Shown: positions 1-64,000 of the stretch, one piece after another
Position numbering within the stretch: position 1 is the stretch's first letter
How the letters are laid out: each line of letters begins with the position of its first letter
Source of the DNA: Anaerococcus degeneri
Lineage (GTDB): Bacteria > Bacillota > Clostridia > Tissierellales > Peptoniphilaceae
Reading direction: 5' to 3'
NCBI RefSeq assembly: GCF_017874475.1
Contig: NZ_JAGGLO010000002.1
Span: forward strand, 62,001 to 126,000
DNA length: 64,000 bases
The notes under the pieces: generated by a model
Told to the model about the DNA's origin: nothing
What the model saw: the letters and a program-made list of their open reading frames with translations, nothing else
Database searches by the model: none
Translations under genes and position numbers: made by a program

Positions 1-195
1 AATAGCCTCGATTGTAGATTCCGCTTCTGCCTTGGCGTCATAGTATGATACAGAAACTCCCGCAGATGCACAAATTTGCGCAATTACAGCAAGTATTCCA
101 ATCATTATTACAAAAATTATAGCAGGGTGGGGCAAGGCATTTCCGACTTTTTCAATCTTAGCCAGCACCCCTCCCTTATTTTTATTCTTAGACAT
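1..195 (-). CDS. AbgT-family transporter, 5' part only
   Basis: Reading frame open from an ATG at 195-193 to the window edge, giving the first 65 residues. An AAGGAGG ribosome binding site lies just upstream. A basic N-terminus leads into a 'VGNALPHPAIIF' motif and a hydrophobic segment, which is typical of the N-terminus of AbgT transporters (p-aminobenzoyl-glutamate or related dipeptide uptake; the family also includes antimetabolite exporters). The protein would sit in the cytoplasmic membrane. The rest of the gene is outside the window, so substrate and integrity cannot be judged. Confidence 0.72.
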   Translation of the reverse strand, partial: MSKNKNKGGVLAKIEKVGNALPHPAIIFVIMIGILAVIAQICASAGVSVSYYDAKAEAESTIEAI

Positions 196-421
196 AAGTC
201 CTCCTTTTTATTAAATTCTTATATATTCTAAGTTTTAAAATTTTCCTTAAAAAATTAACACCTTTCTAATATACGATTTTTTTCAACTAAATTCACCTAA
301 AACATTTCAAAACTCATATAAAACCCACTTCCTCGACCGTTTGTCGCCGAATTTTGACCTTTTATCAGAAAATGAATGCATAAGTTGGACCTAAGATTTA
401 TAATAGAATCAGGAGGTAGAG

Positions 422-862
422 ATGAAAGTTGACATAATAATTGATCAAACCATCGACGAAACCCAGGTAAAAATATTTGCCAAAGAATATTCAAAGGAGG
501 TCGAAACCATAAAGGATTTGCTGGCTGACAGGTTAATTGACAAGCTTGTGGCCTTTCGTGATAAGGAAGTTTTCATCCTTTCTCACGAAGTAATTATAAG
601 AATTTTTGCCCAAGATAAGTCCGTCTTTATTAAAACGAAAAACGGAACTTTTTCGTCAAGGCTTACTGTTTCTGAATTGGATAAGAGGCTTGATAAGAAA
701 AAATTTATCAGAATATCTCGTTCAGATATTGTAAATCTTGACTTTGTAAAAAAACTCGACCTTTCATTTACAGGAACAATAGCAGTCGAGCTTACAAATG
801 GTGATGTGGCCTATGTTTCTAGGCGAAATTTAAAAGAATTTAGGAGGGCCTTGGGCCTATAA
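422..862 (+). CDS. LytTR-domain DNA-binding protein
   Basis: 146 residues with a good AGGAGG site 7 nt before the ATG. The C-terminal ~95 residues match a LytTR domain, including 'KFIRISRSDIVNLDFV' and the ending 'AYVSRRNLKEFRRALGL'. There is no response-regulator receiver domain; the first ~50 residues are a short helical extension. Stand-alone LytTR proteins of this size usually sit beside a DUF3021 membrane protein, as here (gap 9 nt), and such pairs act as a regulator with its membrane-bound inhibitor. By family precedent it probably regulates its own operon. The regulated genes are not known. Confidence 0.85.
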   Translation: MKVDIIIDQTIDETQVKIFAKEYSKEVETIKDLLADRLIDKLVAFRDKEVFILSHEVIIRIFAQDKSVFIKTKNGTFSSRLTVSELDKRLDKKKFIRISRSDIVNLDFVKKLDLSFTGTIAVELTNGDVAYVSRRNLKEFRRALGL

Positions 863-871
863 GGAGGAATT

Positions 872-1297
872 ATGAAAAATTTTAAAGATTTATTAGGTGG
901 TTTTTTGGCAAGTGTAGGTATCGGAGCCTTGATCGAGGCAATTTTATCTATACTATTTAAAGAAAATATAGTTGGAGTTCCAGACTTTGTAGCAAGCCAA
1001 GCGCCAGGTTATGCAAAAATTATCCAATGTCTAGTTTATGGTGGCTTTGGTTTAGTATCTGTCCTAATGGGGGCAGTTTTCAAAAACCAAACTAGGGGAG
1101 CCTACATAAATCAAACCATCCACTTTTGTGCAATGCTTATCTATTTTATCTTTGCAGGTCTTTACCTAAGGTGGTTTAATGATGCTTCCTCTATTGTAAT
1201 TTCTGCCATCTACTTTGTTGGTATTTATTTACTAATCTCTTTGGCCTTTTATCTTTACGAAAAAAATATGATAGGAAAAATCAATAACAAGTTATAA
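872..1297 (+). CDS. DUF3021-family membrane protein, LytTR partner
   Basis: 141 residues with four predicted membrane segments (about residues 8-27, 46-66, 80-102 and 108-130) and short loops. AAGGAGG lies 6 nt upstream. Gene order, size and topology match DUF3021 proteins encoded directly after LytTR regulators. In characterised streptococcal pairs the membrane protein holds the LytTR partner inactive. The stop codon is followed almost at once by a strong hairpin terminator, so the two genes form a closed bicistronic unit. Role here is inferred from family and context. Confidence 0.8.
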   Translation: MKNFKDLLGGFLASVGIGALIEAILSILFKENIVGVPDFVASQAPGYAKIIQCLVYGGFGLVSVLMGAVFKNQTRGAYINQTIHFCAMLIYFIFAGLYLRWFNDASSIVISAIYFVGIYLLISLAFYLYEKNMIGKINNKL

Positions 1298-1300
1298 GTA

Positions 1301-1330
1301 AAAATGGTCCCAGATTCGGGACCATTTTTG
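1301..1330. terminator. bidirectional terminator between convergent units
   Basis: Stem AAAATGGTCC / GGACCATTTTT with an 8-nt loop. U-runs follow the stem on both strands, so it can end both the LytTR/DUF3021 transcript and the leftward ABC operon that stops at 1334. Confidence 0.9.
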
Positions 1331-1333
1331 TTT

Positions 1334-1951
1334 TTAAAATTCCTTTGCCTTATAAATCCTAGCTGAAATTTTAAGCGAAAGAAAACTTATTAAGATTGTT
1401 AGAATCACAAGACCTAGGGCCAAGATATTTTTATTAATACTCATGCCAAAATTTATAAATTCCAAGAGTTTTTCTTTGTTTGCCCCAAAGTAGGAAAAGC
1501 TTCCAAAGATTAAAAAGTAAAAGAAGACGAATATCATCCTAGACTTTTCAGCTCCAAACTTATACATGAGGGGAAGTTGGACTAGGGCTATGAAGTTTGA
1601 GAAAAATAGGACACTTGCACAGTAAAGAGCGAGCGGCATCTTTACTCTGTATCCTATGATTAGGCTTACGATTAGGGCAAAGATGGAGAGAATCCAAACA
1701 AAACCGTACCTTGATCCCACGATTTTTTCCTTGCCAATTCCTGTTGATATCAAATACTTATCAATATGGCTTTCAGCGTCAATTCCAAACAAGATTCCCA
1801 AAAGGATTGTTGGAATCAGGATAAAGGTCAGAGGAAAAAGTTCCAGTTGACCTTCTTTATTGAAAACAAAGGCAACGGCGACCATGATTAGTGTCATAAG
1901 CCCAATCGATGACTTTGTTGTTGTTAAATCCTTATATATCAAGGCTTTCAT
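1334..1951 (-). CDS. ABC transporter permease (ABC-2 type)
   Basis: 205 residues with about six hydrophobic segments and no other recognisable domain. It overlaps the end of the upstream ATPase gene by 20 nt and is the last gene of a three-gene operon (GntR regulator, ATPase, permease). This order is typical of YtrA-type regulated ABC systems that respond to cell-envelope stress or export amphiphilic compounds. It is short for an ABC-2 permease but has a full set of six spans. Substrate unknown. Confidence 0.75.
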   Translation of the reverse strand: MKALIYKDLTTTKSSIGLMTLIMVAVAFVFNKEGQLELFPLTFILIPTILLGILFGIDAESHIDKYLISTGIGKEKIVGSRYGFVWILSIFALIVSLIIGYRVKMPLALYCASVLFFSNFIALVQLPLMYKFGAEKSRMIFVFFYFLIFGSFSYFGANKEKLLEFINFGMSINKNILALGLVILTILISFLSLKISARIYKAKEF

Positions 1952-2798
1952 TGTAGGCCTCCTTTATCATATAGACCATAATATCTTCGATTGATGGTTT
2001 TTCTATGTCAAAACCAGCTGGCATTTTTACTCTTCTTACCAAACACTCCCTGCCAAATTGATGTTTTCTCACACCTACAAGAGCACTTTTATCAAGGCTT
2101 TCAAATTCATCATCTCCTAGGGAAACAAGGCCGTATTTTTCGCTAAGCCCGTCTTTTTCTTCGTTAAAAATAAGCTGGCCCTTGTGGATAAAGGCGATGT
2201 AGTCGGCGATTTTTTCTAGGTCTGATAAAATGTGGGAAGAAATCAAAACTGTGTGGTTCTCATCTTGGATAAAATCTAAGAGGATATCCAAAAAATCATC
2301 CCTTACAACCGGGTCAAGGCCGCTTGTAGGCTCATCAAGGATTAGGATTTCTGCCCCATGACTCATAGCAAGGGCAAGTCCCAACTTCATTTTCATCCCT
2401 CTTGAAAAAGCCTTAACTGGAATATTGGCAGGAAGGGCAAAATTTTCCATAAATTCATAAAAAGTACCCTTCTCCCAGTGGTCCTTATAGAGCAAAGAGT
2501 GCATTTTTTCTATCTCACCGATTTTCATTACCCCCGGCAAAAATAGGTCATCGTAGACAAAACCAAGCTTGTATTTTTCGTCAACAGCCAAGTCTTTTAT
2601 GTCCTTGCCAAAAATTTCAATCTCTCCACCATCTCTTCCTATCACATCCAGGATAAGCTTGATGGTGGTAGATTTTCCGGCCCCATTTTCACCAATAAAA
2701 CCTGTTATAGTTCCCTTTTTGACACCCAAATCAAGAGGGCCTAGCCTAAAATTGCCAAAAGATTTACTTAGGTTTTTTATTTTTATTGCATCAGTCAT
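1932..2798 (-). CDS. ABC transporter ATP-binding protein (YtrB-like)
   Basis: 288 residues from the ATG at 2798, chosen because TTGGAGG precedes it at the right distance; a longer frame to 2816 has no such site. Visible motifs are Walker A 'GENGAGKSTT', the signature region 'FSRGMKMKL', Walker B 'ILILDEPTSGLDP' and the switch His in 'LISSHI'. The SRGM form of the signature is common in this subfamily. The C-terminal ~80 residues form the extension seen in drug or bacitracin-type export ATPases. The start overlaps the GntR stop by 8 nt, showing translational coupling. It should energise the downstream permease. Confidence 0.88.
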   Translation of the reverse strand: MTDAIKIKNLSKSFGNFRLGPLDLGVKKGTITGFIGENGAGKSTTIKLILDVIGRDGGEIEIFGKDIKDLAVDEKYKLGFVYDDLFLPGVMKIGEIEKMHSLLYKDHWEKGTFYEFMENFALPANIPVKAFSRGMKMKLGLALAMSHGAEILILDEPTSGLDPVVRDDFLDILLDFIQDENHTVLISSHILSDLEKIADYIAFIHKGQLIFNEEKDGLSEKYGLVSLGDDEFESLDKSALVGVRKHQFGRECLVRRVKMPAGFDIEKPSIEDIMVYMIKEAYNESLDI

Positions 2799-3168
2799 CA
2801 CTATCCTCCAATACATCAGCTAGGGCGAGGATTTCTTCCTTTGAAATTCCGCCAAGCCTTGCAAGCTTGATGACTTCCTTGATATGGTCTTCGATTTTTA
2901 CCATGAGTTTTTCCTTGACCATTTGTGGGTCCTGGCTTTTAATAAAATTGCCCTTACCCGGAACAGAATTGATAAGCCCGTCTTTTTCGAGTTCATCATA
3001 GGCCCTCTTGGTTGTAATCACGCTGACCCTCAGCTCCTTGGCAAGAAGCCTTATAGAAGGCAGGGGCTTGTCTATATCAAGCTTGTCATCTAAGATTGCA
3101 TCTCTAATCTGATTTTTGATTTGTAAATATATCGGATCTTTACTCGAGTAATTTATTTTTATGTCCAT
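2791..3168 (-). CDS. GntR-family regulator, YtrA subfamily
   Basis: 125 residues: an N-terminal winged helix ('DPIYLQIKNQIRDAIL...PSIRLLAKELRVSVITTKRAYDELEKDGLI') followed by only ~50 residues, which is the short effector tail of the YtrA subfamily. It is first in an operon with the ABC ATPase and permease. YtrA-type proteins repress their own operon. A palindromic TATAC/GTATA-type site overlaps the -10 box upstream of this gene, consistent with autorepression. The inducing signal is unknown, but in relatives it is usually an envelope-active compound. Confidence 0.88.
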   Translation of the reverse strand: MDIKINYSSKDPIYLQIKNQIRDAILDDKLDIDKPLPSIRLLAKELRVSVITTKRAYDELEKDGLINSVPGKGNFIKSQDPQMVKEKLMVKIEDHIKEVIKLARLGGISKEEILALADVLEDSDD

Positions 3169-3180
3169 ATATCCTCCATC

Positions 3181-3216
3181 TGTATATAGTGTATATTAAC
3201 AGTTATAATTTGTCAA
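3181..3216 (-). promoter_or_regulatory. promoter with overlapping GntR-type operator
   Basis: On the minus strand: -35 TTGACA (3216-3211), 17-bp spacer, -10 TACACT (3193-3188). The -10 box lies in an AT-rich dyad reading TGTATATAGTGTATAT on the plus strand (3181-3196), resembling YtrA-type sites with AGTGTA/TACACT half-sites. It probably serves as promoter and autoregulatory operator of the GntR-ABC operon. Confidence 0.7.
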
Positions 3217-3282
3217 GACTTTTGGGAAATATTTACGAATTGATTTTGCAAATCAAAATGAATTTCCATTGAAATTTCAAGG

Positions 3283-3305
3283 AAAAAAGCCCCGGCTTGG
3301 GGCTT
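3283..3305 (-). terminator. terminator of the codA-like gene
   Basis: Stem AAGCCCC / GGGGCTT read leftward and followed by TTTTTTCC. It lies 18 nt beyond the deaminase stop codon. Confidence 0.85.
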
Positions 3306-3322
3306 ATGATTTTTTTATCTAT

Positions 3323-4579
3323 TTATAAATTTAGGTCTATTTCATAGGTCTTTTTGGCCTTTTTAAATAAAAATTCTCCGCCTCTTACACTTGCTAGGCA
3401 CTCTGCCCTATTTCTAATTGCATCATAAGGACTATTTGCATCTAGGACTATGAAATTGGCAGCTTTTCCTATGTCTAAGCCATAAGAATCTTCTAAGTTC
3501 ATGGCCTTGGCCCCATTTATAGTCACAAGGTCCAAGTCTTTTTCGAAGTCTTCTTCCTTCATGAGTTGGGCCATGTGGATGCCGTTATCTAGGATATTCA
3601 TGAGATTGCCATTGCCAGCTGGATACCAAAGGTCAACTATGGAATCTTGGGCAAAACAAACATTTATGTCATTATCGACAAATTCTCTCACCCTGGTAAG
3701 GCCCCTGCGTTTTGGATAGGTGTCAAGTCTAGCTTGGAGGTAGGCATTTTCTGTAGGAAGGGCCACGAAATTCATCTTTGACTTCCTGAAAAGTCCCATC
3801 ATTCTAAAGGCGTAGGCGTTGTCAGCTGACCCAAAGGAGCAGGTGTGGCTGGTTGTAACCCTTTTTCCTATATCGTGGATTAGGGCTTCTGCATTTAGGA
3901 CTTCTACAAAACGTGCCATTGGATCGTCTGTTTCATCGCAGTGGACGTCGATTAGCTTGTCATATTTTAGGGCAAGCCTTACAATTTCCTTGATTGATTT
4001 TTCGCCAAGCTCACGGGACCATTCGTTGTGAGGGATACCCCCAACCACATCAGCGCCGAGTTTTAGGGCTTCTTCCACCAAATCTCTGCCAGTTTTCTCA
4101 TCTTCCTTGTAGGAATACATGCCATTTTGAGGAAAGGCTACAACTTGGATGGTAATTTTATCTTTAAGTTCGTCTCTGACTTCTAGAGCAGCCCTTATCC
4201 CTGTTAGGTTTGGGTCGGTACAATCAGTTTGGGCACGGATATATTGGGTGCCGTGGCTGGCACACTCAAGGACAGCAGCTTTTATCCTTTCCTTCATTTC
4301 TTCCTTAGTAGTACCTTTTTTGAAGTCATTCCAAATATCAATAGCCTCAAAAAGTGTACCCGACTCGTTTTTAGCCTTATCAGTCTTTCCCACCATATAA
4401 TAATCTAGGTGGATGTGGCTGTCGACATAAGGTGGGATTACGAGTGAGCCTTCAAGGTCAATTATTTGATCAGCTTGTCCAAAATCCTTGCCAAAGCCAA
4501 CAAAAACTCCGTCTTCAACGAGGATTTCATCGGCTCCTTCGTGGCCATAAATTACTGCATTTATAAATTTTTTCTTCAT
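3323..4579 (-). CDS. codA: Cytosine deaminase-like amidohydrolase
   Basis: 418 residues, a normal length for CodA, with GGAG before the ATG. It is a metal-dependent amidohydrolase expected to deaminate cytosine to uracil for pyrimidine salvage. Visible motifs: metal-binding 'VDSHIHLD', substrate-binding 'VAFPQNGMYSY', 'HCDETDD' with metal His and catalytic Glu, 'TTSHTCSFGSADNAY' with catalytic His, and 'CFAQDSIVDLWYPAGNGN' with the metal-binding Asp. E. coli CodA has HDD at the last motif where this protein has QDS, so the residue matching Asp314 is Ser. That residue influences substrate choice, so cytosine itself is likely but not assured. No codB permease is adjacent; the gene appears monocistronic. 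Confidence 0.82.
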   Translation of the reverse strand: MKKKFINAVIYGHEGADEILVEDGVFVGFGKDFGQADQIIDLEGSLVIPPYVDSHIHLDYYMVGKTDKAKNESGTLFEAIDIWNDFKKGTTKEEMKERIKAAVLECASHGTQYIRAQTDCTDPNLTGIRAALEVRDELKDKITIQVVAFPQNGMYSYKEDEKTGRDLVEEALKLGADVVGGIPHNEWSRELGEKSIKEIVRLALKYDKLIDVHCDETDDPMARFVEVLNAEALIHDIGKRVTTSHTCSFGSADNAYAFRMMGLFRKSKMNFVALPTENAYLQARLDTYPKRRGLTRVREFVDNDINVCFAQDSIVDLWYPAGNGNLMNILDNGIHMAQLMKEEDFEKDLDLVTINGAKAMNLEDSYGLDIGKAANFIVLDANSPYDAIRNRAECLASVRGGEFLFKKAKKTYEIDLNL

Positions 4580-4624
4580 TATTTTTCTCCATACATAAAA
4601 ACATTTCTACTCTTATTATATCAC

Positions 4625-4652
4625 AAAAGGGCAAGCCAATGCTCGCCCTTGT
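4625..4652 (-). terminator. terminator of the hydrogenase operon
   Basis: GGGCAAGC / GCTCGCCC stem with one mismatch and a CAAT loop, read leftward into CCCTTTTGTG. It lies about 110 nt beyond the hydA stop. No gene is seen between them. Confidence 0.7.
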
Positions 4653-4763
4653 TTGTAATTATCTATTAAATTTCCCTTATTTATAGGATTTTCCCCTCGC
4701 TTTACTCATCAGAATGACTCCGAGAAATTCTCTTTCATAAAATTTAAGAAAATTTCCCTTATT

Positions 4764-6500
4764 TTAATATCTTGGCCTTTCCTTATAGGATGTGTGGAGA
4801 AGTTCGTGGGCACGTTCGCTTCCCGGTTCTCCCAAATATTCCTCGTAGAGTTTTTTGATTGATGGATTTTCGTAAGATTTTCTGTAGGTTTTTTCCTTAT
4901 CAATCGAATAAAGGCCCTCGGCTCTCTTCTTTAATATTGTGAGGTCCCCTTTGTGATAAGGCTGACCACCGCCACCTACACAACCTCCGGGACAAGCCAT
5001 TACCTCTATGGCATCGAGTTTTTCTTCACCTGAACGGATTTTTTCTAGGATTTTCCTGGTATTGCCAAGTCCATTTACAACTCCAATGTGAATTTCCTTG
5101 CCATTTACATTTACACTTGCCTTTTTAACTCCCCTAAGGCCCCTTAATTCCTCGTATTCGACCTTTTCTAGGCTTTGGCCTGTGAGGGTATCGTAGGCAG
5201 TCCTGATTGTCGCTTCGATTACACCGCCGCTCGCGCCAAAAATTGTGCCCCCACCTGTGGATTCGCCCAAAGGATTGTCAAAGTCAGACTTATTAACATT
5301 AACAAGGTCAATGCCCGCTTCCTTGATCATTGAGGCAAGTTCCCTGGTTGTAATTACTATATCAACATCAGATACACCTTCTTCGTTGAGTTCGTCCCTT
5401 TTGGCCTCATATTTTTTGGCAATACAAGGCATAACAGAAACTACGGTAATCTTTGCTGGGTCCATACCGATTTTTTCTGCATAATAGGACTTGGCTATGG
5501 CCCCAAACATCTCGTGCGGAGACTTGCAGGTCGATGGGATGTCGATAAGGTCAGAAAACTGGTGTTCCATGAAATTTACCCAGCCTGGGCAACATGAGGT
5601 AAGGATTGGCTTGCCCTCCCCAAGTCTTTCTATAAATTCGTGGGCTTCTTCCATGATTGTGAGGTCTGCCGCAAAGTTTGTATCAAAAACCCTATCAAAA
5701 CCGAGATTTCTAAGGACCGTTACCATCTGACCTGTAACTTCAGTTCCTGGTTCTAGGCCAAATTCTTCGCCCAAAGCCACCCTCACAGCTGGGGCAACCT
5801 GGACAATTACAAGGTCGTTGTGGTTTTTCCTATGAAGGATATTCCACACCTCTGAGACATTTGACTTTTCTGTAAGGGCTCCTGTTGGACACACAGCTAG
5901 GCACTGGCCGCAGAAGGTGCAGGTAGTATCAAACATTGGCCTGTTAAAAGTCGAACCGACATGGGTCATAAAACCACGTCCAATTTCTGCAAGAGCACCC
6001 ACAGTCTGAACTTCATTGCACATGGTCTCGCAGCGCCTGCAAAGTATGCACTTATTTGGATCTCTCACAAGAGAATAAGAAGAATCGTCTATCGGCAGAT
6101 TTCTCTTTTCACCCGGATATTTTATTTCTCTAATATTTAAGTCTGCAGCTATCTTTTGGAGCTGGCAGTCCAGGTTTTTCGCACATTTGAGGCAATCAGT
6201 CGGATGGTCTGATAGGATTAATTCCACCACAGCACGCCTTGCCCTGATTACCCTTTGGCTATCGGTCCTAATTTCCATCCCGTCCTTGGCAAAAGTGGCG
6301 CAGGCTGGTATAAGATTTCCCTTCTTCACATCTTCTACCAGGCAAACCCTGCAAGATGCGAGTTTATTTACAAAATTGATGCCAGATAGGTCCATGTGAC
6401 AAAGGGTAGGAATATTGATATTTAAAGCCTTGGCGGCTGATAAAAGGGTGGTTTTTTCCCTAACTTCTATTTCTGTGTCATTTATTTTTAATTTTATCAT
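4764..6500 (-). CDS. hydA: [FeFe]-hydrogenase catalytic subunit (HydA)
   Basis: 578 residues from the ATG at 6500, chosen for the GGAGGAG site directly before it; five upstream residues are not supported. Domains in order: [2Fe-2S] ferredoxin with Cys near 36, 47, 50 and 62; His-Cys3 cluster 'HPTDCLKCAKNLDCQ' (~95-110); two [4Fe-4S] motifs 'CILCRRCETMC' and 'CTFCGQCLAVCP' (~140-205); H-cluster domain with 'TSCCPGW', 'MPCIAKKYEAKRDE' and 'ACPGGCVGGGGQP'; and a C-terminal small-subunit-like segment. It makes or uptakes H2 at the H-cluster. The extra C-terminal [2Fe-2S] domain of some HydA proteins is absent. It is third in the hydC-hydB-hydA operon, so the enzyme is probably an NAD- and ferredoxin-linked (bifurcating type) cytoplasmic complex. 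Maturation genes are not in the window. Confidence 0.95.
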   Translation of the reverse strand: MIKLKINDTEIEVREKTTLLSAAKALNINIPTLCHMDLSGINFVNKLASCRVCLVEDVKKGNLIPACATFAKDGMEIRTDSQRVIRARRAVVELILSDHPTDCLKCAKNLDCQLQKIAADLNIREIKYPGEKRNLPIDDSSYSLVRDPNKCILCRRCETMCNEVQTVGALAEIGRGFMTHVGSTFNRPMFDTTCTFCGQCLAVCPTGALTEKSNVSEVWNILHRKNHNDLVIVQVAPAVRVALGEEFGLEPGTEVTGQMVTVLRNLGFDRVFDTNFAADLTIMEEAHEFIERLGEGKPILTSCCPGWVNFMEHQFSDLIDIPSTCKSPHEMFGAIAKSYYAEKIGMDPAKITVVSVMPCIAKKYEAKRDELNEEGVSDVDIVITTRELASMIKEAGIDLVNVNKSDFDNPLGESTGGGTIFGASGGVIEATIRTAYDTLTGQSLEKVEYEELRGLRGVKKASVNVNGKEIHIGVVNGLGNTRKILEKIRSGEEKLDAIEVMACPGGCVGGGGQPYHKGDLTILKKRAEGLYSIDKEKTYRKSYENPSIKKLYEEYLGEPGSERAHELLHTSYKERPRY

Positions 6501-6508
6501 GTCTCCTC

Positions 6509-8083
6509 CTAGCATAAAACTATGGCCTTAACTGGGCAATTATCCATGCAAGTGCCGCACTTGATGCAGACTTTTTTGTCTATATGGTGGACTTCCCTGG
6601 CTTTGCCAAAGACCGCCCCAACAGGACATGCCTTGGCACACTTGGTACAGCCGATACAGGTATCTGTAATCTCGTAGAAAAGCAAGTCTTTGCACCTTTT
6701 TGCAGGGCAGGTTTTGACATTGCCAACATGGGCTAGGTATTCGTCATAAAAATAGTTCATTGTTGAAAGGACTGGATTTGGTGAAGCTTGGCCCAGACCG
6801 CAAAGGCTGGTTTCAGAAACAATTTCCGATAGCTCTTTGAGTTTAAAAAGGGTCTCTTCGCTGGCCTTGCCAGTTACGATTAAATCAAGCATTTCAAGTA
6901 GTCTTTTATTGCCAATCCTACAAGGTGTGCACTTGCCGCAAGATTCGTCTACAGAAAATTCTAGGAAAAATCTCGCCACGTCTACCATGCAGTCGTCTTC
7001 GTCCATGACAACCATGCCGCCAGAGCCCATTATAGAGCCGATTTCCTTGAGGGATTCGAAATCACAACCTGTGTCAAAAAGCGATTTTGGTATGCAACCG
7101 CCAGATGGTCCGCCGGTTTGAACAGCCTTGGCTTCCTTATCATTTTGAATGCCCTTGCCTATGTCATAGACAATTGTGTTAATTGTTGTCCCCATTGGTA
7201 CTTCTACAAGTCCAGAATGTTTGACCTTGCCAACTAGGGCAAATACCTTGGTTCCTGGTGATTTTTCTGTACCGTAGGCCCTAAAATAATCCGCTCCTTT
7301 TAAGATGATTTGTGCCACATTAGCTAAGGTTTCAACGTTATTGATTACAGTAGGTTTTCCCCAAAGACCCTTGACTGTAGTCCTAAATTCCTTATTTCTT
7401 GGCTGGCCACGCTTGCCCTCGATTGATTCCATAAGGGCTGTTCCCTCGCCGCAAACAAAGGCACCTGCCCCAAGCCTTAGGTCAATATCAAAGGAAAAAT
7501 CTGATCCTAGGATGTTTTCACCCAGCAAATTGTATTTCTTAGCGTCTTCTATGGCACGCCTTAGGGCCTTGACTGCCTTTGGATATTCGGCCCTAACATA
7601 AATAAAACCTTGGCTTGCTCCAACGGCCCTAGCACAAATTGCCATGGCTTCAAGGACTGAGTGAGGGTCATTTTCTAATACTGACCTATCCATAAAGGCA
7701 CCTGGGTCACCCTCATCGGCATTACAAATTATGTATTTTGTGTCGGTATCTTGCTTGTAGGCAGTTTCCCACTTGCGACCAGCCGGAAAACCTGCACCAC
7801 CCCTGCCCCTAAGGCCAGAGTCTGTGACGACCTTTATAATCTCTTCCCTGGTCATATCGTAAATGGCCTTTTCTAGGGCAAAATATCCATCACGACCTAT
7901 GTATTCTTCGATTGATGCCGGATCGATTATGCCGCAGTTTCTTAAAACAAGCCTGGTTTGCTTTTGGTAAAATTCTCCCTTAAGCCTGATGTCTTCGCCG
8001 TCTATGTAATAATTTTCTGGTTCAAGCCTGTTGATAAGCTTGGCAAATCCATCTTTTTTGATACTTTCAAGCCTCGACTTCAT
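6509..8083 (-). CDS. hydB: NADH-binding hydrogenase subunit, NuoF-like (HydB/HndC)
   Basis: 524 residues with RBS GGAGG. Motifs: NAD/FMN-binding 'GRGGAGFPAGRKW', 'NADEGDPGAFMDR' and 'GAGAFVCGEGTAL'; the NuoF [4Fe-4S] site 'SCGKCTPCRIGNK' with a further Cys in 'SLCGLGQ'; and a C-terminal two-[4Fe-4S] ferredoxin 'CIGCTKCAKACPVG' and 'CIKCGTCMDNCP'. The protein oxidises or reduces NAD(H) and passes electrons to HydA and ferredoxin. HydB proteins often have an N-terminal thioredoxin-like [2Fe-2S] domain; here only ~85 cysteine-poor residues precede the NuoF core, so that domain is missing and is presumably supplied by HydC. It overlaps hydC by 17 nt and ends 8 nt before hydA. Confidence 0.93.
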   Translation of the reverse strand: MKSRLESIKKDGFAKLINRLEPENYYIDGEDIRLKGEFYQKQTRLVLRNCGIIDPASIEEYIGRDGYFALEKAIYDMTREEIIKVVTDSGLRGRGGAGFPAGRKWETAYKQDTDTKYIICNADEGDPGAFMDRSVLENDPHSVLEAMAICARAVGASQGFIYVRAEYPKAVKALRRAIEDAKKYNLLGENILGSDFSFDIDLRLGAGAFVCGEGTALMESIEGKRGQPRNKEFRTTVKGLWGKPTVINNVETLANVAQIILKGADYFRAYGTEKSPGTKVFALVGKVKHSGLVEVPMGTTINTIVYDIGKGIQNDKEAKAVQTGGPSGGCIPKSLFDTGCDFESLKEIGSIMGSGGMVVMDEDDCMVDVARFFLEFSVDESCGKCTPCRIGNKRLLEMLDLIVTGKASEETLFKLKELSEIVSETSLCGLGQASPNPVLSTMNYFYDEYLAHVGNVKTCPAKRCKDLLFYEITDTCIGCTKCAKACPVGAVFGKAREVHHIDKKVCIKCGTCMDNCPVKAIVLC

Positions 8084-8573
8084 CTTTTTCCTCCAAAACT
8101 TCCTTGATGATATCGGCTGCCATACCCTTGGTCACATTGCCGATATTCCTTGATGAATCAATACTTAAAACTGGTGCTATACCGCATTCACCTATGCACC
8201 TGGCCTCAGCAAGGCTAATCTTGCCATCTGGTGTAGTTTCGCCAACCTTGATTCCTAGCTCATCTTCAAGGTCTGCTAGGATCTTGTCAGAACCTTTGAC
8301 ATAGCAAGCTGTGCCCAAGCAAACGCAAATCTCGTGTTCTCCCTTTGGAATAAAGGAAAATTGGGAATAAAAGCTTGCCACACCATAAATTTCTGAAGAG
8401 TGAACGCCCATCCTTAGGGCCATGAGGTCCACAATTTCTTCCGGAATATAGGAAAAAATTTCCTGGGCCTTTTGCAAAATCGGCATAATAGCGCCCTTTT
8501 TGTCCTTGTTAGTATCCAAGAATTCTATAAATTCTTGGTACTTGTCCTGATCTTTCTTAAAACAAAAACTCAT
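8067..8573 (-). CDS. hydC: NuoE-like [2Fe-2S] hydrogenase subunit (HydC/HndA)
   Basis: 168 residues, RBS GGGAGG. It is a thioredoxin-fold [2Fe-2S] protein with the four cysteine ligands in 'CLGTACYVKG' and 'ARCIGECGIAPVL', and an N-terminal helical domain like NuoE. It shuttles electrons within the NADH-linked hydrogenase complex. It is the first gene of the hydCBA operon. Its start codon lies 15 nt from the end of a long structured repeat that fills the leader, and the promoter is about 340 nt upstream. Confidence 0.93.
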   Translation of the reverse strand: MSFCFKKDQDKYQEFIEFLDTNKDKKGAIMPILQKAQEIFSYIPEEIVDLMALRMGVHSSEIYGVASFYSQFSFIPKGEHEICVCLGTACYVKGSDKILADLEDELGIKVGETTPDGKISLAEARCIGECGIAPVLSIDSSRNIGNVTKGMAADIIKEVLEEKDEVEA

Positions 8574-8587
8574 AGCTTAACCTCCCA

Positions 8588-8895
8588 TTAATGGTAATAA
8601 AATTTTTGCTAAAGCATCAGACCTACCAACCATTTCTTGTCAGAAATGGGGTTAGGGCTTCAACTGGTAAAATTTTTATGGTTCTCACAGTTTTTCAAGC
8701 AAGCATAGCTTGCGATGTAAAAACTGATGAGAATCCTTATGTAATTTTTAAAAAGCCCGTCCGAATATCACTTCTCTGAAGCTCTCCGTGCTACCGCACT
8801 ATTATTCGGCATAAAGATGCCAAATCAAGGCATCTTTATGTGGCTCGGTGAGGACCGATGCGAAAAATACGATCATTGATTCTAAAAAGATTACC
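8588..8895. repeat. structured intergenic repeat, copy A
   Basis: Positions 8588-8750 are about 90% identical by eye to 15722-15885 (copy B). The conserved core (8690-8745) folds as three stacked stems: GGTTCTCA with TGAGAAnCC, CAGTTTTT with AAAAACTG, and a GCAAGC-ATA-GCTTGC apical hairpin, followed by CTTATGTAATTTTT. A 5' part contains CATTTCT-TGTC-AGAAATG. The right part (8751-8895) is unlike the other copies: it holds CCGAATA...TATTCGG, an 11-bp hairpin ATAAAGATGCC/GGCATCTTTAT, and ends with the shared AAAAAGATTAC. It fills the hydC leader, in the orientation opposite to the gene. Confidence 0.8.
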
Positions 8896-8920
8896 TTCCT
8901 TATTAATATTCTATAATTCC

Positions 8921-8952
8921 ATAATATCAGAATGTGAAAACAATTTCAACAT
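8921..8952 (-). promoter_or_regulatory. hyd operon promoter with overlapping dyad (Rex-like?)
   Basis: Minus strand: -35 TTGAAA (8949-8944), 17-bp spacer, -10 TATTAT (8926-8921). An imperfect palindrome, ATGTGAAA-acaa-TTTC(a)ACAT, covers 8932-8952 and so overlaps the -35 box and spacer. It resembles the spacing of Rex redox-sensor sites (inverted TTGTnAA repeats around 4 nt), which often control clostridial hydrogenase genes, but the match is partial. The predicted 5' leader is ~340 nt. Confidence 0.55.
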
Positions 8953-8976
8953 CTATATTCATTATTATTTAGGGAT

Positions 8977-8991
8977 TGATAATAATTATTA
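8977..8991. promoter_or_regulatory. Fur/PerR-like 7-1-7 box upstream of hyd promoter
   Basis: TGATAATAATTATTA matches the TGATAAT-N-ATTATCA 7-1-7 consensus at all but one position. It lies ~30 bp upstream of the hyd -35 box. Because Fur-family sites are AT-rich, chance occurrence in this genome is a real possibility. Confidence 0.45.
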
Positions 8992-9012
8992 AAATCGTTT
9001 TCAATACAGAAA

Positions 9013-9044
9013 CAAAAAAAGACTTGAAAATAAATTTCAAGTCT
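9013..9044 (-). terminator. terminator of the M29 aminopeptidase gene
   Basis: Perfect 9-bp stem GACTTGAAA / TTTCAAGTC with a 5-nt loop, followed leftward by TTTTTTTG. Confidence 0.9.
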
Positions 9045-9063
9045 CGTCTGTATCAAAATTTAC

Positions 9064-10296
9064 TTAAAATGCCCAGTTGCCGTCCTTAAAGATTGGGAAA
9101 GCTTGGCCGTTTTTGTAGCCTATGATTTCAAGGTCCTTATCTCCAACCATGAAGTCTTCGTGAATTAGGGAATCATTTAGGCCCACTGAATTGACTTCGC
9201 TATCATCAAGGTCAGCTCCGCCCTCAACGCAGGTTGGGTAAGCCTTGCCTAAGGCAAAGTGGCAAGACGCATTTTCGTCAAAAAGGGTGTTATAAAATAA
9301 GATATTTGAATTTGAAATTGGGCTGTCATATGGAACTAGGGCGATTTCGCCAAGATTTTTTGAGCCCTGGTCAGATTCAAGCATCTTTGCTAGGGTATCC
9401 TTGCCTTCCTTGGCATCAAAATCAATAACCACCCCATCCTTGAAGGTAAATTCAAAGTGGTTTATAACCACACCATTGTAAACAAGAGGTTTTGTAGCCA
9501 CAAGCCTGCCGTCAACTCCGTCGTATTGTGGAGCTGTGAAGACTTCTTCTGTTGGCATATTTGGAATAAACCTGTCGCCCTTTGCATTTTTAGAGCCAGC
9601 AGACATCCAGATGTGGTTTTTTGGCAATTTCACCTTTAAATCTGTCCCATTGGCTGATTTATAATGAACATAGTCAAATTGGTGGCTATTTAAAAAGTCT
9701 GCCTTGTCATCAAGGGTCTTAATGTGGTCTTCCCAATTTTTCTTAGTCTCTTCCCAAGATTCAGAAACTCTGCACACATCAAGGATGACTTCCCAGAGCT
9801 TATGGCAGGCCTCCTCGCCCTTGAGGTCTGGAAATACTTTTTCTGCCCATTTCACAGAAGGAACTGAAATTACAAGCCAAGACACAATGTCATTCATAGT
9901 ATATTTTACAAAGTCCTTTAACTTTAATGAACGAGCCTTAACAGCCTCAGAAATCTTAGCCTCATCAAGGCCTTTGAGTAAATCTGGATCATCGGACACA
10001 ATAGAAATCCTATTTGACCTCTTCTCAGCAATCTGATAGCGAGATTTTTCAACAACCCAGTCAGGCACTTCATTTAAGGTCTCTTGACTTTCGTATTCGT
10101 AAGCAAATCTTGTAAGAGCATCGTCAACCCAATTCACAGAAACCTTTCGAGCACCTTTTTCATAAGCCGCCTTAGTCATAAAACGAGCAAGTTCAGGCGA
10201 CTCAACAGGAGAAGAAATTAAAACATCCTCCCCATTTTGCACATTAACACCAAACTCAACAGCAAGCCTGGCGAAATTTTCTATTCTTTTTTGCAT
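9064..10296 (-). CDS. M29-family aminopeptidase (AmpS/PepS-like)
   Basis: 410 residues from the ATG at 10296, where GGGAGGAATT precedes the codon; four extra upstream residues lack support. Motifs for the two-metal site of M29 peptidases are visible in the C-terminal half: 'NMPTEEVFTAP', 'LGEIALV', 'ENASCHFALGKAYPTCVEGG' and 'NDSLIHEDFMVGD'. The enzyme removes N-terminal residues from peptides in the cytoplasm. It is monocistronic, flanked by a terminator and the divergent pepF. With the M3B and M42 enzymes nearby it fits a peptide-fermenting lifestyle. Confidence 0.92.
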   Translation of the reverse strand: MQKRIENFARLAVEFGVNVQNGEDVLISSPVESPELARFMTKAAYEKGARKVSVNWVDDALTRFAYEYESQETLNEVPDWVVEKSRYQIAEKRSNRISIVSDDPDLLKGLDEAKISEAVKARSLKLKDFVKYTMNDIVSWLVISVPSVKWAEKVFPDLKGEEACHKLWEVILDVCRVSESWEETKKNWEDHIKTLDDKADFLNSHQFDYVHYKSANGTDLKVKLPKNHIWMSAGSKNAKGDRFIPNMPTEEVFTAPQYDGVDGRLVATKPLVYNGVVINHFEFTFKDGVVIDFDAKEGKDTLAKMLESDQGSKNLGEIALVPYDSPISNSNILFYNTLFDENASCHFALGKAYPTCVEGGADLDDSEVNSVGLNDSLIHEDFMVGDKDLEIIGYKNGQAFPIFKDGNWAF

Positions 10297-10432
10297 AATT
10301 CCTCCCAATTTAAATCATTTATTACACTATACTCTTAATTTTATGCTAATAATCTTTTACTAAGGCTACAAAGTGATATAATAACAAGTAGTAAACCGAA
10401 TTTAAAATTATTTTTTATATAAGGAGAAAAAA

Positions 10433-12232
10433 ATGAAAAAAAGATGTGATGTTGACCCTAAAGAAACTTGGGCCATTGAAGACCTTTATGCGTCTGATGA
10501 CGCTTTTTATGCTGATCTTGAGAAATTAGCCAGGATGGCTTCTGATTTTAAGGAAAAATATTCAGTTCTTGAGACTAGCGATGATGTTTATGAATCTCTT
10601 GAAGCTTATTCTGATATAATTTCCCTTACAGACGGACTTGGCACTTTTGCTGGAATTTCTAAGGAAACAGATGCAACAGACGATGCCATGGCAAAAAGAG
10701 ATGCCAAGTTTGGAAGCGAAGTTTCAAAGATTTTTGCCAAACTTTCTTTCTATGATTCTGCCCTTGTCAAAGTTGACAGCAAAGTCTTAGATGAAACAAT
10801 AAAAAACCACCCAAAATATGCTTATTACCTCAAAAGAATAAAGGATAAGGCAAAATATTTACTAGACGAAAAAACCGAAGCAGCCCTTGCTGCCCTTGCC
10901 CCAACCTTTGATGCACCATATACAAATTACAACGATATGAGATATGGGGATATGAAGTTTGAAAATATCGACCACAATGGCGAAGAAGTTGTCCTTAACC
11001 ACAACACTTTCGAAGAATACCTCGAAGGCGAAACTGATACAGAATTAAGACGCAGAGCCTTTGCTGACTATCACAAGGTTTTGGCAGCCTACCAAAACGC
11101 TGACGCTTCAGTTTATAACAACCTTATCCAAAATGAAAAGATAATGGCAGATCTTCGTGGCTATGAATCAGTATTCCACTATCTTCTAGCCCGCCAAGAC
11201 GTGGACTTTGATGTTTACGAAAACCATATTGATATAATTATGGAAAAACTTTCTCCAATTATGAGAAAATATGCAAAAATCATCAAAAACCACTACGGCC
11301 TAGACGAAATGACCTATGCAGATTTGAAACTCGCCATAGACCCAGAATATGAGCCAAAAGTTTCTATCGAAGAGGCTAAATCCTATATAGTTGACGGACT
11401 TTCTCCACTAGGCGAAGAATATATCGGCTACATGAAAAAGGCCTTTGATGATAGGTGGATAGATTATTCACAAAATATCGGTAAGAGAACAGGCGCTTTC
11501 TGTTCATCTCCTTACCCATCCCATCCATTCATCATGACAACTTATAACGAATCTATGAGCCAAGTTATGACCCTTGCCCACGAACTAGGCCACGCTGGTC
11601 AAGGAATCCTTTCAAATGCCAACCAAAACGCCCTATCATGCGATATGTCCATGTACTTTGTAGAAGCTCCATCAACAGCCAACGAAATCACCATGGAAAG
11701 ATATCTACTTAAAAATGCCAAGGACGATAGGGAAAAACTTTGGGTCCTATCAACCATGATTGGCAAGACCTACTACCACAACTTTGTAACCCACTACCTA
11801 GAAGCTACCTTCCAAAGGGAAGTTTATAGACGTGTAGAAAAGGGCGAAAGTCTCTCAGCCGCAGATTTCAACCAAATCTTTAAGGACAAACTAGAAAAAT
11901 TCTGGGGCGATGCAGTAGTCTTAAACGAAGGAGCAGAACTCACCTGGATGAGACAACCTCACTACTACATGGGCCTATATTCCTTCACCTACCAAGCAGG
12001 ACTTACAATAGGTACAGCCATATCAGAAAAAATTGTCCACGGCACAGAAGAAGACAGAAAACAATGGTTAGAAGTCCTAAAACTAGGCGGATCTATGGGA
12101 CCAATAGACTTAGCAAAGGCTGCTGGTGTTGATATGACAACAACAAAACCAATAGAAGATGCAATAGACTTCATCGGCCAAATCGTTGATGAAATTGATG
12201 GGCTTTTGAAAAAACTAAATATGTATAAGTAA
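10433..12232 (+). CDS. pepF: Oligoendopeptidase F (M3B)
   Basis: 599 residues, the usual size for PepF. The zinc-binding motif 'TLAHELGHAGQG' (HExxH) is at ~residue 383, with the third ligand expected in 'EAPSTANEITMERYLL'. AAGGAGAAAAAA lies before the ATG, and TATAAT at 10377-10382 is a likely -10 box. The enzyme cleaves oligopeptides internally in the cytoplasm. Monocistronic, closed by a strong terminator. Confidence 0.95.
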   Translation: MKKRCDVDPKETWAIEDLYASDDAFYADLEKLARMASDFKEKYSVLETSDDVYESLEAYSDIISLTDGLGTFAGISKETDATDDAMAKRDAKFGSEVSKIFAKLSFYDSALVKVDSKVLDETIKNHPKYAYYLKRIKDKAKYLLDEKTEAALAALAPTFDAPYTNYNDMRYGDMKFENIDHNGEEVVLNHNTFEEYLEGETDTELRRRAFADYHKVLAAYQNADASVYNNLIQNEKIMADLRGYESVFHYLLARQDVDFDVYENHIDIIMEKLSPIMRKYAKIIKNHYGLDEMTYADLKLAIDPEYEPKVSIEEAKSYIVDGLSPLGEEYIGYMKKAFDDRWIDYSQNIGKRTGAFCSSPYPSHPFIMTTYNESMSQVMTLAHELGHAGQGILSNANQNALSCDMSMYFVEAPSTANEITMERYLLKNAKDDREKLWVLSTMIGKTYYHNFVTHYLEATFQREVYRRVEKGESLSAADFNQIFKDKLEKFWGDAVVLNEGAELTWMRQPHYYMGLYSFTYQAGLTIGTAISEKIVHGTEEDRKQWLEVLKLGGSMGPIDLAKAAGVDMTTTKPIEDAIDFIGQIVDEIDGLLKKLNMYK

Positions 12233-12234
12233 GC

Positions 12235-12266
12235 AAAAAACCTCCCGAATTTGGGAGGTTTTTTTA
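12235..12266. terminator. bidirectional terminator
   Basis: AAAAAACCTCCC / GGGAGGTTTTTTT with a 6-nt loop, between pepF and the convergent flavin-oxidase-like gene. Confidence 0.92.
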
Positions 12267-12277
12267 TCCAATAAAAC

Positions 12278-12754
12278 TTATCTTTCGTTTACCTTCTTAC
12301 CAGTCATATAAGCAATATGAAAAGCCAGCATCTTTGTGTTTTTAAAGCCTGCTTCCATATTTTCGTGGACTAGGTCCACATTTGGGTAATATTTTTTGGC
12401 AAGTCTTACCATGGCTTCTCTAGCAAAGTCTTGGTCTGTTATTTCTTCTACTAGACCATAAGCCACTACAGAAGAGGTGATTTTTGACCAACCATCTTCT
12501 GATATTCCCTCTTCTAGGATGGCTGTAAAACATGCCTTTGGATCTTTTTCTATGCAGTCAATCTTATAGCCAGTCTTTGTGCCGTGAAAATATAGGGCCT
12601 GGTTTTCTTCGTCATAGACGTAATTTAAAGGAAAACCATAAGGATAACCGTCATCTCCGTGTAGGCAAAGGACACCCCTTGCCGCCTTATGAAGGACTTC
12701 CTTGGTTCTTTCTGGACTTAATTCATTTTTTATTTTTCTGATTTTTCTAAACAT
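12278..12754 (-). CDS. Pyridoxamine 5'-phosphate oxidase-fold protein, NimA-like
   Basis: 158 residues of the split-barrel FMN-binding fold, with 'RGVLCLHGDDGYPYGFPLNYVYDEENQALYFHG' matching the N-terminal strand pattern of the NimA/5-nitroimidazole reductase-like group. These proteins bind FMN and reduce small molecules; a few members confer metronidazole resistance, but most are uncharacterised housekeeping flavoproteins. It follows the M42 peptidase by 10 nt and is probably cotranscribed. No resistance phenotype can be inferred from sequence alone. Confidence 0.8.
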   Translation of the reverse strand: MFRKIRKIKNELSPERTKEVLHKAARGVLCLHGDDGYPYGFPLNYVYDEENQALYFHGTKTGYKIDCIEKDPKACFTAILEEGISEDGWSKITSSVVAYGLVEEITDQDFAREAMVRLAKKYYPNVDLVHENMEAGFKNTKMLAFHIAYMTGKKVNER

Positions 12755-12764
12755 AAATTTTTCC

Positions 12765-13790
12765 TTACTTACTAATAAGATTCTCTAGCAAATCAAAAAG
12801 TGATTTTATTGCCTTTTCATGTGTCCTCTCGTATCCGTGGCTTGCTGCTACTCCGCAACCTACTAGGGCGTGTCTGTAGTCATAGTCGCTTGCTACTGCA
12901 GCTGAGGCGTCTGATCCGTAGAATGGGTAGATGTCTAGGCCGTAGTCTAGGTCTAATTCTTTGGCTATTGCAACTAAGTCGTTTGTAAGGTCATAGTTAT
13001 ATGGACCTGATGAATCTTTGGCGCAGATTGATAGTTTTAGTTCGTCACAAGCGAGGTCATCGTGGACTACTCCCATGTCAACTGCCACCATATCTCTGAT
13101 GCCTGCTGGGTGGCCGGATGCAGCACCGTGGCCTACTTCTTCGTAGATGGTAAACATCATATAAAGTGGACGGTTTATCTTTATATTTTTATCCTTAATT
13201 TCCTTAGCAAGGGCAAGGAGGACTCCGGCAGATGCCTTGTCATCAAGGTGGCGGCTTTTGACAAAGCCATTGTCTATCCTAAATCTTGGGTCAAGGGAGA
13301 TAAAATCACCGTTTCCTATGCCAAGTTTTTCTGTTTCTTCTTTAGAATGGGTTATGGCGTCAATTACAACTTCCATGGTTTCGTCGTTTCTCTTTGCTTC
13401 TCTAGGGGCGTCTGAACCGTGAACGGCTGGATTATTTAGCCTAACCACACCTGTATATTCCTTGCCAGATCTTGTGTGGATTTTGACATTTTCAAATTCC
13501 ACAAAATTAAGTGGGAAACCACCGAGCGTTGTCACCCTGAGGGCCCCGTTTGCCTTAACTGACCTTACCATAAGTCCCAAGGTATCAATGTGGGCAGAAA
13601 GCAAGAGGCCATTTTCCCCTTCCATTTCATTGATTGGGACAATGACGTTGCCCTTGTTATTTTGGTATGGTTTGTAGCCCAGTTTTCTAAATTCATCCAT
13701 CAAATATTTTTCAGCTAGTTTTGTGAAACCTGTTGGTGATGGGGTATTTACTAGATTTTCTATATATTTAGTAATTGTAGAGATTTCCAT
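12765..13790 (-). CDS. M42-family metallopeptidase
   Basis: 341 residues. The co-catalytic two-metal site is visible: 'SAHIDTLGLM', 'SRHLDDKASAG', 'IYEEVGHGA' with the catalytic Glu pair, 'VAVDMGVV' and C-terminal 'VAASHGYERTH'. M42 enzymes are large cytoplasmic aminopeptidases or deblocking enzymes (related to glutamyl aminopeptidase and FrvX). Length and motifs are normal. First gene of a two-gene unit with the flavin-oxidase-like gene. Confidence 0.93.
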   Translation of the reverse strand: MEISTITKYIENLVNTPSPTGFTKLAEKYLMDEFRKLGYKPYQNNKGNVIVPINEMEGENGLLLSAHIDTLGLMVRSVKANGALRVTTLGGFPLNFVEFENVKIHTRSGKEYTGVVRLNNPAVHGSDAPREAKRNDETMEVVIDAITHSKEETEKLGIGNGDFISLDPRFRIDNGFVKSRHLDDKASAGVLLALAKEIKDKNIKINRPLYMMFTIYEEVGHGAASGHPAGIRDMVAVDMGVVHDDLACDELKLSICAKDSSGPYNYDLTNDLVAIAKELDLDYGLDIYPFYGSDASAAVASDYDYRHALVGCGVAASHGYERTHEKAIKSLFDLLENLISK

Positions 13791-13867
13791 TTTTTTAATC
13801 CTTTCTTATAGTATAATATCAATAATCATATTATATGATAAGAAGAAAATTAATAAAGGAATGTAAA

Positions 13868-14386
13868 ATGAAAAGATATATTTTTAAGGAAAAATTCTTT
13901 AAAATCACAGATAAATATTGGATAAAGGACGAAGACGGCAATGATTCTTTTTATCTAGACCAAGATTTCACCTTTATGGGCTACAAGGCAGCGGTCTATG
14001 GACCTGATAGACAAAGGCTTTTTAGGATTGAAAAGAAAATCCTATCCCTTTTGCCAAAGTTTTTTGTAAATTTTGAAGACGGGTCGGAAATGCTTGTAAA
14101 CAAAAGATTTACCCTGCTTAGAAAGTCTATTGATGTGGACACAGATTTTGGAACAATTAATCTCAAGGGATCTGTTTGGGACTACAATTTTATCATAAGC
14201 CTTGATGGGCAAAAAATCGGCGAAGTTTCTAGGAAATTTATTTCACTCACCGACCAATACGCCCTTACAGTTTATGACGAGGACTACACCCTAGCCATGA
14301 TAGCCCTTGTAATTTGCCTAAACAAAATCCATGATGACGAGAAAAGTGCAGCAAATGCCGGAAATGCCGGCGGAGGAGAACAGTAA
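13868..14386 (+). CDS. LURP-one-related (tubby-like fold) protein
   Basis: 172 residues from the ATG at 13868, chosen over an upstream frame because AAAGGA precedes it and the product then begins 'MKRYIFKEKFFKITDKYWIKDEDG', the family N-terminus. LURP-one/YxjI-type proteins fold as a tubby-like beta barrel; biochemical role in bacteria is unknown. The C-terminus is a short Ala/Gly/Asn-rich tail encoded by a repeated AAATGCCGG unit. One base separates it from the downstream membrane-protein gene. Confidence 0.75.
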   Translation: MKRYIFKEKFFKITDKYWIKDEDGNDSFYLDQDFTFMGYKAAVYGPDRQRLFRIEKKILSLLPKFFVNFEDGSEMLVNKRFTLLRKSIDVDTDFGTINLKGSVWDYNFIISLDGQKIGEVSRKFISLTDQYALTVYDEDYTLAMIALVICLNKIHDDEKSAANAGNAGGGEQ

Positions 14387-14387
14387 G

Positions 14388-14852
14388 ATGCCACAACTAA
14401 TTTTTATCCTAGCGAGTCTATTCGCCCTAGCTGGGCTTTATAACATGTACTTGTTCGGACAAATCAAAGAAAAAATCAAATTCACTACAACAGACCTGGC
14501 AGTTCTAGGTATGATGGTAGTCATGTTCATCATTTACTATTGGGTTTTTAAACCTTATCCAATAAACGCCCTAGCCATCTCACTAGCCATGATATTTTGG
14601 AACTACACAGGGACAATAGCCAGGGGCTTTAGTGACGAATATGTATTTACCAACAAGCTAAACCCCTTCATTAACAAAAAAGTACCCCTAGGAGAAATAA
14701 AATCAGTCACCCTATCAAGGGCCAACAAAAATCTCCTCTTAATGGTCTACCTAAAAACCGCCAACAGCCAAGACAACATGAGCTTTGCCTTTTCAAGAGA
14801 AAAAGACCTAGTGAAAATACTTAAAAATCAAAAGGTGAATGTGATAAATTAG
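14388..14852 (+). CDS. Small membrane protein, unknown function
   Basis: 154 residues from the ATG at 14388, which has GGAGGAGAA upstream inside the end of the previous gene; a longer overlapping frame from 14331 is less likely. Three hydrophobic segments (~4-22, 36-53, 60-78) are followed by ~75 polar residues with a beta-rich, PH-like pattern ('EYVFTNKLNPFINKKVPLGEIKSVTLSR...LLLMVYLKT'). Not assigned to a named family. It is translationally coupled to the LURP-one protein, so the two may work together. Confidence 0.7.
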   Translation: MPQLIFILASLFALAGLYNMYLFGQIKEKIKFTTTDLAVLGMMVVMFIIYYWVFKPYPINALAISLAMIFWNYTGTIARGFSDEYVFTNKLNPFINKKVPLGEIKSVTLSRANKNLLLMVYLKTANSQDNMSFAFSREKDLVKILKNQKVNVIN

Positions 14853-14930
14853 GGGAAATGTTGAAAAAAATAGACTAAGTGGGCATATTAATAGTAACCA
14901 TGAGTTCTATTATAATGCACGGAATAACCA

Positions 14931-14963
14931 AAAAAAGACGAGCCTATCCGTTCGTCTTTTTTA
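14931..14963. terminator. bidirectional terminator before nagB
   Basis: AAAAGACGA / TCGTCTTTTTT stem with a 10-nt loop. It serves the plus-strand pair ending at 14852 and nagB ending at 14988. Confidence 0.88.
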
Positions 14964-14987
14964 GTAAAAATATTTAAAACTTACCAC

Positions 14988-15710
14988 CTAGCCATTATAA
15001 GCTTCTTCATCTACAAACAAATAAACATTTGGGTGTAGGTTTAAAAGTCCACATGGAAGGTCAGTTGAAATTTTATCATCGTTTAAGATTCTTTTTACTG
15101 CTTCGTGTTTGTTTTTGCCGCTGGCTAGAACTATTAGGGTTTTTGCGTTGAATACTTCTTCAACTCCCATAGAAAGGGCGTATTTTGGCACTTCGTCTTC
15201 ATTTTCAAAAAATCTTGAGTTGGCTTCTATGGTTGATTCTGTTAATTTTATTATAGAGGCACGTCTATTTAATTTTTCTGCTGGTTCGTTGAAGGCTATG
15301 TGGCCATTTGGTCCAAGGCCCAAAATTTGAATATCCCTTTGTCCAAATTCGTCTAATACTTTCCTATATTCTAGGGCGTATTTTTCGTCATTTTCTGGTG
15401 CATAAGGTAGATTGATATTTTCTTCTTTTATAGCTACGTGGTCAAAGAGGTTTTCGTGCATGAAATATGAATAAGATTGTTCGTTTGATGGGTCTATACC
15501 AACATATTCATCTAAATTCACACTTTTTGCATATTTAAAAGAAATTTCTCCTTCTTTTTGGGCAGCGATTAAGTTTTTATAAAGACCAATAGGGCTTGAT
15601 CCTGTTGCAAAACCAAACTTTATCTGTGGTTTTTCCATCATGTAATTTATTACAAACTCACTGGCTTTTTTGCTCATATCTTCATAATCTTTGCATACTA
15701 TTACTTTCAT
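14988..15710 (-). CDS. nagB: Glucosamine-6-phosphate deaminase
   Basis: 240 residues, full length for NagB. Motifs: phosphate-binding 'GFATGSSPIGLYKNL', 'SVNLDEYVG' and catalytic 'LGLGPNGHIAFNEPA'. It converts glucosamine-6-phosphate to fructose-6-phosphate and ammonia, linking amino-sugar use to glycolysis. The RBS is AAGGAG; copy B of the structured repeat ends immediately before it and fills the leader. nagA is not adjacent. Confidence 0.96.
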   Translation of the reverse strand: MKVIVCKDYEDMSKKASEFVINYMMEKPQIKFGFATGSSPIGLYKNLIAAQKEGEISFKYAKSVNLDEYVGIDPSNEQSYSYFMHENLFDHVAIKEENINLPYAPENDEKYALEYRKVLDEFGQRDIQILGLGPNGHIAFNEPAEKLNRRASIIKLTESTIEANSRFFENEDEVPKYALSMGVEEVFNAKTLIVLASGKNKHEAVKRILNDDKISTDLPCGLLNLHPNVYLFVDEEAYNG

Positions 15711-15721
15711 TTATTTCTCCT

Positions 15722-15961
15722 TTAATGGTAATAAAAATTTTTGCTAAAGCATCAGTCCTACCAACTATTTCTTGTCAGAAATGGGGTTAGGACTTCAATA
15801 GGTAAATTTTTTATGGTTCTCACAGTTTTTCAAGCATGCAAAGCTTGCGAAGTAAAAACTGATGAGAAGCCTTAAGTGACTTTTTCTTAAAATTACGATG
15901 AATAAGAGTAACATAAAGAAAATTTCACTGAACGTTCGTTGAAAAAGATTACGTTCATTAC
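15722..15961. repeat. structured intergenic repeat, copy B
   Basis: Left 164 bp nearly identical to copy A. Core stems: GGTTCTCA/TGAGAAgCC, CAGTTTTT/AAAAACTG, GCATGC-AAA-GCTTGC (one mismatch). The second module is present: a GTGA/TCAC outer pairing around ATTAC-GATGAATAAGA-GTAA, a divergent form of the GACGAAnAGGA loop of copies C and E. It ends in GAAAAAGATTACGTTC. The left end abuts the nagB RBS, as copy A abuts that of hydC. Confidence 0.82.
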
Positions 15962-16012
15962 TACTAATATATTATTACCCATATATTATGATTTTACCAT
16001 TATAAGCAAAAT

Positions 16013-16038
16013 AAAAAACCCGACCTGAGCCGGGTTTG
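16013..16038 (-). terminator. terminator of the rubrerythrin gene
   Basis: AAACCCG / CGGGTTT stem read leftward into a TTTTTTATTTT run, 10 nt beyond the stop. Confidence 0.88.
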
Positions 16039-16047
16039 ATGTTTGTT

Positions 16048-16641
16048 TTAGTAATTGAAAGCTGCTACTTCGAACCATTCTTGTGGGTGGTGGCATGCTG
16101 GGCAAATCTTTGGAGCTTTTTTGCCTTCATATAAGAAACCACAGTTTCCACATTTCCAGATTACTGATTCTTCTTTTTCGAATACTGTGCCGTTTTCTAC
16201 GTTATCGTGTAGTTTTTGATACCTATCTCTATGTGCACCTTCAGCCTTAGCAATGTTTCTGAATGCTCTTGCGATTTCGTCAAAGCCTTCTTCTTCTGCT
16301 ACGTCTGCGAATGATGGATACATATCTTCACATTCTTCGTTTTCGCCATCGATAGCGCCTTGAAGGTTTGTTAATGTGTCATGCCAAATTACTGGCCAAG
16401 CTGTATAACCTTCTGTAAGTTCGATTGTTTCAAGTTTAAATTCTTCTCTTAGGAATTTATAGAATCTTGCTGCGTGTTCTTTTTCGTTCATAGCTGTTTC
16501 TCTAAAGATAGCAGCGATTTGTCTATAACCTTCTTTTTCTGCAACTTTTGCAGCATATGTATATCTCATGTTTGCTTGTGATTCACCAACAAAAGATGTG
16601 ATTAGGTTTTGTGCTGTTTTACTTCCCTTTAATTCTGCCAT
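16048..16641 (-). CDS. rbr: Rubrerythrin
   Basis: 197 residues. The N-terminal four-helix diiron domain carries the paired ExxH-type ligands ('ESQANMRYTYAAK', 'ETAMNEKEHAARFYKF', 'DVAEEEGFDEIARAFRNIAKAEGAHRDRY'). The C-terminal rubredoxin-like domain has both CxxC pairs ('CGNCGFLYEG' and 'CPACHHP'). It reduces hydrogen peroxide in the cytoplasm of anaerobes. Monocistronic with its own strong promoter. Intact cysteines here contrast with the degenerate rubredoxin-like domain in the gene at 37537. Confidence 0.96.
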   Translation of the reverse strand: MAELKGSKTAQNLITSFVGESQANMRYTYAAKVAEKEGYRQIAAIFRETAMNEKEHAARFYKFLREEFKLETIELTEGYTAWPVIWHDTLTNLQGAIDGENEECEDMYPSFADVAEEEGFDEIARAFRNIAKAEGAHRDRYQKLHDNVENGTVFEKEESVIWKCGNCGFLYEGKKAPKICPACHHPQEWFEVAAFNY

Positions 16642-16683
16642 AATAATCTCCTTTATAATATTAGTTCATTTCCTGATATTCAT

Positions 16684-16775
16684 ACTATATTATTAATTAT
16701 TCGTTTTGTCAAGAATGATTCTAAAGTTCTAATGAATCTAAACTTGATATATATAATCATTATCATTATATCTTT
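16684..16775 (-). promoter_or_regulatory. rubrerythrin promoter and possible PerR/Fur-type site
   Basis: Minus strand: -35 TTGACA (16712-16707), 17-bp spacer, -10 TATAGT (16689-16684). About 40 bp further upstream, around 16753-16771, is ATAATCATTATCATTATAT, which contains an ATTATCA half-site typical of Fur/PerR boxes. The promoter is convincing; the operator is tentative. The rest of the 352-bp gap to pgi contains only AT-rich sequence and the pgi promoter (TATAAT at 16970-16975). Confidence 0.6.
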
Positions 16776-16993
16776 GCAATCGTTATAAGTATTTGATTTT
16801 AGCTATTTATTAAAATTATATTTCACCAAATGTTTTAAGTGTTTTTGCTGCTTGTCTGTTAACTTAAAAAAGTGATAACAGTTATCAATTTGTATAATAT
16901 CCAAAATTATTGATTATTTTTAATTATGATTTTAAAGGTTTTTACTCTATCGAGACAAATTGGGGTATAATTATATAAAGCAAAGGAGGCTAT

Positions 16994-18265
16994 ATGAAAG
17001 TAGATTTTAGCAATGTTAATTTAGATAATATAGGAAAATACGAGGAAAAAGCCCTTGCCGCTTTTGAATCTCTTATGAACAAAGACGGCGCTGGCAACGA
17101 CTTTTTAGGCTGGATTGATAGGCCAGTTGACTATGACAAAGACGAGTTTGAAAGAATTAAAAAAGCAGCAGCAAGGATTCGTGAAAATTCTGATGTCTTT
17201 GTTTCCATTGGTATAGGTGGATCTTACCTTGGTATTAAGGCCATTGATGTAGCTTGCGATACTTACTTTGATTCAAAGAGAGATACAAAAGTTATCTACG
17301 CAGGCAATCAAATTTCTAGCCAATACATGGTTGAACTCTTAGATTATTTGAAGGATAAGGATTATTCTGTAAATGTTATCTCAAAATCAGGCACAACCAC
17401 AGAGCCAGCCATTGCCTTTAGGTTTTTAAAAGAAGCTTTAGAGGAAAAATATGGCAAGGAAGGTGCAAAAGAGAGAATTTTTGCAACAACAGATAGGGCC
17501 AAGGGTGCACTTAAAGAACTCGCCACAAATGAAGGCTATGAAACATTTGTAGTTCCAGATGATATTGGTGGCAGATTTTCCGTAATATCTGCAGTAGGCC
17601 TCTTGCCACTAGCAGTAGCAGGTGTTGATATAGACGAATTTATGGCTGGTTTTGCTGATGGTAGAGAAAAATACACCGTAAAATCAATGGAAAATGACGC
17701 CATCAAATACGCAGCCGCAAGAAATATGCTTCATGAAAATGGCAAGGAAATTGAAGTCCTTGTAAATTATGAACCAAAATTACAATATATTGCAGAATGG
17801 TGGAAGCAACTCTACGGCGAAAGCGAAGGCAAAGACGGCAAGGGAATCTTCCCAGCAAGTGTAAATAACACTACAGACCTTCACTCAGTAGGCCAAATGA
17901 TCCAAGACGGCAAGAGAAATCTCTTTGAAACTGTAATCGAAGTTGAAAGTGTAGACAAAGATATAGAAATAAAAGAAGACGCCGATAACCTTGACGGCCT
18001 AAACTACCTAGCAGGCAAAGATATGTCCTATGTAAACAAACAAGCTATGGAAGGCACAACAATGGCCCACGTAGAAGGCGGCGTTCCAAATATCAGAATA
18101 AAACTAGATAGGGTAGACGAAAGAAAACTAGCCGAACTTTTCTATTTCTTTGAAATTGCAGTAGGAGTATCAGGCTACATCCTAGGAGTAAACCCATTCA
18201 ACCAACCAGGAGTAGAAGCTTACAAGACAGCCATGTTTAAACTACTTGGTAAACCTGGATACTAA
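16994..18265 (+). CDS. pgi: Glucose-6-phosphate isomerase
   Basis: 423 residues, slightly short of the usual ~450 for Firmicutes. AAGGAGG precedes the ATG. Signature regions: '[13 protein letters not shown]', '[15 protein letters not shown]', '[21 protein letters not shown]' and C-terminal '[12 protein letters not shown]'. It interconverts glucose-6-phosphate and fructose-6-phosphate. Monocistronic; the transcript probably ends at the G/C-closed hairpin within repeat C. Confidence 0.96.
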
Positions 18266-18417
18266 TAATGGTAGCAAAAAAATCGTTAGCGATTTTTTTG
18301 CGGTTCTCACAATATATCGAACACGAAGTGTGAAGATAGATTGATGAGAAACCTTATGTAATTTTTTCATAAGAACGCGACGAAAAGGAGCGTTCGTTGA
18401 AAAAGATTACGTTCTCT
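18266..18417. repeat. structured intergenic repeat, copy C
   Basis: Begins TAATGGTA directly after the pgi stop. Its 5' part is a 12-bp hairpin GCAAAAAAATCG/CGATTTTTTTGC (18274-18301) that can act as the pgi terminator. The core is GGTTCTCA/TGAGAAaCC, CAATATATC/GATAGATTG and ACAC-GAA-GTGT, then CTTATGTAATTTTT; module two is AACGC-GACGAAAAGGA-GCGTT; the end is AAAAAGATTACGTTC. Base pairs differ from copies A and B in compensating pairs. Confidence 0.82.
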
Positions 18418-18418
18418 A

Positions 18419-18440
18419 CACCCCAGCCTTAGCTGGGGTG
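18419..18440. terminator. hairpin CACCCCAGC/GCTGGGGTG, first of two
   Basis: Perfect 9-bp stem with a short CTTA-type loop, followed by GTTTTAATT. An almost identical hairpin sits at 18759-18780, each directly after a GATTACGTnCTnTA repeat end, so hairpin and repeat end appear to be one duplicated unit. Terminator activity is plausible but the U-run is weak. Confidence 0.55.
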
Positions 18441-18446
18441 GTTTTA

Positions 18447-18563
18447 ATTATAAGTAAAATTTTTGCGGTCTTCACAATTTCTCAAGGTGCAAAGCACCGT
18501 AGTAGAAATTGATGTAGAACCTTATGTAATTTTTTATACATGATGCGACGAATATAATGCTAG
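18447..18563. repeat. structured intergenic repeat, copy D
   Basis: Core GGTCTTCA/TGTAGAACC, CAATTTCT/AGAAATTG and GGTGC-AAA-GCACC, followed by CCTTATGTAATTTTTT and a shortened second module 'GCGACGAATATAATGC'. In the outer stem two adjacent pairs are swapped relative to copies A-C (T-A to C-G and C-G to T-A), a compensatory change. The right end is replaced by a strong terminator hairpin. Confidence 0.78.
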
Positions 18564-18564
18564 T

Positions 18565-18611
18565 AAAAAACATCGGTCAAGCCGTAAGGCCATAAATGAC
18601 CGATGTTTTTT
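18565..18611. terminator. strong hairpin terminator between repeats D and E
   Basis: AAACATCGGTCA / TGACCGATGTTTTTT, 10-bp perfect core with a 17-nt loop and U-runs on both strands. It may terminate transcription through the repeat cluster from either side. Confidence 0.85.
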
Positions 18612-18635
18612 GCCTTATTCATCATTTTGTAGAAA

Positions 18636-18761
18636 GCTTTAGTTTTCGTAGAAAATTATAGAATAAGCTTATGTGATATTCAGTTTAAATTGCGACGAAT
18701 AGGAGCGATTTAGACTAAATATCACTGAGTATTATGTATAAAAAGATTACGTACTTTACAC
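18636..18761. repeat. structured intergenic repeat, copy E (module 2 form)
   Basis: The first module is degenerate, but the second is the best preserved: GTGATAT...ATATCAC encloses AGTTTAAATTGC/GCGATTTAGACT around the loop GACGAATAGGA. Two T-G wobbles pair on the plus strand only, hinting that the plus strand is the RNA sense. It ends AAAAAGATTACGTAC, followed by the second CACCCCAGCC/GGCTGGGGTG hairpin (18759-18780). Confidence 0.75.
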
Positions 18762-18793
18762 CCCAGCCCTGGCTGGGGTGCTTTAATGATACT

Positions 18794-18817
18794 AAAAGAC
18801 CTCAACCGAGGTCTTTT
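18794..18817. terminator. terminator of the ABC exporter gene
   Basis: Perfect AAAAGACCTC / GAGGTCTTTT stem with an AACC loop, 9 nt beyond the ABC stop codon. Confidence 0.85.
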
Positions 18818-18825
18818 GATTTATT

Positions 18826-20298
18826 CTACTTATTAATCCTTATAAGATTAAAATTAGAATTCTTCATAAATATTTCATCGTGGCTTATAACAATAACTAG
18901 TTTCCCTTTCCTATTAAGGTCCATAATTAAGTCTAAGACTTTGCCTTTAACTTCTTTATCCAAAAAGTTTGTTGGTTCGTCAAAAATATATAGGGACTTG
19001 TCGGTTTTTATGGCGTATTTTAATTGAGCCAATTTTTTCTGACCTGATGAAGCTTTTATTTTATCTTTTAGGACTCCATATTCGCTTATAAGAGGGTTAG
19101 CTGGGATGTAGACTAAATCTTCAAATAGGACTTTTGAATTTTTATCAACTAGTTTATTGTTTACAAAGATTTTTCCCTCGTACCTAGTTGTAAGGTTCAT
19201 TATGGCCTCTACCAGAGTCGTTTTTCCTATCCCATTATCTCCTACAATGAGGTTGATTTTTCCTTGTTTAATCTCTTGGTTAAAGGCCTGGTGAAGCCTT
19301 TCTCCCTTACTTCCCAGGCTTATGTAATCTTTTATTTCTAAGGATTTTATCTTAGCCTTGTCAAAGCTTACAGGGGTCATATTTATAAATTCATAAAAAG
19401 AATCCATGGCAGGCTTGCCAGATACGTACTCTCTCCTGGTATTAAAGGTATCAAGCATAGGATCCCAAAGAGAGCTGATGTAGATTGACACAGCAGCATA
19501 AGACCCTGGGGTCATCTTGCCCTTTATGATTAGGATAATAGAAATAATTGTTGTTAAAGTGATGGCTATATTTAAAGTTCCGTAGACAAAAATATTGTAA
19601 ATTAGACTTTCGTAGCGGACTTTTTTTATGAGATTTGTGAAAAATCTATTAAAAAAATCTCTAATTGGTGGAAGTTGCTTATCTCTCAAAAACCTCTCTT
19701 CCTTGCTCAAATTATTAGTATCTAAGAGATATCCCTTAACATTTTTCATATCGTCCAAGTGGTTTGAGGAATAATCCGAAATCTTCTCCTCCCTCTTATA
19801 GGAAACCAGAGCTGCTATGGGAGCTATAATCACAAAGGCTATTAAAAGGTAAGGAGAGATGAAAAATACAATTATGCAAATTGCCACAAATTTAAGGGCG
19901 TTTAAAAATATCCTCAGGGTATTTTTGTAGATAAAGGGCTGGACAATTTCAAAATTTTGCCCTAATTCTTGGTTTATCCTCGCCTGGTCGATATTGTAAA
20001 CCTTACTATCATAGGTCTTTAAGGCCAAATCAAGCTTTTCAAATTGCTTTAGATAAGCCTTGGCGTCGTTTTTACCAAAATAATAATCTTCAAGGACATA
20101 AAAAATATGGATACCAATATCAAGTAAAACCATGATTACAATATGCTTGATAGTCATATCCAAGTCTTTTAAAATAGAAAAGTCAATGGCCTTTGCAGTA
20201 TTGATGGGAATTAACAATCCTAATCCGATTACAATAAGCCTAATTATCAAAAGCTTTATAAATTCTTTCTTGTCCGTCAAATAAAAAAATCTCAACAT
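18826..20298 (-). CDS. ABC transporter, fused membrane and ATPase domains
   Basis: 490 residues, short for a one-polypeptide exporter (usually ~570). Five or six membrane segments occupy ~residues 15-300, and an ATPase domain follows with Walker A 'VGDNGIGKTTL' and Walker B 'SLYIFDEPTN'. The signature reads 'ASSGQKKLAQL' instead of LSGGQ, so the third position is Ser. The loop between Walker A and the signature is shorter than usual. The RBS is AAGGAGG. It follows the Xre-type regulator by ~80 bp and likely exports a peptide or other small molecule under its control; the cargo is unknown. Confidence 0.85.
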   Translation of the reverse strand: MLRFFYLTDKKEFIKLLIIRLIVIGLGLLIPINTAKAIDFSILKDLDMTIKHIVIMVLLDIGIHIFYVLEDYYFGKNDAKAYLKQFEKLDLALKTYDSKVYNIDQARINQELGQNFEIVQPFIYKNTLRIFLNALKFVAICIIVFFISPYLLIAFVIIAPIAALVSYKREEKISDYSSNHLDDMKNVKGYLLDTNNLSKEERFLRDKQLPPIRDFFNRFFTNLIKKVRYESLIYNIFVYGTLNIAITLTTIISIILIIKGKMTPGSYAAVSIYISSLWDPMLDTFNTRREYVSGKPAMDSFYEFINMTPVSFDKAKIKSLEIKDYISLGSKGERLHQAFNQEIKQGKINLIVGDNGIGKTTLVEAIMNLTTRYEGKIFVNNKLVDKNSKVLFEDLVYIPANPLISEYGVLKDKIKASSGQKKLAQLKYAIKTDKSLYIFDEPTNFLDKEVKGKVLDLIMDLNRKGKLVIVISHDEIFMKNSNFNLIRINK

Positions 20299-20357
20299 AG
20301 GAAACCTCCTTCAGTTTTGTTATAAATCCAATATACTTAAATCAAGCAAATTAAAAA

Positions 20358-20373
20358 GGGACATGGGTGTCCC
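20358..20373 (-). terminator. hairpin after the Xre regulator gene
   Basis: GGGAC / GTCCC read leftward into TTTTTAATTT. It separates the regulator from the ABC gene, which then has its own weak promoter-like sequence (TTGCTT, 18 bp, TTATAA). Confidence 0.65.
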
Positions 20374-20377
20374 AATT

Positions 20378-21256
20378 TCAATTATTACTTAGAACGTCTC
20401 GTATGCCTTGGTCTACCCTCTTTAATACCTCATCTATTCCAAGGTGGCTTGCAAAAATTTTCGATAATTCTAAAGAATTTCTATAATTTTCATCTCCCAA
20501 TTCATGTTGGCATAAAAATTTCTGATAATATAATAATGCAAACATCTCGTTATGATTAGAATATTTTGCAAAAGAAATTGCTTCGTTAATTTTTTCTAAG
20601 CCATTAAGAGAATCCCTCTCCATATCCATGACGTTAACAAGTGAGTAGTAGGCAATTAATTTTATAAGACTTTCCTCATTTTTATCTACTATGGATGATA
20701 AAATCTCTTTCCTATCAATATTTTTAAAATAAGCTTTATCATTACAAACATTTATAAGAAGTCTTGCTTCTAAAAAACTCAAATTTCCAGTCAATATCTT
20801 ATTTTTATTTATCCTAGCGCTCGTGATGTACTCGAATTCTTCTTCTAGGCTAAGCAAAATTGGAGTTTTTAAAGATTTTATAAAAAGCCTTAACAGAGCT
20901 AGTTCATAGTCTTTTCCTTTGAAATTCTGATCCTTTTCTAAAATTTCTAACTTTTTTTCTAAAAGGAGGATTTCTTCCCTGGATTTAAAACCACAAAGTA
21001 TATCAAAACTTGATAGGAGGTCCCTATATAAATAATGGGATTCATAGATATCTTTTATGTATAAATCAACTAGGTCAAGGTCAAGGCTTGCCGATAATTT
21101 TAGGAGGGTATCTATACTTGGCTCTTTGATTAGTCCATTTTCTATTCTAGATATGGACCTGCGGCTGATTCCAGATAAAAATGCCAAGTCTTCCTGGCTA
21201 ATTTTTTTGTTTTCTCTAATTTTTGTTAAATCATTTCCAAATTTATAAATAGACAT
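20378..21256 (-). CDS. Helix-turn-helix regulator with C-terminal helical repeats (Rgg/RRNPP-like)
   Basis: 292 residues. Residues ~8-62 are an Xre helix-turn-helix ('LTKIRENKKISQEDLAFLSGISRRSISRIENG'). The remaining ~220 residues are all-alpha without a catalytic motif, resembling TPR-like peptide-binding domains of Rgg/MutR/PlcR-type quorum regulators. AAGGAGG precedes the start. It sits before an ABC exporter, an arrangement common for peptide-signalling circuits. No signal-peptide gene was found in the 79-bp gap. Assignment to RRNPP is by architecture only. Confidence 0.72.
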   Translation of the reverse strand: MSIYKFGNDLTKIRENKKISQEDLAFLSGISRRSISRIENGLIKEPSIDTLLKLSASLDLDLVDLYIKDIYESHYLYRDLLSSFDILCGFKSREEILLLEKKLEILEKDQNFKGKDYELALLRLFIKSLKTPILLSLEEEFEYITSARINKNKILTGNLSFLEARLLINVCNDKAYFKNIDRKEILSSIVDKNEESLIKLIAYYSLVNVMDMERDSLNGLEKINEAISFAKYSNHNEMFALLYYQKFLCQHELGDENYRNSLELSKIFASHLGIDEVLKRVDQGIRDVLSNN

Positions 21257-21332
21257 AAGACCTCCTTTCTATTTTTCAAATTATAATATAATATACCACT
21301 TTAATCTAATAAATATAATAAATCTTCCCAGC

Positions 21333-21366
21333 AAAAAAAAGATCCCACTATTTAGCGAGATCTCTT
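21333..21366 (-). terminator. terminator overlapping the end of the CPBP gene
   Basis: AAAGAGATC / GATCTTTTTTTT stem (one G-U pair), overlapping the last codons and stop of the CPBP gene on the minus strand. Confidence 0.65.
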
Positions 21367-22241
21367 TGTTTTATTTTCCTTATTAATATTATTATTAAAA
21401 TCGCTAGGACTATGGTGGTTACTATACTTCCCTCTACTCCGAAGCCTCCTCCTGAGATTAGTTCAGGGCCCTTTAAGTTTGTATTAAAAAGGGTACCTGG
21501 CGCTTGCTTGTTGCCGGAGACTGGAGATCCGTAAATATTAGCCATGATCATATTCCAGAAGGAATGGGCGGCTCCCACCATATAGATTGAGTCTTGTAGG
21601 TAAAATATTAGGGAAAATACCAGACCCATTAAAAATATATTTACAAAGGCCATTATGTTAAAGTCTGCATTTCCCAAGTGAAAGATGGAAAATATTAGGG
21701 AATTTGCTATTATTGCCAGGCTGATTTTGCCCCTTGCTGCCATCTGGTTCATTAAGATTGCCCTCAATAAAAATTCCTCTTCAAAGCCTTGGATTATCCA
21801 AGCTGGAAGGAAGATCAAAAAAAGTTTTATGTCAAAACCTCTTGGATTTTTTTCTATTTGTGCAAAACCTGCAAGATTTAAAATTAGAACAATTATAGTT
21901 AAAAGGCCAAATCCTAATAAAATCCCCTTGCCATAGTTTTTTATTTTATTGTTATCTACAAGTCCCAAAGATAGATTGGTTCTTTTTAGGATTTTCCTCG
22001 CAAAGACGTAGGCAAAAATTAGGGTGAAGGCTGTGGAATAAATTATCAAAAGGAAAAATATGTCCTTTTGGTAAAGAAGATTAAAAAAATCATCCAAAGC
22101 CTCGATTTTTCGGCCAAGACCCATGACTTGCCCGAGACAGTATTGGGGAATTATTACCAGAAGTGAAAGTATGACGGTAATAATAACCGGATTTAGGTCG
22201 TATGCCTTTTCCGTCTCTTTTATTGACTTATTTCCTATCAT
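21348..22241 (-). CDS. CPBP-family intramembrane metalloprotease
   Basis: 297 residues with about eight membrane segments. The CPBP (Abi/CAAX protease) motifs are present: 'EEEFLLR' (EExxxR), 'FSIFHLG' (FxxxH) and 'AHSFWNM' (HxxxN/B). Bacterial members include bacteriocin-immunity proteins and membrane-anchored proteases of uncertain substrate. The start overlaps the stop of the upstream gene by 4 nt (ATGA). Function beyond the fold is not known. Confidence 0.85.
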   Translation of the reverse strand: MIGNKSIKETEKAYDLNPVIITVILSLLVIIPQYCLGQVMGLGRKIEALDDFFNLLYQKDIFFLLIIYSTAFTLIFAYVFARKILKRTNLSLGLVDNNKIKNYGKGILLGFGLLTIIVLILNLAGFAQIEKNPRGFDIKLFLIFLPAWIIQGFEEEFLLRAILMNQMAARGKISLAIIANSLIFSIFHLGNADFNIMAFVNIFLMGLVFSLIFYLQDSIYMVGAAHSFWNMIMANIYGSPVSGNKQAPGTLFNTNLKGPELISGGGFGVEGSIVTTIVLAILIIILIRKIKQRDLAK

Positions 22242-22858
22242 TTGACTAGGTCCAAGGCACCGCCGATTATGGCGTTGATAAAGTCTCTTGACTCAAAAAT
22301 TTCATAGCCGAAGAGCTTTTTCTTTAGGAAAATTTTTGCATCCATGCTCTTAACTTCGCCACCATCCTTTGAAAGCTCCTTCATATAAGCTTCGTGTTGG
22401 TTTTCAGCTTCGAGATGGGCAACCTTGTCAAAACAGGTGACATAATTTACATTTGAAATCTTTAGGGTCACTTCCACTCCCCCGTCTATATCCAGCTTGT
22501 TTAAAACCTTAATATCAAGGTTTTTGAAATTATTTCTGACAAATTCGTCTTGTTTTTCGAGATCATCTGAATAGGACTTTTTGAGAACATCAAAAATCAC
22601 ATCCAGCCTATCCATATTTTCTTCCATAAAGGCTGTATCATCGGTTTTGATAGCTTTTTCCATCCTATCCACAGTCCTATTTATACTGTGAGATAGGCTT
22701 CTTGTTCCAAAAAATACCGCAACAACAAGGAGGATAAAGATTAAAATATAGGGACCAAAGGTCTTTCTCTTGCGCCTTTTTTCCCTAACACGCCTTTTCC
22801 TCTCACGGGTTTTTGGATTTTTATATTCTTTTTCTTCACTTCTTTTTTGTCTAGCCAT
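22238..22858 (-). CDS. Single-pass membrane protein with basic N-terminus, unknown
   Basis: 206 residues. The first ~35 are extremely Lys/Arg-rich, followed by one membrane segment (~36-53) and an extracytoplasmic domain of ~150 residues with a beta-rich centre ('IDGGVEVTLKISNVNYVTCFDKVAHL'). The shape recalls DUF5105/DUF4878-like extracellular domains, but no firm family was recognised. It overlaps the CPBP protease gene by 4 nt, so the pair is coupled, and the protein may be a substrate or partner of the protease. Confidence 0.75.
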   Translation of the reverse strand: MARQKRSEEKEYKNPKTRERKRRVREKRRKRKTFGPYILIFILLVVAVFFGTRSLSHSINRTVDRMEKAIKTDDTAFMEENMDRLDVIFDVLKKSYSDDLEKQDEFVRNNFKNLDIKVLNKLDIDGGVEVTLKISNVNYVTCFDKVAHLEAENQHEAYMKELSKDGGEVKSMDAKIFLKKKLFGYEIFESRDFINAIIGGALDLVK

Positions 22859-22915
22859 AATTATATCCTTTTAAATTATTATACCATTTCTCTAATTTTA
22901 TGATATGATAAATAT

Positions 22916-23773
22916 ATGAAGTATGTAAAAAATAATTTTGCCAACGGCCTTGCCTTTTTGGCTCTAGTGAGCCTAATCTTTAAGGCTTTTATAGGGCAAA
23001 TTCTAGCAATTGATGAAAATTTAATAGAAAGGGCTCTCACTTCCTACGTCATAGCCTACCTAGCCTTTAAAATCTCATACATGGAGACAAAAAAGGTTGG
23101 CTTGCTGTTTATACCCCTTATTTTTCACAGCCTAGTCATGGCTCTTATTATAAGGGGCGGATTTTCGCAGAAAATTCCTAGCGATATGATTCAAATAATA
23201 ACCACGCTTTATAAATTATTGGTCATGGTTGGAGTCTTTTTTGCCATTGAACTGTTCTTTAATAAACTCTTGGGAAGCCTTGCAACATCAATCTTAGGCG
23301 GATTTTCACTTTTGATTTTTATTGCCATTGCCTTTAGCAAAAAGCTTGCCTTCCTAGAATCTTTTGTGGATTTTTTCCTCTATTTTAGCTTCTATGTAAT
23401 GGCTATCAGAGTGAGGTCGGCAGCAAGCCTAAATCCTCTCCTCCTAGTCTTTAGCCTAATCTTGGTGGCAGGTGAAATATATATCAAGGAAAAATATATA
23501 AAAATCGACTACGGATTTTTATTAAGCATCTTCCCCTTATCCTACCTATCCCTTAAAACTGTGACTAGCGAGTCGGCTTTCGACCTTATCGATCACTTGA
23601 TTTTTGCCCTAATCTATATCTATCCGGCCCTTTTTGTGATTATCAAAGCAAGGCTTGATATAGAAATCTTAGCCATTTCAATAATCGCCATCCTCGCTTC
23701 TTATATTCTTGGCCAAGGAATTTATAAAATTAAAAACAAATATCTTTCCTATTTGCTATTAGGAATCAACTAG
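22916..23773 (+). CDS. Polytopic membrane protein, unknown; possibly leaderless
   Basis: 285 residues with roughly nine hydrophobic segments and few polar loops; no family recognised. No Shine-Dalgarno is visible before the ATG. A -10-like TATGAT (22904-22909) ends only 6 nt upstream, so the transcript could start at or very near the start codon (leaderless). Divergent from the 22238-22858 gene across 57 bp. Followed by a terminator. Confidence 0.65.
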   Translation: MKYVKNNFANGLAFLALVSLIFKAFIGQILAIDENLIERALTSYVIAYLAFKISYMETKKVGLLFIPLIFHSLVMALIIRGGFSQKIPSDMIQIITTLYKLLVMVGVFFAIELFFNKLLGSLATSILGGFSLLIFIAIAFSKKLAFLESFVDFFLYFSFYVMAIRVRSAASLNPLLLVFSLILVAGEIYIKEKYIKIDYGFLLSIFPLSYLSLKTVTSESAFDLIDHLIFALIYIYPALFVIIKARLDIEILAISIIAILASYILGQGIYKIKNKYLSYLLLGIN

Positions 23774-23774
23774 A

Positions 23775-23800
23775 AACGCAGACTCTTAGCCTGCGTTCTT
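23775..23800. terminator. terminator after the membrane protein gene
   Basis: AACGCAG / CTGCGTT stem with a 9-nt loop, followed by CTTT. The minus-strand micro-gene ending at 23800 converges on it. Confidence 0.75.
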
Positions 23801-23961
23801 TAAATTATTTCCTTAAGAAACATTGCTATAGCAACGACAGCTATGGTTTTAATAATAGATAGGGTTTTGTCCATGCCATATTTTTTAACTAGGAATTTTG
23901 ACAAAAATTCCATTATGATGGTTACTATCAAAGTAATTATAAAAATTTTTAGGTATCTCAT
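23800..23961 (-). CDS. 53-residue membrane micro-protein
   Basis: ATG at 23961 preceded by GGAGGAGAAA; the frame runs to TAA at 23802-23800. The product begins MRYLKIFIITLIVTIIMEFL and has two hydrophobic segments (~4-20 and ~35-50) separated by a short basic loop. The strong ribosome site and amphipathic pattern support a real gene below usual annotation size. Function unknown. The 24-kb gap around it otherwise contains only a terminator. Confidence 0.65.
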   Translation of the reverse strand: MRYLKIFIITLIVTIIMEFLSKFLVKKYGMDKTLSIIKTIAVVAIAMFLKEII

Positions 23962-24083
23962 TTTCTCCTCCTTATTTGATTTCCAAACTAGGTCCCTTGT
24001 GGCAAGCTTGCCTAGGGGATTATTTTCCTTATTTTATCATAGTCGTTTCTTTAATTATATCAAAGATTGGCTATTTTTGGCAA

Positions 24084-24108
24084 AAGAAAATCCCGACAAA
24101 GTCGGGAT
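24084..24108 (-). terminator. terminator of the tlpA-like operon
   Basis: Perfect ATCCCGAC / GTCGGGAT with an AAA loop, read leftward into TTTTCTTTTG. Confidence 0.88.
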
Positions 24109-24138
24109 CAACAGAATATTTATAGGGGAGTTAATTTC

Positions 24139-24807
24139 TTATTTGTTTGAAGCTTCCTTAGCTAGTTTTATATTTTCCTTTAATTTAGCAAGTTGGTCTT
24201 CACTTGTGATTGCTCCTACCACATCTTCACCGACGATATTGCCGTTTTTGTCAACTACGATTGTTGTTGGATAAGCAAATACGTGGTCTAGGTATTTTTT
24301 GATTTCGCCTTCGTTTTTAACGCCTAGGGCTTGGTAGGTTGGCTTGTTTTCACCAATTATTCTCTTGAAGGCATCCATGGTTGATTGGTCATACTCTGCG
24401 TCTGTGCAAAGAGTGACGAAGTTTACCTTATCGTCCTTCTTAAAATCATCTGCTACCTTATTTAATTCTGGCATCTCTTGGATGCAGGCAGAACAGCCTG
24501 TAAACCATAGGTTGATTACTGTTGCATCATAGTTTTTGAAATCTTCGTTGGTAAATTTCTTGCCGTCTTGGTCTTTGGCCTCAAACTTGCCTAAAGTATT
24601 TGGTTTTTCACCTTCTACTTGAGGTTCTTCAATTGGGGTTGTTGTATCATTTGTAATTTTAGCGCCTTCTGGAAGGTCTTCTTTGCTAATTGCTTCTTGT
24701 TTTACATCTTCTTTTGTCTTAGCTTCTTCCTTGGCGTCTTTTTGTCCGCAAGCAGCAAGACTTGCTGCCATCATTAAAGTTAAAATCATTTTGCTCTTAT
24801 TTTTCAT
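24139..24807 (-). CDS. TlpA-like thioredoxin-fold lipoprotein
   Basis: 222 residues. Lipoprotein signal 'LMMAASLAAC' places the lipidated Cys at residue 20. An acidic linker follows, then a thioredoxin/redoxin domain (~75-215) with active-site 'GCSACIQEMP' (CxxC) and cis-Pro region 'AYPTTIVVDKNGN'. It should act outside the membrane as a thiol-disulfide reductase. It overlaps the 4Fe-4S gene by 11 nt, indicating a shared electron-transfer or redox-maintenance role. Confidence 0.9.
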   Translation of the reverse strand: MKNKSKMILTLMMAASLAACGQKDAKEEAKTKEDVKQEAISKEDLPEGAKITNDTTTPIEEPQVEGEKPNTLGKFEAKDQDGKKFTNEDFKNYDATVINLWFTGCSACIQEMPELNKVADDFKKDDKVNFVTLCTDAEYDQSTMDAFKRIIGENKPTYQALGVKNEGEIKKYLDHVFAYPTTIVVDKNGNIVGEDVVGAITSEDQLAKLKENIKLAKEASNK

Positions 24808-25660
24808 TTTTTTCTCCTTTTTTTCTTATAAACTCGCTTGTGATAGCCTTTGTTGGACAGGCTTTCACACAATCTCCGCACCTGATACATTCTAAGTGTG
24901 CGGTATTTTTTCTAATATCAACATCCATCTTACATACCCTTGCGCACTTGCCGCAGTTGATGCACTTATCCTCGCTCAATTTTAATTGATAGAGGGAAAA
25001 TTTATTAAAGAGCGAATAAAATGCACCCAGCGGGCAAATCCACTTGCAAAATGGTCTGAAAAATCCAATGGATAGGATGATTGTAATGAGTAAAATTACA
25101 AATTTAAACCTAAATAGAGGACCAAGGGCCGCTCTTAGTGAAAGATTTCTCGCCGCAAGAGGTAGGGCTGCTTCCATAATGCCCTGAGGGCAAACGTACT
25201 TGCAAAAGAATGGAGGCACAACTTCGTACTGGCCTTTTAAGGCAAAGCCTACTCCAACAAGGATGCCAGTTAAAATTATGTATTTTATACTCCTCAACGC
25301 TTTCAACTTCTTAGTCGAAAATTTCTTTGTCGGAATCTTGTGTAGCAAGTCTTGGAAAAATCCAAATGGACATAAAAATCCACAGATAAGTCTACCAAAG
25401 ATGACCCCAAAAAACATTATAAGGCCGATTACATAATAGGAAAACTTATATTTTTTTGATCCTATAACAGCTTGGAGACTTCCAATCGGGCAAGAACCCG
25501 CCGCTCCCGGACAGGAGTAGCAATTTAATCCAGGCAGACAGGCTTTTTTGCCAGGGCCCTGGTAGATTTTGCCTTTTAGGAAATTATCCAAGTGGAAGTT
25601 GTGGGCCAGGGTGGATAAGGCTTGAATGATGAGTTTTTTGTAATTTTTTACCTTATCCAA
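24797..25660 (-). CDS. Membrane 4Fe-4S protein, NapH/YccM-like
   Basis: 287 residues starting at TTG (25660), which has GGAG 10 nt upstream; no in-frame ATG is available early. Four membrane segments alternate with cysteine motifs 'GFLCPFGFFQ', 'CKYVCPQG' and 'CKWICPLG', and the C-terminus has two [4Fe-4S] ferredoxin motifs 'CINCGKCARVC' and 'CIRCGDCVKACP'. NapH-like proteins pass electrons across the membrane. An N-terminal 'CYSCPGAAGSCPIG' adds further cysteines. With the CXXC micro-protein and TlpA lipoprotein it probably feeds reducing power to an extracytoplasmic thiol system. Confidence 0.88.
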   Translation of the reverse strand: MDKVKNYKKLIIQALSTLAHNFHLDNFLKGKIYQGPGKKACLPGLNCYSCPGAAGSCPIGSLQAVIGSKKYKFSYYVIGLIMFFGVIFGRLICGFLCPFGFFQDLLHKIPTKKFSTKKLKALRSIKYIILTGILVGVGFALKGQYEVVPPFFCKYVCPQGIMEAALPLAARNLSLRAALGPLFRFKFVILLITIILSIGFFRPFCKWICPLGAFYSLFNKFSLYQLKLSEDKCINCGKCARVCKMDVDIRKNTAHLECIRCGDCVKACPTKAITSEFIRKKGEKNEK

Positions 25661-25790
25661 TGCCTATACACTCCAAACACAAATTGATTGCCTTCATAAA
25701 AACTGTATCCACTTCTTTTCTATAGACCCCAAAGCCTATGAAGGCAAGGCTTAGGGCAAGAAGGGCAAATGTAATTTTTCTTTCTTTCAT
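25653..25790 (-). CDS. CD1871A-type CXXC micro-protein
   Basis: 45 residues, ATG at 25790. One membrane segment (~7-22) and a C-terminal 'NLCLECIGIG' with a CxxC motif. Size, motif and position before a NapH-like ferredoxin and a TlpA-like protein match the small CD1871A family of CXXC-containing proteins. It overlaps the 4Fe-4S gene by 8 nt. Function unknown, presumably part of the same redox chain. Too short for most gene callers. Confidence 0.78.
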   Translation of the reverse strand: MKERKITFALLALSLAFIGFGVYRKEVDTVFMKAINLCLECIGIG

Positions 25791-25841
25791 CTTAACCACC
25801 TTTTTCATATTTTATATTCTATCAAAGCCTATGTTAAATTC

Positions 25842-26951
25842 TCATAAAGACTTGGGAATATTTATAAGAAAAACTGACCCTTGGGGTTTATTGTCTGAAA
25901 TTTCAATCTTTGCGCCTAGCATATTTGCTATTGTTTTTGACAAGGAAAGACCTATTCCATAGCCTTCTTGGCCCCTTGATGAGTCGATTTGATAGAAAAG
26001 GTCAAAAATTCTTTCCTTATCAGAATCAGAAATCCCAAGACCTGTATCGGCGATTTTTATTTTTACAGATTCAGAATCTTCCACAGCAGAAATTTCTACC
26101 TTACCGCCTGGTCTGTTGTATTTAATGGCATTTTCTACTATATTAAAGACCAATCTCTGGAGGAGGCCGTCGTCTGTGACTAGGTTTATATCAGTTTTTC
26201 CCGTAATAAGGTCGACATTTTTAAGGTCTGCCTTATCTTCTAGGTCTAAAATTATTTCATCTATTAATATATCAAGATTTACTTCATCGAGTTTGAGGGC
26301 GGATTTTTTCCTCAAAGATAAAATCGCATCAACCAGGCCATTTAGCTTGCCAACATTGCTATCAAGGACTCTAAGCATTTTGAGGGCGTCTTCGTCCTTT
26401 GTCTTTTGCCTATAAAGGTCAATCTGGCTTTGCATAACGGCTATGGGAGTCCTTAGCTCGTGGGCCACATTTGATGAAAAATCCTTCTGCCTCTTGTAAT
26501 CAGCGTAGATTTTTTTAAGCATCTTATTAAAAGCTTTTGAAAGCTCGACGATTTCACTTGAAGTATTATCCAAAATCACCAAATTTTCAAAACTTTCCGG
26601 CTTATCTATGTCAACCTCGGTTAGCTTTTTCTGGAGCTTTTTGAGGGGTGCAAGGATTTTCTTTATTATAAAGGCAAAGGAAAGAGATCCCAGGATAATC
26701 ACAGTCGACATCACAAAAATTAGGTAGATTGTAAAGTCGCTTGCCGATTGGACCTTGGTTGTATCTACAAAAAGGACCATGGACCTGTCCATGTTTCCCA
26801 TATTTGCGTTCATTTCCTCTATTACACCGTTCATTACCATGGCCTGCTTGCGGTTAATCAGGTACATGCTAACAAGAAGCATGATTATAAAAATCACCAC
26901 AACAGCACAAATCAGTTTGAAAATTACCGAATCATAGACTTTCTGTTTCAT
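25842..26951 (-). CDS. Sensor histidine kinase
   Basis: 369 residues from the ATG at 26951 (AAGGGATATAGGA upstream). Two membrane segments (~12-32 and ~70-95) enclose a short external loop of ~40 residues, then HAMP-like sequence, the dimerisation/phosphoacceptor box 'SSNVAHELRTPIAV' and an ATPase domain with N box 'NIVENAIKYN', G1 'DTGLGI' and G2 'GYGIGLSLSK'. It overlaps the response regulator by 20 nt. The small sensor loop suggests it detects a membrane-level signal. The gap to the CXXC gene is 51 nt with no terminator, so the redox genes may be in the same operon. Confidence 0.92.
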   Translation of the reverse strand: MKQKVYDSVIFKLICAVVVIFIIMLLVSMYLINRKQAMVMNGVIEEMNANMGNMDRSMVLFVDTTKVQSASDFTIYLIFVMSTVIILGSLSFAFIIKKILAPLKKLQKKLTEVDIDKPESFENLVILDNTSSEIVELSKAFNKMLKKIYADYKRQKDFSSNVAHELRTPIAVMQSQIDLYRQKTKDEDALKMLRVLDSNVGKLNGLVDAILSLRKKSALKLDEVNLDILIDEIILDLEDKADLKNVDLITGKTDINLVTDDGLLQRLVFNIVENAIKYNRPGGKVEISAVEDSESVKIKIADTGLGISDSDKERIFDLFYQIDSSRGQEGYGIGLSLSKTIANMLGAKIEISDNKPQGSVFLINIPKSL

Positions 26952-27612
26952 GAATCCTATATCCCTTGCCAATTACATTTTCAATTAGGTTTTTGCCGCA
27001 AGCCACTCTTAGTTTTTTCCTTAGTGAAGACATGTGGACTCTCACTGTATTTGAAAATCCATCCGCATTTGAATCCCAAACGTGTTCGATAAGCTCTTCT
27101 GCCGAAATAAAACGCTCAGAATTTAAAAACAAGTATTCCAATATCCCAGTTTCTTTGACAGTAAGGGGGATAACTTCACCGTCAAAAGAGGCTTGCCTCT
27201 TGATTGTGTCAAAGGAAAGTCCAGAAATATCTATAACTGTGGCCTGGTGGATTTTTTTGCCCCTCAAATGCGAACGCATCCTAGCATCAAGTTCCCTTAA
27301 GGCAAAAGGCTTAACCATATAGTCGCTCGCCCCAAGGTCAAGACCTTTGACCCTGTCTTCTATGTCAGATCTTGCAGTAAGCATAATAATGGCTACTTCC
27401 TTGTTATCTTCTCTAATGGCCCTTAGGACCTCAAAGCCGTCCCTGCCCGGCAAATTCACATCCAAAATTATTAGGTCATAGGATTCAACATAAGCCATAT
27501 CAATGGCATCATCACCATTACTAGCCTTATCAGTCACATAACCCAAAAGTGTGAGCCCCTCTGCTATAGAATCTAATAAATCTAATTCATCTTCTACTAT
27601 TAATACCTTCAT
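26932..27612 (-). CDS. OmpR-family response regulator
   Basis: 226 residues from the ATG at 27612; AAGGAAGG precedes it. The receiver domain has the acidic pocket 'VEDE', phosphoacceptor Asp in 'LIILDVNLPGRDGF' and Lys in 'YMVKPFALREL'. The C-terminal winged helix ends 'TVRVHMSSLRKKL...VIGKGYRIHE'. It works with the downstream kinase. A set of 9-12 bp repeats between this gene and the divergent lipoprotein gene is the likely binding site. Confidence 0.93.
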   Translation of the reverse strand: MKVLIVEDELDLLDSIAEGLTLLGYVTDKASNGDDAIDMAYVESYDLIILDVNLPGRDGFEVLRAIREDNKEVAIIMLTARSDIEDRVKGLDLGASDYMVKPFALRELDARMRSHLRGKKIHQATVIDISGLSFDTIKRQASFDGEVIPLTVKETGILEYLFLNSERFISAEELIEHVWDSNADGFSNTVRVHMSSLRKKLRVACGKNLIENVIGKGYRIHETESL

Positions 27613-27675
27613 ATTCACCTTCCTTGAAAGTAGTTTATTTCACTTTGATTATATCACAATCTTGTTAAATTATGG

Positions 27676-27735
27676 TTAAGATTTCTTGCTTCGTATTAAA
27701 TTTATAAATCTTAAAATTTTTGTAAGAAATCTTAA
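27676..27735. promoter_or_regulatory. candidate response-regulator box
   Basis: A perfect 12-bp inverted repeat TTAAGATTTCTT (27676-27687) / AAGAAATCTTAA (27724-27735), plus another AAATCTTAA at 27706-27714. The two AAATCTTAA units start 21 bp apart, i.e. two helical turns, the spacing expected for OmpR-family dimers. It lies in the divergent region between the regulator and the PepSY-like lipoprotein. Confidence 0.6.
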
Positions 27736-27846
27736 ATATCTTTTATTTTTACTTTACATTTTATAATGTCCAGTATAATATATACTATAGATAAGTATTC
27801 TCTTATCTTGGAACTTAATAAAGAGAATAAATGGAGAGTAATATTT

Positions 27847-28467
27847 ATGAAAAATAAAAATTTAGCCCTAGTTTTAGCTACAGCCCTAGTTTTAGGTGCA
27901 TGCGGCAACCAAGCGGCAAAACCAAAAGAAGAAACTAAACAAGAAGAAAGTCAAACAACTGAAAGCAAGGGTGTCAAGGAAGTGGAAAACACCAAAAAAG
28001 ATCATGACGAAAATTCACTAATAGATGCAGACAGAGATCCAATACCACAAGTAGCTACAAATCCAGAAGAAGCAGTAAAAATCTTCCACGAGCACAAATT
28101 CGGTGATGGATCTGTAGGAGCTATAAATATATCAAAACTAAAATTATCATTCTTTAACGAAGCCTTAGATTACGAAATAGAAGGATTCAAAGATGGCAAA
28201 GAATATAAACTAAAAATTGCAGATAATGGAAAAATCGTAGAAGAAGAAATCGATGAAGATGATGATACCAACAAATTAGCCCTAGATTTCGATAAAATTA
28301 TACCAGCAACAGAAGCCATGGAAAAAGCCCTAAAAGGCCAAGCAAAAAATGCCTGGGTTGTAGAATACGAGCTAGAAATAGATGATGGCAGGGCTGTTTA
28401 TGATATAGATATAGAAAATGGCAGAGATGTAAAAATAGATGCAGCAACAGGTGAAATAATCAAATAA
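27847..28467 (+). CDS. PepSY-like lipoprotein 1
   Basis: 206 residues from the ATG at 27847 (GGAGAG upstream; the longer frame from 27766 has no site). Lipoprotein signal 'LATALVLGAC', an acidic, Lys/Glu-rich linker, then two PepSY-like halves (~75-140 and ~155-206, the latter with 'KNAWVVEYELEIDDGRAVYDIDIENGRDVKIDAATGEIIK'). PepSY domains are extracytoplasmic and often sit beside two-component systems, where they may modulate the kinase or proteases. Divergent from the two-component operon and probably controlled by it. Confidence 0.82.
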   Translation: MKNKNLALVLATALVLGACGNQAAKPKEETKQEESQTTESKGVKEVENTKKDHDENSLIDADRDPIPQVATNPEEAVKIFHEHKFGDGSVGAINISKLKLSFFNEALDYEIEGFKDGKEYKLKIADNGKIVEEEIDEDDDTNKLALDFDKIIPATEAMEKALKGQAKNAWVVEYELEIDDGRAVYDIDIENGRDVKIDAATGEIIK

Positions 28468-28473
28468 TTTTAG

Positions 28474-28500
28474 AAAATAGGCCCTTGGGTCTATTTTTTG
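28474..28500 (+). terminator. terminator after PepSY-like lipoprotein 1
   Basis: AAAATAGGCC / GGGTCTATTTTTT with a short loop; one G-T pair. U-run on the plus strand. Confidence 0.75.
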
Positions 28501-28619
28501 TCTTTGTTTTCCAAAATTTCACTTTTTTTGATAGGTTTTGGCATTAAACTCTAAAATTTGTAAAATAAAGCCCTTTTGGTATAATTTAAGAGATAAATCG
28601 ATTAAAAGGGAGTATATAG

Positions 28620-29222
28620 ATGAACAAAAAATTATTAGCCTTACTATTAGCAGGAACCTTTGTTTTTGCTGGCTGCAATCAAGATAAAGCAGAAAACAAG
28701 GAAGAAACAAAACAAGAAGAACAAGCAGAAAAACCTGCTGAAGACGCAAAAGACGAAGGCAAAGAAGAAAAACCAGAAGAAAAAGCAGACGAAAAAACAG
28801 CTGACATAGTTCTTCCAGACAACAAGGTAACATTAAAGGCAGCAAGCTACAAGTTTGAAAGCCATGTGGGTGGCGCACCTTACAACCTAACAGAAGTGAC
28901 CTACGAAGTAGAAGATAATGGAGAGGCTTATTACAATTTTGAAGGTGAAAAAGATGGAAAAGAGTATAAGCTAAAGGTAAATGCCAACTCAGCAGAAACC
29001 ACAGAAGCCGAAATAGAAAAAGGAGCCGACAAGAAAAATACAGTAGACCTAGGCAAATCCATCCCACCAGAAGAAGCAATGAGAATAGCCCTAGAATCAA
29101 ACGGCGGCGGCACTGTAAAAGAATGGAAACTCGTTAACGACGGCGAAGGCGAAAAATACGAAATCGAACTAGAAGACGGCAAAGAAATCACAGTTAATGC
29201 TATAAATAAAAAAGTAATGTAA
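28620..29222 (+). CDS. PepSY-like lipoprotein 2
   Basis: 200 residues. Signal 'LLLAGTFVFAGC', then ~40 residues of Lys/Glu-rich linker and two PepSY-like halves, the second ending 'VKEWKLVNDGEGEKYEIELEDGKEITVNAINKKVM'. It is a paralogue of the preceding lipoprotein and has its own promoter region after a terminator (AAAAGGGAG before the ATG). A long antisense Leu-rich frame across this gene is a by-product of its biased codons. Confidence 0.82.
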   Translation: MNKKLLALLLAGTFVFAGCNQDKAENKEETKQEEQAEKPAEDAKDEGKEEKPEEKADEKTADIVLPDNKVTLKAASYKFESHVGGAPYNLTEVTYEVEDNGEAYYNFEGEKDGKEYKLKVNANSAETTEAEIEKGADKKNTVDLGKSIPPEEAMRIALESNGGGTVKEWKLVNDGEGEKYEIELEDGKEITVNAINKKVM

Positions 29223-29223
29223 G

Positions 29224-29270
29224 AAAAGCTAGCTAAAGATTACTCAAATAATCTAAAAGCTAGCTTTTTA
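29224..29270 (+). terminator. terminator after PepSY-like lipoprotein 2
   Basis: AAAAGCTAGCT / AGCTAGCTTTTT with an inner AGATT/AATCT pairing. It closes the two-lipoprotein locus. Confidence 0.8.
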
Positions 29271-29386
29271 AATATCTAATTTAAAATCCATAAAAAATTT
29301 TATAATAAGATATAATTGAAATTTACTATTATTTTCTTATTTGTAACATTCTAACACAACATTCTAGAAAAAACTTAGATTTCTTT

Positions 29387-30040
29387 CTACTTTGTTTTTT
29401 CTATGAAACTATCCCAGTCTTTTTTGAAACTTTCTATACCTTGAGTTGTAAGTGGATGGGTCCAAAGTTTTTCGAAAAGAGTGCCCGGAATAGTTGCTAT
29501 ATGAGCCCCAGCTATGGCTGCTTCTTCTAGGTGCTTGTTGGTCCTTATTGAGGCAGCTATGATTTCACTTTCTAGGCCATAGTTATCTAATACTGTCTTT
29601 AGGTCATAAATTAGCCTGATTCCATCTTCGCCCATATCATCGATTCTGCCGACAAATGGTGAAATATAGGTCGCTCCTGCCTTTGCTGCCATAAGTCCTT
29701 GAGCTACTGAGAAGATTAGTGTGCAGTTTGTTTTGATTCCTTCTTTTGATAAGGTGTTTACTGCTTTTAGTCCGTCTTCTGTCATTGGGATTTTTACAAC
29801 TATATTGTCTGCCCACTTGACTATTTCACGAGCTTCTTTGACCATAGTTTCATAGTCATAGCTTGTTACTTCAGCTGAGATTGGCCCATCGACAAAAGAT
29901 GCAATCTCTGTGACAACTTCTTTAAAATCCCTGCCTTCTTTGTTGATAAGTGAAGGATTAGTTGTAACTCCATCACAAAGGCCTAGGTCGTTGATTCTTT
30001 TTATTTGCTCTACGTTTGCTGTATCTAAGAAAAATTTCAT
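29387..30040 (-). CDS. tal: Transaldolase (TalC/F6P aldolase-like)
   Basis: 217 residues, the short bacterial type. Motifs: '[28 protein letters not shown]', the Schiff-base Lys in '[12 protein letters not shown]', '[31 protein letters not shown]'. It transfers dihydroxyacetone units in the pentose phosphate pathway. Position next to the ribose operon, on the same strand but 150 bp downstream of it, fits channelling of ribose into glycolysis. An inverted repeat CCCTGC/GCAGGG (about 30086-30135) precedes it, of unknown role. Confidence 0.93.
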
Positions 30041-30194
30041 TGTTACTCCTTTTGATTTTTCCTATGTTTTATTATAAAACATTACCCTGCTCAAATCTTT
30101 TTTACATTTTGGTAATTAAAGCTTTTGGCAGGGTGTTTGTTTCTTTATTATAAATCTATCGTTTGTATTCCCTCAGAGCTTCAAGCTTATTTTT

Positions 30195-31133
30195 TTATTT
30201 AACTAATTCTAGTGGGGAATCGATATGTTCTTCTATTGTTTCACCTTTTAGGTGGTTTATTGCGTTTTCCATAGCTAGTTTACCCATTTCTTTAGGTTGT
30301 TGAGCTACAGTTGCAGCAAGGTCGCCATTTTTTACAGCTTCTACGGCATCATCGTTTCCGTCAAATCCTACTATTACTATATCTTTACCGCTAGCTTTTA
30401 TTGCTTCGCTTGCTCCTAAGGCCATTTCGTCGTTTTGGCAGAATACTGCTTTTACATCTGGTTGTGCTTGGAGTAAGTTTTCCATTACTGTTAATCCTTC
30501 AGCTCTGTCAAAGTTTGCTGTTTGGCTTGCTACAAGGTTTATTTTATCCTTTGTTGCTTCTTCAAATCCTTGACCTCTTTCACGTGTAGAGCTTGCTCCA
30601 GGTATACCTTCTAGTTGGATTACTTCAGCATTTTCTCCTACTTTTTCTAGGATAAATTCGCCTGCCATCTTGCCACCTTCTACGTTGTTACTTGCAACAA
30701 GGCTTACTATTTCACCATCTTCAGTTCCTCTGTCTACACAGATTACAGGGATATTTGCTTCATTTGCTTTTTGTACTGATGAAGATATTGCTGTAGAGTC
30801 TACTGGATTTATGATTATTAGGTCTACTTTTTGTGTGATTAAGTCTTCTATTTGGTTTGATTGAACAGAAGAATCATTTTGTGCATCTGAAATTACAACT
30901 TCTGCACCTTCTTCTTTTGCTTTTTCTTCTATACCTTCTCTGATTGATACAAAGAATGGGTTGTTTAAGGTTGATAAAGATACTCCTATTTTATATCCAC
31001 CTTCTTTTGTTTCTACACTTGTTTCTGTTGATTTTTCTTCTGTTTTTGCTTTATCTTCCCCTTCTATAGAACAAGCTGCTAGTACAAATACTGCTAGAAG
31101 CAAGAATGATAAACGTTTGATAATTTTTTTCAT
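30195..31133 (-). CDS. rbsB: Ribose ABC transporter, substrate-binding lipoprotein
   Basis: 312 residues. Lipoprotein signal 'LLAVFVLAAC' then a Peripla_BP_4 sugar-binding domain with 'YKIGVSLSTLNNPFFVSIREG', 'DLIIINPVDSTAISSSV' and 'VFCQNDEMALGASEAI'. The lipidated protein captures ribose outside the membrane and delivers it to RbsC. Last gene of rbsRKDACB. Confidence 0.95.
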   Translation of the reverse strand: MKKIIKRLSFLLLAVFVLAACSIEGEDKAKTEEKSTETSVETKEGGYKIGVSLSTLNNPFFVSIREGIEEKAKEEGAEVVISDAQNDSSVQSNQIEDLITQKVDLIIINPVDSTAISSSVQKANEANIPVICVDRGTEDGEIVSLVASNNVEGGKMAGEFILEKVGENAEVIQLEGIPGASSTRERGQGFEEATKDKINLVASQTANFDRAEGLTVMENLLQAQPDVKAVFCQNDEMALGASEAIKASGKDIVIVGFDGNDDAVEAVKNGDLAATVAQQPKEMGKLAMENAINHLKGETIEEHIDSPLELVK

Positions 31134-31142
31134 TTGTTCCTC

Positions 31143-32087
31143 CTATTTATTTCTCTTTCTGTCTATTAATACTGCTACTAAAATGACGATACCCTTGACT
31201 ATTTGTTGATAGAAGCTTGAAACTCCGAGTAAGTTTAGTCCGTTATTTAAAACGCCGAGTATTAAAATACCTATTAAAGTACCTGTTAATGATCCACTAC
31301 CGCCTGACATACTTGTTCCTCCAAGTACTACTGCAGCAATGGCATCCATCTCGTAGGCTGTACCTGCTGTTGGCTGAGCTGAATTTAGTCTAGATGTGAG
31401 TACCAAACCTGATAAAACTGCCATTAAAGCTGAAATTATATAAACCCATGTTTTTACTTTATCAATATTGATACCTGATATAAAACTTGCTTTTTCATTG
31501 CCGCCTACGGCATATATTTTTCTGCCAAATGGTGTTTTGTTTAGGATAATCCATAATATTATAAAAACTATAGCAAAAAGTATAACTGGAAATGGAATAC
31601 CAAATACAGTCCCCTTGCCTAAAAATTTAAAGAGAAAATCTTCTTTTGGTCCAGGGATTGGGCGACCTTCTGTATATACTAAAGTTAATCCTCTAAATAT
31701 TGTCATAGTTGCAAGGGTTACTATAAAAGGTGCAAGTTTTCCCTTGGTTATTAAAATACCATTTATTAACCCAAGACCGAATCCTATTACAAGAGCTATT
31801 AAAATAGCTGGTAGAGTTCCTATTCCATTTTGTAATAATCCTGCAAATACAGCTGATGTAATGGCTAGAGTAGATCCTACTGATAGGTCAATTCCTCCTG
31901 TTAGAATTACAAAAGTCATACCTAGCGCAATAAATCCATTTATTATTAATTGTCGCATTAAGTTTAGTAAGTTTGTTGGTTGCAAGAATGCTCCATTCAT
32001 CAAACTTACAAAAACTATTAGAATTACTAGGGCAATTAGATTGCCTAGATTTTGATTATTTTTTAATTTAGCTTTAAATTCGCTCAT
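31143..32087 (-). CDS. rbsC: Ribose ABC transporter permease
   Basis: 314 residues with about eight to ten membrane segments and the RbsC/AraH-type sequence 'ALGMTFVILTGGIDLSVGSTLA' and 'GGNEKASFISGINIDKVK'. It overlaps rbsA by 4 nt (ATGA) and precedes rbsB by 9 nt. Forms the membrane pore of the ribose importer. Confidence 0.95.
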   Translation of the reverse strand: MSEFKAKLKNNQNLGNLIALVILIVFVSLMNGAFLQPTNLLNLMRQLIINGFIALGMTFVILTGGIDLSVGSTLAITSAVFAGLLQNGIGTLPAILIALVIGFGLGLINGILITKGKLAPFIVTLATMTIFRGLTLVYTEGRPIPGPKEDFLFKFLGKGTVFGIPFPVILFAIVFIILWIILNKTPFGRKIYAVGGNEKASFISGINIDKVKTWVYIISALMAVLSGLVLTSRLNSAQPTAGTAYEMDAIAAVVLGGTSMSGGSGSLTGTLIGILILGVLNNGLNLLGVSSFYQQIVKGIVILVAVLIDRKRNK

Positions 32088-33565
32088 AGTTTTCCTCCTG
32101 TAGCTAGAGTCATTATTTTTTCTTGATTTGCTTCTTCTCTTAATAGTTCTCCTTGAACTTCTCCTTCATGAATTACATATATCCTGTCTGATAATGATAG
32201 CAATTCTGGCAAGTCACTTGATATTAATATGACTGCTACACCTTGATGGGTAAGGTTATTTATTAGGTCATATATTTCTCTTTTTGCACCAACATCTACA
32301 CCCTTTGTTGGTTCATCCAATATCAATATTTCAGGATCTATGGCATACCATTTAGCAAATACTACTTTTTGTTGGTTACCACCGGATAAATCCTGAACTT
32401 TCGCTTCACTTGATGTTGTCTTTACTTTAAAATCGCCTACCAATTTATTTGATAGAAGGTTTTCCTTGGCCTTATCTATAAACATTCCTGGTGTAAATTT
32501 ATTAAAATTGAGAAGGGAGATATTTTCTTTAATTGATTCATCTAGAACTAGACCTTCTTCCTGTCTATTTTCTGTTACAAAGCCAATCTTGTTTTTTATC
32601 GCATCTATCGGTTTATTGATTTCAACTTTTTTGCCATCAATAAAAACTTCTCCAGAATCTTTTGGATCTAGACCAAAAAGTGCTCTCATTATCTCAGTCC
32701 TACCTGCTCCCATAAGACCAGATATACCAAGCACCTCGCCTTTTTTAGCACAGATATTAATATCGTTAAAATAAGGAGGTCTTGAGAAATTTTTAAGTTC
32801 AATTTTTACATCGGTGATTTCTGCATCCATTTCCGGATAAAAATCTCCTATGTCCCTACCTACCATGTGGGAAACAACTTCAGCTTCATTGGTATCGTTG
32901 GTATCTAGTATTGCAACTGATTTACCATCCCTCATTACTGTAATTTTTTGGGTAAGAGCAAATATTTCTTCCATTCTGTGAGAGATATAAATCATTGATA
33001 CTCCCTCATCTCTCAGTCTTTTCATAAGCAAAAACAATTTATCTATTTCATTGTTTGTAAGAGCGCTGGTTGGTTCATCTAATATCAAAATATTTACTTT
33101 ATTTAGGTTCGCCTTAGCTATCTCCATCATTTGTCTTTGACCAACTGATAAATTTGAGACCTTAGTATCTGGATCTACATCTAAGTCAAATCTTTTCAAA
33201 AACTCTTTTGTCTTTTCTCTCATAGTCTTGATATCCAAAAAAGAACCCTTTTTGATTTCGTTATTCATAAATATATTTTCCATCACAGTAAGCTCTGGCC
33301 AGTCACTAAGCTCTTGGTGGATAAAACTTATACCTAAATCTTTGGCTACGTTGGTGTCTTTGATATCAACTTCTTTACCGTCTATTAAAATTTTCCCTTT
33401 ATCTTTTTCTAAAACACCTGATAAAATATTCATGAGGGTAGATTTACCTGCCCCATTTTCTCCTACCAAGGCGTGGATTTCATTTTCTCCTAATTTAAAA
33501 TCTACTCCCTGCAAGACATGGTTTTTACCAAATGATTTATAGATATCCTTCATTTCTACAATCAT
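32084..33565 (-). CDS. rbsA: Ribose ABC transporter, tandem ATPase
   Basis: 493 residues with two ATPase domains. Domain 1 has 'GENGAGKSTLMN', 'LSVGQRQM' and 'LILDEPTSAL'; domain 2 has the usual altered P-loop 'MGAGRTEI' together with 'LSGGNQQK' and 'LILDEPTKGVD'. This arrangement is standard for RbsA/MglA proteins. It energises ribose uptake through RbsC. Confidence 0.95.
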   Translation of the reverse strand: MIVEMKDIYKSFGKNHVLQGVDFKLGENEIHALVGENGAGKSTLMNILSGVLEKDKGKILIDGKEVDIKDTNVAKDLGISFIHQELSDWPELTVMENIFMNNEIKKGSFLDIKTMREKTKEFLKRFDLDVDPDTKVSNLSVGQRQMMEIAKANLNKVNILILDEPTSALTNNEIDKLFLLMKRLRDEGVSMIYISHRMEEIFALTQKITVMRDGKSVAILDTNDTNEAEVVSHMVGRDIGDFYPEMDAEITDVKIELKNFSRPPYFNDINICAKKGEVLGISGLMGAGRTEIMRALFGLDPKDSGEVFIDGKKVEINKPIDAIKNKIGFVTENRQEEGLVLDESIKENISLLNFNKFTPGMFIDKAKENLLSNKLVGDFKVKTTSSEAKVQDLSGGNQQKVVFAKWYAIDPEILILDEPTKGVDVGAKREIYDLINNLTHQGVAVILISSDLPELLSLSDRIYVIHEGEVQGELLREEANQEKIMTLATGGKL

Positions 33566-33573
33566 GATAGCTC

Positions 33574-33966
33574 CTAAAAAATATTCTTTGCTTTGAGGAT
33601 AATATTAGAATATGGTGTATTCTCACCTGTTCTTATTACAAATTTCACATCATCAAGTTTTTTCTTAAAGTCTTCATGGCTAATATAGTCTGCACTAATA
33701 TCACCTAATAATTCTTTGATAGCTTTTTCTTGGCTTGGGTTGTTTTCTTTGATTTCTTCTGCTAGTATATAGGCTTCACAGCCAAAGTCTTCTAGCAAAA
33801 CTTCTAAAACGTCAATAAATTTTGGTTCTCCTAACTTCAAAGCCAAGTCTATTTTTTTACTAGGATCTATCGGTAGACCACAATCTCCAATAGCTATTAA
33901 ATCTGTATGACCCAAATCTGATAGCCTTTTTGATATTTCACTATTTAAAATTCCATTTCTCTTCAT
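33574..33966 (-). CDS. rbsD: D-ribose pyranase
   Basis: 130 residues. Motifs 'LGHTDLIAIGDCGLPI' with the catalytic His, and C-terminal 'RTGENTPYSNIIL'. It converts beta-ribopyranose to the furanose form needed by RbsK. Six nt downstream of rbsK. Confidence 0.95.
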   Translation of the reverse strand: MKRNGILNSEISKRLSDLGHTDLIAIGDCGLPIDPSKKIDLALKLGEPKFIDVLEVLLEDFGCEAYILAEEIKENNPSQEKAIKELLGDISADYISHEDFKKKLDDVKFVIRTGENTPYSNIILKAKNIF

Positions 33967-33971
33967 GTTTT

Positions 33972-34856
33972 TTACCCCTTAAATTTTAATACTGCTTCAT
34001 GACTTGGTATGGAAATACTAGCTCCCTTTTTTGTTACTGAGAGCGCTGACGCCTTTGTCGCAACTTCTAAACATTTTTCAATTCTTTCTCCCTTATAAAA
34101 ATAAGTTACGAAATAACCTGTAAATGTATCTCCTGCACCTGTGGTATCTACAGCATCTACCTTAAATGAATCTTGATTTATTAAATTATCCTTATCAAAA
34201 TACATAGACCCGTTTTTACCAAAAGTCTCAACTACTTTTAGAGATGGAAAATTATCTCTAAAATAATTAACTGCTTTTTTAGCATCAGAAACTTTCGCCA
34301 GTGCCTTTGCTTCTGTCTCATTTACTAAAAGAAGATCTATCTTATCAAGGTCAATTTTTTCGATCTCATCTGTTATAGGTGATGGATTTAGAACAATTTT
34401 TAGCCCATTTTCATAAGCCTTATTTACTATATATGGCATACAGTTAATCTCATTTTGTAATACTAGAATATCGTCTTTTTCAAAATGTGATAAAACCTCA
34501 TCAACATAAGACTCGCTATTATCAAAATTTGCCCCTTTATAAAGAACGATAGAATTTTCACCCTTATCATCAACTTGGATAATTGCATTGCCAGTAAGTT
34601 TATCGCTTTTTTTAAGTAGGCTTGTATCCACTCCAAAATTTTCCATCTCTTCGATAAGGAAGTTTCCATCAGTGCCTATACTTCCTGCGTGGTAGACGCT
34701 ATCTGATACCTTAGCCAGAGCAACTGATTGGTTTAATCCCTTGCCTCCAGCGCGTTTTTCTATTGATTCTGAACTTATTGTTTCCCCTGGTCTTACAATA
34801 TGTTCGACCCTAAAAAATATGTCAATATTAATAGAACCAAAATTAAGAATTTTCAT
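33972..34856 (-). CDS. rbsK: Ribokinase
   Basis: 294 residues, pfkB family. 'GGKGLNQSVALA' near the N-terminus and the C-terminal anion-hole and catalytic base 'DTTGAGDTFTGYF'. It phosphorylates ribose to ribose-5-phosphate. Overlaps the end of rbsR by 14 nt, so translation is coupled. Confidence 0.95.
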   Translation of the reverse strand: MKILNFGSINIDIFFRVEHIVRPGETISSESIEKRAGGKGLNQSVALAKVSDSVYHAGSIGTDGNFLIEEMENFGVDTSLLKKSDKLTGNAIIQVDDKGENSIVLYKGANFDNSESYVDEVLSHFEKDDILVLQNEINCMPYIVNKAYENGLKIVLNPSPITDEIEKIDLDKIDLLLVNETEAKALAKVSDAKKAVNYFRDNFPSLKVVETFGKNGSMYFDKDNLINQDSFKVDAVDTTGAGDTFTGYFVTYFYKGERIEKCLEVATKASALSVTKKGASISIPSHEAVLKFKG

Positions 34857-35844
34857 ATTTTATACCTACACTTTCTCTTTCAACAATCCTCGGATCTATA
34901 ACAACTTTTTCTGCAGGTTTTCCATCATTTATTAAATTATCAGCCATATCAATAGCTTCCTTGGCTAAAAGTTTAAGATTTTGATCAATAGATGTCAAAC
35001 CCGGTGTGATAATGTCATCAAAAAATAAATTATCATAAGAAATTATGCTTATCTCTTTCCCAATAGTAATATTATTTTCCTTAAAATAATTAATCAGTCC
35101 ATAAGAAGACATATCTGAAAAGGAAAAAATAGCATCAATATTCTTATCAATAAAAAATCTTCCAGATTTGTAGCCTTCTTCATAGGAATAATCTCCGTGA
35201 ATCATATTTGAAGAATCAATGTAAATTCCATAATCCATAGAAGCTTTGATCCCTCCGGATAACCTACGTGATGAGTTGGCAGTAGATCTAGGACCTAGGA
35301 GCATCCCTATATTCTTGTAGCCTCTTTTTATAAGATATTCAACAGCTAAATAACCACCTTTTTCATTATTACCGGTAACAATATTGTTCTTCCTATCTGT
35401 AAAATCATATTCATCTAGAAAAATAATATTATTCTTTTTTATATCATTTTCTGTTAAGCCGACAATATTTCTATCAACCACAAAGGAAGCCATAAAATAA
35501 TTATTTTTCAATATATTTACAAAATCTTTACTTTGCAAAAGCTTATTATTTGTATTGTAAATATATAAAAAATAGTCTTTTTCTCTAGCAAAATATGTAA
35601 GCTGCTTTATTATTGAAGAATAAAAGGGGTTTACGATATCAGGAATAACCACCATAATGGAGTTACCCTTCTTGCTCGCCAAAGCCTTTGCATAATTGTT
35701 AGGATTATAATTTAATTCGTGAGCAGCTTTGATTACTTTTTGTCTAGTAGCGTCGGATATTTTATTGTTTGTTTTGTTTAAAACCATCGAAACAGTAGTA
35801 ATAGATACTCCCGCTTTCTTAGCCACATCTTTTATATTCGCCAT
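34843..35844 (-). CDS. rbsR: LacI-family ribose operon repressor
   Basis: 333 residues. N-terminal LacI helix-turn-helix 'NIKDVAKKAGVSITTVSMVLNKTNNKISDATR' and a periplasmic-binding-protein-like effector domain. First gene of rbsRKDACB, so it most likely represses its own operon and responds to ribose. The palindrome TTAAAACGTTTTAC lies just downstream of the -10 box. Confidence 0.92.
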   Translation of the reverse strand: MANIKDVAKKAGVSITTVSMVLNKTNNKISDATRQKVIKAAHELNYNPNNYAKALASKKGNSIMVVIPDIVNPFYSSIIKQLTYFAREKDYFLYIYNTNNKLLQSKDFVNILKNNYFMASFVVDRNIVGLTENDIKKNNIIFLDEYDFTDRKNNIVTGNNEKGGYLAVEYLIKRGYKNIGMLLGPRSTANSSRRLSGGIKASMDYGIYIDSSNMIHGDYSYEEGYKSGRFFIDKNIDAIFSFSDMSSYGLINYFKENNITIGKEISIISYDNLFFDDIITPGLTSIDQNLKLLAKEAIDMADNLINDGKPAEKVVIDPRIVERESVGIKYENS

Positions 35845-35854
35845 TTTAACCTCA

Positions 35855-35904
35855 TTAAAACGTTTTACCTATATTTAGTATATTACAAATCACTCACTTG
35901 TCAA
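35855..35904 (-). promoter_or_regulatory. rbs promoter and LacI-type operator
   Basis: Minus strand: -35 TTGACA (35904-35899), 16-bp spacer, -10 TATACT (35882-35877). GTAAAACGTTTTAA (35868-35855) with a central CG lies between the -10 box and rbsR: a LacI-family operator for RbsR and/or CcpA. The remaining ~360 bp up to the flavodiiron gene end are AT-rich and contain only its terminator. Confidence 0.8.
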
Positions 35905-36223
35905 GTATCAATTTTAAATTTTTTTATTTTTTAAATTTCCATCGTTCTTATTTATCAATTTTCTCACAAGATGATTTTTACGCATCTATAATTCTTTTTT
36001 TATTATGATTAGTTAAATTACAGTAAAAATAATTAAGTATGGCATATTTTTATTAAAAAAATCGTGCTATAAAAAGCATTTTTTACTTCTACTAACACGA
36101 CTTATTATAGAGAAATTTTTTATAGACCTTTATTTCTAATATTTATCATAAATCTAGCTATAAGCTTTAAATCTTAAACCACCTACATATTAAATCTAAA
36201 GATTTACAATTTTTTCCAATAAA

Positions 36224-36260
36224 AAAGGCGAGGGTGCTCGCTTGAGTTTTCCTCGCCTTT
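36224..36260 (-). terminator. terminator of the flavodiiron operon
   Basis: AAAGGCGAGG / CCTCGCCTTT, 10-bp perfect stem with a 17-nt loop, followed leftward by TTTTTTATT. Confidence 0.9.
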
Positions 36261-36270
36261 AATTTTTCAT

Positions 36271-37524
36271 TTATTTTTTGCCTTTGTTTTGAGAAGCTGT
36301 TTTTTCTTTTTCTTCTCTTCTCTTCTTCATTGATTCTAAGATTCCGTCTACCATTGCGTCCATGTCTGGTTCTTTTGCTTTCTTTAGTGAAGATACCATG
36401 TCTAGACCTTCTGGAAGTACGTCCATTAGTCTCATTTCTTCGTCTATGAATTTTTCCATTTTTTCTGCTGCTTGTGGAGCCCATGTTCCGTTACCAATGA
36501 TTGAGATTGCTCTGTTTTGTAGGTTTAGAGCTTTCATATCTTCTAGGTAGTTAAGCATTACTGGATAGATGCCTAGGTTGTAGGTTACAGATGCTAGTAC
36601 GATGTTTGAGTATTTGAAGCTTTCTGCGATTAGTGTTGATACGTGTGTGCTTGATACGTCTCTTAGTGAGATGTTTGTCATGCCTTTTTCGCAAAGTTTG
36701 CTTGCAAGTGCTTGTGCTGCAAATTCTGTGTTGCCGTACATTGAAGCGTAAACGATTAGGACACCTTCTTCTTCTGGTTCATAGGTTGCCCAGTGAACAT
36801 ATTTGTCGATGATGTAGCCGAAGTTGTCTCTCCATACAAGTCCGTGTAGTGGGCAGATGTATTTAAGATCTAGGCCACCTGCTTTTGCTAGGGCTTTTTG
36901 TACGAATGTACCGTATTTACCTACGATGTTGGTGTAGTATCTACGTCCTTCATCTAGGTAGTCTCTATCCCAGTTTACTTCGTCTGCGAATAATCTACCG
37001 TTGTTTGCGATAAATGATCCGAATGCGTCTGCTGAGAATAGAACTTTGTCGTATGAATCATAAGACATTAATACTTCTGGCCAGTGTACCATTGGTGCTT
37101 CTACGAATGTGAATTCGTGTTTACCAAAGCTTACTGTGTCGCCTTCTTTAACTTCGATATACCTATCGTCTACATGGTAGCCGAATTGTCTCATGAACAT
37201 AATTCCTTTTTCAGAAGAAATTATCTTTAGATTTGGATATCTTTGTAGCATCAATTCTATTGATGAACAGTGGTCTGGTTCCATGTGGTGAACTATCAAG
37301 TAGTCTAGGTCCCTACCATTTAGAACTCTTGCTACGTTTACCATGTACTCTCTTGTGATTGCCCAGTCTACTGCATCGATTAGTACTGTTTTTTCGTCCA
37401 TTAATAGGTAGGAGTTGTATGATACACCTTCAGGAATTGGAAATATATTTTCAAATAAGGCTAATCTTCTGTCGTCTCCACCTACATAATATAAATCGTC
37501 TGTTACTTTTCTAACTGTATACAT
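36271..37524 (-). CDS. fprA: Flavodiiron protein (FprA-type oxygen reductase)
   Basis: 417 residues; AGGAGG precedes the start. N-terminal metallo-beta-lactamase-like diiron domain with 'HHMEPDHCSS' (HxExDH), a further His in 'PMVHWPEV', and 'PLHGLVWR'. C-terminal flavodoxin domain (~255-400) with FMN-binding 'YASMYGNTEFAA'. These enzymes reduce O2 (or NO) to water using electrons usually supplied by rubredoxin. A Lys/Glu-rich tail ends the protein. It is 12 nt downstream of the acyl-CoA dehydrogenase fusion, so the two are cotranscribed. Confidence 0.93.
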   Translation of the reverse strand: MYTVRKVTDDLYYVGGDDRRLALFENIFPIPEGVSYNSYLLMDEKTVLIDAVDWAITREYMVNVARVLNGRDLDYLIVHHMEPDHCSSIELMLQRYPNLKIISSEKGIMFMRQFGYHVDDRYIEVKEGDTVSFGKHEFTFVEAPMVHWPEVLMSYDSYDKVLFSADAFGSFIANNGRLFADEVNWDRDYLDEGRRYYTNIVGKYGTFVQKALAKAGGLDLKYICPLHGLVWRDNFGYIIDKYVHWATYEPEEEGVLIVYASMYGNTEFAAQALASKLCEKGMTNISLRDVSSTHVSTLIAESFKYSNIVLASVTYNLGIYPVMLNYLEDMKALNLQNRAISIIGNGTWAPQAAEKMEKFIDEEMRLMDVLPEGLDMVSSLKKAKEPDMDAMVDGILESMKKRREEKEKTASQNKGKK

Positions 37525-37536
37525 TATTACCTCCTA

Positions 37537-39462
37537 CTACTTTCTATCTGCTGGGAATTCCATCTTAATGAATTCGGATTTTTCTTCGCCAGAAACTGGT
37601 GATACCCAGCTGTCAGGAAGTTTATCAAATGGAGTGCCTGGCTCGATTCCTTGAGATGGATCTCCTACTTGAGGATCATATTCATATCCTGAACCTAAGT
37701 CTAAATAAACGTCTTCTTTTGGAGCCATTTTTCTTGGTTTAGATCTCTTAATTTTTGGTTGTGGTGGTGCTGGTTTCTTTGCTTCTCCATTATCAAGTTC
37801 TTTGATTAATAATGGAAGAATTTCCATAGCATCGCCTACTATACCGTAGTCACAGTTGTTGAAGATGTGAGCATTCTTGCTGTTGTTGATTGCAACGATT
37901 GTTGATGAGTCTTTCATTCCCTTTAAGTGTTGACCTGCGCCTGATACACCTACACCGATGTAGAGGTTGCCTTTGAAGGTCTGACCAGACATACCGATAT
38001 ATCTTTCAAGTGGAACGTATTTTAATGTTTCTGCAACTGGTCTAGATGATGAAATAGCTGCACCTGCTTGGTAAGCTAGGTCTTCTATTAGTTTCATGTT
38101 CTTTTTATCACCTATACCACGACCTGCTACAACAACTCTTTGTGCTTCGTTAATTGGTGTCATAGGATCTATTCCTATTGTGAAGTCATATCCGTCTTTC
38201 TTAAGAGCTGCTACAAGTTTTTTAACTGCTTCTTTTGGATCTCCTTCAAAGATTTCACCTTTACGTACACCTGCGATTGGAGCTGCAGATCCTTTTGATC
38301 CAGCTCTTTGCATCTTTGGAGCACGACCAACAGTGTTTGCACCAACTACTACTCTCATGATTTCGTTAGTACCTTCGTAGATTTGTGTAATCTTAGCGTC
38401 TCTGAAGAATCTTTCTACGTCAACACCCTTGATAAATCCAGAACCACCATATAGTTGAACTGCTTCAGTTGTAATCTTCATTGCAAGATCTGATGCAACT
38501 TGTTTAGCCATAGCTGCTTCTGCAGAATATCTTTCGTGATGTTCTTTAAGTTCTGCAGCAGAATAGATCATAAGTCTTGCACCGCGTAGGTATGTTGCCA
38601 TATCAGCAAGTTTGAATGTATTTCTTTGTAAGTGAGCAATTGGCATACCAAATTGTTCACGTTCTTTTGCATAAGCAAGGGCGGATTCATATGCGCCTTG
38701 GCCAATACCTAGAGCTTGAGATGCTATACCAATCCTACCACCATCTAGGGTAGCCATAGCTATAGCAAAACCTTGGCCTTCTTTACCAAGTAAGTTTTCT
38801 TTTGGAACTTTTACATTGTCAAAGTGTAATTCAGCTGTAGAAGATGATCTGATACCTAATTTGTCATAGTGATCAGAGAAGGTGAATCCTTCAAATTCTT
38901 TTTCTACGATGAATGCTGAAATACCGTGGGTACCAATACCTGGTGTTGTAACTGCAAATACTACATAGATGTCTGCCTTTGGAGCATTGGTGATAAAGAT
39001 TTTTTTACCATTAAGTATATAGTTATCGCCATCAAGAACTGCTGTTGTTTCTGTACCACCGGCATCTGAACCAGCGTTTTCTTCTGTTAAACCAAAAGCA
39101 CCTATTTTTTCACCTTTAGCAAGTGGAACTAGGTATTTTTGTTTTTGTTCTTCAGTACCAAAACCAAAGATTGGCCATGAACCTAAAGATGTATGTGCTG
39201 AGCAAATAACGCCCACACCACCGTCTACTCTTGATAATTCTTCTACTGTTATTGCATAAGAAATTACATCAAGACCTTGACCACCATATTCTTTTGGATA
39301 TGGGATACCCATAAATCCTAATTCACCCATTTCCTTAACTATATCATCAGGAAACTCGTTTTTTTGGTCGAGGTCGAAGGCGATTGGTTTTACCTTTTCT
39401 TCTGCGAAAGCTCTGACTTTTTTCCTAAGCTCTTCGTGTTGTTCTGTTGTCTTAAAAAGCAT
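37537..39462 (-). CDS. Acyl-CoA dehydrogenase / ETF-alpha / rubredoxin-like fusion
   Basis: 641 residues in three parts. 1-380: a full acyl-CoA dehydrogenase ('[16 protein letters not shown]', '[33 protein letters not shown]', the last including the catalytic Glu). ~400-545: the FAD-binding C-terminal half of ETF alpha ('[23 protein letters not shown]', '[12 protein letters not shown]', '[25 protein letters not shown]'). ~580-635: rubredoxin-like, keeping '[28 protein letters not shown]' and 'GEEKSEF', but both CxxC pairs are replaced (D, S, S, S). It probably acts in butyryl-CoA/crotonyl-CoA conversion with ETF as electron partner. No etfB is nearby. The rubredoxin-like tail cannot bind iron in the normal way. 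Confidence 0.9.
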
Positions 39463-39496
39463 ATAATCCTCCTTACATTATTATCCTTATAAAAGT

Positions 39497-39525
39497 ATTG
39501 TAGCCTTAAGAAAACGTTTTGTCAA
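39497..39525 (-). promoter_or_regulatory. promoter of the dehydrogenase-flavodiiron operon with cre-like site
   Basis: Minus strand: -35 TTGACA (39525-39520), 17-bp spacer, -10 TACAAT (39502-39497). The palindrome AAAACGTTTT (39520-39511) lies in the spacer and equals the core of the rbs operator, so CcpA or another LacI-family regulator may repress it. The rest of the 440-bp gap is AT-rich; TATAAT at 39893-39898 is the probable -10 box of the next lipoprotein. Confidence 0.7.
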
Positions 39526-39906
39526 GTATATTTTTTATTCCAAATATCTTATAAATTTGTTTGGCAAAACCCTCCTTTCTCCAAAAATAACTAAAAGTTA
39601 ATTGTCATAATTTATTCTTTACTAGAAAATCCAAGCAAAATCAGACATTCTTTTAAAATTCGAGAATGGTCTTTCAAAACATTTCCCTACCATAATATAT
39701 ATCCATTTTTGCGTTTTTTTAAACCGAAAATAAGGAATTTTTGGGTAAAAATCCACAAAAAAATCGACAATATTTCCATGCTTTTAAACAAAAAATAAAA
39801 ACGAACCACCAGGATTTTTTTTACAAACGTCATTGCCTTAAAGGCTTAAAAAAGTTTTAAGTTTTATAAATTGGCTTTGGGGTATAATATGTACAAGAGG
39901 TGTAAT

Positions 39907-40524
39907 ATGAAAAATAAATTATTTAAACCAATACTTTTATCAATTATGGCCCTTAGCCTAATTGGTTGTGAATCAAATAATATGGCAGATAAAAATTTAG
40001 GCGAAAACCAAGTAGTAGAAGCCCACGACGAAGATCAAAACTCTGGCAATAAACCTGCCGAAGATGATGTTAACAAGTCAGAATCTAAAGATAATAAAGA
40101 AAATGAAAATAAGGAAGATAGCAAAGTGGAAGATAAAAAAGAAGACGAAAAGAACCTTCACGAAAAAGACGGAAAATACGTCACAACCATGATTGCTAAA
40201 CTTAAGGGTGAAGCAGATGACTATATCACATCTACTGCCTATGATTATAAGTTTGAAGAAGACAGGTTTGTAGTTTCCGGATCCTTTGATTATCATGAAG
40301 ACCCAGAAAACTACGAAAAAGTTGAAGAAATCAAAAATAAAGAAGACCACAAATTTGTAATCAACGACAAAACTGTATTTGAAGCTGTTGGTGGAATGGC
40401 CCCAGCCAAAGAATTTACCAAGGAAGACTTCCTCAAATACCTAGAAGAGTGCAAGGATACAGGTCTTGCCCTAATAATTTTTGTAGAAAATGGAGTCGCA
40501 ACCAGCGTTTCAATTTCTTCATAA
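39907..40524 (+). CDS. Lipoprotein, unknown function
   Basis: 205 residues from the ATG at 39907, which has AGAGGTG upstream. Signal 'LSIMALSLIGC' with lipidated Cys, ~60 residues of Asn/Glu/Lys-rich linker, then a ~120-residue mixed alpha/beta domain beginning 'DGKYVTTMIAKLKGEADDYI'. No family recognised. Ends at a strong terminator. Surface-exposed by its signal. Confidence 0.75.
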   Translation: MKNKLFKPILLSIMALSLIGCESNNMADKNLGENQVVEAHDEDQNSGNKPAEDDVNKSESKDNKENENKEDSKVEDKKEDEKNLHEKDGKYVTTMIAKLKGEADDYITSTAYDYKFEEDRFVVSGSFDYHEDPENYEKVEEIKNKEDHKFVINDKTVFEAVGGMAPAKEFTKEDFLKYLEECKDTGLALIIFVENGVATSVSISS

Positions 40525-40545
40525 AAATATAATAAAAAAAGAAAT

Positions 40546-40587
40546 TTAAATCCCAGATGGCTAAACAAGTCGACTGGGATTTTTTTC
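40546..40587 (+). terminator. terminator of the 39907 lipoprotein gene
   Basis: AAATCCCAG / CTGGGATTTTTTT with a 16-nt loop. Confidence 0.88.
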
Positions 40588-40618
40588 TTCCTATCCGAAA
40601 AAATCTTATCATATTATC

Positions 40619-40647
40619 TTGATGAAGTAATAAAAGTATGGTAAAAT
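40619..40647 (+). promoter_or_regulatory. promoter of the 59-residue gene
   Basis: -35 TTGATG (40619-40624), 17-bp spacer, -10 TAAAAT (40642-40647). Confidence 0.65.
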
Positions 40648-40727
40648 ATAAGTATCAATAAGTTATCAAGGTAAATAGCTAACGATAAGACTCATACTTT
40701 ACTGATAATTAACAGAAAGGATTTATA

Positions 40728-40907
40728 ATGTTTAACTATAAAGAAAACGATTTTAAATCATACAAGACGATTTTTACCCAGCTTGGAGCAGCAGCAGGTG
40801 CTTATTCTAGCTTAGTTTTAAAAGATAATATAATTTTAGTATTCCTAGCTTGCCTGGGATTTGGCTATCTTCTTGGCCTTATCCTCGATAAGAAAAAGAT
40901 TTGCTAA
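40728..40907 (+). CDS. 59-residue membrane micro-protein
   Basis: ATG at 40728 with GAAAGGA upstream; TAA at 40905-40907. The product starts MFNYKENDFKSYKTIF and has one or two hydrophobic segments (~16-30 and ~36-52), ending 'LGLILDKKKIC'. Supported by its own promoter, ribosome site and downstream structured region plus terminator. The positively charged end after the last segment predicts a cytoplasmic C-terminus. Function unknown. Confidence 0.7.
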   Translation: MFNYKENDFKSYKTIFTQLGAAAGAYSSLVLKDNIILVFLACLGFGYLLGLILDKKKIC

Positions 40908-40917
40908 AATTTAGGAT

Positions 40918-40989
40918 AATGAGCAAGACCTTCCTCCCTTTTGGTCAAAATAAAATGCTTTATTAATTCTTTAACTAATCTTGCTCATT
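40918..40989 (+). ncRNA. possible structured RNA or 3' UTR domain
   Basis: An 11-bp perfect stem AATGAGCAAGA / TCTTGCTCATT encloses ~50 nt holding AATAAA-ATGC-TTTATT and a GACC/GGTC pairing that competes with the last bases of the main stem. It begins 10 nt after the micro-gene stop and is followed by a terminator at 40994-41020. It could be a processed small RNA or a 3' UTR element. Confidence 0.35.
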
Positions 40990-40993
40990 ACAA

Positions 40994-41020
40994 AAGGCCC
41001 CTGACGGGGCCTTGTTTTTT
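40994..41020 (+). terminator. terminator after the structured region
   Basis: Perfect AAGGCCCC / GGGGCCTT with a TGAC loop, followed by GTTTTTT. Confidence 0.92.
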
Positions 41021-41065
41021 ATCTTTAATCCTATCTGTATTCCAATATTAATTGAAATTTAAAAT

Positions 41066-41554
41066 CTAATAGATTTTAAATTTCAAAACTAAGCCGTTTT
41101 TTCTTTTTTCTTTTATTTTAAAACCAATTTTTTTGTGGAGGACCAATGATTTTTTATTAGAAATCCCAACTTCTGACCTTATTTCAGTTCCCTTTGCCAA
41201 AAGATTTATAACTTCCCTAACTAGCCTTTCCCCATAGCCTCGTCTCCTGTATTTTGGATTAGTTTCTAGGGCTTCTAATAGAAAAAATTCTCCTTCATCA
41301 TAGAGCCTAAGGGCGGATAAATGGGATTTTTCGTCTATTAAAATATCCAGGTAATTTTTTCCACTTGTTAAAAACTCATTTTCTATATAGGCCTTGTAGG
41401 ATTGTCTTACTTTTTGATACAAAATATTTTCATCAATTTTCTCGGTATAGTTAGCTTCGACCATAGATAAATTTTCCCAATTTGATTCCTCATAAAGATC
41501 CATTAACTTTTCTAGGTCTATGCCGTCTATTTTGTTTGTAAATACTATTTCCAT
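41066..41554 (-). CDS. GNAT-family N-acetyltransferase
   Basis: 162 residues. The acetyl-CoA-binding motif A is clear at ~96-115 ('NPKYRRRGYGERLVREVINLL', RRxGxG type), followed by 'NKKSLVLHKKIGFK', the usual motif B. The N-terminal third is not specific. Monocistronic. The acyl acceptor cannot be predicted. Confidence 0.82.
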   Translation of the reverse strand: MEIVFTNKIDGIDLEKLMDLYEESNWENLSMVEANYTEKIDENILYQKVRQSYKAYIENEFLTSGKNYLDILIDEKSHLSALRLYDEGEFFLLEALETNPKYRRRGYGERLVREVINLLAKGTEIRSEVGISNKKSLVLHKKIGFKIKEKRKNGLVLKFKIY

Positions 41555-41768
41555 TAGTAATTTTTCCTGCCTTATTATTTTTCACTCCTAATTATATGGC
41601 ATTTTTAATATAAGTCCTCAGTCGGACCTAGTTTTAATAATATTTTGTTTTTATATATCTTTGTTTTTTTATAGAAGTTTGAGAATAAATTGCATATTGT
41701 TGGAAAATTAGTATAATTTTTGGGTAATGTTCAAACAAGACAGAATATTTGAAGAAGAAAGGATACAT

Positions 41769-42935
41769 ATGAACAAGAAATTTAAGTTAACAGCTCTTGC
41801 TCTAGCCTTATCACTAGGCTTTGCAGGCTGTGCACAAGAAGCGGGTAAGAAAGTAGACGACGCTGCAAATGATGCTAAGGAAAAAATTGAAGAGGTCGCA
41901 GACGAAGCAAAAGACAAGGCTGAAGAAGTCAAAGATGACGCCAAAGAAAAGGTAGAAAATGCAGTAGAAGATGCTAAAAATCAAATGTCTGATGAAGAAT
42001 TTGCAACAGCTATAGAAGGCAAATTAGTTCTTAGAAGAAGCCTTAAGGCTCCACACGGCGAAGGCTCTTTCGCAAGAATAGCTGTAGTTACAGACGGAGA
42101 TAAGATTGTAGATGCAACAATAGATGAATTCCAATACTTTGACGCTGATTCTGATTTCGTTGCTCTTCCAAACCAAGACGAAGATACAGAATTCAAGGCA
42201 GGAAATGCTGAAGGTAAAATCCTTGGCTCAAAGATTATGAATAACGATCAATATTCAGCTTTAATGAAAGAAAAAGCAGGATCAACAGTTTCTATCGCTG
42301 ATAACTACAAAGCAATCCAAAATTTTGCCAAAGGCAAAACTATAGATGAACTTAAAGAAGTTGTAGCTGGTGCAGAAGATGGCAAGGCTATTGACGGTGT
42401 TACAGGTGCAACCCTTGTAGATACAAAGGGCTACCTAGAAGCTATCATCGAAACTGCTGAAAGTCGTGACAACGCAACAATCTTTGAAGCGACAAATGCT
42501 GATGATATCAAGGTTCAACAACTATTTGGTACAGCTGGCAACAAGAATGCTATAACAGATACATTTGTAGTCCTTGAAGGCGACAAAATCATCGCTGCAA
42601 ACATTGACGAATACCAATATATAGAAGGAAAAGGCGTTCCAAACTCTGATAAGAAATTTGGCGAAAACTTTGCTAATAAAGAAAAAGTCCTAGCATCAAA
42701 ACTAGAAAATAACGATGATTATTCAGGCAAAATGAAAGAAATTGCCAAGGCAACAAAGACCCTTAAGGAAAGTCTAAACGCTATCGAAGAATTTGCAGTG
42801 GGTAAAACTCCTGAAGAAATCAAAGAAGTAATCGATGGCAGCGAAGCTGGCAAACCAGTAGATGCTATCTCAGGTGCAACACTTACAAGTACAGTTGGCT
42901 ACCTAGAAGAAATCTACAATGCAGCTACAAAATAA
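41769..42935 (+). CDS. Lipoprotein with two FMN-binding-type domains (PplA-like)
   Basis: 388 residues from the ATG at 41769 (GAAAGGA upstream). Signal 'LALALSLGFAGC' with lipidated Cys, then ~50 residues of an Ala/Asp/Lys/Glu amphipathic repeat (period ~11). Two homologous domains follow, each with conserved 'KIMNNDQYSALMKE'/'KLENNDDYSGKMKE' and ending in a flavinylation-type motif: 'DGVTGATLVD' (~residue 216) and 'DAISGATLTS' (~residue 370). [S/T]GAT motifs are FMN-attachment sites for ApbE/FmnB. Architecture matches PplA-type lipoproteins of flavin-based extracellular electron transfer. No apbE or NDH-2 gene is in the window. Confidence 0.8.
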   Translation: MNKKFKLTALALALSLGFAGCAQEAGKKVDDAANDAKEKIEEVADEAKDKAEEVKDDAKEKVENAVEDAKNQMSDEEFATAIEGKLVLRRSLKAPHGEGSFARIAVVTDGDKIVDATIDEFQYFDADSDFVALPNQDEDTEFKAGNAEGKILGSKIMNNDQYSALMKEKAGSTVSIADNYKAIQNFAKGKTIDELKEVVAGAEDGKAIDGVTGATLVDTKGYLEAIIETAESRDNATIFEATNADDIKVQQLFGTAGNKNAITDTFVVLEGDKIIAANIDEYQYIEGKGVPNSDKKFGENFANKEKVLASKLENNDDYSGKMKEIAKATKTLKESLNAIEEFAVGKTPEEIKEVIDGSEAGKPVDAISGATLTSTVGYLEEIYNAATK

Positions 42936-42956
42936 GCTAATAAACTGATATAAGAA

Positions 42957-42985
42957 GAAACCGAGATTTTCTCGGTTCTTTTTTT
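42957..42985 (+). terminator. terminator of the flavin lipoprotein gene
   Basis: AACCGAG / CTCGGTT stem followed by CTTTTTTTC. Confidence 0.85.
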
Positions 42986-42994
42986 CGGCAATTA

Positions 42995-43035
42995 AAAAAG
43001 ACCTTGCCTTTTAAATCTAAAAGCAAGGTCTTTTT
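42995..43035. terminator. second, bidirectional terminator
   Basis: AAAAAGACCTTGC / GCAAGGTCTTTTT, 13-bp perfect stem, 15-nt loop. It is placed between the lipoprotein gene and the convergent MATE gene. The 170 bp from here to 43210 are AT-rich with nothing recognisable. Confidence 0.85.
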
Positions 43036-43209
43036 GTATTTGATTTTTATTCTTCTTATTAATAGAAAGTAGGATTTTCATTCAAATACAAATTTCAAGT
43101 AACTTTTTATTCTCATTTTAAAAGCCTATAAGAAATATTTTTGAAAACTCATTTACTATCACTTTTTTCTAAGATTTTTACCAATATTAATCAAAAATCT
43201 AGCAAAATT

Positions 43210-44583
43210 TTATATTTCATCCGGCAAGATATCTATTTTGTTTTTAATATCTCTTCTAATAAAAATCACACAAACAATTCCATTTATTAACTCTGAAACC
43301 ACAAAGGCCCACCAAGAAAATGTTAGGTTGCCAGTTTTGGTAAAGAGATAAAAAACTGGAAGAAGGATTATTACCTGCCTTAAAAAGGACTGAAATATTG
43401 GGAACTTCCAATTGCCAAGGGCTTGAAAAATCCCTCCCACACCTACAATTGACGGAATAGACACTATTAAAGAAAGTGACACTATCCTAATCATAGGCAC
43501 ACCTATTGCCCTCATCTCATCTGTGGCAGCAAAAAGGTCAAAGATTTGTCCAGTGAAAATCCACATCAAAAGGACAGCAAGACCAACAATGGCAAAAGAC
43601 GCCTTCATAGCAAGGCTGATTGCTTCCTTGATTCTAGTCTTTTTCCTCGCCCCAAAGTTATAGGAAACTATGGCCAAAAGGGCATTGGAAATCCCAAACA
43701 TTGGCATAAAGGCAAAGGACTGGAGCTTATACATAATCCCGTAAGCTGCAACAGCTGATGATCCAAATGTATAAAGAATTGCGTTCATGAAAAATAGGAC
43801 AATAGATCCGATTCCCGACATGATTATTGAAGGAAGTCCTATGGAAAAAATCAAATTTAAGTTTTCAAAATGAAATTTAAAGCCCTTAAATTCAAAATTT
43901 ACGTCCTTATTTTTCCTGGTGTGGAAAAATACTCCGACCAAGGCCCCGCTGATTTGGCCGATTACAGTTGCAAGGGCCGCTCCCCTGACACCAAGCATTG
44001 GAAAACCAAAAAGACCGAAGATCATAATTGGGTCGAGTATTATATTTATTATGGCTCCTGTTCCCTGGGTGATCATGGTATAGACGGTGTTGCCTGTAGA
44101 TTGGAGGGTTTTTTCAAAAAATATTTGGAAAAATACTCCCCCACAAAATAGCAAAATTACAAAGAGATAGTCTTTGGTATATTGGATAATTTCTGGGTCT
44201 GTGGACTGGGTTTTTGCATAAAAATCTGAAAAGAATATACCAAATAATACAAAGGCCAACATGGAAATTGCGGCCAAAAGCAAGCCGTGGGTCGCAATTG
44301 ATGCCACTCTTTTTTTATCATCCATACCCAAATATCTTGATAAAAGAGCTGTTGTACCGATACCTGTGCCGACTGCAAAGGCAATCATAATATTTTGGAC
44401 AGGAAAGCAAAGTGAAACAGCTGTTAGGGCCTTTTCTGAAAGTCTAGCTACGAAAATCGAGTCAACCAAATTGTAAACCGATTGGACCAAGAAGGAAATA
44501 ATAATCGGTAGGCTCATTTTTATCAAAAGGGATGGGATTGGCTCTGTTCCCATCCTGTTTTTCTTTTCCAAAGATTCTGTCAT
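43210..44583 (-). CDS. MATE-family efflux transporter
   Basis: 457 residues with twelve membrane segments and the internal two-fold repeat of MATE proteins; 'NLVDSIFVARLSEKALTAVSLCFPVQNIMIAF' and 'GIGTTALLSRYLGMDDKKR' are typical of the NorM/DinF-like clostridial group. It exports cationic drugs or metabolites using a Na+ or H+ gradient. RBS AAGGAG. Separated from the upstream ATP-grasp gene by a hairpin, so its expression may be independent. Confidence 0.92.
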   Translation of the reverse strand: MTESLEKKNRMGTEPIPSLLIKMSLPIIISFLVQSVYNLVDSIFVARLSEKALTAVSLCFPVQNIMIAFAVGTGIGTTALLSRYLGMDDKKRVASIATHGLLLAAISMLAFVLFGIFFSDFYAKTQSTDPEIIQYTKDYLFVILLFCGGVFFQIFFEKTLQSTGNTVYTMITQGTGAIINIILDPIMIFGLFGFPMLGVRGAALATVIGQISGALVGVFFHTRKNKDVNFEFKGFKFHFENLNLIFSIGLPSIIMSGIGSIVLFFMNAILYTFGSSAVAAYGIMYKLQSFAFMPMFGISNALLAIVSYNFGARKKTRIKEAISLAMKASFAIVGLAVLLMWIFTGQIFDLFAATDEMRAIGVPMIRIVSLSLIVSIPSIVGVGGIFQALGNWKFPIFQSFLRQVIILLPVFYLFTKTGNLTFSWWAFVVSELINGIVCVIFIRRDIKNKIDILPDEI

Positions 44584-44611
44584 ATAAACTCCTTTCTCCT
44601 ATGAACAATAT

Positions 44612-44642
44612 AAAGAGATAGGGGCTATATGCCACCTATCTC
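44612..44642 (-). terminator. hairpin after the thrS operon
   Basis: GAGATAGG / CCTATCTC stem read leftward into TTTATATTG. The U-run is short, so read-through into the MATE gene is possible. Confidence 0.55.
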
Positions 44643-44647
44643 CGTTT

Positions 44648-45823
44648 TTAATCGTATAGGTCTTTTTCTTGACGTCTAAGGGCATCTTTGACCCTCAAAT
44701 TTCTCATAATTCCGTCATCCTCGCAGTTAATTATGTGGATGGCTGAATTTTCATTTCTTTTTTTATCGTCAAATTCATCTAAAAGACTTGGGTCAACGTG
44801 GTCTCTTGCCACGTTTTTATTAATAGCTGTAAGCATAAAAGGCCTTTTAGTCCTTTCGCTTACAGATTTTCCTAAAATCATATCTTCAGTGGCAATTTTT
44901 ATCAAGTTCACCCCAGCAAGGGTTGAATAATAAAAGGTTCTGCCCTGTCTGATATTCATCTCTAGCGTATAGACCTTACCACTTTTGGCATCTTTTTTAA
45001 AGTCAAAATTGAAAAGTCCTTGGTAATCTAGACTAGCAACAATTTTTTCTGCTATACCATACATTTGGCTATCATCGTGATCAACTTGGACTAGGTGGTT
45101 GCCCACCCACATTGGCCTCATGTCAGATAAAAGATTTCTCGCAAGAACCATCGAAACCTTGCCATCTTTTGACCTATAACCATTTAGGGAATATTCTGTA
45201 CCCTGGCCGCCGTAGATAAATTCTTGGACTATGACATGGCCTTGGTAGTCGCTATCGTAGATATTTTCCAAAATTTTTATAGCTTGGTCCCTATCTTTTA
45301 CATGGTAGCCTTTTTGCTTGATTTTTATATCGCTTCCTATGAAATCGTCGTATTCATCAGCTTTTAAGAATAATTCTCCATCTAGGTCTAGATCTTTGTA
45401 ATTTTCCCTATCGGCAAGAAATGTTCTTGAATAAGCAATCCCTATTTTCTCTAAAATCTTATAAAATTCAGATTTCATAAGGAGTTTTGCCGCCTCATCT
45501 GGGTCTGGGTAAGGAATGTGGTATGAAAAATCAAAGTCCTTGGCATTTCTCACCAAGAGGTCTACATAGGATTCTGTTGGGGCAAAGAAGATGAATTCTT
45601 CTTCTGGCCTTGATTTGGCAATCTTATTTAAGGTTTGAACAAAAATCTCATCATCAGATGAGAAATTTTTCTCAGTGTAAATATCAGCTATCTTTGACTT
45701 ATAAAAGGGAACTAGGACTGCTGACCCAGCTACAATCGGCTTTTTGTCGAAGGCCTCATTAAAAGACCTTGCCACCGAATAGGAGTTGTGGTCAGTGCCC
45801 AGAATTATCGCATTAAAAGTCAT
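44648..45823 (-). CDS. ATP-grasp carboxylate-amine ligase, possibly cell-wall related
   Basis: 391 residues. An N-terminal pre-ATP-grasp Rossmann-like part ('NAIILGTDHNSYSVARSFNEAF') is followed by an ATP-grasp domain with 'LFLKADEYDDFIGSDIKIK', 'HVIVQEFIYGGQGTEYSLNGY' and the metal-binding 'FNFDFKKDAKSGKVYTLEMNIRQGR'. It belongs to the carbamoyl-phosphate-synthase-like ligases that include enterococcal D-aspartate ligase, which builds peptidoglycan cross-bridges. Its gene follows thrS by 3 nt and so lies under T-box control. The D-amino-acid ligase role is inferred, not shown. Confidence 0.65.
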   Translation of the reverse strand: MTFNAIILGTDHNSYSVARSFNEAFDKKPIVAGSAVLVPFYKSKIADIYTEKNFSSDDEIFVQTLNKIAKSRPEEEFIFFAPTESYVDLLVRNAKDFDFSYHIPYPDPDEAAKLLMKSEFYKILEKIGIAYSRTFLADRENYKDLDLDGELFLKADEYDDFIGSDIKIKQKGYHVKDRDQAIKILENIYDSDYQGHVIVQEFIYGGQGTEYSLNGYRSKDGKVSMVLARNLLSDMRPMWVGNHLVQVDHDDSQMYGIAEKIVASLDYQGLFNFDFKKDAKSGKVYTLEMNIRQGRTFYYSTLAGVNLIKIATEDMILGKSVSERTKRPFMLTAINKNVARDHVDPSLLDEFDDKKRNENSAIHIINCEDDGIMRNLRVKDALRRQEKDLYD

Positions 45824-45826
45824 GGC

Positions 45827-47749
45827 TTAATAGATTGACTCTCTTGACTTAGAATCTCTTTCTTCAGAGATTTTTGCAATAAAGTCAGCAAGTTTAACGT
45901 CTTTTGTTTCTTCGCCGTCCCTATTTCTAACTGTGAGTAGTCCTGATTCGATTTCCTTATCACCTACTACTAGCATGTAGTTTGTTCTCATCATTTGAGC
46001 TGATCTAATCTTGTAGCCTACGCCTTCGCTTCTTTCGTCTACCCCTACCCTGAAACCTGCATTTTCAATTTCTTTTGCTATTTCATGGGCCTTGTCAGCA
46101 AATCTGTCAGCTACTGGAATTAATTCTACTTGTCTAGGGTTAATCCAAAGTGGGAACCTGCCTGCAAAGTGTTCTGTAAGAACGCCGATAAATCTCTCGA
46201 TTGAACCAAGTAGGGCCCTGTGAAGCATTACTGGTCTCTTCTTTTCGCCATTTTCGTCAACATATTCTAGCTCAAAGTTGGCTGGAAGTTGGAAGTCAAG
46301 CTGGATTGTACCGCATTGCCATTCCCTCTTAGCTGCATCTAATAGGTGGAAGTCGATTTTTGGACCATAGAAGGCACCATCACCTGGGTTTATTTGGTAT
46401 TCAATTCCACGTTCTTCTAGGGCTTTCTTTAATTGTTCTTCAGCGAAGTCCCAATCTTTTATATCTCCCATATAATCATCTGGTCTTGTTGATAATTCTA
46501 TTGTATATTTAAAGCCAAATGTAGAGTATAGAAGATCTGCAAGGTCAATCATTCTGTAAACTTCTTCCTTAATTTGAGATGGAAGGCAGTAAACGTGGGC
46601 ATCGTCTTGGGTGAAAGTCCTAACTCTAAATAGGCCGTGTAGGGTACCAGATAATTCGTGTCTGTGAACTTGACCAAATTCTGCAAGTCTGATTGGAAGG
46701 TCTCTGTAAGAATGTTGGCGAGATCCGTAAGTTAAAACTGAACCTGGACAGTTCATTGGTTTAATTGCATAATCTTCGTCATCAATCTTTGTGAAATACA
46801 TATTTTCCTTGTAATGGTCCCAGTGGCCTGATCTATGCCATAGGTCTTCATTTAGGATAAGTGGAGTTTTGATTTCTCCATAACCGCTATGGTCAAGAAC
46901 ACCCCTCCACCAGTCAAGAAGTTCATTCATTAAAATCATGCCATTTGGATGGAAGAATGGGAAACCTGGTCCTTCTTCGTGGAAAGTAAATAGGTCCATT
47001 TCCTTACCGATTTTTCTATGGTCACGTCTAGCTATTTCTTTTTGTAATTCTTCATATTCTTCAAGGTCTTTTGCCTTTGGGAAAGAAATGCCGTAGATTC
47101 TTTGAAGCATGGCCTTGTCAGAATCTCCCCTCCAATAAGCACCAGCTATTGCCTTTAATTTTATAGCCTTGATTTCCTTTATAGATTCAAGGTGTGGACC
47201 CCTGCAAAGGTCTGTGAAGGCATCGCCCATTTTATAAAGAGTGATTAATTCATCTGCTGGTAGGTCTTCGATTAGTTCTACCTTATAGTCTTGACCTTCT
47301 TCCTTAAACATCTTAAGAGCTTCGTCTCTTGAAACTTCAATTCTTTCTAATTTGAGGTCTTTCTTAGCAATTTCTTTCATTTTCTTTTCAATTTGCTCAA
47401 GATCTTCTGGAGTAAATCTGTGTTCAAGGTCCATATCATAGTAGAAACCATCTGCTATGGCAGGTCCAATGGCAAATTTTGTTTCTGGCCAAAGTTCTTT
47501 AATAGCAGCAGCCATTACGTGGCTTGATGTATGCCAGAAAATTTCCTTGCCTTCTTCATCTTCAAATTTTACAACTCTAAAATCAGCATCTTCATTAATT
47601 GGCTCAGCATATCCCATAACTCTGCCATTTACAACAGCACCTACAGCTGCCCTGTAAAGTCCCATTGATATGTCTTTTGTCACATCACCAACAAGGACGC
47701 CTTGTTCGTATTCTTTTACTGATTCGTCTGGTAATTTAATCTTAATCAT
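45827..47749 (-). CDS. thrS: Threonyl-tRNA synthetase
   Basis: 640 residues with TGS domain (1-62), editing domain ('HTSSHVMAAAIKELWPETKFAIGPAIADGFYYD'), class II core with motif 2 'FGQVHRHELSGTLHGLFRVRTFTQDDAHVYC' and motif 3 'HRALLGSIERFIGVL', and the anticodon-binding domain at the C-terminus. Charges tRNA-Thr. Preceded by a T-box leader and followed at 3 nt by the ATP-grasp gene. Confidence 0.97.
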   Translation of the reverse strand: MIKIKLPDESVKEYEQGVLVGDVTKDISMGLYRAAVGAVVNGRVMGYAEPINEDADFRVVKFEDEEGKEIFWHTSSHVMAAAIKELWPETKFAIGPAIADGFYYDMDLEHRFTPEDLEQIEKKMKEIAKKDLKLERIEVSRDEALKMFKEEGQDYKVELIEDLPADELITLYKMGDAFTDLCRGPHLESIKEIKAIKLKAIAGAYWRGDSDKAMLQRIYGISFPKAKDLEEYEELQKEIARRDHRKIGKEMDLFTFHEEGPGFPFFHPNGMILMNELLDWWRGVLDHSGYGEIKTPLILNEDLWHRSGHWDHYKENMYFTKIDDEDYAIKPMNCPGSVLTYGSRQHSYRDLPIRLAEFGQVHRHELSGTLHGLFRVRTFTQDDAHVYCLPSQIKEEVYRMIDLADLLYSTFGFKYTIELSTRPDDYMGDIKDWDFAEEQLKKALEERGIEYQINPGDGAFYGPKIDFHLLDAAKREWQCGTIQLDFQLPANFELEYVDENGEKKRPVMLHRALLGSIERFIGVLTEHFAGRFPLWINPRQVELIPVADRFADKAHEIAKEIENAGFRVGVDERSEGVGYKIRSAQMMRTNYMLVVGDKEIESGLLTVRNRDGEETKDVKLADFIAKISEERDSKSRESIY

Positions 47750-47773
47750 GTCTTCTCCTTCGTTTTTAAATCA

Positions 47774-48010
47774 CGAATAAAAAACCGCCCTACTATCCCT
47801 CTAGGATAATAGGACGGCAATTTTCCGTGGTTCCACCTAATTTTTTACTCATTAAGGCTGTATCGTAGTCATACGTCTTGCTTATTCACAAGAAACTCAG
47901 GGTTGGTATTCAATCGAAATTTATCTAAGGCTTCTCACCGCCAGCCTCTCTCTGCAAGTAAAAATCAACCTACTAGTCCCGTCATCGTCTTTTATTATGT
48001 AAATACTTTA
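47774..48010 (-). promoter_or_regulatory. T-box riboswitch (Thr) of thrS
   Basis: Read leftward: AGAGAG and the stem I elements near 47950, a specifier-loop AATACCAACC with Thr codon ACC at 47907-47905, the T-box TAGGTGGAACCACGG (47839-47825), and the terminator CCGTCCTATTATCC/GGATAGTAGGGCGG (47817-47785) followed by TTTTTTA. Uncharged tRNA-Thr should stabilise the antiterminator and raise expression of thrS and the ATP-grasp gene. A promoter TTGCAA-17-TAAAGT lies just upstream. Confidence 0.93.
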
Positions 48011-48094
48011 CTCAATCTTTAATGTATTGCAAATAAAAATCAAATATATAAAATTTCTTTGCCCAGGCTTAAAGTTTTTTTAAGGCATTAAAAC

Positions 48095-48124
48095 TTGAAT
48101 AAATGCCCCTGAATTTGATATACT
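48095..48124 (+). promoter_or_regulatory. galE promoter
   Basis: -35 TTGAAT (48095-48100), 18-bp spacer, -10 TATACT (48119-48124), about 30 nt before the galE ribosome binding site. Confidence 0.65.
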
Positions 48125-48161
48125 TAAGTAAATGATAAAATCCTTAAAGTTAGGAGGAAAA

Positions 48162-49187
48162 ATGAAAAACATATTAATAACTGGTGGGGCAGGCTATATT
48201 GGCAGCCACACTGCGGTAGAATTATTAGATAAAAATTACAATGTTATAGTTTATGACAATCTATCAAACTCTTCAAGAATTTCTATTGATAGAGTTGAAG
48301 AAATAACTGGTAAAAAAATAAGTTTTTATGAGGCTGACATCCTTGATAAAGACAAGCTAAAAGAAGTTTTGGTCAATGAAAAAATTGACGTCCTAATTCA
48401 CTGTGCAGCCTTAAAATCCGTTGGCGAATCAGTTTCAAAACCACTTGAATACTACCACAACAACCTCACTGGGACCCTTACAACCCTTGAGGCTATGAAG
48501 GAAGTGGGTTGTAAAAACCTCATTTTTTCTTCATCTGCAACTGTCTATGGCAATCCAAAAAGCGTCCCTATTACAGAAGATTTTCCAAAGGGCGAGTGCA
48601 CCAACCCTTACGGCTGGTCAAAGTCCATGATGGAACAGATTATGATTGACCTACAAAAGTCAGACCCAGATTGGAAAATTGTTCTACTAAGGTATTTTAA
48701 CCCAATTGGTGCACACAAGTCAGGCAAAATTGGTGAAGACCCACAAGGAATACCAAACAATTTGCTCCCATACATAGCCCAGGTAGCTGTTGGTAAACTC
48801 GACTACCTTAGGGTTTTTGGGGACGACTATGACACAGTAGACGGAACTGGCGTTAGGGATTATATCCACGTTGTAGACCTTGCCAAGGGCCATGTTTGCG
48901 CTATCGATAAACTTGACAGTCTCGACGGAGTTTCAATTATAAACCTTGCTACAGGAAATGGCTATTCGGTCCTTGAAGTTGTGAAGGCCTTTGAAGAAGC
49001 TTCCGGCAGGAAGGTCCCATACAAGATTGTCGGCCGAAGGGAAGGCGATATTGCCAAGTGTTTTGCCGACGCAACTAAGGCCTACAAACTTTTAGGCTGG
49101 AAGGCAGAAAATGGCATCAAAGAAATGTGCGAAGATTCTTGGAGATGGCAAAAAAATAACCCTAACGGTTATGAAGAAAGGAAATAA
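48162..49187 (+). CDS. galE: UDP-glucose 4-epimerase
   Basis: 341 residues from the ATG at 48162, chosen for TTAGGAGG upstream. NAD-binding 'LITGGAGYIGSHTAVELL', the catalytic Ser/Tyr/Lys in 'SSSATVYGNP' and 'NPYGWSKSMMEQ' (YxxxK), and 'LLRYFNPIGAH'. It interconverts UDP-glucose and UDP-galactose for sugar use or surface polysaccharide. One base separates it from the nucleotidyltransferase gene. Confidence 0.95.
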   Translation: MKNILITGGAGYIGSHTAVELLDKNYNVIVYDNLSNSSRISIDRVEEITGKKISFYEADILDKDKLKEVLVNEKIDVLIHCAALKSVGESVSKPLEYYHNNLTGTLTTLEAMKEVGCKNLIFSSSATVYGNPKSVPITEDFPKGECTNPYGWSKSMMEQIMIDLQKSDPDWKIVLLRYFNPIGAHKSGKIGEDPQGIPNNLLPYIAQVAVGKLDYLRVFGDDYDTVDGTGVRDYIHVVDLAKGHVCAIDKLDSLDGVSIINLATGNGYSVLEVVKAFEEASGRKVPYKIVGRREGDIAKCFADATKAYKLLGWKAENGIKEMCEDSWRWQKNNPNGYEERK

Positions 49188-49188
49188 A

Positions 49189-50115
49189 ATGAAAACTAGT
49201 CTGGTAGTTTTGGCTGCAGGCATAGGATCAAGATATGGAGCAGGCATCAAGCAACTTGCAAAGATGGACAAAAACTCCTATACAATTATTGATTATTCAA
49301 TCTTTGACGCCATCGAAGCTGGCTTTGATAAGGTTGTTTTCATAATTAGAAAAGATATAGAAAAAGATTTCAAAGAGGTCATCGGCTCTAGGATTGAGAA
49401 ATTCATAGAAGTCGAATACGCCTATCAAGAAATGGCCTTGCCAGCTGGTTTTAAGTCACCTTCTGATAGGACTAAACCTTGGGGGACAGTCCACGCTGTT
49501 CTTGCGACAAAAAACCTTGTTAATGAACCATTTTTGGTAATAAATGCCGATGACTACTACGGCAAGGGAGTTTTTAGGGACCTACACAATTTTTTAATGA
49601 CTTCTCCAGCTGAAAAAGACGGCAAAATCCAAGTTGCCATGGCAGGCTACAAATTAAAAAACACCCTTTCTGATAACGGCACAGTAACCAGGGGCGTTTC
49701 TGTTGGTAATAACGAAAACAAACTCATAAATATCATAGAAACCCACGAGATAAAATACAATAAGGAAGATGGGACTTTTTCCTCAAAAGAAAATCTTGGT
49801 CCAGACTTATTAAATCTAGATAGTCTTGTTTCCATGAATCTCTGGGCTTCTTTTCCAAGCTTTATTGACCTTGCCGAAAATTTTTTTATTTCTTATCTTG
49901 AAAAAAATAGGGAAAACTTGGATACTTGCGAATACGTCTTGCCAGAAATGATTGGCGAGTGGATCAAGAAAGATTTGGCTGATATTGCAATCATCCCTAC
50001 CAACGAAAAATGGATTGGAATTACCTACAAGGAAGACCTAAGCCCAGCTCAAAAGGCCTTTGAAAAAATGTTTGATGAAGGAATTTACCCAAAAGACATT
50101 TGGACAGATAAATAA
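49189..50115 (+). CDS. Sugar-phosphate nucleotidyltransferase-like protein
   Basis: 308 residues from the ATG at 49189 (AAAGGAAA upstream within galE). N-terminal nucleotidyltransferase fold with 'VVLAAGIGSRYGAGIKQL' and metal-binding 'NADDYYGKGVFRDL'. It resembles UTP-glucose-1-phosphate uridylyltransferase-like proteins, but the class is broad. Coupled with galE, it probably makes an NDP-sugar used by the epimerase or a cell-surface glycan. Confidence 0.82.
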   Translation: MKTSLVVLAAGIGSRYGAGIKQLAKMDKNSYTIIDYSIFDAIEAGFDKVVFIIRKDIEKDFKEVIGSRIEKFIEVEYAYQEMALPAGFKSPSDRTKPWGTVHAVLATKNLVNEPFLVINADDYYGKGVFRDLHNFLMTSPAEKDGKIQVAMAGYKLKNTLSDNGTVTRGVSVGNNENKLINIIETHEIKYNKEDGTFSSKENLGPDLLNLDSLVSMNLWASFPSFIDLAENFFISYLEKNRENLDTCEYVLPEMIGEWIKKDLADIAIIPTNEKWIGITYKEDLSPAQKAFEKMFDEGIYPKDIWTDK

Positions 50116-50147
50116 AATCCCCTTCTATTTTTAAAAAATAAGCAAAC

Positions 50148-50177
50148 GAAAAATCCCACTTGTGCGGGATTTTTTTC
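50148..50177 (+). terminator. terminator of the galE operon
   Basis: AAATCCC / GGGATTT with a CAC/GTG-containing loop, followed by a TTTTTTTC run. Confidence 0.85.
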
Positions 50178-50268
50178 TTGAAAATATATAGATATTTTTT
50201 AATCTTAAATTTAAATATTATTCTTAAAGCTTTTTTTATTTTTTATCCTTATTAGTCTTATTATTTTT

Positions 50269-51738
50269 CTATCTTGGATGGTTTTTATTTGCTTCTAAGG
50301 TCTTTCTTATAAAGTCAGCTTTTTGCTTATATTGGTCCAAATCTTTTAATTTAAAGGACCAATTTTTATCATTTAAGGTAGCTGGTTCGTTTATCCTTGC
50401 TTCTTTTCCAAGACCTAGGATATCTGCCAAGGATACTATTACATAGTCACTTTCTGTACCCATGACAAAGTCAAAGAAATCTTCTCTGATGTCTCCGTGG
50501 TCAATGCCCAAGTCTTTGAAATATTCTTTTATTGACTCGTGTTGGTCTTGGGTTAATTCGTCGTACCACTGGAAGAGGGTCTTGTTATCGTGGGTGCCTG
50601 GATAGGCTACAGAATTGGCTCTTGCTTCTATAAAATGATCTTCCCAAGGTCTTAGGTTTTCTTGGATAATAACCATGCCCTTTAGGTCGTAATGGTCACG
50701 AAGCTTGTAAACTCCTGGCATCATTGTACCAAGGTCTTCTGCGATAAATTCCACATCCTTAAGTTCTTCTGTAATTTTATCAAAAAGCTTAAAGCCTGGT
50801 GCATAGATCCATTCGCCTTCTACAGCTGTGTCGTTTTTCGCATCTATTTGCCAGTAGGTGTCAAAGGCTCTAAAATGGTCAAGCCTTACAATATCGTATA
50901 ATTTTGCATTGTAGGCTATCCTGTCTATCCAGAATTTGAAGTCATCTTTTTCGAGCTCATCCCACTTATAGATTGGATTTCCCCATCTTTGGCCTAGTTC
51001 TGAAAAGGCATCTGGTGGGACTCCTGCTATTAAAATTGGCTTACCTTCCTCGGTAATTTCAAAATATTTTTGATTTTGCCAAACATCTAGGCTGTCAAGC
51101 CCAACATAAAATGGAATGTCGCCTATGATTTTAAGGCCGTTTTCATTGGCATAGGCTTTTAATTTCATCCATTGTTGATAAAATATATATTGGATAAAAA
51201 TTTCATAAGCAATTTGATCTTGGTATGGGCTTAGGTCAAGCTTTCTGTCGATTATCCATGATTTTTGCTCTGCTGGCCACTCATTCCAAGCGATTAGGCC
51301 GTTGTCTTTTTTGAAACTTATAAAGACTGCATAATCATATACAAAGTCAAATTTTAAAAATTCCTTATAGGAGTCGGTCTGGTCGAGTCCTTCTTCCTTA
51401 AATTTTTCAAAGGCTTTTTTTAGGTATTGGCCTTTAAATTCTCTTACAAAGTTGTAATCAACCCTATCTTTTTGCTTAAGAGGTGCTATTCTCTTATCTA
51501 GTAGCCCATCTTCATAGAGCATATCTAGGGATATATAGACCTCATCGCCAGCATAGGATGAATAAGGCTGGTAAGGTGAATTACCGTAGCCTAGAGGGTT
51601 TAGTGGGAGAATTTGCCACATATCAAATCCAGCTTCTTTGCTAGTATCTATAAAATCATAGCTCGCCTTACCAAAATCCCCTATGCCATGGCTACCATTG
51701 AGACTAGCTAGGGGCCATAAAATTCCTGCTTTTTTCAT
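50269..51738 (-). CDS. malQ: 4-alpha-glucanotransferase (amylomaltase)
   Basis: 489 residues from the ATG at 51738; GAGGTG lies just upstream and overlaps the end of the LacI gene. GH77 motifs: 'WQILPLNPLGYGNSPYQPYSSYAGDEVYISL', 'IVRLDHFRAFDTYWQ' (nucleophile Asp), 'FIAEDLG' (acid/base Glu) and 'AYPGTHDNKTLFQW'. It rearranges maltodextrins. Two nt follow the regulator stop, so malR and malQ are one operon. No glycogen or maltose transport genes are in the window. Confidence 0.95.
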   Translation of the reverse strand: MKKAGILWPLASLNGSHGIGDFGKASYDFIDTSKEAGFDMWQILPLNPLGYGNSPYQPYSSYAGDEVYISLDMLYEDGLLDKRIAPLKQKDRVDYNFVREFKGQYLKKAFEKFKEEGLDQTDSYKEFLKFDFVYDYAVFISFKKDNGLIAWNEWPAEQKSWIIDRKLDLSPYQDQIAYEIFIQYIFYQQWMKLKAYANENGLKIIGDIPFYVGLDSLDVWQNQKYFEITEEGKPILIAGVPPDAFSELGQRWGNPIYKWDELEKDDFKFWIDRIAYNAKLYDIVRLDHFRAFDTYWQIDAKNDTAVEGEWIYAPGFKLFDKITEELKDVEFIAEDLGTMMPGVYKLRDHYDLKGMVIIQENLRPWEDHFIEARANSVAYPGTHDNKTLFQWYDELTQDQHESIKEYFKDLGIDHGDIREDFFDFVMGTESDYVIVSLADILGLGKEARINEPATLNDKNWSFKLKDLDQYKQKADFIRKTLEANKNHPR

Positions 51739-51740
51739 AT

Positions 51741-52775
51741 TCACACCTCTTTTAATTCTGCTGTTGTTTCGCCAATGAAAAGTTTGGCGTCAAAACTAGT
51801 TACTTCCTTATGTTTTTCCTTTTCTATTATTTTGAATAGTTCCTTGACAGATGTGTAGGCAATCTGACTTGTTGGTTGGACTATTGTTGTAATTGGCTTT
51901 GGGAGAAATTCATTTATTTCGAGTCCATCGAAGCCAGCTACAGAATAATCTTCTGGAACTCTCTTTCCCATGTCATTAATGGCCTTGATGGCTCCTATGG
52001 CCACAAAATCTGATATTGCAAAAATTGCAGTACAGTTTAATCCTTCTTTTACAATCTTCTTACCAGATTCATAACCGTGGTAAAGAGAATAAGGATCCAA
52101 GCCCCTTGGTGGGTAAATTACAAGGTCTTCGTCAAAATCTATACCCTTATCAGCCAAAGCTTTTTTGTAGCCTTCAAATCTCAGGCTTCCTATACTCATA
52201 TCGTTAGCCCTTGCTGCTATGAAGGCGATTTTCTTATGGCCTAGACTTATTAAGTAGTCTACCATCTTGTAAGATTCCTTGTAATCATCAACCCCTACAC
52301 AGGTTGAATTTTTGTTTATAATGTCTTTGTTTATTATAGTTGTCATCGAATATGGGATACCCAAGGCCTTTAACTTCTCTTGATCATTTCTAAGATCACC
52401 ACCAAGGAAAATTATACCCTCTGGTTTTAAAATCTTAACCAACCTTAAGGCTACGTCAACTTCTGACGAATGTTCCTCTACCTTATTTAGGACGAAAGAA
52501 TGTCCGGTTTTGCTTATTTCTTCTTCAATAACCTTGACCATTGGAGTAAAGAATGGGTTTGTTATACCTTTAATTAGGACTGCTATAGTCTTATTTTTTG
52601 TGATTTTTAAATTTCTGGCATTGGCATCAGGCTCATAGCCAGTTTCTTTTATTTTCTTTAGAATCCTAGCCCTGGTTTTAGCGCTTATGCCTTCAGCATC
52701 ATTGATTGCTCTAGATACTGTGCTTACGCTAACTCCACAAAGGGATGCTATATCTTTTATAGTAGGATTTGACAT
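51741..52775 (-). CDS. LacI-family regulator, likely MalR
   Basis: 344 residues from the ATG at 52775 (AAAGGT upstream); 14 extra residues in the longer frame are unsupported. Helix-turn-helix 'TIKDIASLCGVSVSTVSRAINDAEGISAKTR', then a sugar-binding-protein-like domain ending 'TSFDAKLFIGETTAELKEV'. It sits directly before malQ and probably represses it when maltodextrins are absent. A cre/MalR-type site is ~340 bp upstream. Confidence 0.85.
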   Translation of the reverse strand: MSNPTIKDIASLCGVSVSTVSRAINDAEGISAKTRARILKKIKETGYEPDANARNLKITKNKTIAVLIKGITNPFFTPMVKVIEEEISKTGHSFVLNKVEEHSSEVDVALRLVKILKPEGIIFLGGDLRNDQEKLKALGIPYSMTTIINKDIINKNSTCVGVDDYKESYKMVDYLISLGHKKIAFIAARANDMSIGSLRFEGYKKALADKGIDFDEDLVIYPPRGLDPYSLYHGYESGKKIVKEGLNCTAIFAISDFVAIGAIKAINDMGKRVPEDYSVAGFDGLEINEFLPKPITTIVQPTSQIAYTSVKELFKIIEKEKHKEVTSFDAKLFIGETTAELKEV

Positions 52776-53111
52776 TAGGTTACCTTTCACCGTGCAGGCT
52801 GCGACGGATTTTACCATGTATTTTAAGATGTTAGGATGAAATTCTAATATAAAAATATTTAGATGAAAATTCTTAAAGTTTTTTTAAATACTAGAATACT
52901 AAAGCTACTAAGTTTTAAATACGAGAACCTGCTTTAAGAGCTTTAAAAATTCTTTTTAAACTTTTTATAGCCACCATGTATTTTGAAAAGGCCTTAATAT
53001 TTTATGCCATAAGGTCATATGCACTCAGAGTTAATTTAATCACTAGTATTAAGTTTATTTCTTATTTTAATCAAACTTATCAATCCCAACTCGCAAAAAT
53101 ACGCATTTTCT

Positions 53112-53126
53112 CGGTATCGTTTCCAT
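53112..53126. promoter_or_regulatory. cre/LacI-family operator upstream of malR
   Basis: ATGGAAACGATACCG fits the WTGNAANCGNWNNCW cre pattern at all but the final base. It lies in a ~540-bp intergenic stretch (52776-53319) that otherwise holds only AT-rich sequence and the extended -10 TGTTATAAT (53293-53301) of the next lipoprotein. Confidence 0.5.
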
Positions 53127-53319
53127 GAAATAAATATATCACATTATTACTAATAAAGCAAGGGAGTTTCTAATTATTTAAGCAAAAACCCTAGCCTATT
53201 TAATTTCTCAAAATTTTATAGATCTTTCTTTTAGGTCTTAGATTTTTCCTGAATTGTAAAAAAACCTATCTTGATCATTCTTTAAGAATATTTATGTTAT
53301 AATGATATTAGGAGGATAT

Positions 53320-54192
53320 ATGAAAAATAGAAAATCCCTGGTTTTTCTTCTGGGCCTTTGTCTTATCTTTTCTGCTTGCAAAAATGATAAGACAAACGAA
53401 GCACAAAACGAAAAATCAGTTGTAATAAAAACTGAAGATCAAATCCAAGATGAAAATCTGACCGATAATTTTTATGACTTAGTAGATAAAGCCAACGAAG
53501 ACCTTTCCGATGAGGAAAAAACTTTTTTGGCAAAAACTATAAAAGCCATTGAGGCTAAGGACCTAGAGAGTCTTTCCAAAAATTTGGGACAACCTCTTAA
53601 AAATGAAATTGGCGGAGATTTAAGGGTTCTCGCTGACAAGCTTACAGCCATAGACTACACGGGTCCGATTTTAGAAATCAAAGAAGTCACAAAAAAGGGC
53701 GACTCCTTCCTTGTAATTGGAAAATGTAAAGAAGATTCCTTGGTAATTTTATTAAACAAAGACGGCAATAAGCTAACAGGCCTTAATATAAAACTTCTTT
53801 CAACAATTTCCAAAAATAAGGACCTTAAAGAAGACCACCAAGCCTTTGTAGACAGGGCCTACGATATTATCGAGTCCCTAAAAAAAGATGATAAGGAGTC
53901 TTTTGCAAAATACGCCAAAGGCCTAGGCCAAACTGGAGATGACTTTGACAAGATGTATGACGGTCTTAAAACCGACCTTGCCATGGCAGGAAATACCCTT
54001 ACAGATAAGTCCAAGGTCAAGGTTTCCTATGCCAAGGACCTTATAAAAACGGCCCCAGTCGACCAAAACCTAGTTGACGTGACCCTTGTTTTCACCTTTG
54101 AGAATATAGAAAAAATCGTCTATGACTTTACCTTCACAGAAGATATGGACCTTGTGTCTATCGAGATAAGTCCAGACGAAAAAGACGATTAA
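53320..54192 (+). CDS. Lipoprotein with two related domains, unknown function
   Basis: 290 residues from the ATG at 53320 (TTAGGAGG upstream). Signal 'LGLCLIFSAC' with lipidated Cys, then two similar halves (~50-160 and ~170-290), each starting with a helix of 'VDKANEDLSDEEKTFLAKTIKAIEAKD' type and ending in beta strands. This resembles DUF4878/DUF3887-like tandem domains, but identification is not certain. Monocistronic, with its own extended -10 promoter and terminator. Confidence 0.75.
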   Translation: MKNRKSLVFLLGLCLIFSACKNDKTNEAQNEKSVVIKTEDQIQDENLTDNFYDLVDKANEDLSDEEKTFLAKTIKAIEAKDLESLSKNLGQPLKNEIGGDLRVLADKLTAIDYTGPILEIKEVTKKGDSFLVIGKCKEDSLVILLNKDGNKLTGLNIKLLSTISKNKDLKEDHQAFVDRAYDIIESLKKDDKESFAKYAKGLGQTGDDFDKMYDGLKTDLAMAGNTLTDKSKVKVSYAKDLIKTAPVDQNLVDVTLVFTFENIEKIVYDFTFTEDMDLVSIEISPDEKDD

Positions 54193-54250
54193 GAAAATTT
54201 TCTGATTTTAAATTTCAATAATAAAATAATTTGCAATTGAAATTAAATGC

Positions 54251-54306
54251 TAAAACCACCTATGATGCTATAGATTTTTGAAAAGATTTTATGGGTGGTT
54301 TTTAAA
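54251..54306 (+). terminator. terminator of the 53320 lipoprotein gene
   Basis: AAAACCACC / GGGTGGTTTTT with a ~32-nt loop. Confidence 0.75.
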
Positions 54307-54407
54307 ATCAATTGGGTTTTAAAAGAAAATCTAAAGAATTTTTCCAATATGATAAAAAGCTTAGGAGGATAAGAATCCTAGCTTCTTTATTTTCCACAAA
54401 AATCAAA

Positions 54408-54487
54408 ACGAAAAACGACCAGCCTTAAGCCTGAACTTTCAATCCTCTTTTGGATTTCCAGTTCAAAGCATTTGCTGGACGTTTTTT
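54408..54487 (-). terminator. long multi-helix hairpin after the CorC-like gene
   Basis: About 80 nt folding as a single arm: AACG/CGTT, symmetric mismatch, CCAGC/GCTGG, a 9x9 internal loop, GAACT/AGTTC, a 3x3 loop, AATCC/GGATT and a 6-nt loop. On the minus strand it ends in CGTTTTTCGTTTT, so it can terminate the CorC-like transcript, but it is far more elaborate than other terminators here. Confidence 0.6.
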
Positions 54488-55839
54488 TAATTTTCTTCTT
54501 TTTCTTCAGTTTGTGTTTGGGTATTTTCCTCAGCTGGTTTTTCCTTTAATTTTCTAATCCTACAAGCCTTTATCCTGTTATCTTCCATATAGAGGATTTT
54601 TATTTCATAACCGTTATAGATTATGGTTTCATTGTCGCCCGCTTCTGGGATATAGCCAAGCTTATCGATTATAAAACCGCCAAGTGAGTCGTAATTTTCG
54701 TTTTCTTCGTCAATATCTATAGGGATTTTCTCATTTAAGTCCTTAATTCCAATAGAAGCCTTTACAACAAAGACGTTTTTGCTATTGATTTTTATCTCTG
54801 GAATATCGTAGTCAAAGCTATCTTCCATATCGCCTACGATTTCTTCAATCAAGTCTTCCATGGTAATTACACCTGAAAAACCCCCGTATTCGTCAATCAA
54901 AATCGCCATATGGATGTGGCCCGTTTGCATGTCAGAAAAAAGCTTGTCAGCTTCTATCTTATCCGGCGCAAAGTAGGCAGGCCTGATTAATTTTTCAAGA
55001 TCAACATTATAAAGACCAACCTTGGTTGCTTCCAAAAGATAATCCTTGGTATATAAAACTCCCAAAATATTATCAACATCATCTTCAAAAATAGGAATCC
55101 TGTTGTGGCGAATTTTGATAAATTCGTCCATGTATTCCCTGTCCTTGTCGTTGATGTCAATCATAAAGACGTCAGTCCTTGCGGTCATGATTTCTTCTAC
55201 TATTATGTCATCAAAGTTCATGATGGAGTGGATCATCTTTGATTCCATAGGCCTTATAATACCCTGGTCTTCACCGATTTGGACAATTGACTTTATCTGC
55301 TCGTTGGTGACTTCCTTTTGGATGACCCCAGCTTCTATGCCAAAAATTTTCATGATGAAATTTGTCACCTTGTCTGTGACAAGGACAAAGGGCTTAGTTA
55401 GACCGAGGACAAGCCTTAGAGTCCCTGTGGTCTTTAGGGCAAAGCCCAGTGGATTTCTAACCCCAATCCTTTGGGGAATCTTGTCAACAAAAATTATCTT
55501 CACTACTATGTAAAACAATATAGTAATCAAAAGGGCAGTTTTCATAGAAATATTATCCATTATCACTTCGCAGTCCCTGATCATATCGGCTATAAAGGCG
55601 ACTGTGATTAGGGATAAGACTGAATTTATCATGGAAAATGACTGGTTTAGCCTGTCTTGGTTGGATGTGATTTTCAACAAGACTTCAGCATCCTTGCTGC
55701 CTTTTTCTTCTAAATCACGGAGCTTATCCTGGGATAGGCTTATAACTCCTGTGTGGAGGGCTGTGAAAAACCCGTTTACTAAAATTAATCCAATTACTAT
55801 TAAAACTAAAATTAAACTGTGGTAGGGAACAGAGTCCAT
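54487..55839 (-). CDS. CNNM/CorC-HlyC-family membrane protein
   Basis: 450 residues. An N-terminal DUF21/CNNM membrane domain with about four spans (1-190), a CBS pair (~205-330, 'VEEIMTARTDVFMIDI' and 'HMAILIDEYGGFSGVITMEDLIEEIVGDM') and a C-terminal CorC/HlyC transporter-associated domain (~345-430), then an acidic tail. Members are often labelled haemolysins but most act in magnesium or cobalt handling, in line with corA just beyond the inserted element. AAGGAG precedes the ATG. Its native promoter appears to be split by the island. Confidence 0.9.
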   Translation of the reverse strand: MDSVPYHSLILVLIVIGLILVNGFFTALHTGVISLSQDKLRDLEEKGSKDAEVLLKITSNQDRLNQSFSMINSVLSLITVAFIADMIRDCEVIMDNISMKTALLITILFYIVVKIIFVDKIPQRIGVRNPLGFALKTTGTLRLVLGLTKPFVLVTDKVTNFIMKIFGIEAGVIQKEVTNEQIKSIVQIGEDQGIIRPMESKMIHSIMNFDDIIVEEIMTARTDVFMIDINDKDREYMDEFIKIRHNRIPIFEDDVDNILGVLYTKDYLLEATKVGLYNVDLEKLIRPAYFAPDKIEADKLFSDMQTGHIHMAILIDEYGGFSGVITMEDLIEEIVGDMEDSFDYDIPEIKINSKNVFVVKASIGIKDLNEKIPIDIDEENENYDSLGGFIIDKLGYIPEAGDNETIIYNGYEIKILYMEDNRIKACRIRKLKEKPAEENTQTQTEEKEEN

Positions 55840-55855
55840 ATTTTCTCCTTAAAAA

Positions 55856-55877
55856 ATGTAATATACCTTGACTATAT
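55856..55877. mobile_element. attL: 22-bp direct repeat, left end of the island
   Basis: Starts ATGTAATATACC and ends TTGACTATAT; identical over all 22 bp to 63388-63409, and the flanking bases then differ. It lies 17 bp upstream of the CorC-like start codon. On the minus strand it contains TATAGT, usable as a -10 box for that gene. Confidence 0.85.
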
Positions 55878-55976
55878 TCCTTATTTTCAACATTACCACA
55901 CAAAATCTAATAAAATGTGTGATTTCAAGCTTTTATAAAAATCACTATTCACAATTTTACACAATTTATCACAATA

Positions 55977-56009
55977 ATTGTGACGGATTTGTGACGGATT
56001 TGTGACGGT
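55977..56009 (+). repeat. integrase arm-type repeats, left arm (3 copies)
   Basis: Three tandem copies of an 11-bp unit TTTGTGACGGA with slight end variation. Two further copies lie in the same orientation near attR. Such paired repeats inside both ends are typical of binding sites for the N-terminal arm-binding domain of lambda-type integrases. Confidence 0.75.
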
Positions 56010-56686
56010 CACATACTGTATATTTCTACCCTTGTTTATTGAAAATTAATCCTCCTACATTAAAATATAAAAACAGGGATAGGGTCTATTGTTTAGAGTT
56101 AGTTTTGTAAGTCTATTTTAATTTGTAAGCTATTTAAAATAATAAGGTATGTAAATACCTATGTAACAAAATAAAATCTCTTAAAACTCAAAATAAAGCC
56201 TTTTGATTTATCAGAATTGATATTTCATAGGCTTTTTTATTGATTAACAGTAAAGAGATTGATTTTATAACACCAATCAATTTAATACACTTTAATAAAC
56301 TTTATCAACTTTAATTATGACACAAAATTTCTATTTTGTGCAATAATTTATATTTATGAGAGATTTTGTTTTATATTTTAGATTTTTAATAACTTCTATT
56401 GTTTATTTATTATTTAAGCAAAAAGACAAAGTAAATACAAAATTATAAAAAATACAAGCTCCTATTTTGCGTTTTAAGGCGTTTTATATTTTTAGATAGG
56501 TAATAGGTCTATTAAATTAACCAATCATTGTAAGAGATTATTATATTTTGAATAGTAGATATAACTGATTGACAGGTAGTATATAATATAACTGACTAGT
56601 AGGCAATACAAAAAAGTAAGCTTTTACACCTACTTTTAATTTTCTTATATTATTTAATTTTTGATCAAGTGGATTGTATTCAGAGC
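56010..56686. other. non-coding left arm of the island
   Basis: No credible reading frame was found. It holds a terminator-like hairpin AAAGCCT/AGGCTTTTTT (56195-56239), ATTGATT/AATCAAT dyads near 56260-56285, two TATAACTGA repeats (~56546 and ~56589), and a terminator for the sigma gene (AAAAGTA/TACTTTT, 56611-56640). A replication origin is possible but no clear iterons beyond these were seen. Confidence 0.5.
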
Positions 56687-57436
56687 CTATTTGAATATAC
56701 TTTTGAATACTTCATTATCTCTCTTTTCTCTTTGTAATACAATATCCCAAACAGGATTAGATATATTAGAACTTTGTACCCTTATTCTAGAATAGTCATA
56801 AGCCTTAAGATAAGAGATTTCTCTTTTGTTTTCCATTTCTTGCTTGTATTCTCTAAAGTATTTATTATCTATTACTTTATTTCTTGCAGCGTTTTTTATT
56901 CTTATTATCTCTTTATAGTCAATACCTAGTTTCTTGCTTATATCTTTTAAGGTTATATTATAATCAAAATGGTATTTAAGAACTTTATATTCTGTATCAG
57001 TCAAGCAATCTCTTATTTCTTTATCTATATTCTTACTATCTACTTCATTAAAAATATTTATAGTTTCATCTTCAATAGTATCTATTAAATTTAATTCTTC
57101 AGAATCATCTGTATTCTTTACAGGTTCATCAAGTGATATATTTTCATTGTATCTTAAAGTTTTATTCAAAACATTTATTATATACCAATGGGCATAAGTA
57201 GAAAATTTATTTCCCTTGTTACAATCAAAGTTATCAATAGCTTTTAGCAAGTAGTAGAATCCCTCTTGTATTAATTCATCTTTACTATTAATATTATCAA
57301 AACTATATTTACTAACAATAGAGTAAACCAATCTTATATTATTCAAAGCTATCCTATTTCTAATGTTAATATCTTTTGTTCTCTGATATTCTTTTAATAA
57401 TTCTTCATTGCTTTTGTAATTATCTTCTTTGTTCAT
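56687..57436 (-). CDS. Sigma-70-family RNA polymerase sigma factor (island-encoded)
   Basis: 249 residues. Region 2 at ~25-95 ('RNRIALNNIRLVYSIVSKYSFDN...DELIQEGFYYLLKAIDNFDCNKGNKFSTYAHWYIINVL') and region 4 at ~140-190 ('LTDTEYKVLKYHFDYNITLKDISKKLGIDYKEIIRIKNAARNKV'). An extra ~55-residue charged tail follows. RBS is weak (GGTGG). It could drive transcription of the element's own genes or redirect host polymerase. Target promoters are not known. It is the last gene of the leftward set, 515 bp beyond the primase. Confidence 0.82.
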   Translation of the reverse strand: MNKEDNYKSNEELLKEYQRTKDINIRNRIALNNIRLVYSIVSKYSFDNINSKDELIQEGFYYLLKAIDNFDCNKGNKFSTYAHWYIINVLNKTLRYNENISLDEPVKNTDDSEELNLIDTIEDETINIFNEVDSKNIDKEIRDCLTDTEYKVLKYHFDYNITLKDISKKLGIDYKEIIRIKNAARNKVIDNKYFREYKQEMENKREISYLKAYDYSRIRVQSSNISNPVWDIVLQREKRDNEVFKSIFK

Positions 57437-57951
57437 TCTTTACCACCTATAAAGATATTGCTTATAAAGTATAATAGATATTGTAAATACTCTTTATATT
57501 ACAATACCTCTTTACTGTACAAAAATAAACAAGCCCCCCCTCTTTTTTATATCTGACAGTAGGTATATAGAACGGTTCGGGAGAGCTTTTTCCAATTATT
57601 AGCTATTTTTGAGGTTTTGGGGTATTGGTTTATAGTGGTAAAGCATTAGCATTAAATCTCTTTACAGTTTTTTACCTATTTTGTAGTTTAAATGTAGTTT
57701 CAAAGTAGTTTTTTATTTTTTCAAGAATGATTATTTTTCAACGTTTATTGTTATTTATTAATATTAATTATTCTTAAAACTATAAAATATATAAAATATA
57801 CTATTAAACCTTTTCGTAATTCTGGACGTTTGTTTCTCTGGAAAAACAAACAAGTAAATATAATAGAAAAACTTGTCAGAAATAAAATGCAGTTTATAGT
57901 TATTCTTATAAACATATTTAATTTATAAGGTTGCAAGACACAACATTAATT
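57437..57951. other. intergenic stretch between primase and sigma genes
   Basis: 515 bp, very AT-rich. It includes a run of seven C (57533-57539) and an AGAACGGTTC dyad near 57570-57579. A 61-codon minus-strand frame (57751-57936) starts with TTG and has no ribosome site, so it is not called a gene. Promoter-like sequence for the sigma gene is likely close to 57450-57490. Confidence 0.5.
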
Positions 57952-59766
57952 TTATTTATTTTGCTTTATCCTAAAACATCTTGCACCCATACCATTTACG
58001 GTTGTCTGATATGTTTCTAATTGCCACAATTCTTCTAACGTATTTCTAATCGTATTTTTTGAGAAATTTTCCCCATTGCTTTGACACCAATTTTTGTATG
58101 CTTCATAAACATCATTTATAGGTCTTTTTATAAAATAATCCCTATCGAAAACCTGTAAATAAGTCAAAGCAGGATTATTCTCCTCATGATAAGAAATATT
58201 AAAATCTTCTACAATCTGACTATGGGTGAATCCACAATTTTCATACAATCTCTTATAACCATCAACAATAAGCTTAATCCAATATTTAAGAGCTTTTTCT
58301 GTAGTTAAGTTAGTAATAAACTTTGAGTCTTTTTTCTTAACCTTGGTGTACATAGGTAGCCAAACCACCCTTCTTTTGTACGACTCTCCTTTTTCCCAAG
58401 ATTTTAACATATGATTAGAAGTAAAGATTAATGAACCAGTAAAGTACATATCTTCAGCACTCTTGTAGAGTTCCCTTGTAGAGATAAAATCACAGGTTGA
58501 AATATTTTTTAATACCCTCATATGCTTATCATTTATGGATTGGTCTTGAATATCATCTCCTAAGTTAGCTAATTTGCCCTTAAATGACGGTAAATAACGT
58601 TCGTTTGATAATTCGGATATAGACATGCCAGTAACATTATTTGACCCTAATATAGTCTTTATAATTTGTAATAATGTACCCTTGCCATTACCTCCATCAC
58701 CTATAAAGATGAAAAACTTTGCTAACAGTCTTTTAAATTCAGGGTCAACGATTAAAGTATGACCAAGTATTTCAAGCAAGAGATTTCTATAATCTTTATC
58801 GTGGTTAGTTAAATGGTCTATATATTCATCAACCTTGTCTACCTTTTCCGCCTCATCATCATAGTCAATATCAATATGATAAGGGGTAAATGAATCAATA
58901 ACCAAGTCTACAAAATGACCGTTTTCTATATAGCCATTCCTAAACTTAATCGGAAATATCTCTCCTTGGTCTATCTTCTTTGACCTATATTGCATCTGTT
59001 TTATTACTTCATCTACATATCGGGTCTTTTGTGAACCCACCCTTTCAAATACTCTTTTCCTAAGTATTGACTCCTCACTAGTGTATTCGCCATCTTCTTT
59101 GAAATAATATCTTTGCCCATATTGAACAAAGTTTAATTCATTCATCAAATAGCCAGCGACTTCATATTCACTAATTTCATCGTTTGACAAGTCCATCTCC
59201 CTAGTTAGGGTCTGAAATTCTTCTTCTGGTAATGGTTTAGCAAATACATTTTCATTGATAAAGCCTAATATCTTTCTCCACTCTTTAACCCCTGTTAATT
59301 GAGTTCTAAGCTTGAATAACTTATTATTCCTACCTTCACCCTCATCTAGTCCTAAAAGTGGTTCAAATCGTTTATTAGAGGTGAATATGAAGGGAGCTTC
59401 CTCTCTTACACCTTCATTTTCTATATCTCTTAAAACCCCATTTCTTTTTATAGTAACAGCTTTTGTATTTCCCTTATGCTTGATTTCATATTTAAAACCA
59501 AGTGGAGAAACCCTGTTTGCCCCTCTTTTAAAATCTAAAGGCTTTTTAAAGTAGAAATGTACACCCCTATCAGTCCATACTGTTTGAGTTTTTATATCAA
59601 AACTTATAATGATTTTCTTTATAAGGTCTTTGTCTAGTTCATCAATATCAATTACATAATCATCATCTTCTAATAGCCAGCCAGCATCTTCAAATGAGTC
59701 GTGCTTATCATACATATCGGCATCATTATTAGAATATTTTTGTCCTTTTTCAAATTCTACATACAT
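57952..59766 (-). CDS. Phage/plasmid primase-helicase (D5/P4-like, SF3)
   Basis: 604 residues. The N-terminal ~300 are a primase-type part starting 'MYVEFEKGQKYSNNDADMY' and including 'VWTDRGVHFYFKKP', as in Gram-positive mobile-element primases. The C-terminal part is an SF3 helicase with Walker A 'GDGGNGKGTLL', Walker B 'KLANLGDDI' and motif C 'GSLIFTSNHM'. The last ~75 residues are a winged-helix-like domain ('NPALTYLQVFDRDYFIKRP...EELWQL...RCFRI'). It should prime and unwind DNA at the element's origin. This last domain recurs as a separate gene at 60075-60401. Confidence 0.92.
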   Translation of the reverse strand: MYVEFEKGQKYSNNDADMYDKHDSFEDAGWLLEDDDYVIDIDELDKDLIKKIIISFDIKTQTVWTDRGVHFYFKKPLDFKRGANRVSPLGFKYEIKHKGNTKAVTIKRNGVLRDIENEGVREEAPFIFTSNKRFEPLLGLDEGEGRNNKLFKLRTQLTGVKEWRKILGFINENVFAKPLPEEEFQTLTREMDLSNDEISEYEVAGYLMNELNFVQYGQRYYFKEDGEYTSEESILRKRVFERVGSQKTRYVDEVIKQMQYRSKKIDQGEIFPIKFRNGYIENGHFVDLVIDSFTPYHIDIDYDDEAEKVDKVDEYIDHLTNHDKDYRNLLLEILGHTLIVDPEFKRLLAKFFIFIGDGGNGKGTLLQIIKTILGSNNVTGMSISELSNERYLPSFKGKLANLGDDIQDQSINDKHMRVLKNISTCDFISTRELYKSAEDMYFTGSLIFTSNHMLKSWEKGESYKRRVVWLPMYTKVKKKDSKFITNLTTEKALKYWIKLIVDGYKRLYENCGFTHSQIVEDFNISYHEENNPALTYLQVFDRDYFIKRPINDVYEAYKNWCQSNGENFSKNTIRNTLEELWQLETYQTTVNGMGARCFRIKQNK

Positions 59767-59788
59767 CTGTCATTTTCACCATCTTTCT

Positions 59789-60058
59789 TTATATTTTCTT
59801 ATATACTCCAATAGCTTTTGCGACTATTCTATAATCTTTTGAGTCTGATATTTCTGAAAATCTCTTTGCTATATATTTTTGATCAAGTCGATTTTCTACA
59901 AAAACTATATCATCATTACTTAAATTGTTATTATCACAATATTTAAAAAATAAGTAGTCACCTATTTTATAGCCTAGTTCTATATAATCATTGTTTTGTA
60001 TTTCCATTGTAAAATCTAGATTTCCCAATTGTTTTAAATTAAATATATTATTTTGCAT
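59789..60058 (-). CDS. Small protein with LexA/S24-like fold (tentative)
   Basis: 89 residues, first ATG after GGAGATG. The pattern 'YKIGDYLFFKYCDNNNLSNDDIVFVENRLDQKYIAKRFSEI...YRIVAKAIGVYKKI' resembles the beta-fold of S24/LexA C-terminal domains (GD...GDIV...KRF...GVVVGV), including a Lys-Arg at the place of the catalytic Lys. A catalytic Ser is not apparent and there is no DNA-binding domain. Alternatively it is an unrelated small beta protein. Between the primase and winged-helix genes. Confidence 0.4.
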   Translation of the reverse strand: MQNNIFNLKQLGNLDFTMEIQNNDYIELGYKIGDYLFFKYCDNNNLSNDDIVFVENRLDQKYIAKRFSEISDSKDYRIVAKAIGVYKKI

Positions 60059-60074
60059 AACATCTCCTTTATCC

Positions 60075-60401
60075 CTATATCTCTATAAAGCACCTTGTTG
60101 CTTTTCCATTTATACATGCTGATTTAACTGTTAATTGCCATAATTCTTCTATTGCATTTTTTATCATATTTAAGTTACAATTTTCAACATTGTCTTCACA
60201 CCATTGTTCATAATCATCATAAACATCTCTAACAGGTTTCTTAATGAAATAACTCTTGTTAAAATCCTGTAAATATAATAAAGCTGGATTGCTTGTATTA
60301 TCTGTTTTCTTTTCTTTATCCTTATTCTTTGATTTAACTTTTTTGTTCAATCTTGTAACATTACCCTTGTACATTGTAAATGTTCTAATATTTTTCTTCA
60401 T
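60075..60401 (-). CDS. Free-standing copy of the primase C-terminal domain
   Basis: 108 residues: a ~35-residue basic leader, then ~70 residues aligning throughout with the C-terminus of the downstream primase-helicase ('SNPALLYLQDFNKSYFIKKP', 'VYDDYEQWCEDN', 'AIEELWQL', 'CINGKATRCFIEI'), about half the positions identical by eye. It lacks any helicase or primase motif. It may bind the origin or compete with the primase as a regulator. It has no visible strong ribosome site. Confidence 0.72.
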   Translation of the reverse strand: MKKNIRTFTMYKGNVTRLNKKVKSKNKDKEKKTDNTSNPALLYLQDFNKSYFIKKPVRDVYDDYEQWCEDNVENCNLNMIKNAIEELWQLTVKSACINGKATRCFIEI

Positions 60402-60429
60402 TTCTAATTTACCTTTCTATAACCTCTTA

Positions 60430-60624
60430 TTAATCATCTAAAATTACTATTTCAGAGGGGTCAACATCTAACACATTTGCTATCTTGTTAACTAAACTCA
60501 TACTTGCATCACCTTTTGATAATACAGTAGATAACCAAGTATAAGAAATGTTTGTTTTTTCTGCCAACTCCTTTACTGTCATTCCATTCATTAAAAACTT
60601 AATGTAATTAGTTTTGATTTTCAT
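60430..60624 (-). CDS. Cro-like Xre regulator (64 residues)
   Basis: The whole protein is one helix-turn-helix: 'NGMTVKELAEKTNISYTWLSTVLSKGDASMSLVNKIANVLDVDPSEIV'. GGAGTG precedes the ATG. It begins the leftward gene set and is divergent from the CI-like regulator at 60757, a phage-type genetic switch. Confidence 0.85.
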   Translation of the reverse strand: MKIKTNYIKFLMNGMTVKELAEKTNISYTWLSTVLSKGDASMSLVNKIANVLDVDPSEIVILDD

Positions 60625-60756
60625 CTTTTACACTCCTTTCACTTTATTTCCTGTAATTACACTTTACTGTTGTTTTGTAGTTATTCAAGTAGGGTAAACT
60701 TTAATCCCTTGAATTTTACTATAAACACTATATAGTCAATAGTAGGAGGATTAATT
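60625..60756. promoter_or_regulatory. divergent control region of the island switch
   Basis: 132 bp between the Cro-like and CI-like genes. It contains a perfect 7-bp inverted repeat ATTCAAG (17 nt) CTTGAAT, repeated ACTTTACTGT/ACTTTA motifs and overlapping -10-like TATAAA and TATATA sequences. Likely holds both early promoters and the operators. Confidence 0.55.
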
Positions 60757-61329
60757 ATGGACAAAAATAATTTAGAGTATTACAGGAAAAAGAAAAAAAT
60801 GACACAGGGAGAATTGGCAAAAAAGATAGGTGTTTCAACCACTTTTGTATCTCAAATAGAAAATGGTATCTCCAATCCATCAGATGAAAATCTTTTGAAA
60901 ATATCAGAGATTTTAGACGTTTCTGTTAATGATTTAAACTTAAGTAATAGAAACACTTTGTCAAGTAATACTGACATAATTATTGAATTGATTAGATTAT
61001 TAAAAATGAAAACAAAATCTAATTTGATCAAGTGGGTTGAAGATGATGAAATTTCAGAATTTAATGTTTATAAAACTATCATTAATGATACAGAATATAT
61101 CTTAGTTGTAAATACAGATGAAATTATTATTAGTAGCGACTTAGATAAAGTGTATGAACAATCTCTTTTACTAGAGATTAATACAGATGATAAGAACACA
61201 ATCAGAATTACAGATGAAAACAATCAAGAATATCAAAGAGAATTAAGTCTGTTACATTATGAAATAATAAAGCCTGAATTTGATTATTATACTGTTAAGA
61301 GATTAATACAAGAATTAAACGATTTATAA
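60757..61329 (+). CDS. CI-like Xre repressor (190 residues)
   Basis: Residues 4-60 are a helix-turn-helix ('YYRKKKKMTQGELAKKIGVSTTFVSQIENGISNPSDENLLKISEILDVSVNDL'). The remaining ~120 residues are mixed alpha/beta with no S24 protease motif. AGGAGG precedes the ATG. It is divergent from the Cro-like gene and probably maintains the integrated state. A broken S24-like segment directly downstream suggests an S24-type repressor was once encoded here. Confidence 0.85.
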   Translation: MDKNNLEYYRKKKKMTQGELAKKIGVSTTFVSQIENGISNPSDENLLKISEILDVSVNDLNLSNRNTLSSNTDIIIELIRLLKMKTKSNLIKWVEDDEISEFNVYKTIINDTEYILVVNTDEIIISSDLDKVYEQSLLLEINTDDKNTIRITDENNQEYQRELSLLHYEIIKPEFDYYTVKRLIQELNDL

Positions 61330-61345
61330 GATTAAAAAATATTAA

Positions 61346-61546
61346 ACTGATAAAAAGGTGGATTATGGAAACATCTTAGACAACGAAACAACCTTCAAAT
61401 GATTTTATAAAAAAGACAATCAAGTAATATTACAACCAGAAAACAAAGCCTACACACCTATTATTATTATTATCAATGAAGAAGATAGTTTAAACGCCCA
61501 TGTATTAGGTGAAATGATAGGTATGTACACCCTAGGGAGCAGATAA
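61346..61546 (+). pseudogene. remnant of a LexA/S24-type repressor
   Basis: In one frame the sequence reads 'VDYGNILDNETTFK', then TGA (61400-61402), then 'FYKKDNQVILQPENKAYTPIIIIINEEDSLN' and 'AHVLGEMIGMYTL' up to TAA. This matches the C-terminal half of S24/LexA-type phage repressors ('...KRFYKEDN..LQPEN...P.....LG.VVG...'), but lacks the DNA-binding half and the Ser motif, and the stop falls just after the expected catalytic Lys. The next gene overlaps its stop. Confidence 0.6.
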
Positions 61547-62184
61547 TGAAAAAGAGAAATTTATTATTAATAATACCAGTAGTTTTACTAATAGTTTTAT
61601 TAAAATCTTGCACATCTTCAAGAACCTCCAATGTAGATAATTCTACTAATGAACAATTATTAAAAAGGGTTGGTGAACTCGAAGATGAGAATAAAGAACT
61701 GAAAATAGAGATAGAAAAATTAAAAAATGACAACAATATATTAAAATCATCTCGAAATGTTGAAACAAAATCAATAGAAAAAACACTAGTAGAAACCAAT
61801 ACAAAAGAGCAACCAGTCGACGAACCTTCGTCACAATCTACAAACGATAGAGAGCCTGGCAAGAAATTGTCTGAAAAGGATAGAAAAGAGTTGGCTATAG
61901 TCTTTGCTCAAGATTATGTAGAAAAGCAAACTGGAATAAAAATGAGTGTTGCTAAGGGTGATTTTAATGTGGCTATTCAAAATTATAGTCCAAAACACGA
62001 TGCTTATATAGTTACTTACAAAGATTCTGATAACTCAAGGATAAAATTCATCTTCGACTGGGATGGAATAGAACAAGACTCTGGCGGATACTACAAACAC
62101 GACCCATGGTATCTACTAGTTAATGGCACTGAATATTATAACGAATTAGATACTAAAAGAGAAAATGCCATAAATGACAAATAA
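61546..62184 (+). CDS. Island-encoded membrane-anchored or lipoprotein, unknown
   Basis: 212 residues. An N-terminal hydrophobic segment 'LLLIIPVVLLIVLLKSC' with Cys at 22, either a lipobox variant or a membrane anchor; a Leu/Glu-rich coiled coil (~35-68), a low-complexity linker, and a ~100-residue globular end ('LAIVFAQDYVEKQTGIKMSVAKGD...YIVTYKDSDNSRIKFIFDWDG...HDPWYLLVNGTEYY'). No family recognised. Located between the repressor and integrase, it is probably a cargo gene expressed on the host cell surface. Confidence 0.72.
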   Translation: MKKRNLLLIIPVVLLIVLLKSCTSSRTSNVDNSTNEQLLKRVGELEDENKELKIEIEKLKNDNNILKSSRNVETKSIEKTLVETNTKEQPVDEPSSQSTNDREPGKKLSEKDRKELAIVFAQDYVEKQTGIKMSVAKGDFNVAIQNYSPKHDAYIVTYKDSDNSRIKFIFDWDGIEQDSGGYYKHDPWYLLVNGTEYYNELDTKRENAINDK

Positions 62185-62285
62185 TAAAAAAGACCCACGC
62201 TAATCACCACAAAAGCAAGAGTCTCTTTTTGCATACCTTGATATGCTATTTTCATTATAACACATTTTACAGAAAGGAGAAAATT

Positions 62286-63308
62286 ATGGAAACGTCTTAT
62301 ACTTTAAGAGAACGTAAAGATACAGGAAATTGGCAAGCTATAATAAGACAAAAACAAGGTAACACCTGGAAACAAGTACAATCAAAAACTTTTGTCAAGA
62401 ATACAGACGCCAAACAATGGGCAATAAACACATCATCTGAATGGCAAAAAAAGATTGAGAATGATTATGACAAAATGACAATCAGGCAATTAAAAGACGT
62501 ATTTCTTGAATACAAAAAACTAGAGGTTAGAGAGAGTACGTTTTTCACAATTAAAAGTAATATAGATAACGCTGATTGGTTTGATGATAAAACAGTATAT
62601 CAAGTAAGTAAGCTTGAAATACTTAAAAGAAATAAAACAGAATCAAAATCACATATTAAATATATGAGAATGTTCTATAACTTTTTAATCAATGAGTTAG
62701 ATTTCAAAATCTCTAATCCATTCAAAACAGGCAAAATCAAAAAAGAGCCTGAAACTTTTGTATTGTCAAAAACAGATTATGAATTTTTGCTTGATAGAAT
62801 CAAATTCGATGATGTGAAATTAGGGGTAATTATTCTATATCACACAGGATTAAGAATTTCTGAATTATCTGGATTAACGTGGGATTGTATAACAGATAAT
62901 AATATCATAATAAATAAACAATTTAGTAATAAGTATGGTGAATTTAGAGAACCAAAATCAGAAAATTCTGTTAGAACCATTCCAATCCATAGTAATTTAA
63001 GAATCTATATAAAGAAATGGAAAAAGAGTCAAACCACTATTGATATTAGTAACAGAATCTTTAACAAAAAGGCTATGGGTCAAAAAATAGCTATTGAATT
63101 AAAAAGAATTACAGAGGGAACACATCTAGAGGGTTTAACCCCTCACGATTTCAGGCACACTTTTATTACTAATCTTGTACAAAACAAAACGGACATAATA
63201 ACAGTTGCCTATCTTGCAGGTGATAGGGTAGAAACTATAATAAACAATTATGTTCACACCAACAAAAAGACAATGGATTTGTCAAAACAGGCTGTAGAAA
63301 TGATATAA
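62286..63308 (+). CDS. int: Tyrosine integrase of the island
   Basis: 340 residues from the ATG at 62286 (AAAGGAG upstream; the longer frame from 62229 has none). N-terminal arm-binding region ('YTLRERKDTGNWQAIIRQKQGNTWKQVQSKTF'), SAM-like core-binding region, and a catalytic domain with Arg in 'HTGLRISELSGL', 'HDFRH' (HxxR) and Tyr in 'NNYVHT'. The position usually held by His in 'LGH' reads 'AGD', so one secondary catalytic residue is changed. It ends 80 bp from attR, the usual place. Confidence 0.93.
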   Translation: METSYTLRERKDTGNWQAIIRQKQGNTWKQVQSKTFVKNTDAKQWAINTSSEWQKKIENDYDKMTIRQLKDVFLEYKKLEVRESTFFTIKSNIDNADWFDDKTVYQVSKLEILKRNKTESKSHIKYMRMFYNFLINELDFKISNPFKTGKIKKEPETFVLSKTDYEFLLDRIKFDDVKLGVIILYHTGLRISELSGLTWDCITDNNIIINKQFSNKYGEFREPKSENSVRTIPIHSNLRIYIKKWKKSQTTIDISNRIFNKKAMGQKIAIELKRITEGTHLEGLTPHDFRHTFITNLVQNKTDIITVAYLAGDRVETIINNYVHTNKKTMDLSKQAVEMI

Positions 63309-63326
63309 GGTAACTAATTAATATAT

Positions 63327-63348
63327 TTGTGACGGATTTGTGACTGTT
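63327..63348 (+). repeat. integrase arm-type repeats, right arm (2 copies)
   Basis: TTTGTGACGGA followed by TTTGTGACTGT, in the same orientation and 11-bp period as the three copies inside attL. Confidence 0.75.
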
Positions 63349-63387
63349 AAAGAAACAACGGCTTGATTTCAATAGTTTATATCACAT

Positions 63388-63409
63388 ATGTAATATACCT
63401 TGACTATAT
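63388..63409. mobile_element. attR: 22-bp direct repeat, right end of the island
   Basis: Exact copy of 55856-55877. On the minus strand, TATAGT (63408-63403) lies 17 bp from TTGACA (63431-63426) just outside the island, so the native promoter is complete here but now points into the island. Confidence 0.85.
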
Positions 63410-63431
63410 CTACAAGACCTATCCTTGTCAA
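63403..63431 (-). promoter_or_regulatory. native promoter spanning the attR junction
   Basis: -35 TTGACA (63431-63426, chromosomal), exactly 17 bp, -10 TATAGT (63408-63403, in attR). Before insertion it would have started transcription about 25 nt upstream of the CorC-like start codon, fitting that gene's ribosome binding site. Confidence 0.7.
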
Positions 63432-63440
63432 AGGCAGACC

Positions 63441-64000
63441 CTATTTGTCAATCTTTTTAAATAATAGATAGCAAACGATGACGCTTAGGATTGATAGGCC
63501 AATGATGTACATATAGCCAAATTCCCAGCTGAGTTCCGGCATGTTTTCAAAGTTCATTCCGTACCAGCCAGTTAGGACTGTAATCGGGGTGAAAATCGTG
63601 GTTACAACTGTGAGGATTTTCATAGTTGAGTTCATAGTTAGGTCCATTTTTGAATCATAGGAGTCCTTGACATTGGTAATGTAGTCAGACAAATAGGAAA
63701 TATTAGCTGAATACCTCTCAACCCTATAGGCCAGAGATTTTAAGTGTTTGATGTCGTCATCATCAAAGATTTCATTTTCATTTTCTACAAAAACTTCAAT
63801 TGTATCTAGGAGTCTCTCGTAGGATGTGTAAAGATTAAGGGCCTTGTGCCTATTATCAGAAATTACCCCTATCTTATCCTTGTTTGACTTGTTATTTATT
63901 ATCGAATCCTCAATCTGGGCTGTGGAGTCCTTTATAGAATCAAAAATTCCTGTGTGTTTGTCAATTAGGGCTGTTATGAAGTGTTTTAAGGCACGGCCTG
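63441..64000 (-). CDS. corA: CorA-family magnesium transporter, C-terminal part
   Basis: The frame is open from the window edge to the stop at 63443-63441, about 186 residues. The C-terminal half of CorA is visible: long helices ('SIKDSTAQIEDSIINNKSNKD', 'LKSLAYRVERYSANISYLSDYITNVKDSYDSK'), then two membrane segments with the signature 'YGMNF' (GMN) between them. It forms pentameric Mg2+ channels. The start is outside the window. It points toward the island and the CorC-like gene, with which it was probably adjacent before insertion. Confidence 0.92.
   Translation of the reverse strand, partial: GRALKHFITALIDKHTGIFDSIKDSTAQIEDSIINNKSNKDKIGVISDNRHKALNLYTSYERLLDTIEVFVENENEIFDDDDIKHLKSLAYRVERYSANISYLSDYITNVKDSYDSKMDLTMNSTMKILTVVTTIFTPITVLTGWYGMNFENMPELSWEFGYMYIIGLSILSVIVCYLLFKKIDK

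Follow-up and report, generated by a model that had tools for sequence, protein, structure and literature searches.

The 64,000-nt stretch of Anaerococcus degeneri contig NZ_JAGGLO010000002.1 analysed here (positions 62,001-126,000; the window), part of a genome of 31 contigs, carries a family of short, strongly folding repeats that is apparently undescribed. The left end of copy B immediately follows the antisense RBS of Glucosamine_iso (14988-15710; Pfam PF01182), and that of copy C comes just after the stop codon of pgi (16994-18265; Pfam PF00342). The first-pass annotation had proposed five copies. Covariance model R1, the seed of which included C and none of A, B, D and E, matched all five, while D and E proved to be a single nested composite (Table 1). 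The limits of the copies also shifted, as the left ends lie outside the helices, at TA|ATGG (8591, 15725 and 18268) or TA|ATGC (18557).

Table 1. Repeat copies and neighbouring palindromes in the window. E-values of models R1-R3, here and in the text, are rough owing to short calibration
Feature	Position	Strand	Details
Copy A	8591..8902	+	Left end ATGGTAAT after TA; right end AAAAAGATTACCTTCCTTA; R1 match 8680-8898, E 7.7e-8; further model search E 1e-6
Copy A, three-part hairpin	8680-8736	+	
Copy A, P4	insert about 8750-8860	+	Enlarged by inserted repeat
Copy B	15725..15961	+	R1 match 15815-15932, E 1.6e-12; fold z -4.6
Copy B, parts	15815-15871; 15876-15928; 15930-15961	+	Hairpin; P4; tail and right end
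Copy C	18268..18419	+	R1 match 18302-18414, E 3e-23; fold z -6.8; P4 loop GACGAAAAGGA; right end TTCTCTA
Copy C, parts	18274-18301; 18302-18353; 18356-18412	+	P0; three-part hairpin; P4
Palindrome after copy C	18419..18440	+	Terminator-like; CACCCCAGCC TTAG CTGGGGTG
Copy D, 5' part	18453..18554	+	Degenerate P0; loop GACGAATA; R1 match 18467-18575, E 5.7e-7
Copy D, 5' part helices	18467-18521; 18522-18546	+	Three-part hairpin; P4 5' arm
Copy E, inside loop of D	18557..18728	+	Left end TA|ATGCTAG; long P0; R1 match 18612-18729, E 4.3e-8; further model search E 2.6e-10
Copy E, helices	18613-18667; 18668-18729	+	Three-part hairpin; P4, loop GACGAATAGGA
Copy D, 3' part	18729..18758	+	P4 3' arm GTATTATGTATAAAAAGATTACGT and right end
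Palindrome after D/E composite	18759..18780	+	Resembles the palindrome following C

A unit measures ~150-190 nt. After the left end TA|ATGGTAG come hairpin P0, a three-part hairpin (P1/P2/P3) that carries a bulged A and an internal loop of purines, and hairpin P4, whose loop is of the tandem G.A / GAANA type. The right end varies, being GATTACGTTCNTTA in type I units and lying near GTCGC in type II units. TA precedes 45 of the 52 distinct left ends, and no terminal inverted repeats were found among 52 copies (the longest run of matches was 4.27, compared to 3.96 after shuffling). Copies A and B are 91% identical over their common 151 nt; P0 of both contains a second, smaller repeat, and P4 of A contains another. 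In the fold of 18440-18790 (z -11.5, reached by none of 100 shuffles), the 3' arm of P4 of copy D, within 18729-18752, pairs with the 5' arm across E, and five other composites have a D/E-like junction.

Taken as bare words, the motifs in the window are evidence of low to middling weight. AAAAAGATTACGT, allowing 2 mismatches, matched 7 times (5.1 expected; 28 shuffles reached 7), CTTATGTAATTTTT, allowing 3 mismatches, 52 times (36.5 expected; one of 100 shuffles reached 52), and GACGAANANNA 14 times (1.5 expected; none of 100 shuffles), with only three of these 14 inside copies. It is the combined structure that carries the case; together with the further copies reported below, it bears out the modular structured family recognised in the first-pass annotation. 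Rfam 15 at gathering thresholds returned only a T-box for the whole window, away from the repeat, and relaxed searches (8 loci with E up to 5, 11 loci with E up to 3) gave no match over it.

By eye, P0 is often a hairpin flanked by an A-run and a T-run. A terminator scan of 18200-18830 and 15690-16050 called the palindrome after C, a terminator at 18793-18818 and a palindrome at 16016-16037. No P0 hairpin was called in these ranges, and P0 as a terminator was therefore dropped. A mobile promoter was dropped, shuffled sequence giving more promoter-like matches on average (2.3 and 1.6) than the actual sequence (1 in each case). Hammerhead-like words (CTGATGA, GAAA) were dismissed by eye, CTGATGA being part of a helix, and a group II intron, a bridge RNA and a HEARO-type RNA were considered and set aside.

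Covariation and polarity of the fold

Counting pairs against shuffled and slid alignments as controls showed that the compensatory stem changes described earlier are real and strong. In 72 distinct rows, 88.7% of cells were paired and covariation was 0.469, compared to at most 0.120 in slid controls and with none of 500 shuffles reaching it. Alignments A3-A6 were made by fitting rows to the model, a procedure that favours pairing. A3 retains two rows that match known copies on the opposite strand, and the sources of A4 and A6 exclude eight loci (L039, L040, L078, L101, L102, L105, L110 and L111). A second set of 36 rows, 31 of them from other genera, gave 0.442 (control at most 0.105). Covariation was seen at 43 of 44 base pairs both in 96 rows and in 40 representatives sharing less than 80% identity. 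That the shape is kept while the letters change points to the fold as the feature in use.

Could such compensation arise in neutral repeats through template switching, with one arm of a hairpin serving as the template to repair the other? AT-rich DNA is prone to this process at its hairpins, and stem sequences are particular to almost every copy (the 96 rows contain 83 distinct P2/P3 modules, of which nine recur in 2-4 rows). However, the bulged A, the purine internal loop and the tandem-GA/GAANA loop are conserved although unpaired, and arm-templated repair would erase them; moreover, the identical fold is retained across genera. We therefore consider template switching a most improbable source of the pattern.

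On 27 well-aligned pairs, G-T combinations outnumbered A-C combinations by 55 to 19, and thus one strand folds. The excess was smaller over all pairs (94 vs 66 in the representatives) and absent over all pairs of the 28 non-Anaerococcus rows (58 vs 55). Selection on RNA or on a cruciform had been suggested initially. The folded strand stands, whereas a cruciform, in which both strands fold alike, is disfavoured by the excess of G-T over A-C on well-aligned pairs.

Distribution and insertion sites

The covariance search of the genome and its relatives proposed in the first-pass annotation yielded further copies, with 18 matches at E<0.03 (R1) in the window's own genome. Model matches were present in 14 of 31 Anaerococcus genomes. 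Within the family, three further genera contributed 13 genomes with matches; outside it, three genomes had a single match each. An order-wide covariance search gave matches in 29 of 249 genomes; absence in searches of more than 40 genomes is weak evidence because these used stricter filters and scored few candidates (own-genome counts were 18 with R1 at E<=1, 15 with R2 at E<=0.01 and 9 with R3 at E<=0.001). Exact loop patterns matched 1 and 18 viral contigs. Carriage by phages or plasmids was dropped, as the covariance model gave just three viral matches (E 0.44-0.75) and blastn returned none in plasmids with one query of each type (I and II) and none in phages with the type II query.

Empty sites, which the first-pass annotation had proposed to look for in related strains, were found in related species behind pgi, rubrerythrin and rplS and elsewhere. 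The site downstream of pgi is filled in genomes G000, G011 and G016 and empty in G002 and nine further species; that downstream of rubrerythrin is empty in G000 and filled in G002, G011 and G016. Downstream of rplS (L19, identified by family scan), G000, G019 and G004 are filled, and G002, G011, G016 and G042 are empty. The site at G016:1040949 is empty in G000, G002 and G011. This presence and absence at orthologous sites shows gain or loss of copies, and repeated loss could be an alternative to gain. A search with joined flanks of nine sites found a junction-spanning match in another genome for six, with poor alignments at three of these (sites 2, 3 and 7) and a reading by eye only at site 5. 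The junction is base-exact only at pgi (G016 vs G002), where it is compatible with TA duplication or with none; several g52 copies have a right end without TA.

Left ends fell at stop codons in 18 of 84 cases, compared to 3.6% of TTA control positions, although one of the 18 (G011:208193) is an RBS case by eye. Seven left ends (eight by eye) abut the RBS of an opposite-strand gene, and nine lie next to a terminator, which is not above the TTA control (8.2%). The tally of 84 enters two copies twice (L257/L286 and L258/L287), counts orthologous copies repeatedly and includes at least 5 false left ends among the 44 classed as other.

The sense position of copies behind the stop codons of pgi, rplS, rubrerythrin, groEL, arcC (L031, by family scan) and guaA would suit a cis-acting or free regulatory RNA. 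It would be kept in 3' UTRs to stabilise, to provide a processing site or to serve as an sRNA, and its copies would have spread through recombination between genes. The strong covariation, the conserved unpaired motifs and the G-T excess on well-aligned pairs point the same way. Nevertheless, we regard a regulatory RNA as rather unlikely. Where left ends abut an opposite-strand RBS, the mRNA contains the other strand; in addition, copies are patchy at orthologous genes, occur in tandem and nested, and have no constant host gene.

Taken together, the fold, its polarity and the site data lead us to favour, at somewhat better than even chances, small non-autonomous BOX-like mobile elements of the Anaerococcus family that are recognised in single-stranded, folded form, with one polarity only. 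A trans-acting enzyme would bind the folded strand, either RNA that is copied back into DNA or single-stranded DNA, and insert a copy at TA-containing sites. Copies would persist where they are least harmful, above all immediately after stop codons, where the left end would supply or follow a stop codon. Effects on transcript ends would be a side effect, as proposed for BOX.

Neither a mobilising enzyme nor a transposition event was observed, and the distribution of Y1 transposases does not track the copies. The latter bears on an IS200/IS605-type miniature element, whose folded top strand would carry the end hairpins and be inserted by a Y1 transposase, with no duplication, 3' of a short T-rich target. 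The lack of inverted repeats, the fixed left TA, the one-strand fold and the insertion inside hairpin loops are in line with such an element. Yet within the genus, Y1_Tnp is present in 10 of 15 genomes with the element and 11 of 16 without (Fisher p=1). G002 has 10 element matches and zero Y1 matches, and G043-G045, with 7-8 Y1 matches, have no element match, though G016 has 8 Y1 and 16 element matches. An IS605 origin, one of those offered initially, thus appears unlikely. An extinct or different HUH enzyme could still have been the mobiliser.

Units with guaA-like ends

Type II copies begin with a core resembling the end of guaA (GAATGGGAG) and lie at guaA or after a conserved sequence that ends in this core as well. 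Five of six opened loci with guaA-like ends contained restriction, AbiE, Iet or integrase genes, and in G001 a tyrosine integrase gene and NikA-like and VapE-like genes lie between two copies. Of the three matches outside the family, one is at guaA (G200), another ~120 nt downstream of guaA (G272), and the third at a guaA-like core (G390). Across the order, the element occurred in 10 of 21 integrase genomes and in 19 of 228 others (p=1.5e-5, not corrected for phylogeny).

The core, the G001 genes, these positions and the co-occurrence would fit integrative elements targeting the guaA 3' end, with the repeat as their recombination site or end module and the dispersed copies as derivatives. We nonetheless hold that origin to be decidedly unlikely. 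Of the 21 genomes whose integrase is identical at 84% or more, 11 gave no element match, and the element was consequently not upheld as the fixed end of a guaA integrative element. Within Anaerococcus, the association was not significant (integrase in 7 of 15 genomes with the element vs 3 of 16 without; p=0.14), and only 3 of the 29 guaA ends read carry the element directly. One type II copy (L271) sits where a phosphoesterase gene ends, in a housekeeping neighbourhood, and type I copies have a right end without the guaA-like core. An empty type II guaA site with its right-hand flank was not found in 31 genomes (two unrelated 1-mismatch matches); among the collected loci, this flank follows an element in all 13 distinct contexts.

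The element might also be a folded-strand recombination site, with guaA-core copies bounding exchangeable cassettes downstream of guaA, several of them anti-phage defence systems, and cargo-free units spreading likewise to other gene ends. Such a site would be integron-attC-like in logic and unrelated in sequence, and we consider it quite improbable.

If mobile folded repeats are the right reading, they add a small family from several genera of anaerobic cocci, with very clear covariation and an unusual absence of inverted repeats. They would also make testable how enzyme-less BOX-like repeats move, and whether in an RNA or a single-stranded DNA form. The subtype with guaA-like ends, often near restriction, AbiE or Iet genes, may show exchange of defence genes. 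Finally, the family warns that a dispersed repeat with strong covariation need not be a regulatory RNA.

Comparison with known systems

Integron attC sites are recognised as a folded strand with extrahelical bases and form arrays. The Anaerococcus repeats would share these traits; no attC boxes were noticed in them by eye. Miniature elements derived from IS200/IS605 (PATE-like) lack inverted repeats, carry end hairpins, are recognised on one strand and have a fixed left target. The Anaerococcus repeats, if recognised in this way, resemble them in each respect, including strand-specific hairpins beside a fixed target (weaker on all pairs), and differ in that the transposase distribution does not match, with no Y1 match in G002, where copies abound. 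The missing inverted repeats would suit an IS605 mechanism.

With RUP and Correia-type MITEs, the Anaerococcus repeats have in common that they are short, structured, intergenic and numerous, and that they are present or absent at orthologous sites. Terminal inverted repeats, which with target duplications mark MITEs (PMC3049150), were not found in them.

The BOX elements of Streptococcus pneumoniae (boxA-boxB(n)-boxC) are described as small intergenic composites for which extensive secondary structure is predicted. They have repeated inner modules, form clusters and insert into one another; they are likely parasitic and can affect co-transcribed genes (PMC3049150, PMC10969869). The terminal inverted repeats of BOX are said to resemble ISSpn2 (PMC3049150); none were detected in the Anaerococcus repeats, and the hosts differ. 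Tandem whole units and nested units exist in the Anaerococcus family, and an A-B(n)-C order was not seen. The likeness to BOX is one of organisation: both are small, structured, intergenic, clustered and nested, which supports the BOX-like kind put forward in the first-pass annotation.

Copies in the window and anatomy of the unit

A covariance model, whose seed combined C with four copies from elsewhere in the A. degeneri genome, matched all five stretches that the first-pass annotation had listed, with E-values from 3e-23 to 5.7e-7 (C being a seed member), confirming them as real. D and E had been described as separate copies, but E is nested in the loop of D and both form one composite. E begins within this loop, after GACGAATA, and the 3' arm of D continues beyond it; when the whole stretch was folded, the D arms paired across E (z -11.5). 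Similar junctions occur in five more composites (C15 in the same genome, G016:595759, G006:382750, G011:207915 and G011:459226). Folded singly, seven copies were more stable than shuffled sequences (z -2.6 to -7.2).

The anatomy was read by eye from copies at many loci. The left end consists of TA followed by ATGGTAG (variants ATGGTAAT, ATGCTAG, ATGATAAG and ATGGGAG), and is followed by the short-looped hairpin P0. In hairpin 1, helices P1 and P2 are separated by a bulged A, and a purine internal loop lies between P2 and a variable P3, whose small loop is often RAA; a linker around CTTATG leads to hairpin 2 (P4). At its tip, P4 shows G-A, C-G, GAANA, G-A in many copies, in other words a C-G pair flanked by two G.A mismatches plus a loop of five bases. 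The right end is GATTACGTTCNTTA in type I copies and lies near GTCGC in type II copies and those of genus g52. Often, a further palindrome or the next unit comes after the right end.

Two other repeats interrupt P0 or P4 in some copies. The P0 insert, TAAAGCATCAG..CCTACCA..palindrome..GGGTTAGG.CTTCAA, is present in A and B as well as in further copies; the inner part of this repeat also recurs in other repeat contexts of the A. degeneri genome. The P4 insert of several copies is GCCCGTCCGGCTCG..GAGGAC; related words are present elsewhere in the genomes carrying it. Several copies are embedded in TTAATCCGAGATTAA-like repeats, some of which run on into a GC-rich repeat (CTCCGT..GGGGGAACCCC).

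Features in the window and at other loci with copies (L-numbers) or genomes (G-numbers)
Feature	Location	Strand	Details
Copy A	window 8591-8902		
Copy B	window 15725-15961		
Copy C	window 18268-18419		
D/E composite	window 18453-18758		
Second short repeat (P0)	window about 8609-8664, 15744-15800		also L003, L006, L007
Third repeat (P4)	window about 8750-8860		L010, L044, L087, L092
TTAATCCGAGATTAA-like repeats	L033, L034, L080-L083, L090		around copies
T-box leader	window 47807-47994	-	98.5 bits; upstream of gene 45827-47749
glmS ribozyme	L004 414-557	-	82 bits; ~1 kb from an A. degeneri copy
Rfam SpR18 (Streptococcus sRNA)	L250 1793-1923	+	strong match, 156 bits; ~180 nt downstream of a type II copy
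guaA region, related genus	L268 1645-13691		guaA, element, type II restriction pair, element, AbiEi/AbiEii, type III methyltransferase
guaA region	L273 4399-10393		guaA, element, ISL3 transposase, nested element, IetA/IetS defence pair
Conserved ~110 nt	L046, L088, L104, L105, L108-L111		upstream of type II copies; ends in short frame ..KEEWE-stop
Type II locus	G001		tyrosine integrase, NikA-like, VapE-like, type III modification pieces
Type II locus	G109		type II restriction pair, then AbiEi/AbiEii and type III methyltransferase
Type II locus	G146		type II pair
Type II locus	G011		IetA/IetS
Type II locus	G200		methyltransferase fragment

Covariation and the folding strand

In 72 distinct matches, 88.7% of cells were paired, and both sides changed in 40 of 44 pairs. 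The covariation score was 0.469, compared to 0.060-0.120 with partners slid, and was matched by 0 of 500 shuffles. In another set of 36 matches, most of which (31) came from other genera, the score was 0.442 (control at most 0.105). Consistent with the compensatory stem changes noted in the first pass, both sides changed in 43 of 44 pairs across 96 rows, and likewise in 40 representatives below 80% identity. Fitting these alignments to the structure flatters the percentages, and cells do not count as independent events because the rows have common ancestry; the sources of alignments A4 and A6 exclude eight loci (L039, L040, L078, L101, L102, L105, L110, L111).

Strand was assessed on 27 pairs, each Watson-Crick, G-T or A-C in at least 90% of representatives. 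G-T outnumbered A-C (55 vs 19, p 3e-5), which indicates that the given strand is the folding strand. The excess was smaller over all pairs (94 vs 66, representatives) and absent from the 28 non-Anaerococcus rows (58 vs 55), in which the outer P4 helix is taken to be poorly aligned. That the folded element acts as a regulatory RNA ranks second among our readings and is unlikely.

Site occupancy, probable mobility and neighbouring genes

Orthologous sites differ in occupancy. The 3' side of pgi is filled in A. degeneri (G000), G011 and G016 and empty in A. lactolyticus (G002) and in the nine further Anaerococcus loci for which 420 nt were read. Behind the rubrerythrin gene, G002, G011 and G016 carry a copy and G000 has none; behind rplS, copies are present in G000, G004 and G019 and absent from G002, G011, G016 and G042. 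Upstream of one gene, G016 has a copy that is lacking in G000, G002 and G011. The base-exact pgi junction (G016 GGATAT/TAATGG...GTCGC/TAGATAG vs G002 GGATAT TAGATAG) fits a duplicated TA, or no duplication if TA belongs to the right end. Left ends were recognisable in 71 of 91 copies, with 52 distinct left flanks, and TA directly precedes the element start in 45 of these flanks. No terminal inverted repeats were detected in the copies.

The position survey covered 97 entries (95 distinct copies, two entered twice, orthologous copies counted repeatedly), 13 of them with an unrecognisable left end. Among the 84 left ends classed, a stop codon adjoined 18 (one, G011:208193, being an RBS case by eye), an antisense RBS preceded 7, a terminator preceded 9, the loop of another copy held 6, and 44 lay elsewhere, at least five of these being false left ends. 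As control positions after TTA gave 3.6% (stop), 4.1% (RBS) and 8.2% (terminator), the stop-codon class is the only one with clear enrichment. At several sites the left end itself provides the stop codon (Y-TAA-TGG), thereby sparing the host gene.

The element is conserved as a folded strand with one polarity on well-aligned pairs, is gained or lost, has a TA left end, lacks inverted repeats, and nests in itself. Because of these features, and since transposases of the IS200/IS605 type (Y1) did not track its copies across genomes, we rank first, and somewhat favour, a mobile repeat whose folded strand is served by an enzyme in trans. This enzyme would recognise the folded strand, which may be RNA or single-stranded DNA, and the element would be inserted. 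The same Y1 distribution speaks against the earlier "IS605-derived" proposal, and a Y1-type element, our third reading, is improbable.

Type II copies start with GAATGGGAG, the same as the guaA end, and lie at guaA itself or after a conserved sequence that has this core at its end; the ~110-nt sequence upstream is a putative right end of guaA-integrated elements. Defence or mobility genes adjoin the element in five of six type II guaA-core loci opened to at least 8 kb. At the sixth (L271, G085), the element lies at a phosphoesterase gene end and the neighbours look like housekeeping genes. By eye, the G001 stretch bounded by its second and third copies holds kdp-like genes. Since guaA is named alongside integration sites and integrases in the literature, this neighbourhood may merely mirror a hotspot. 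A fourth reading, a guaA-type recombination site, is less probable still: an integrase at least 84% identical occurs in 21 of 249 genomes of the order, of which 10 contain the element but 11 do not, and the integrase-element link was not significant within Anaerococcus.

Distribution and nearest known repeats

Copies extend beyond the five of the window, as expected of the repeat family first proposed: in the A. degeneri genome 21 matches were obtained at E<=10, and 18 had E below 0.03. The genus assignment is supported by relatives in the pgi search. Within Anaerococcus, 14 of 31 genomes contain the element at E<=0.05, four of them with 10-18 matches. At E<=0.01, the search of 249 genomes of the order found it in 29, namely 15 Anaerococcus, 13 genomes spread over three further genera in the same family (12 matches in one genome) and a single genome from another family; in the class, 6 of 391 genomes matched at E<=0.001, two of which belong to further families.

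Rfam gave no match at the element, and no description of it was found in the literature searched on repeats and structured RNA of Anaerococcus, Finegoldia, and Peptoniphilus. PATE and attC, by name and properties, serve as comparison systems. In line with the BOX-like kind suggested at first, BOX elements (PMC3049150, PMC10969869) are the nearest known kind.
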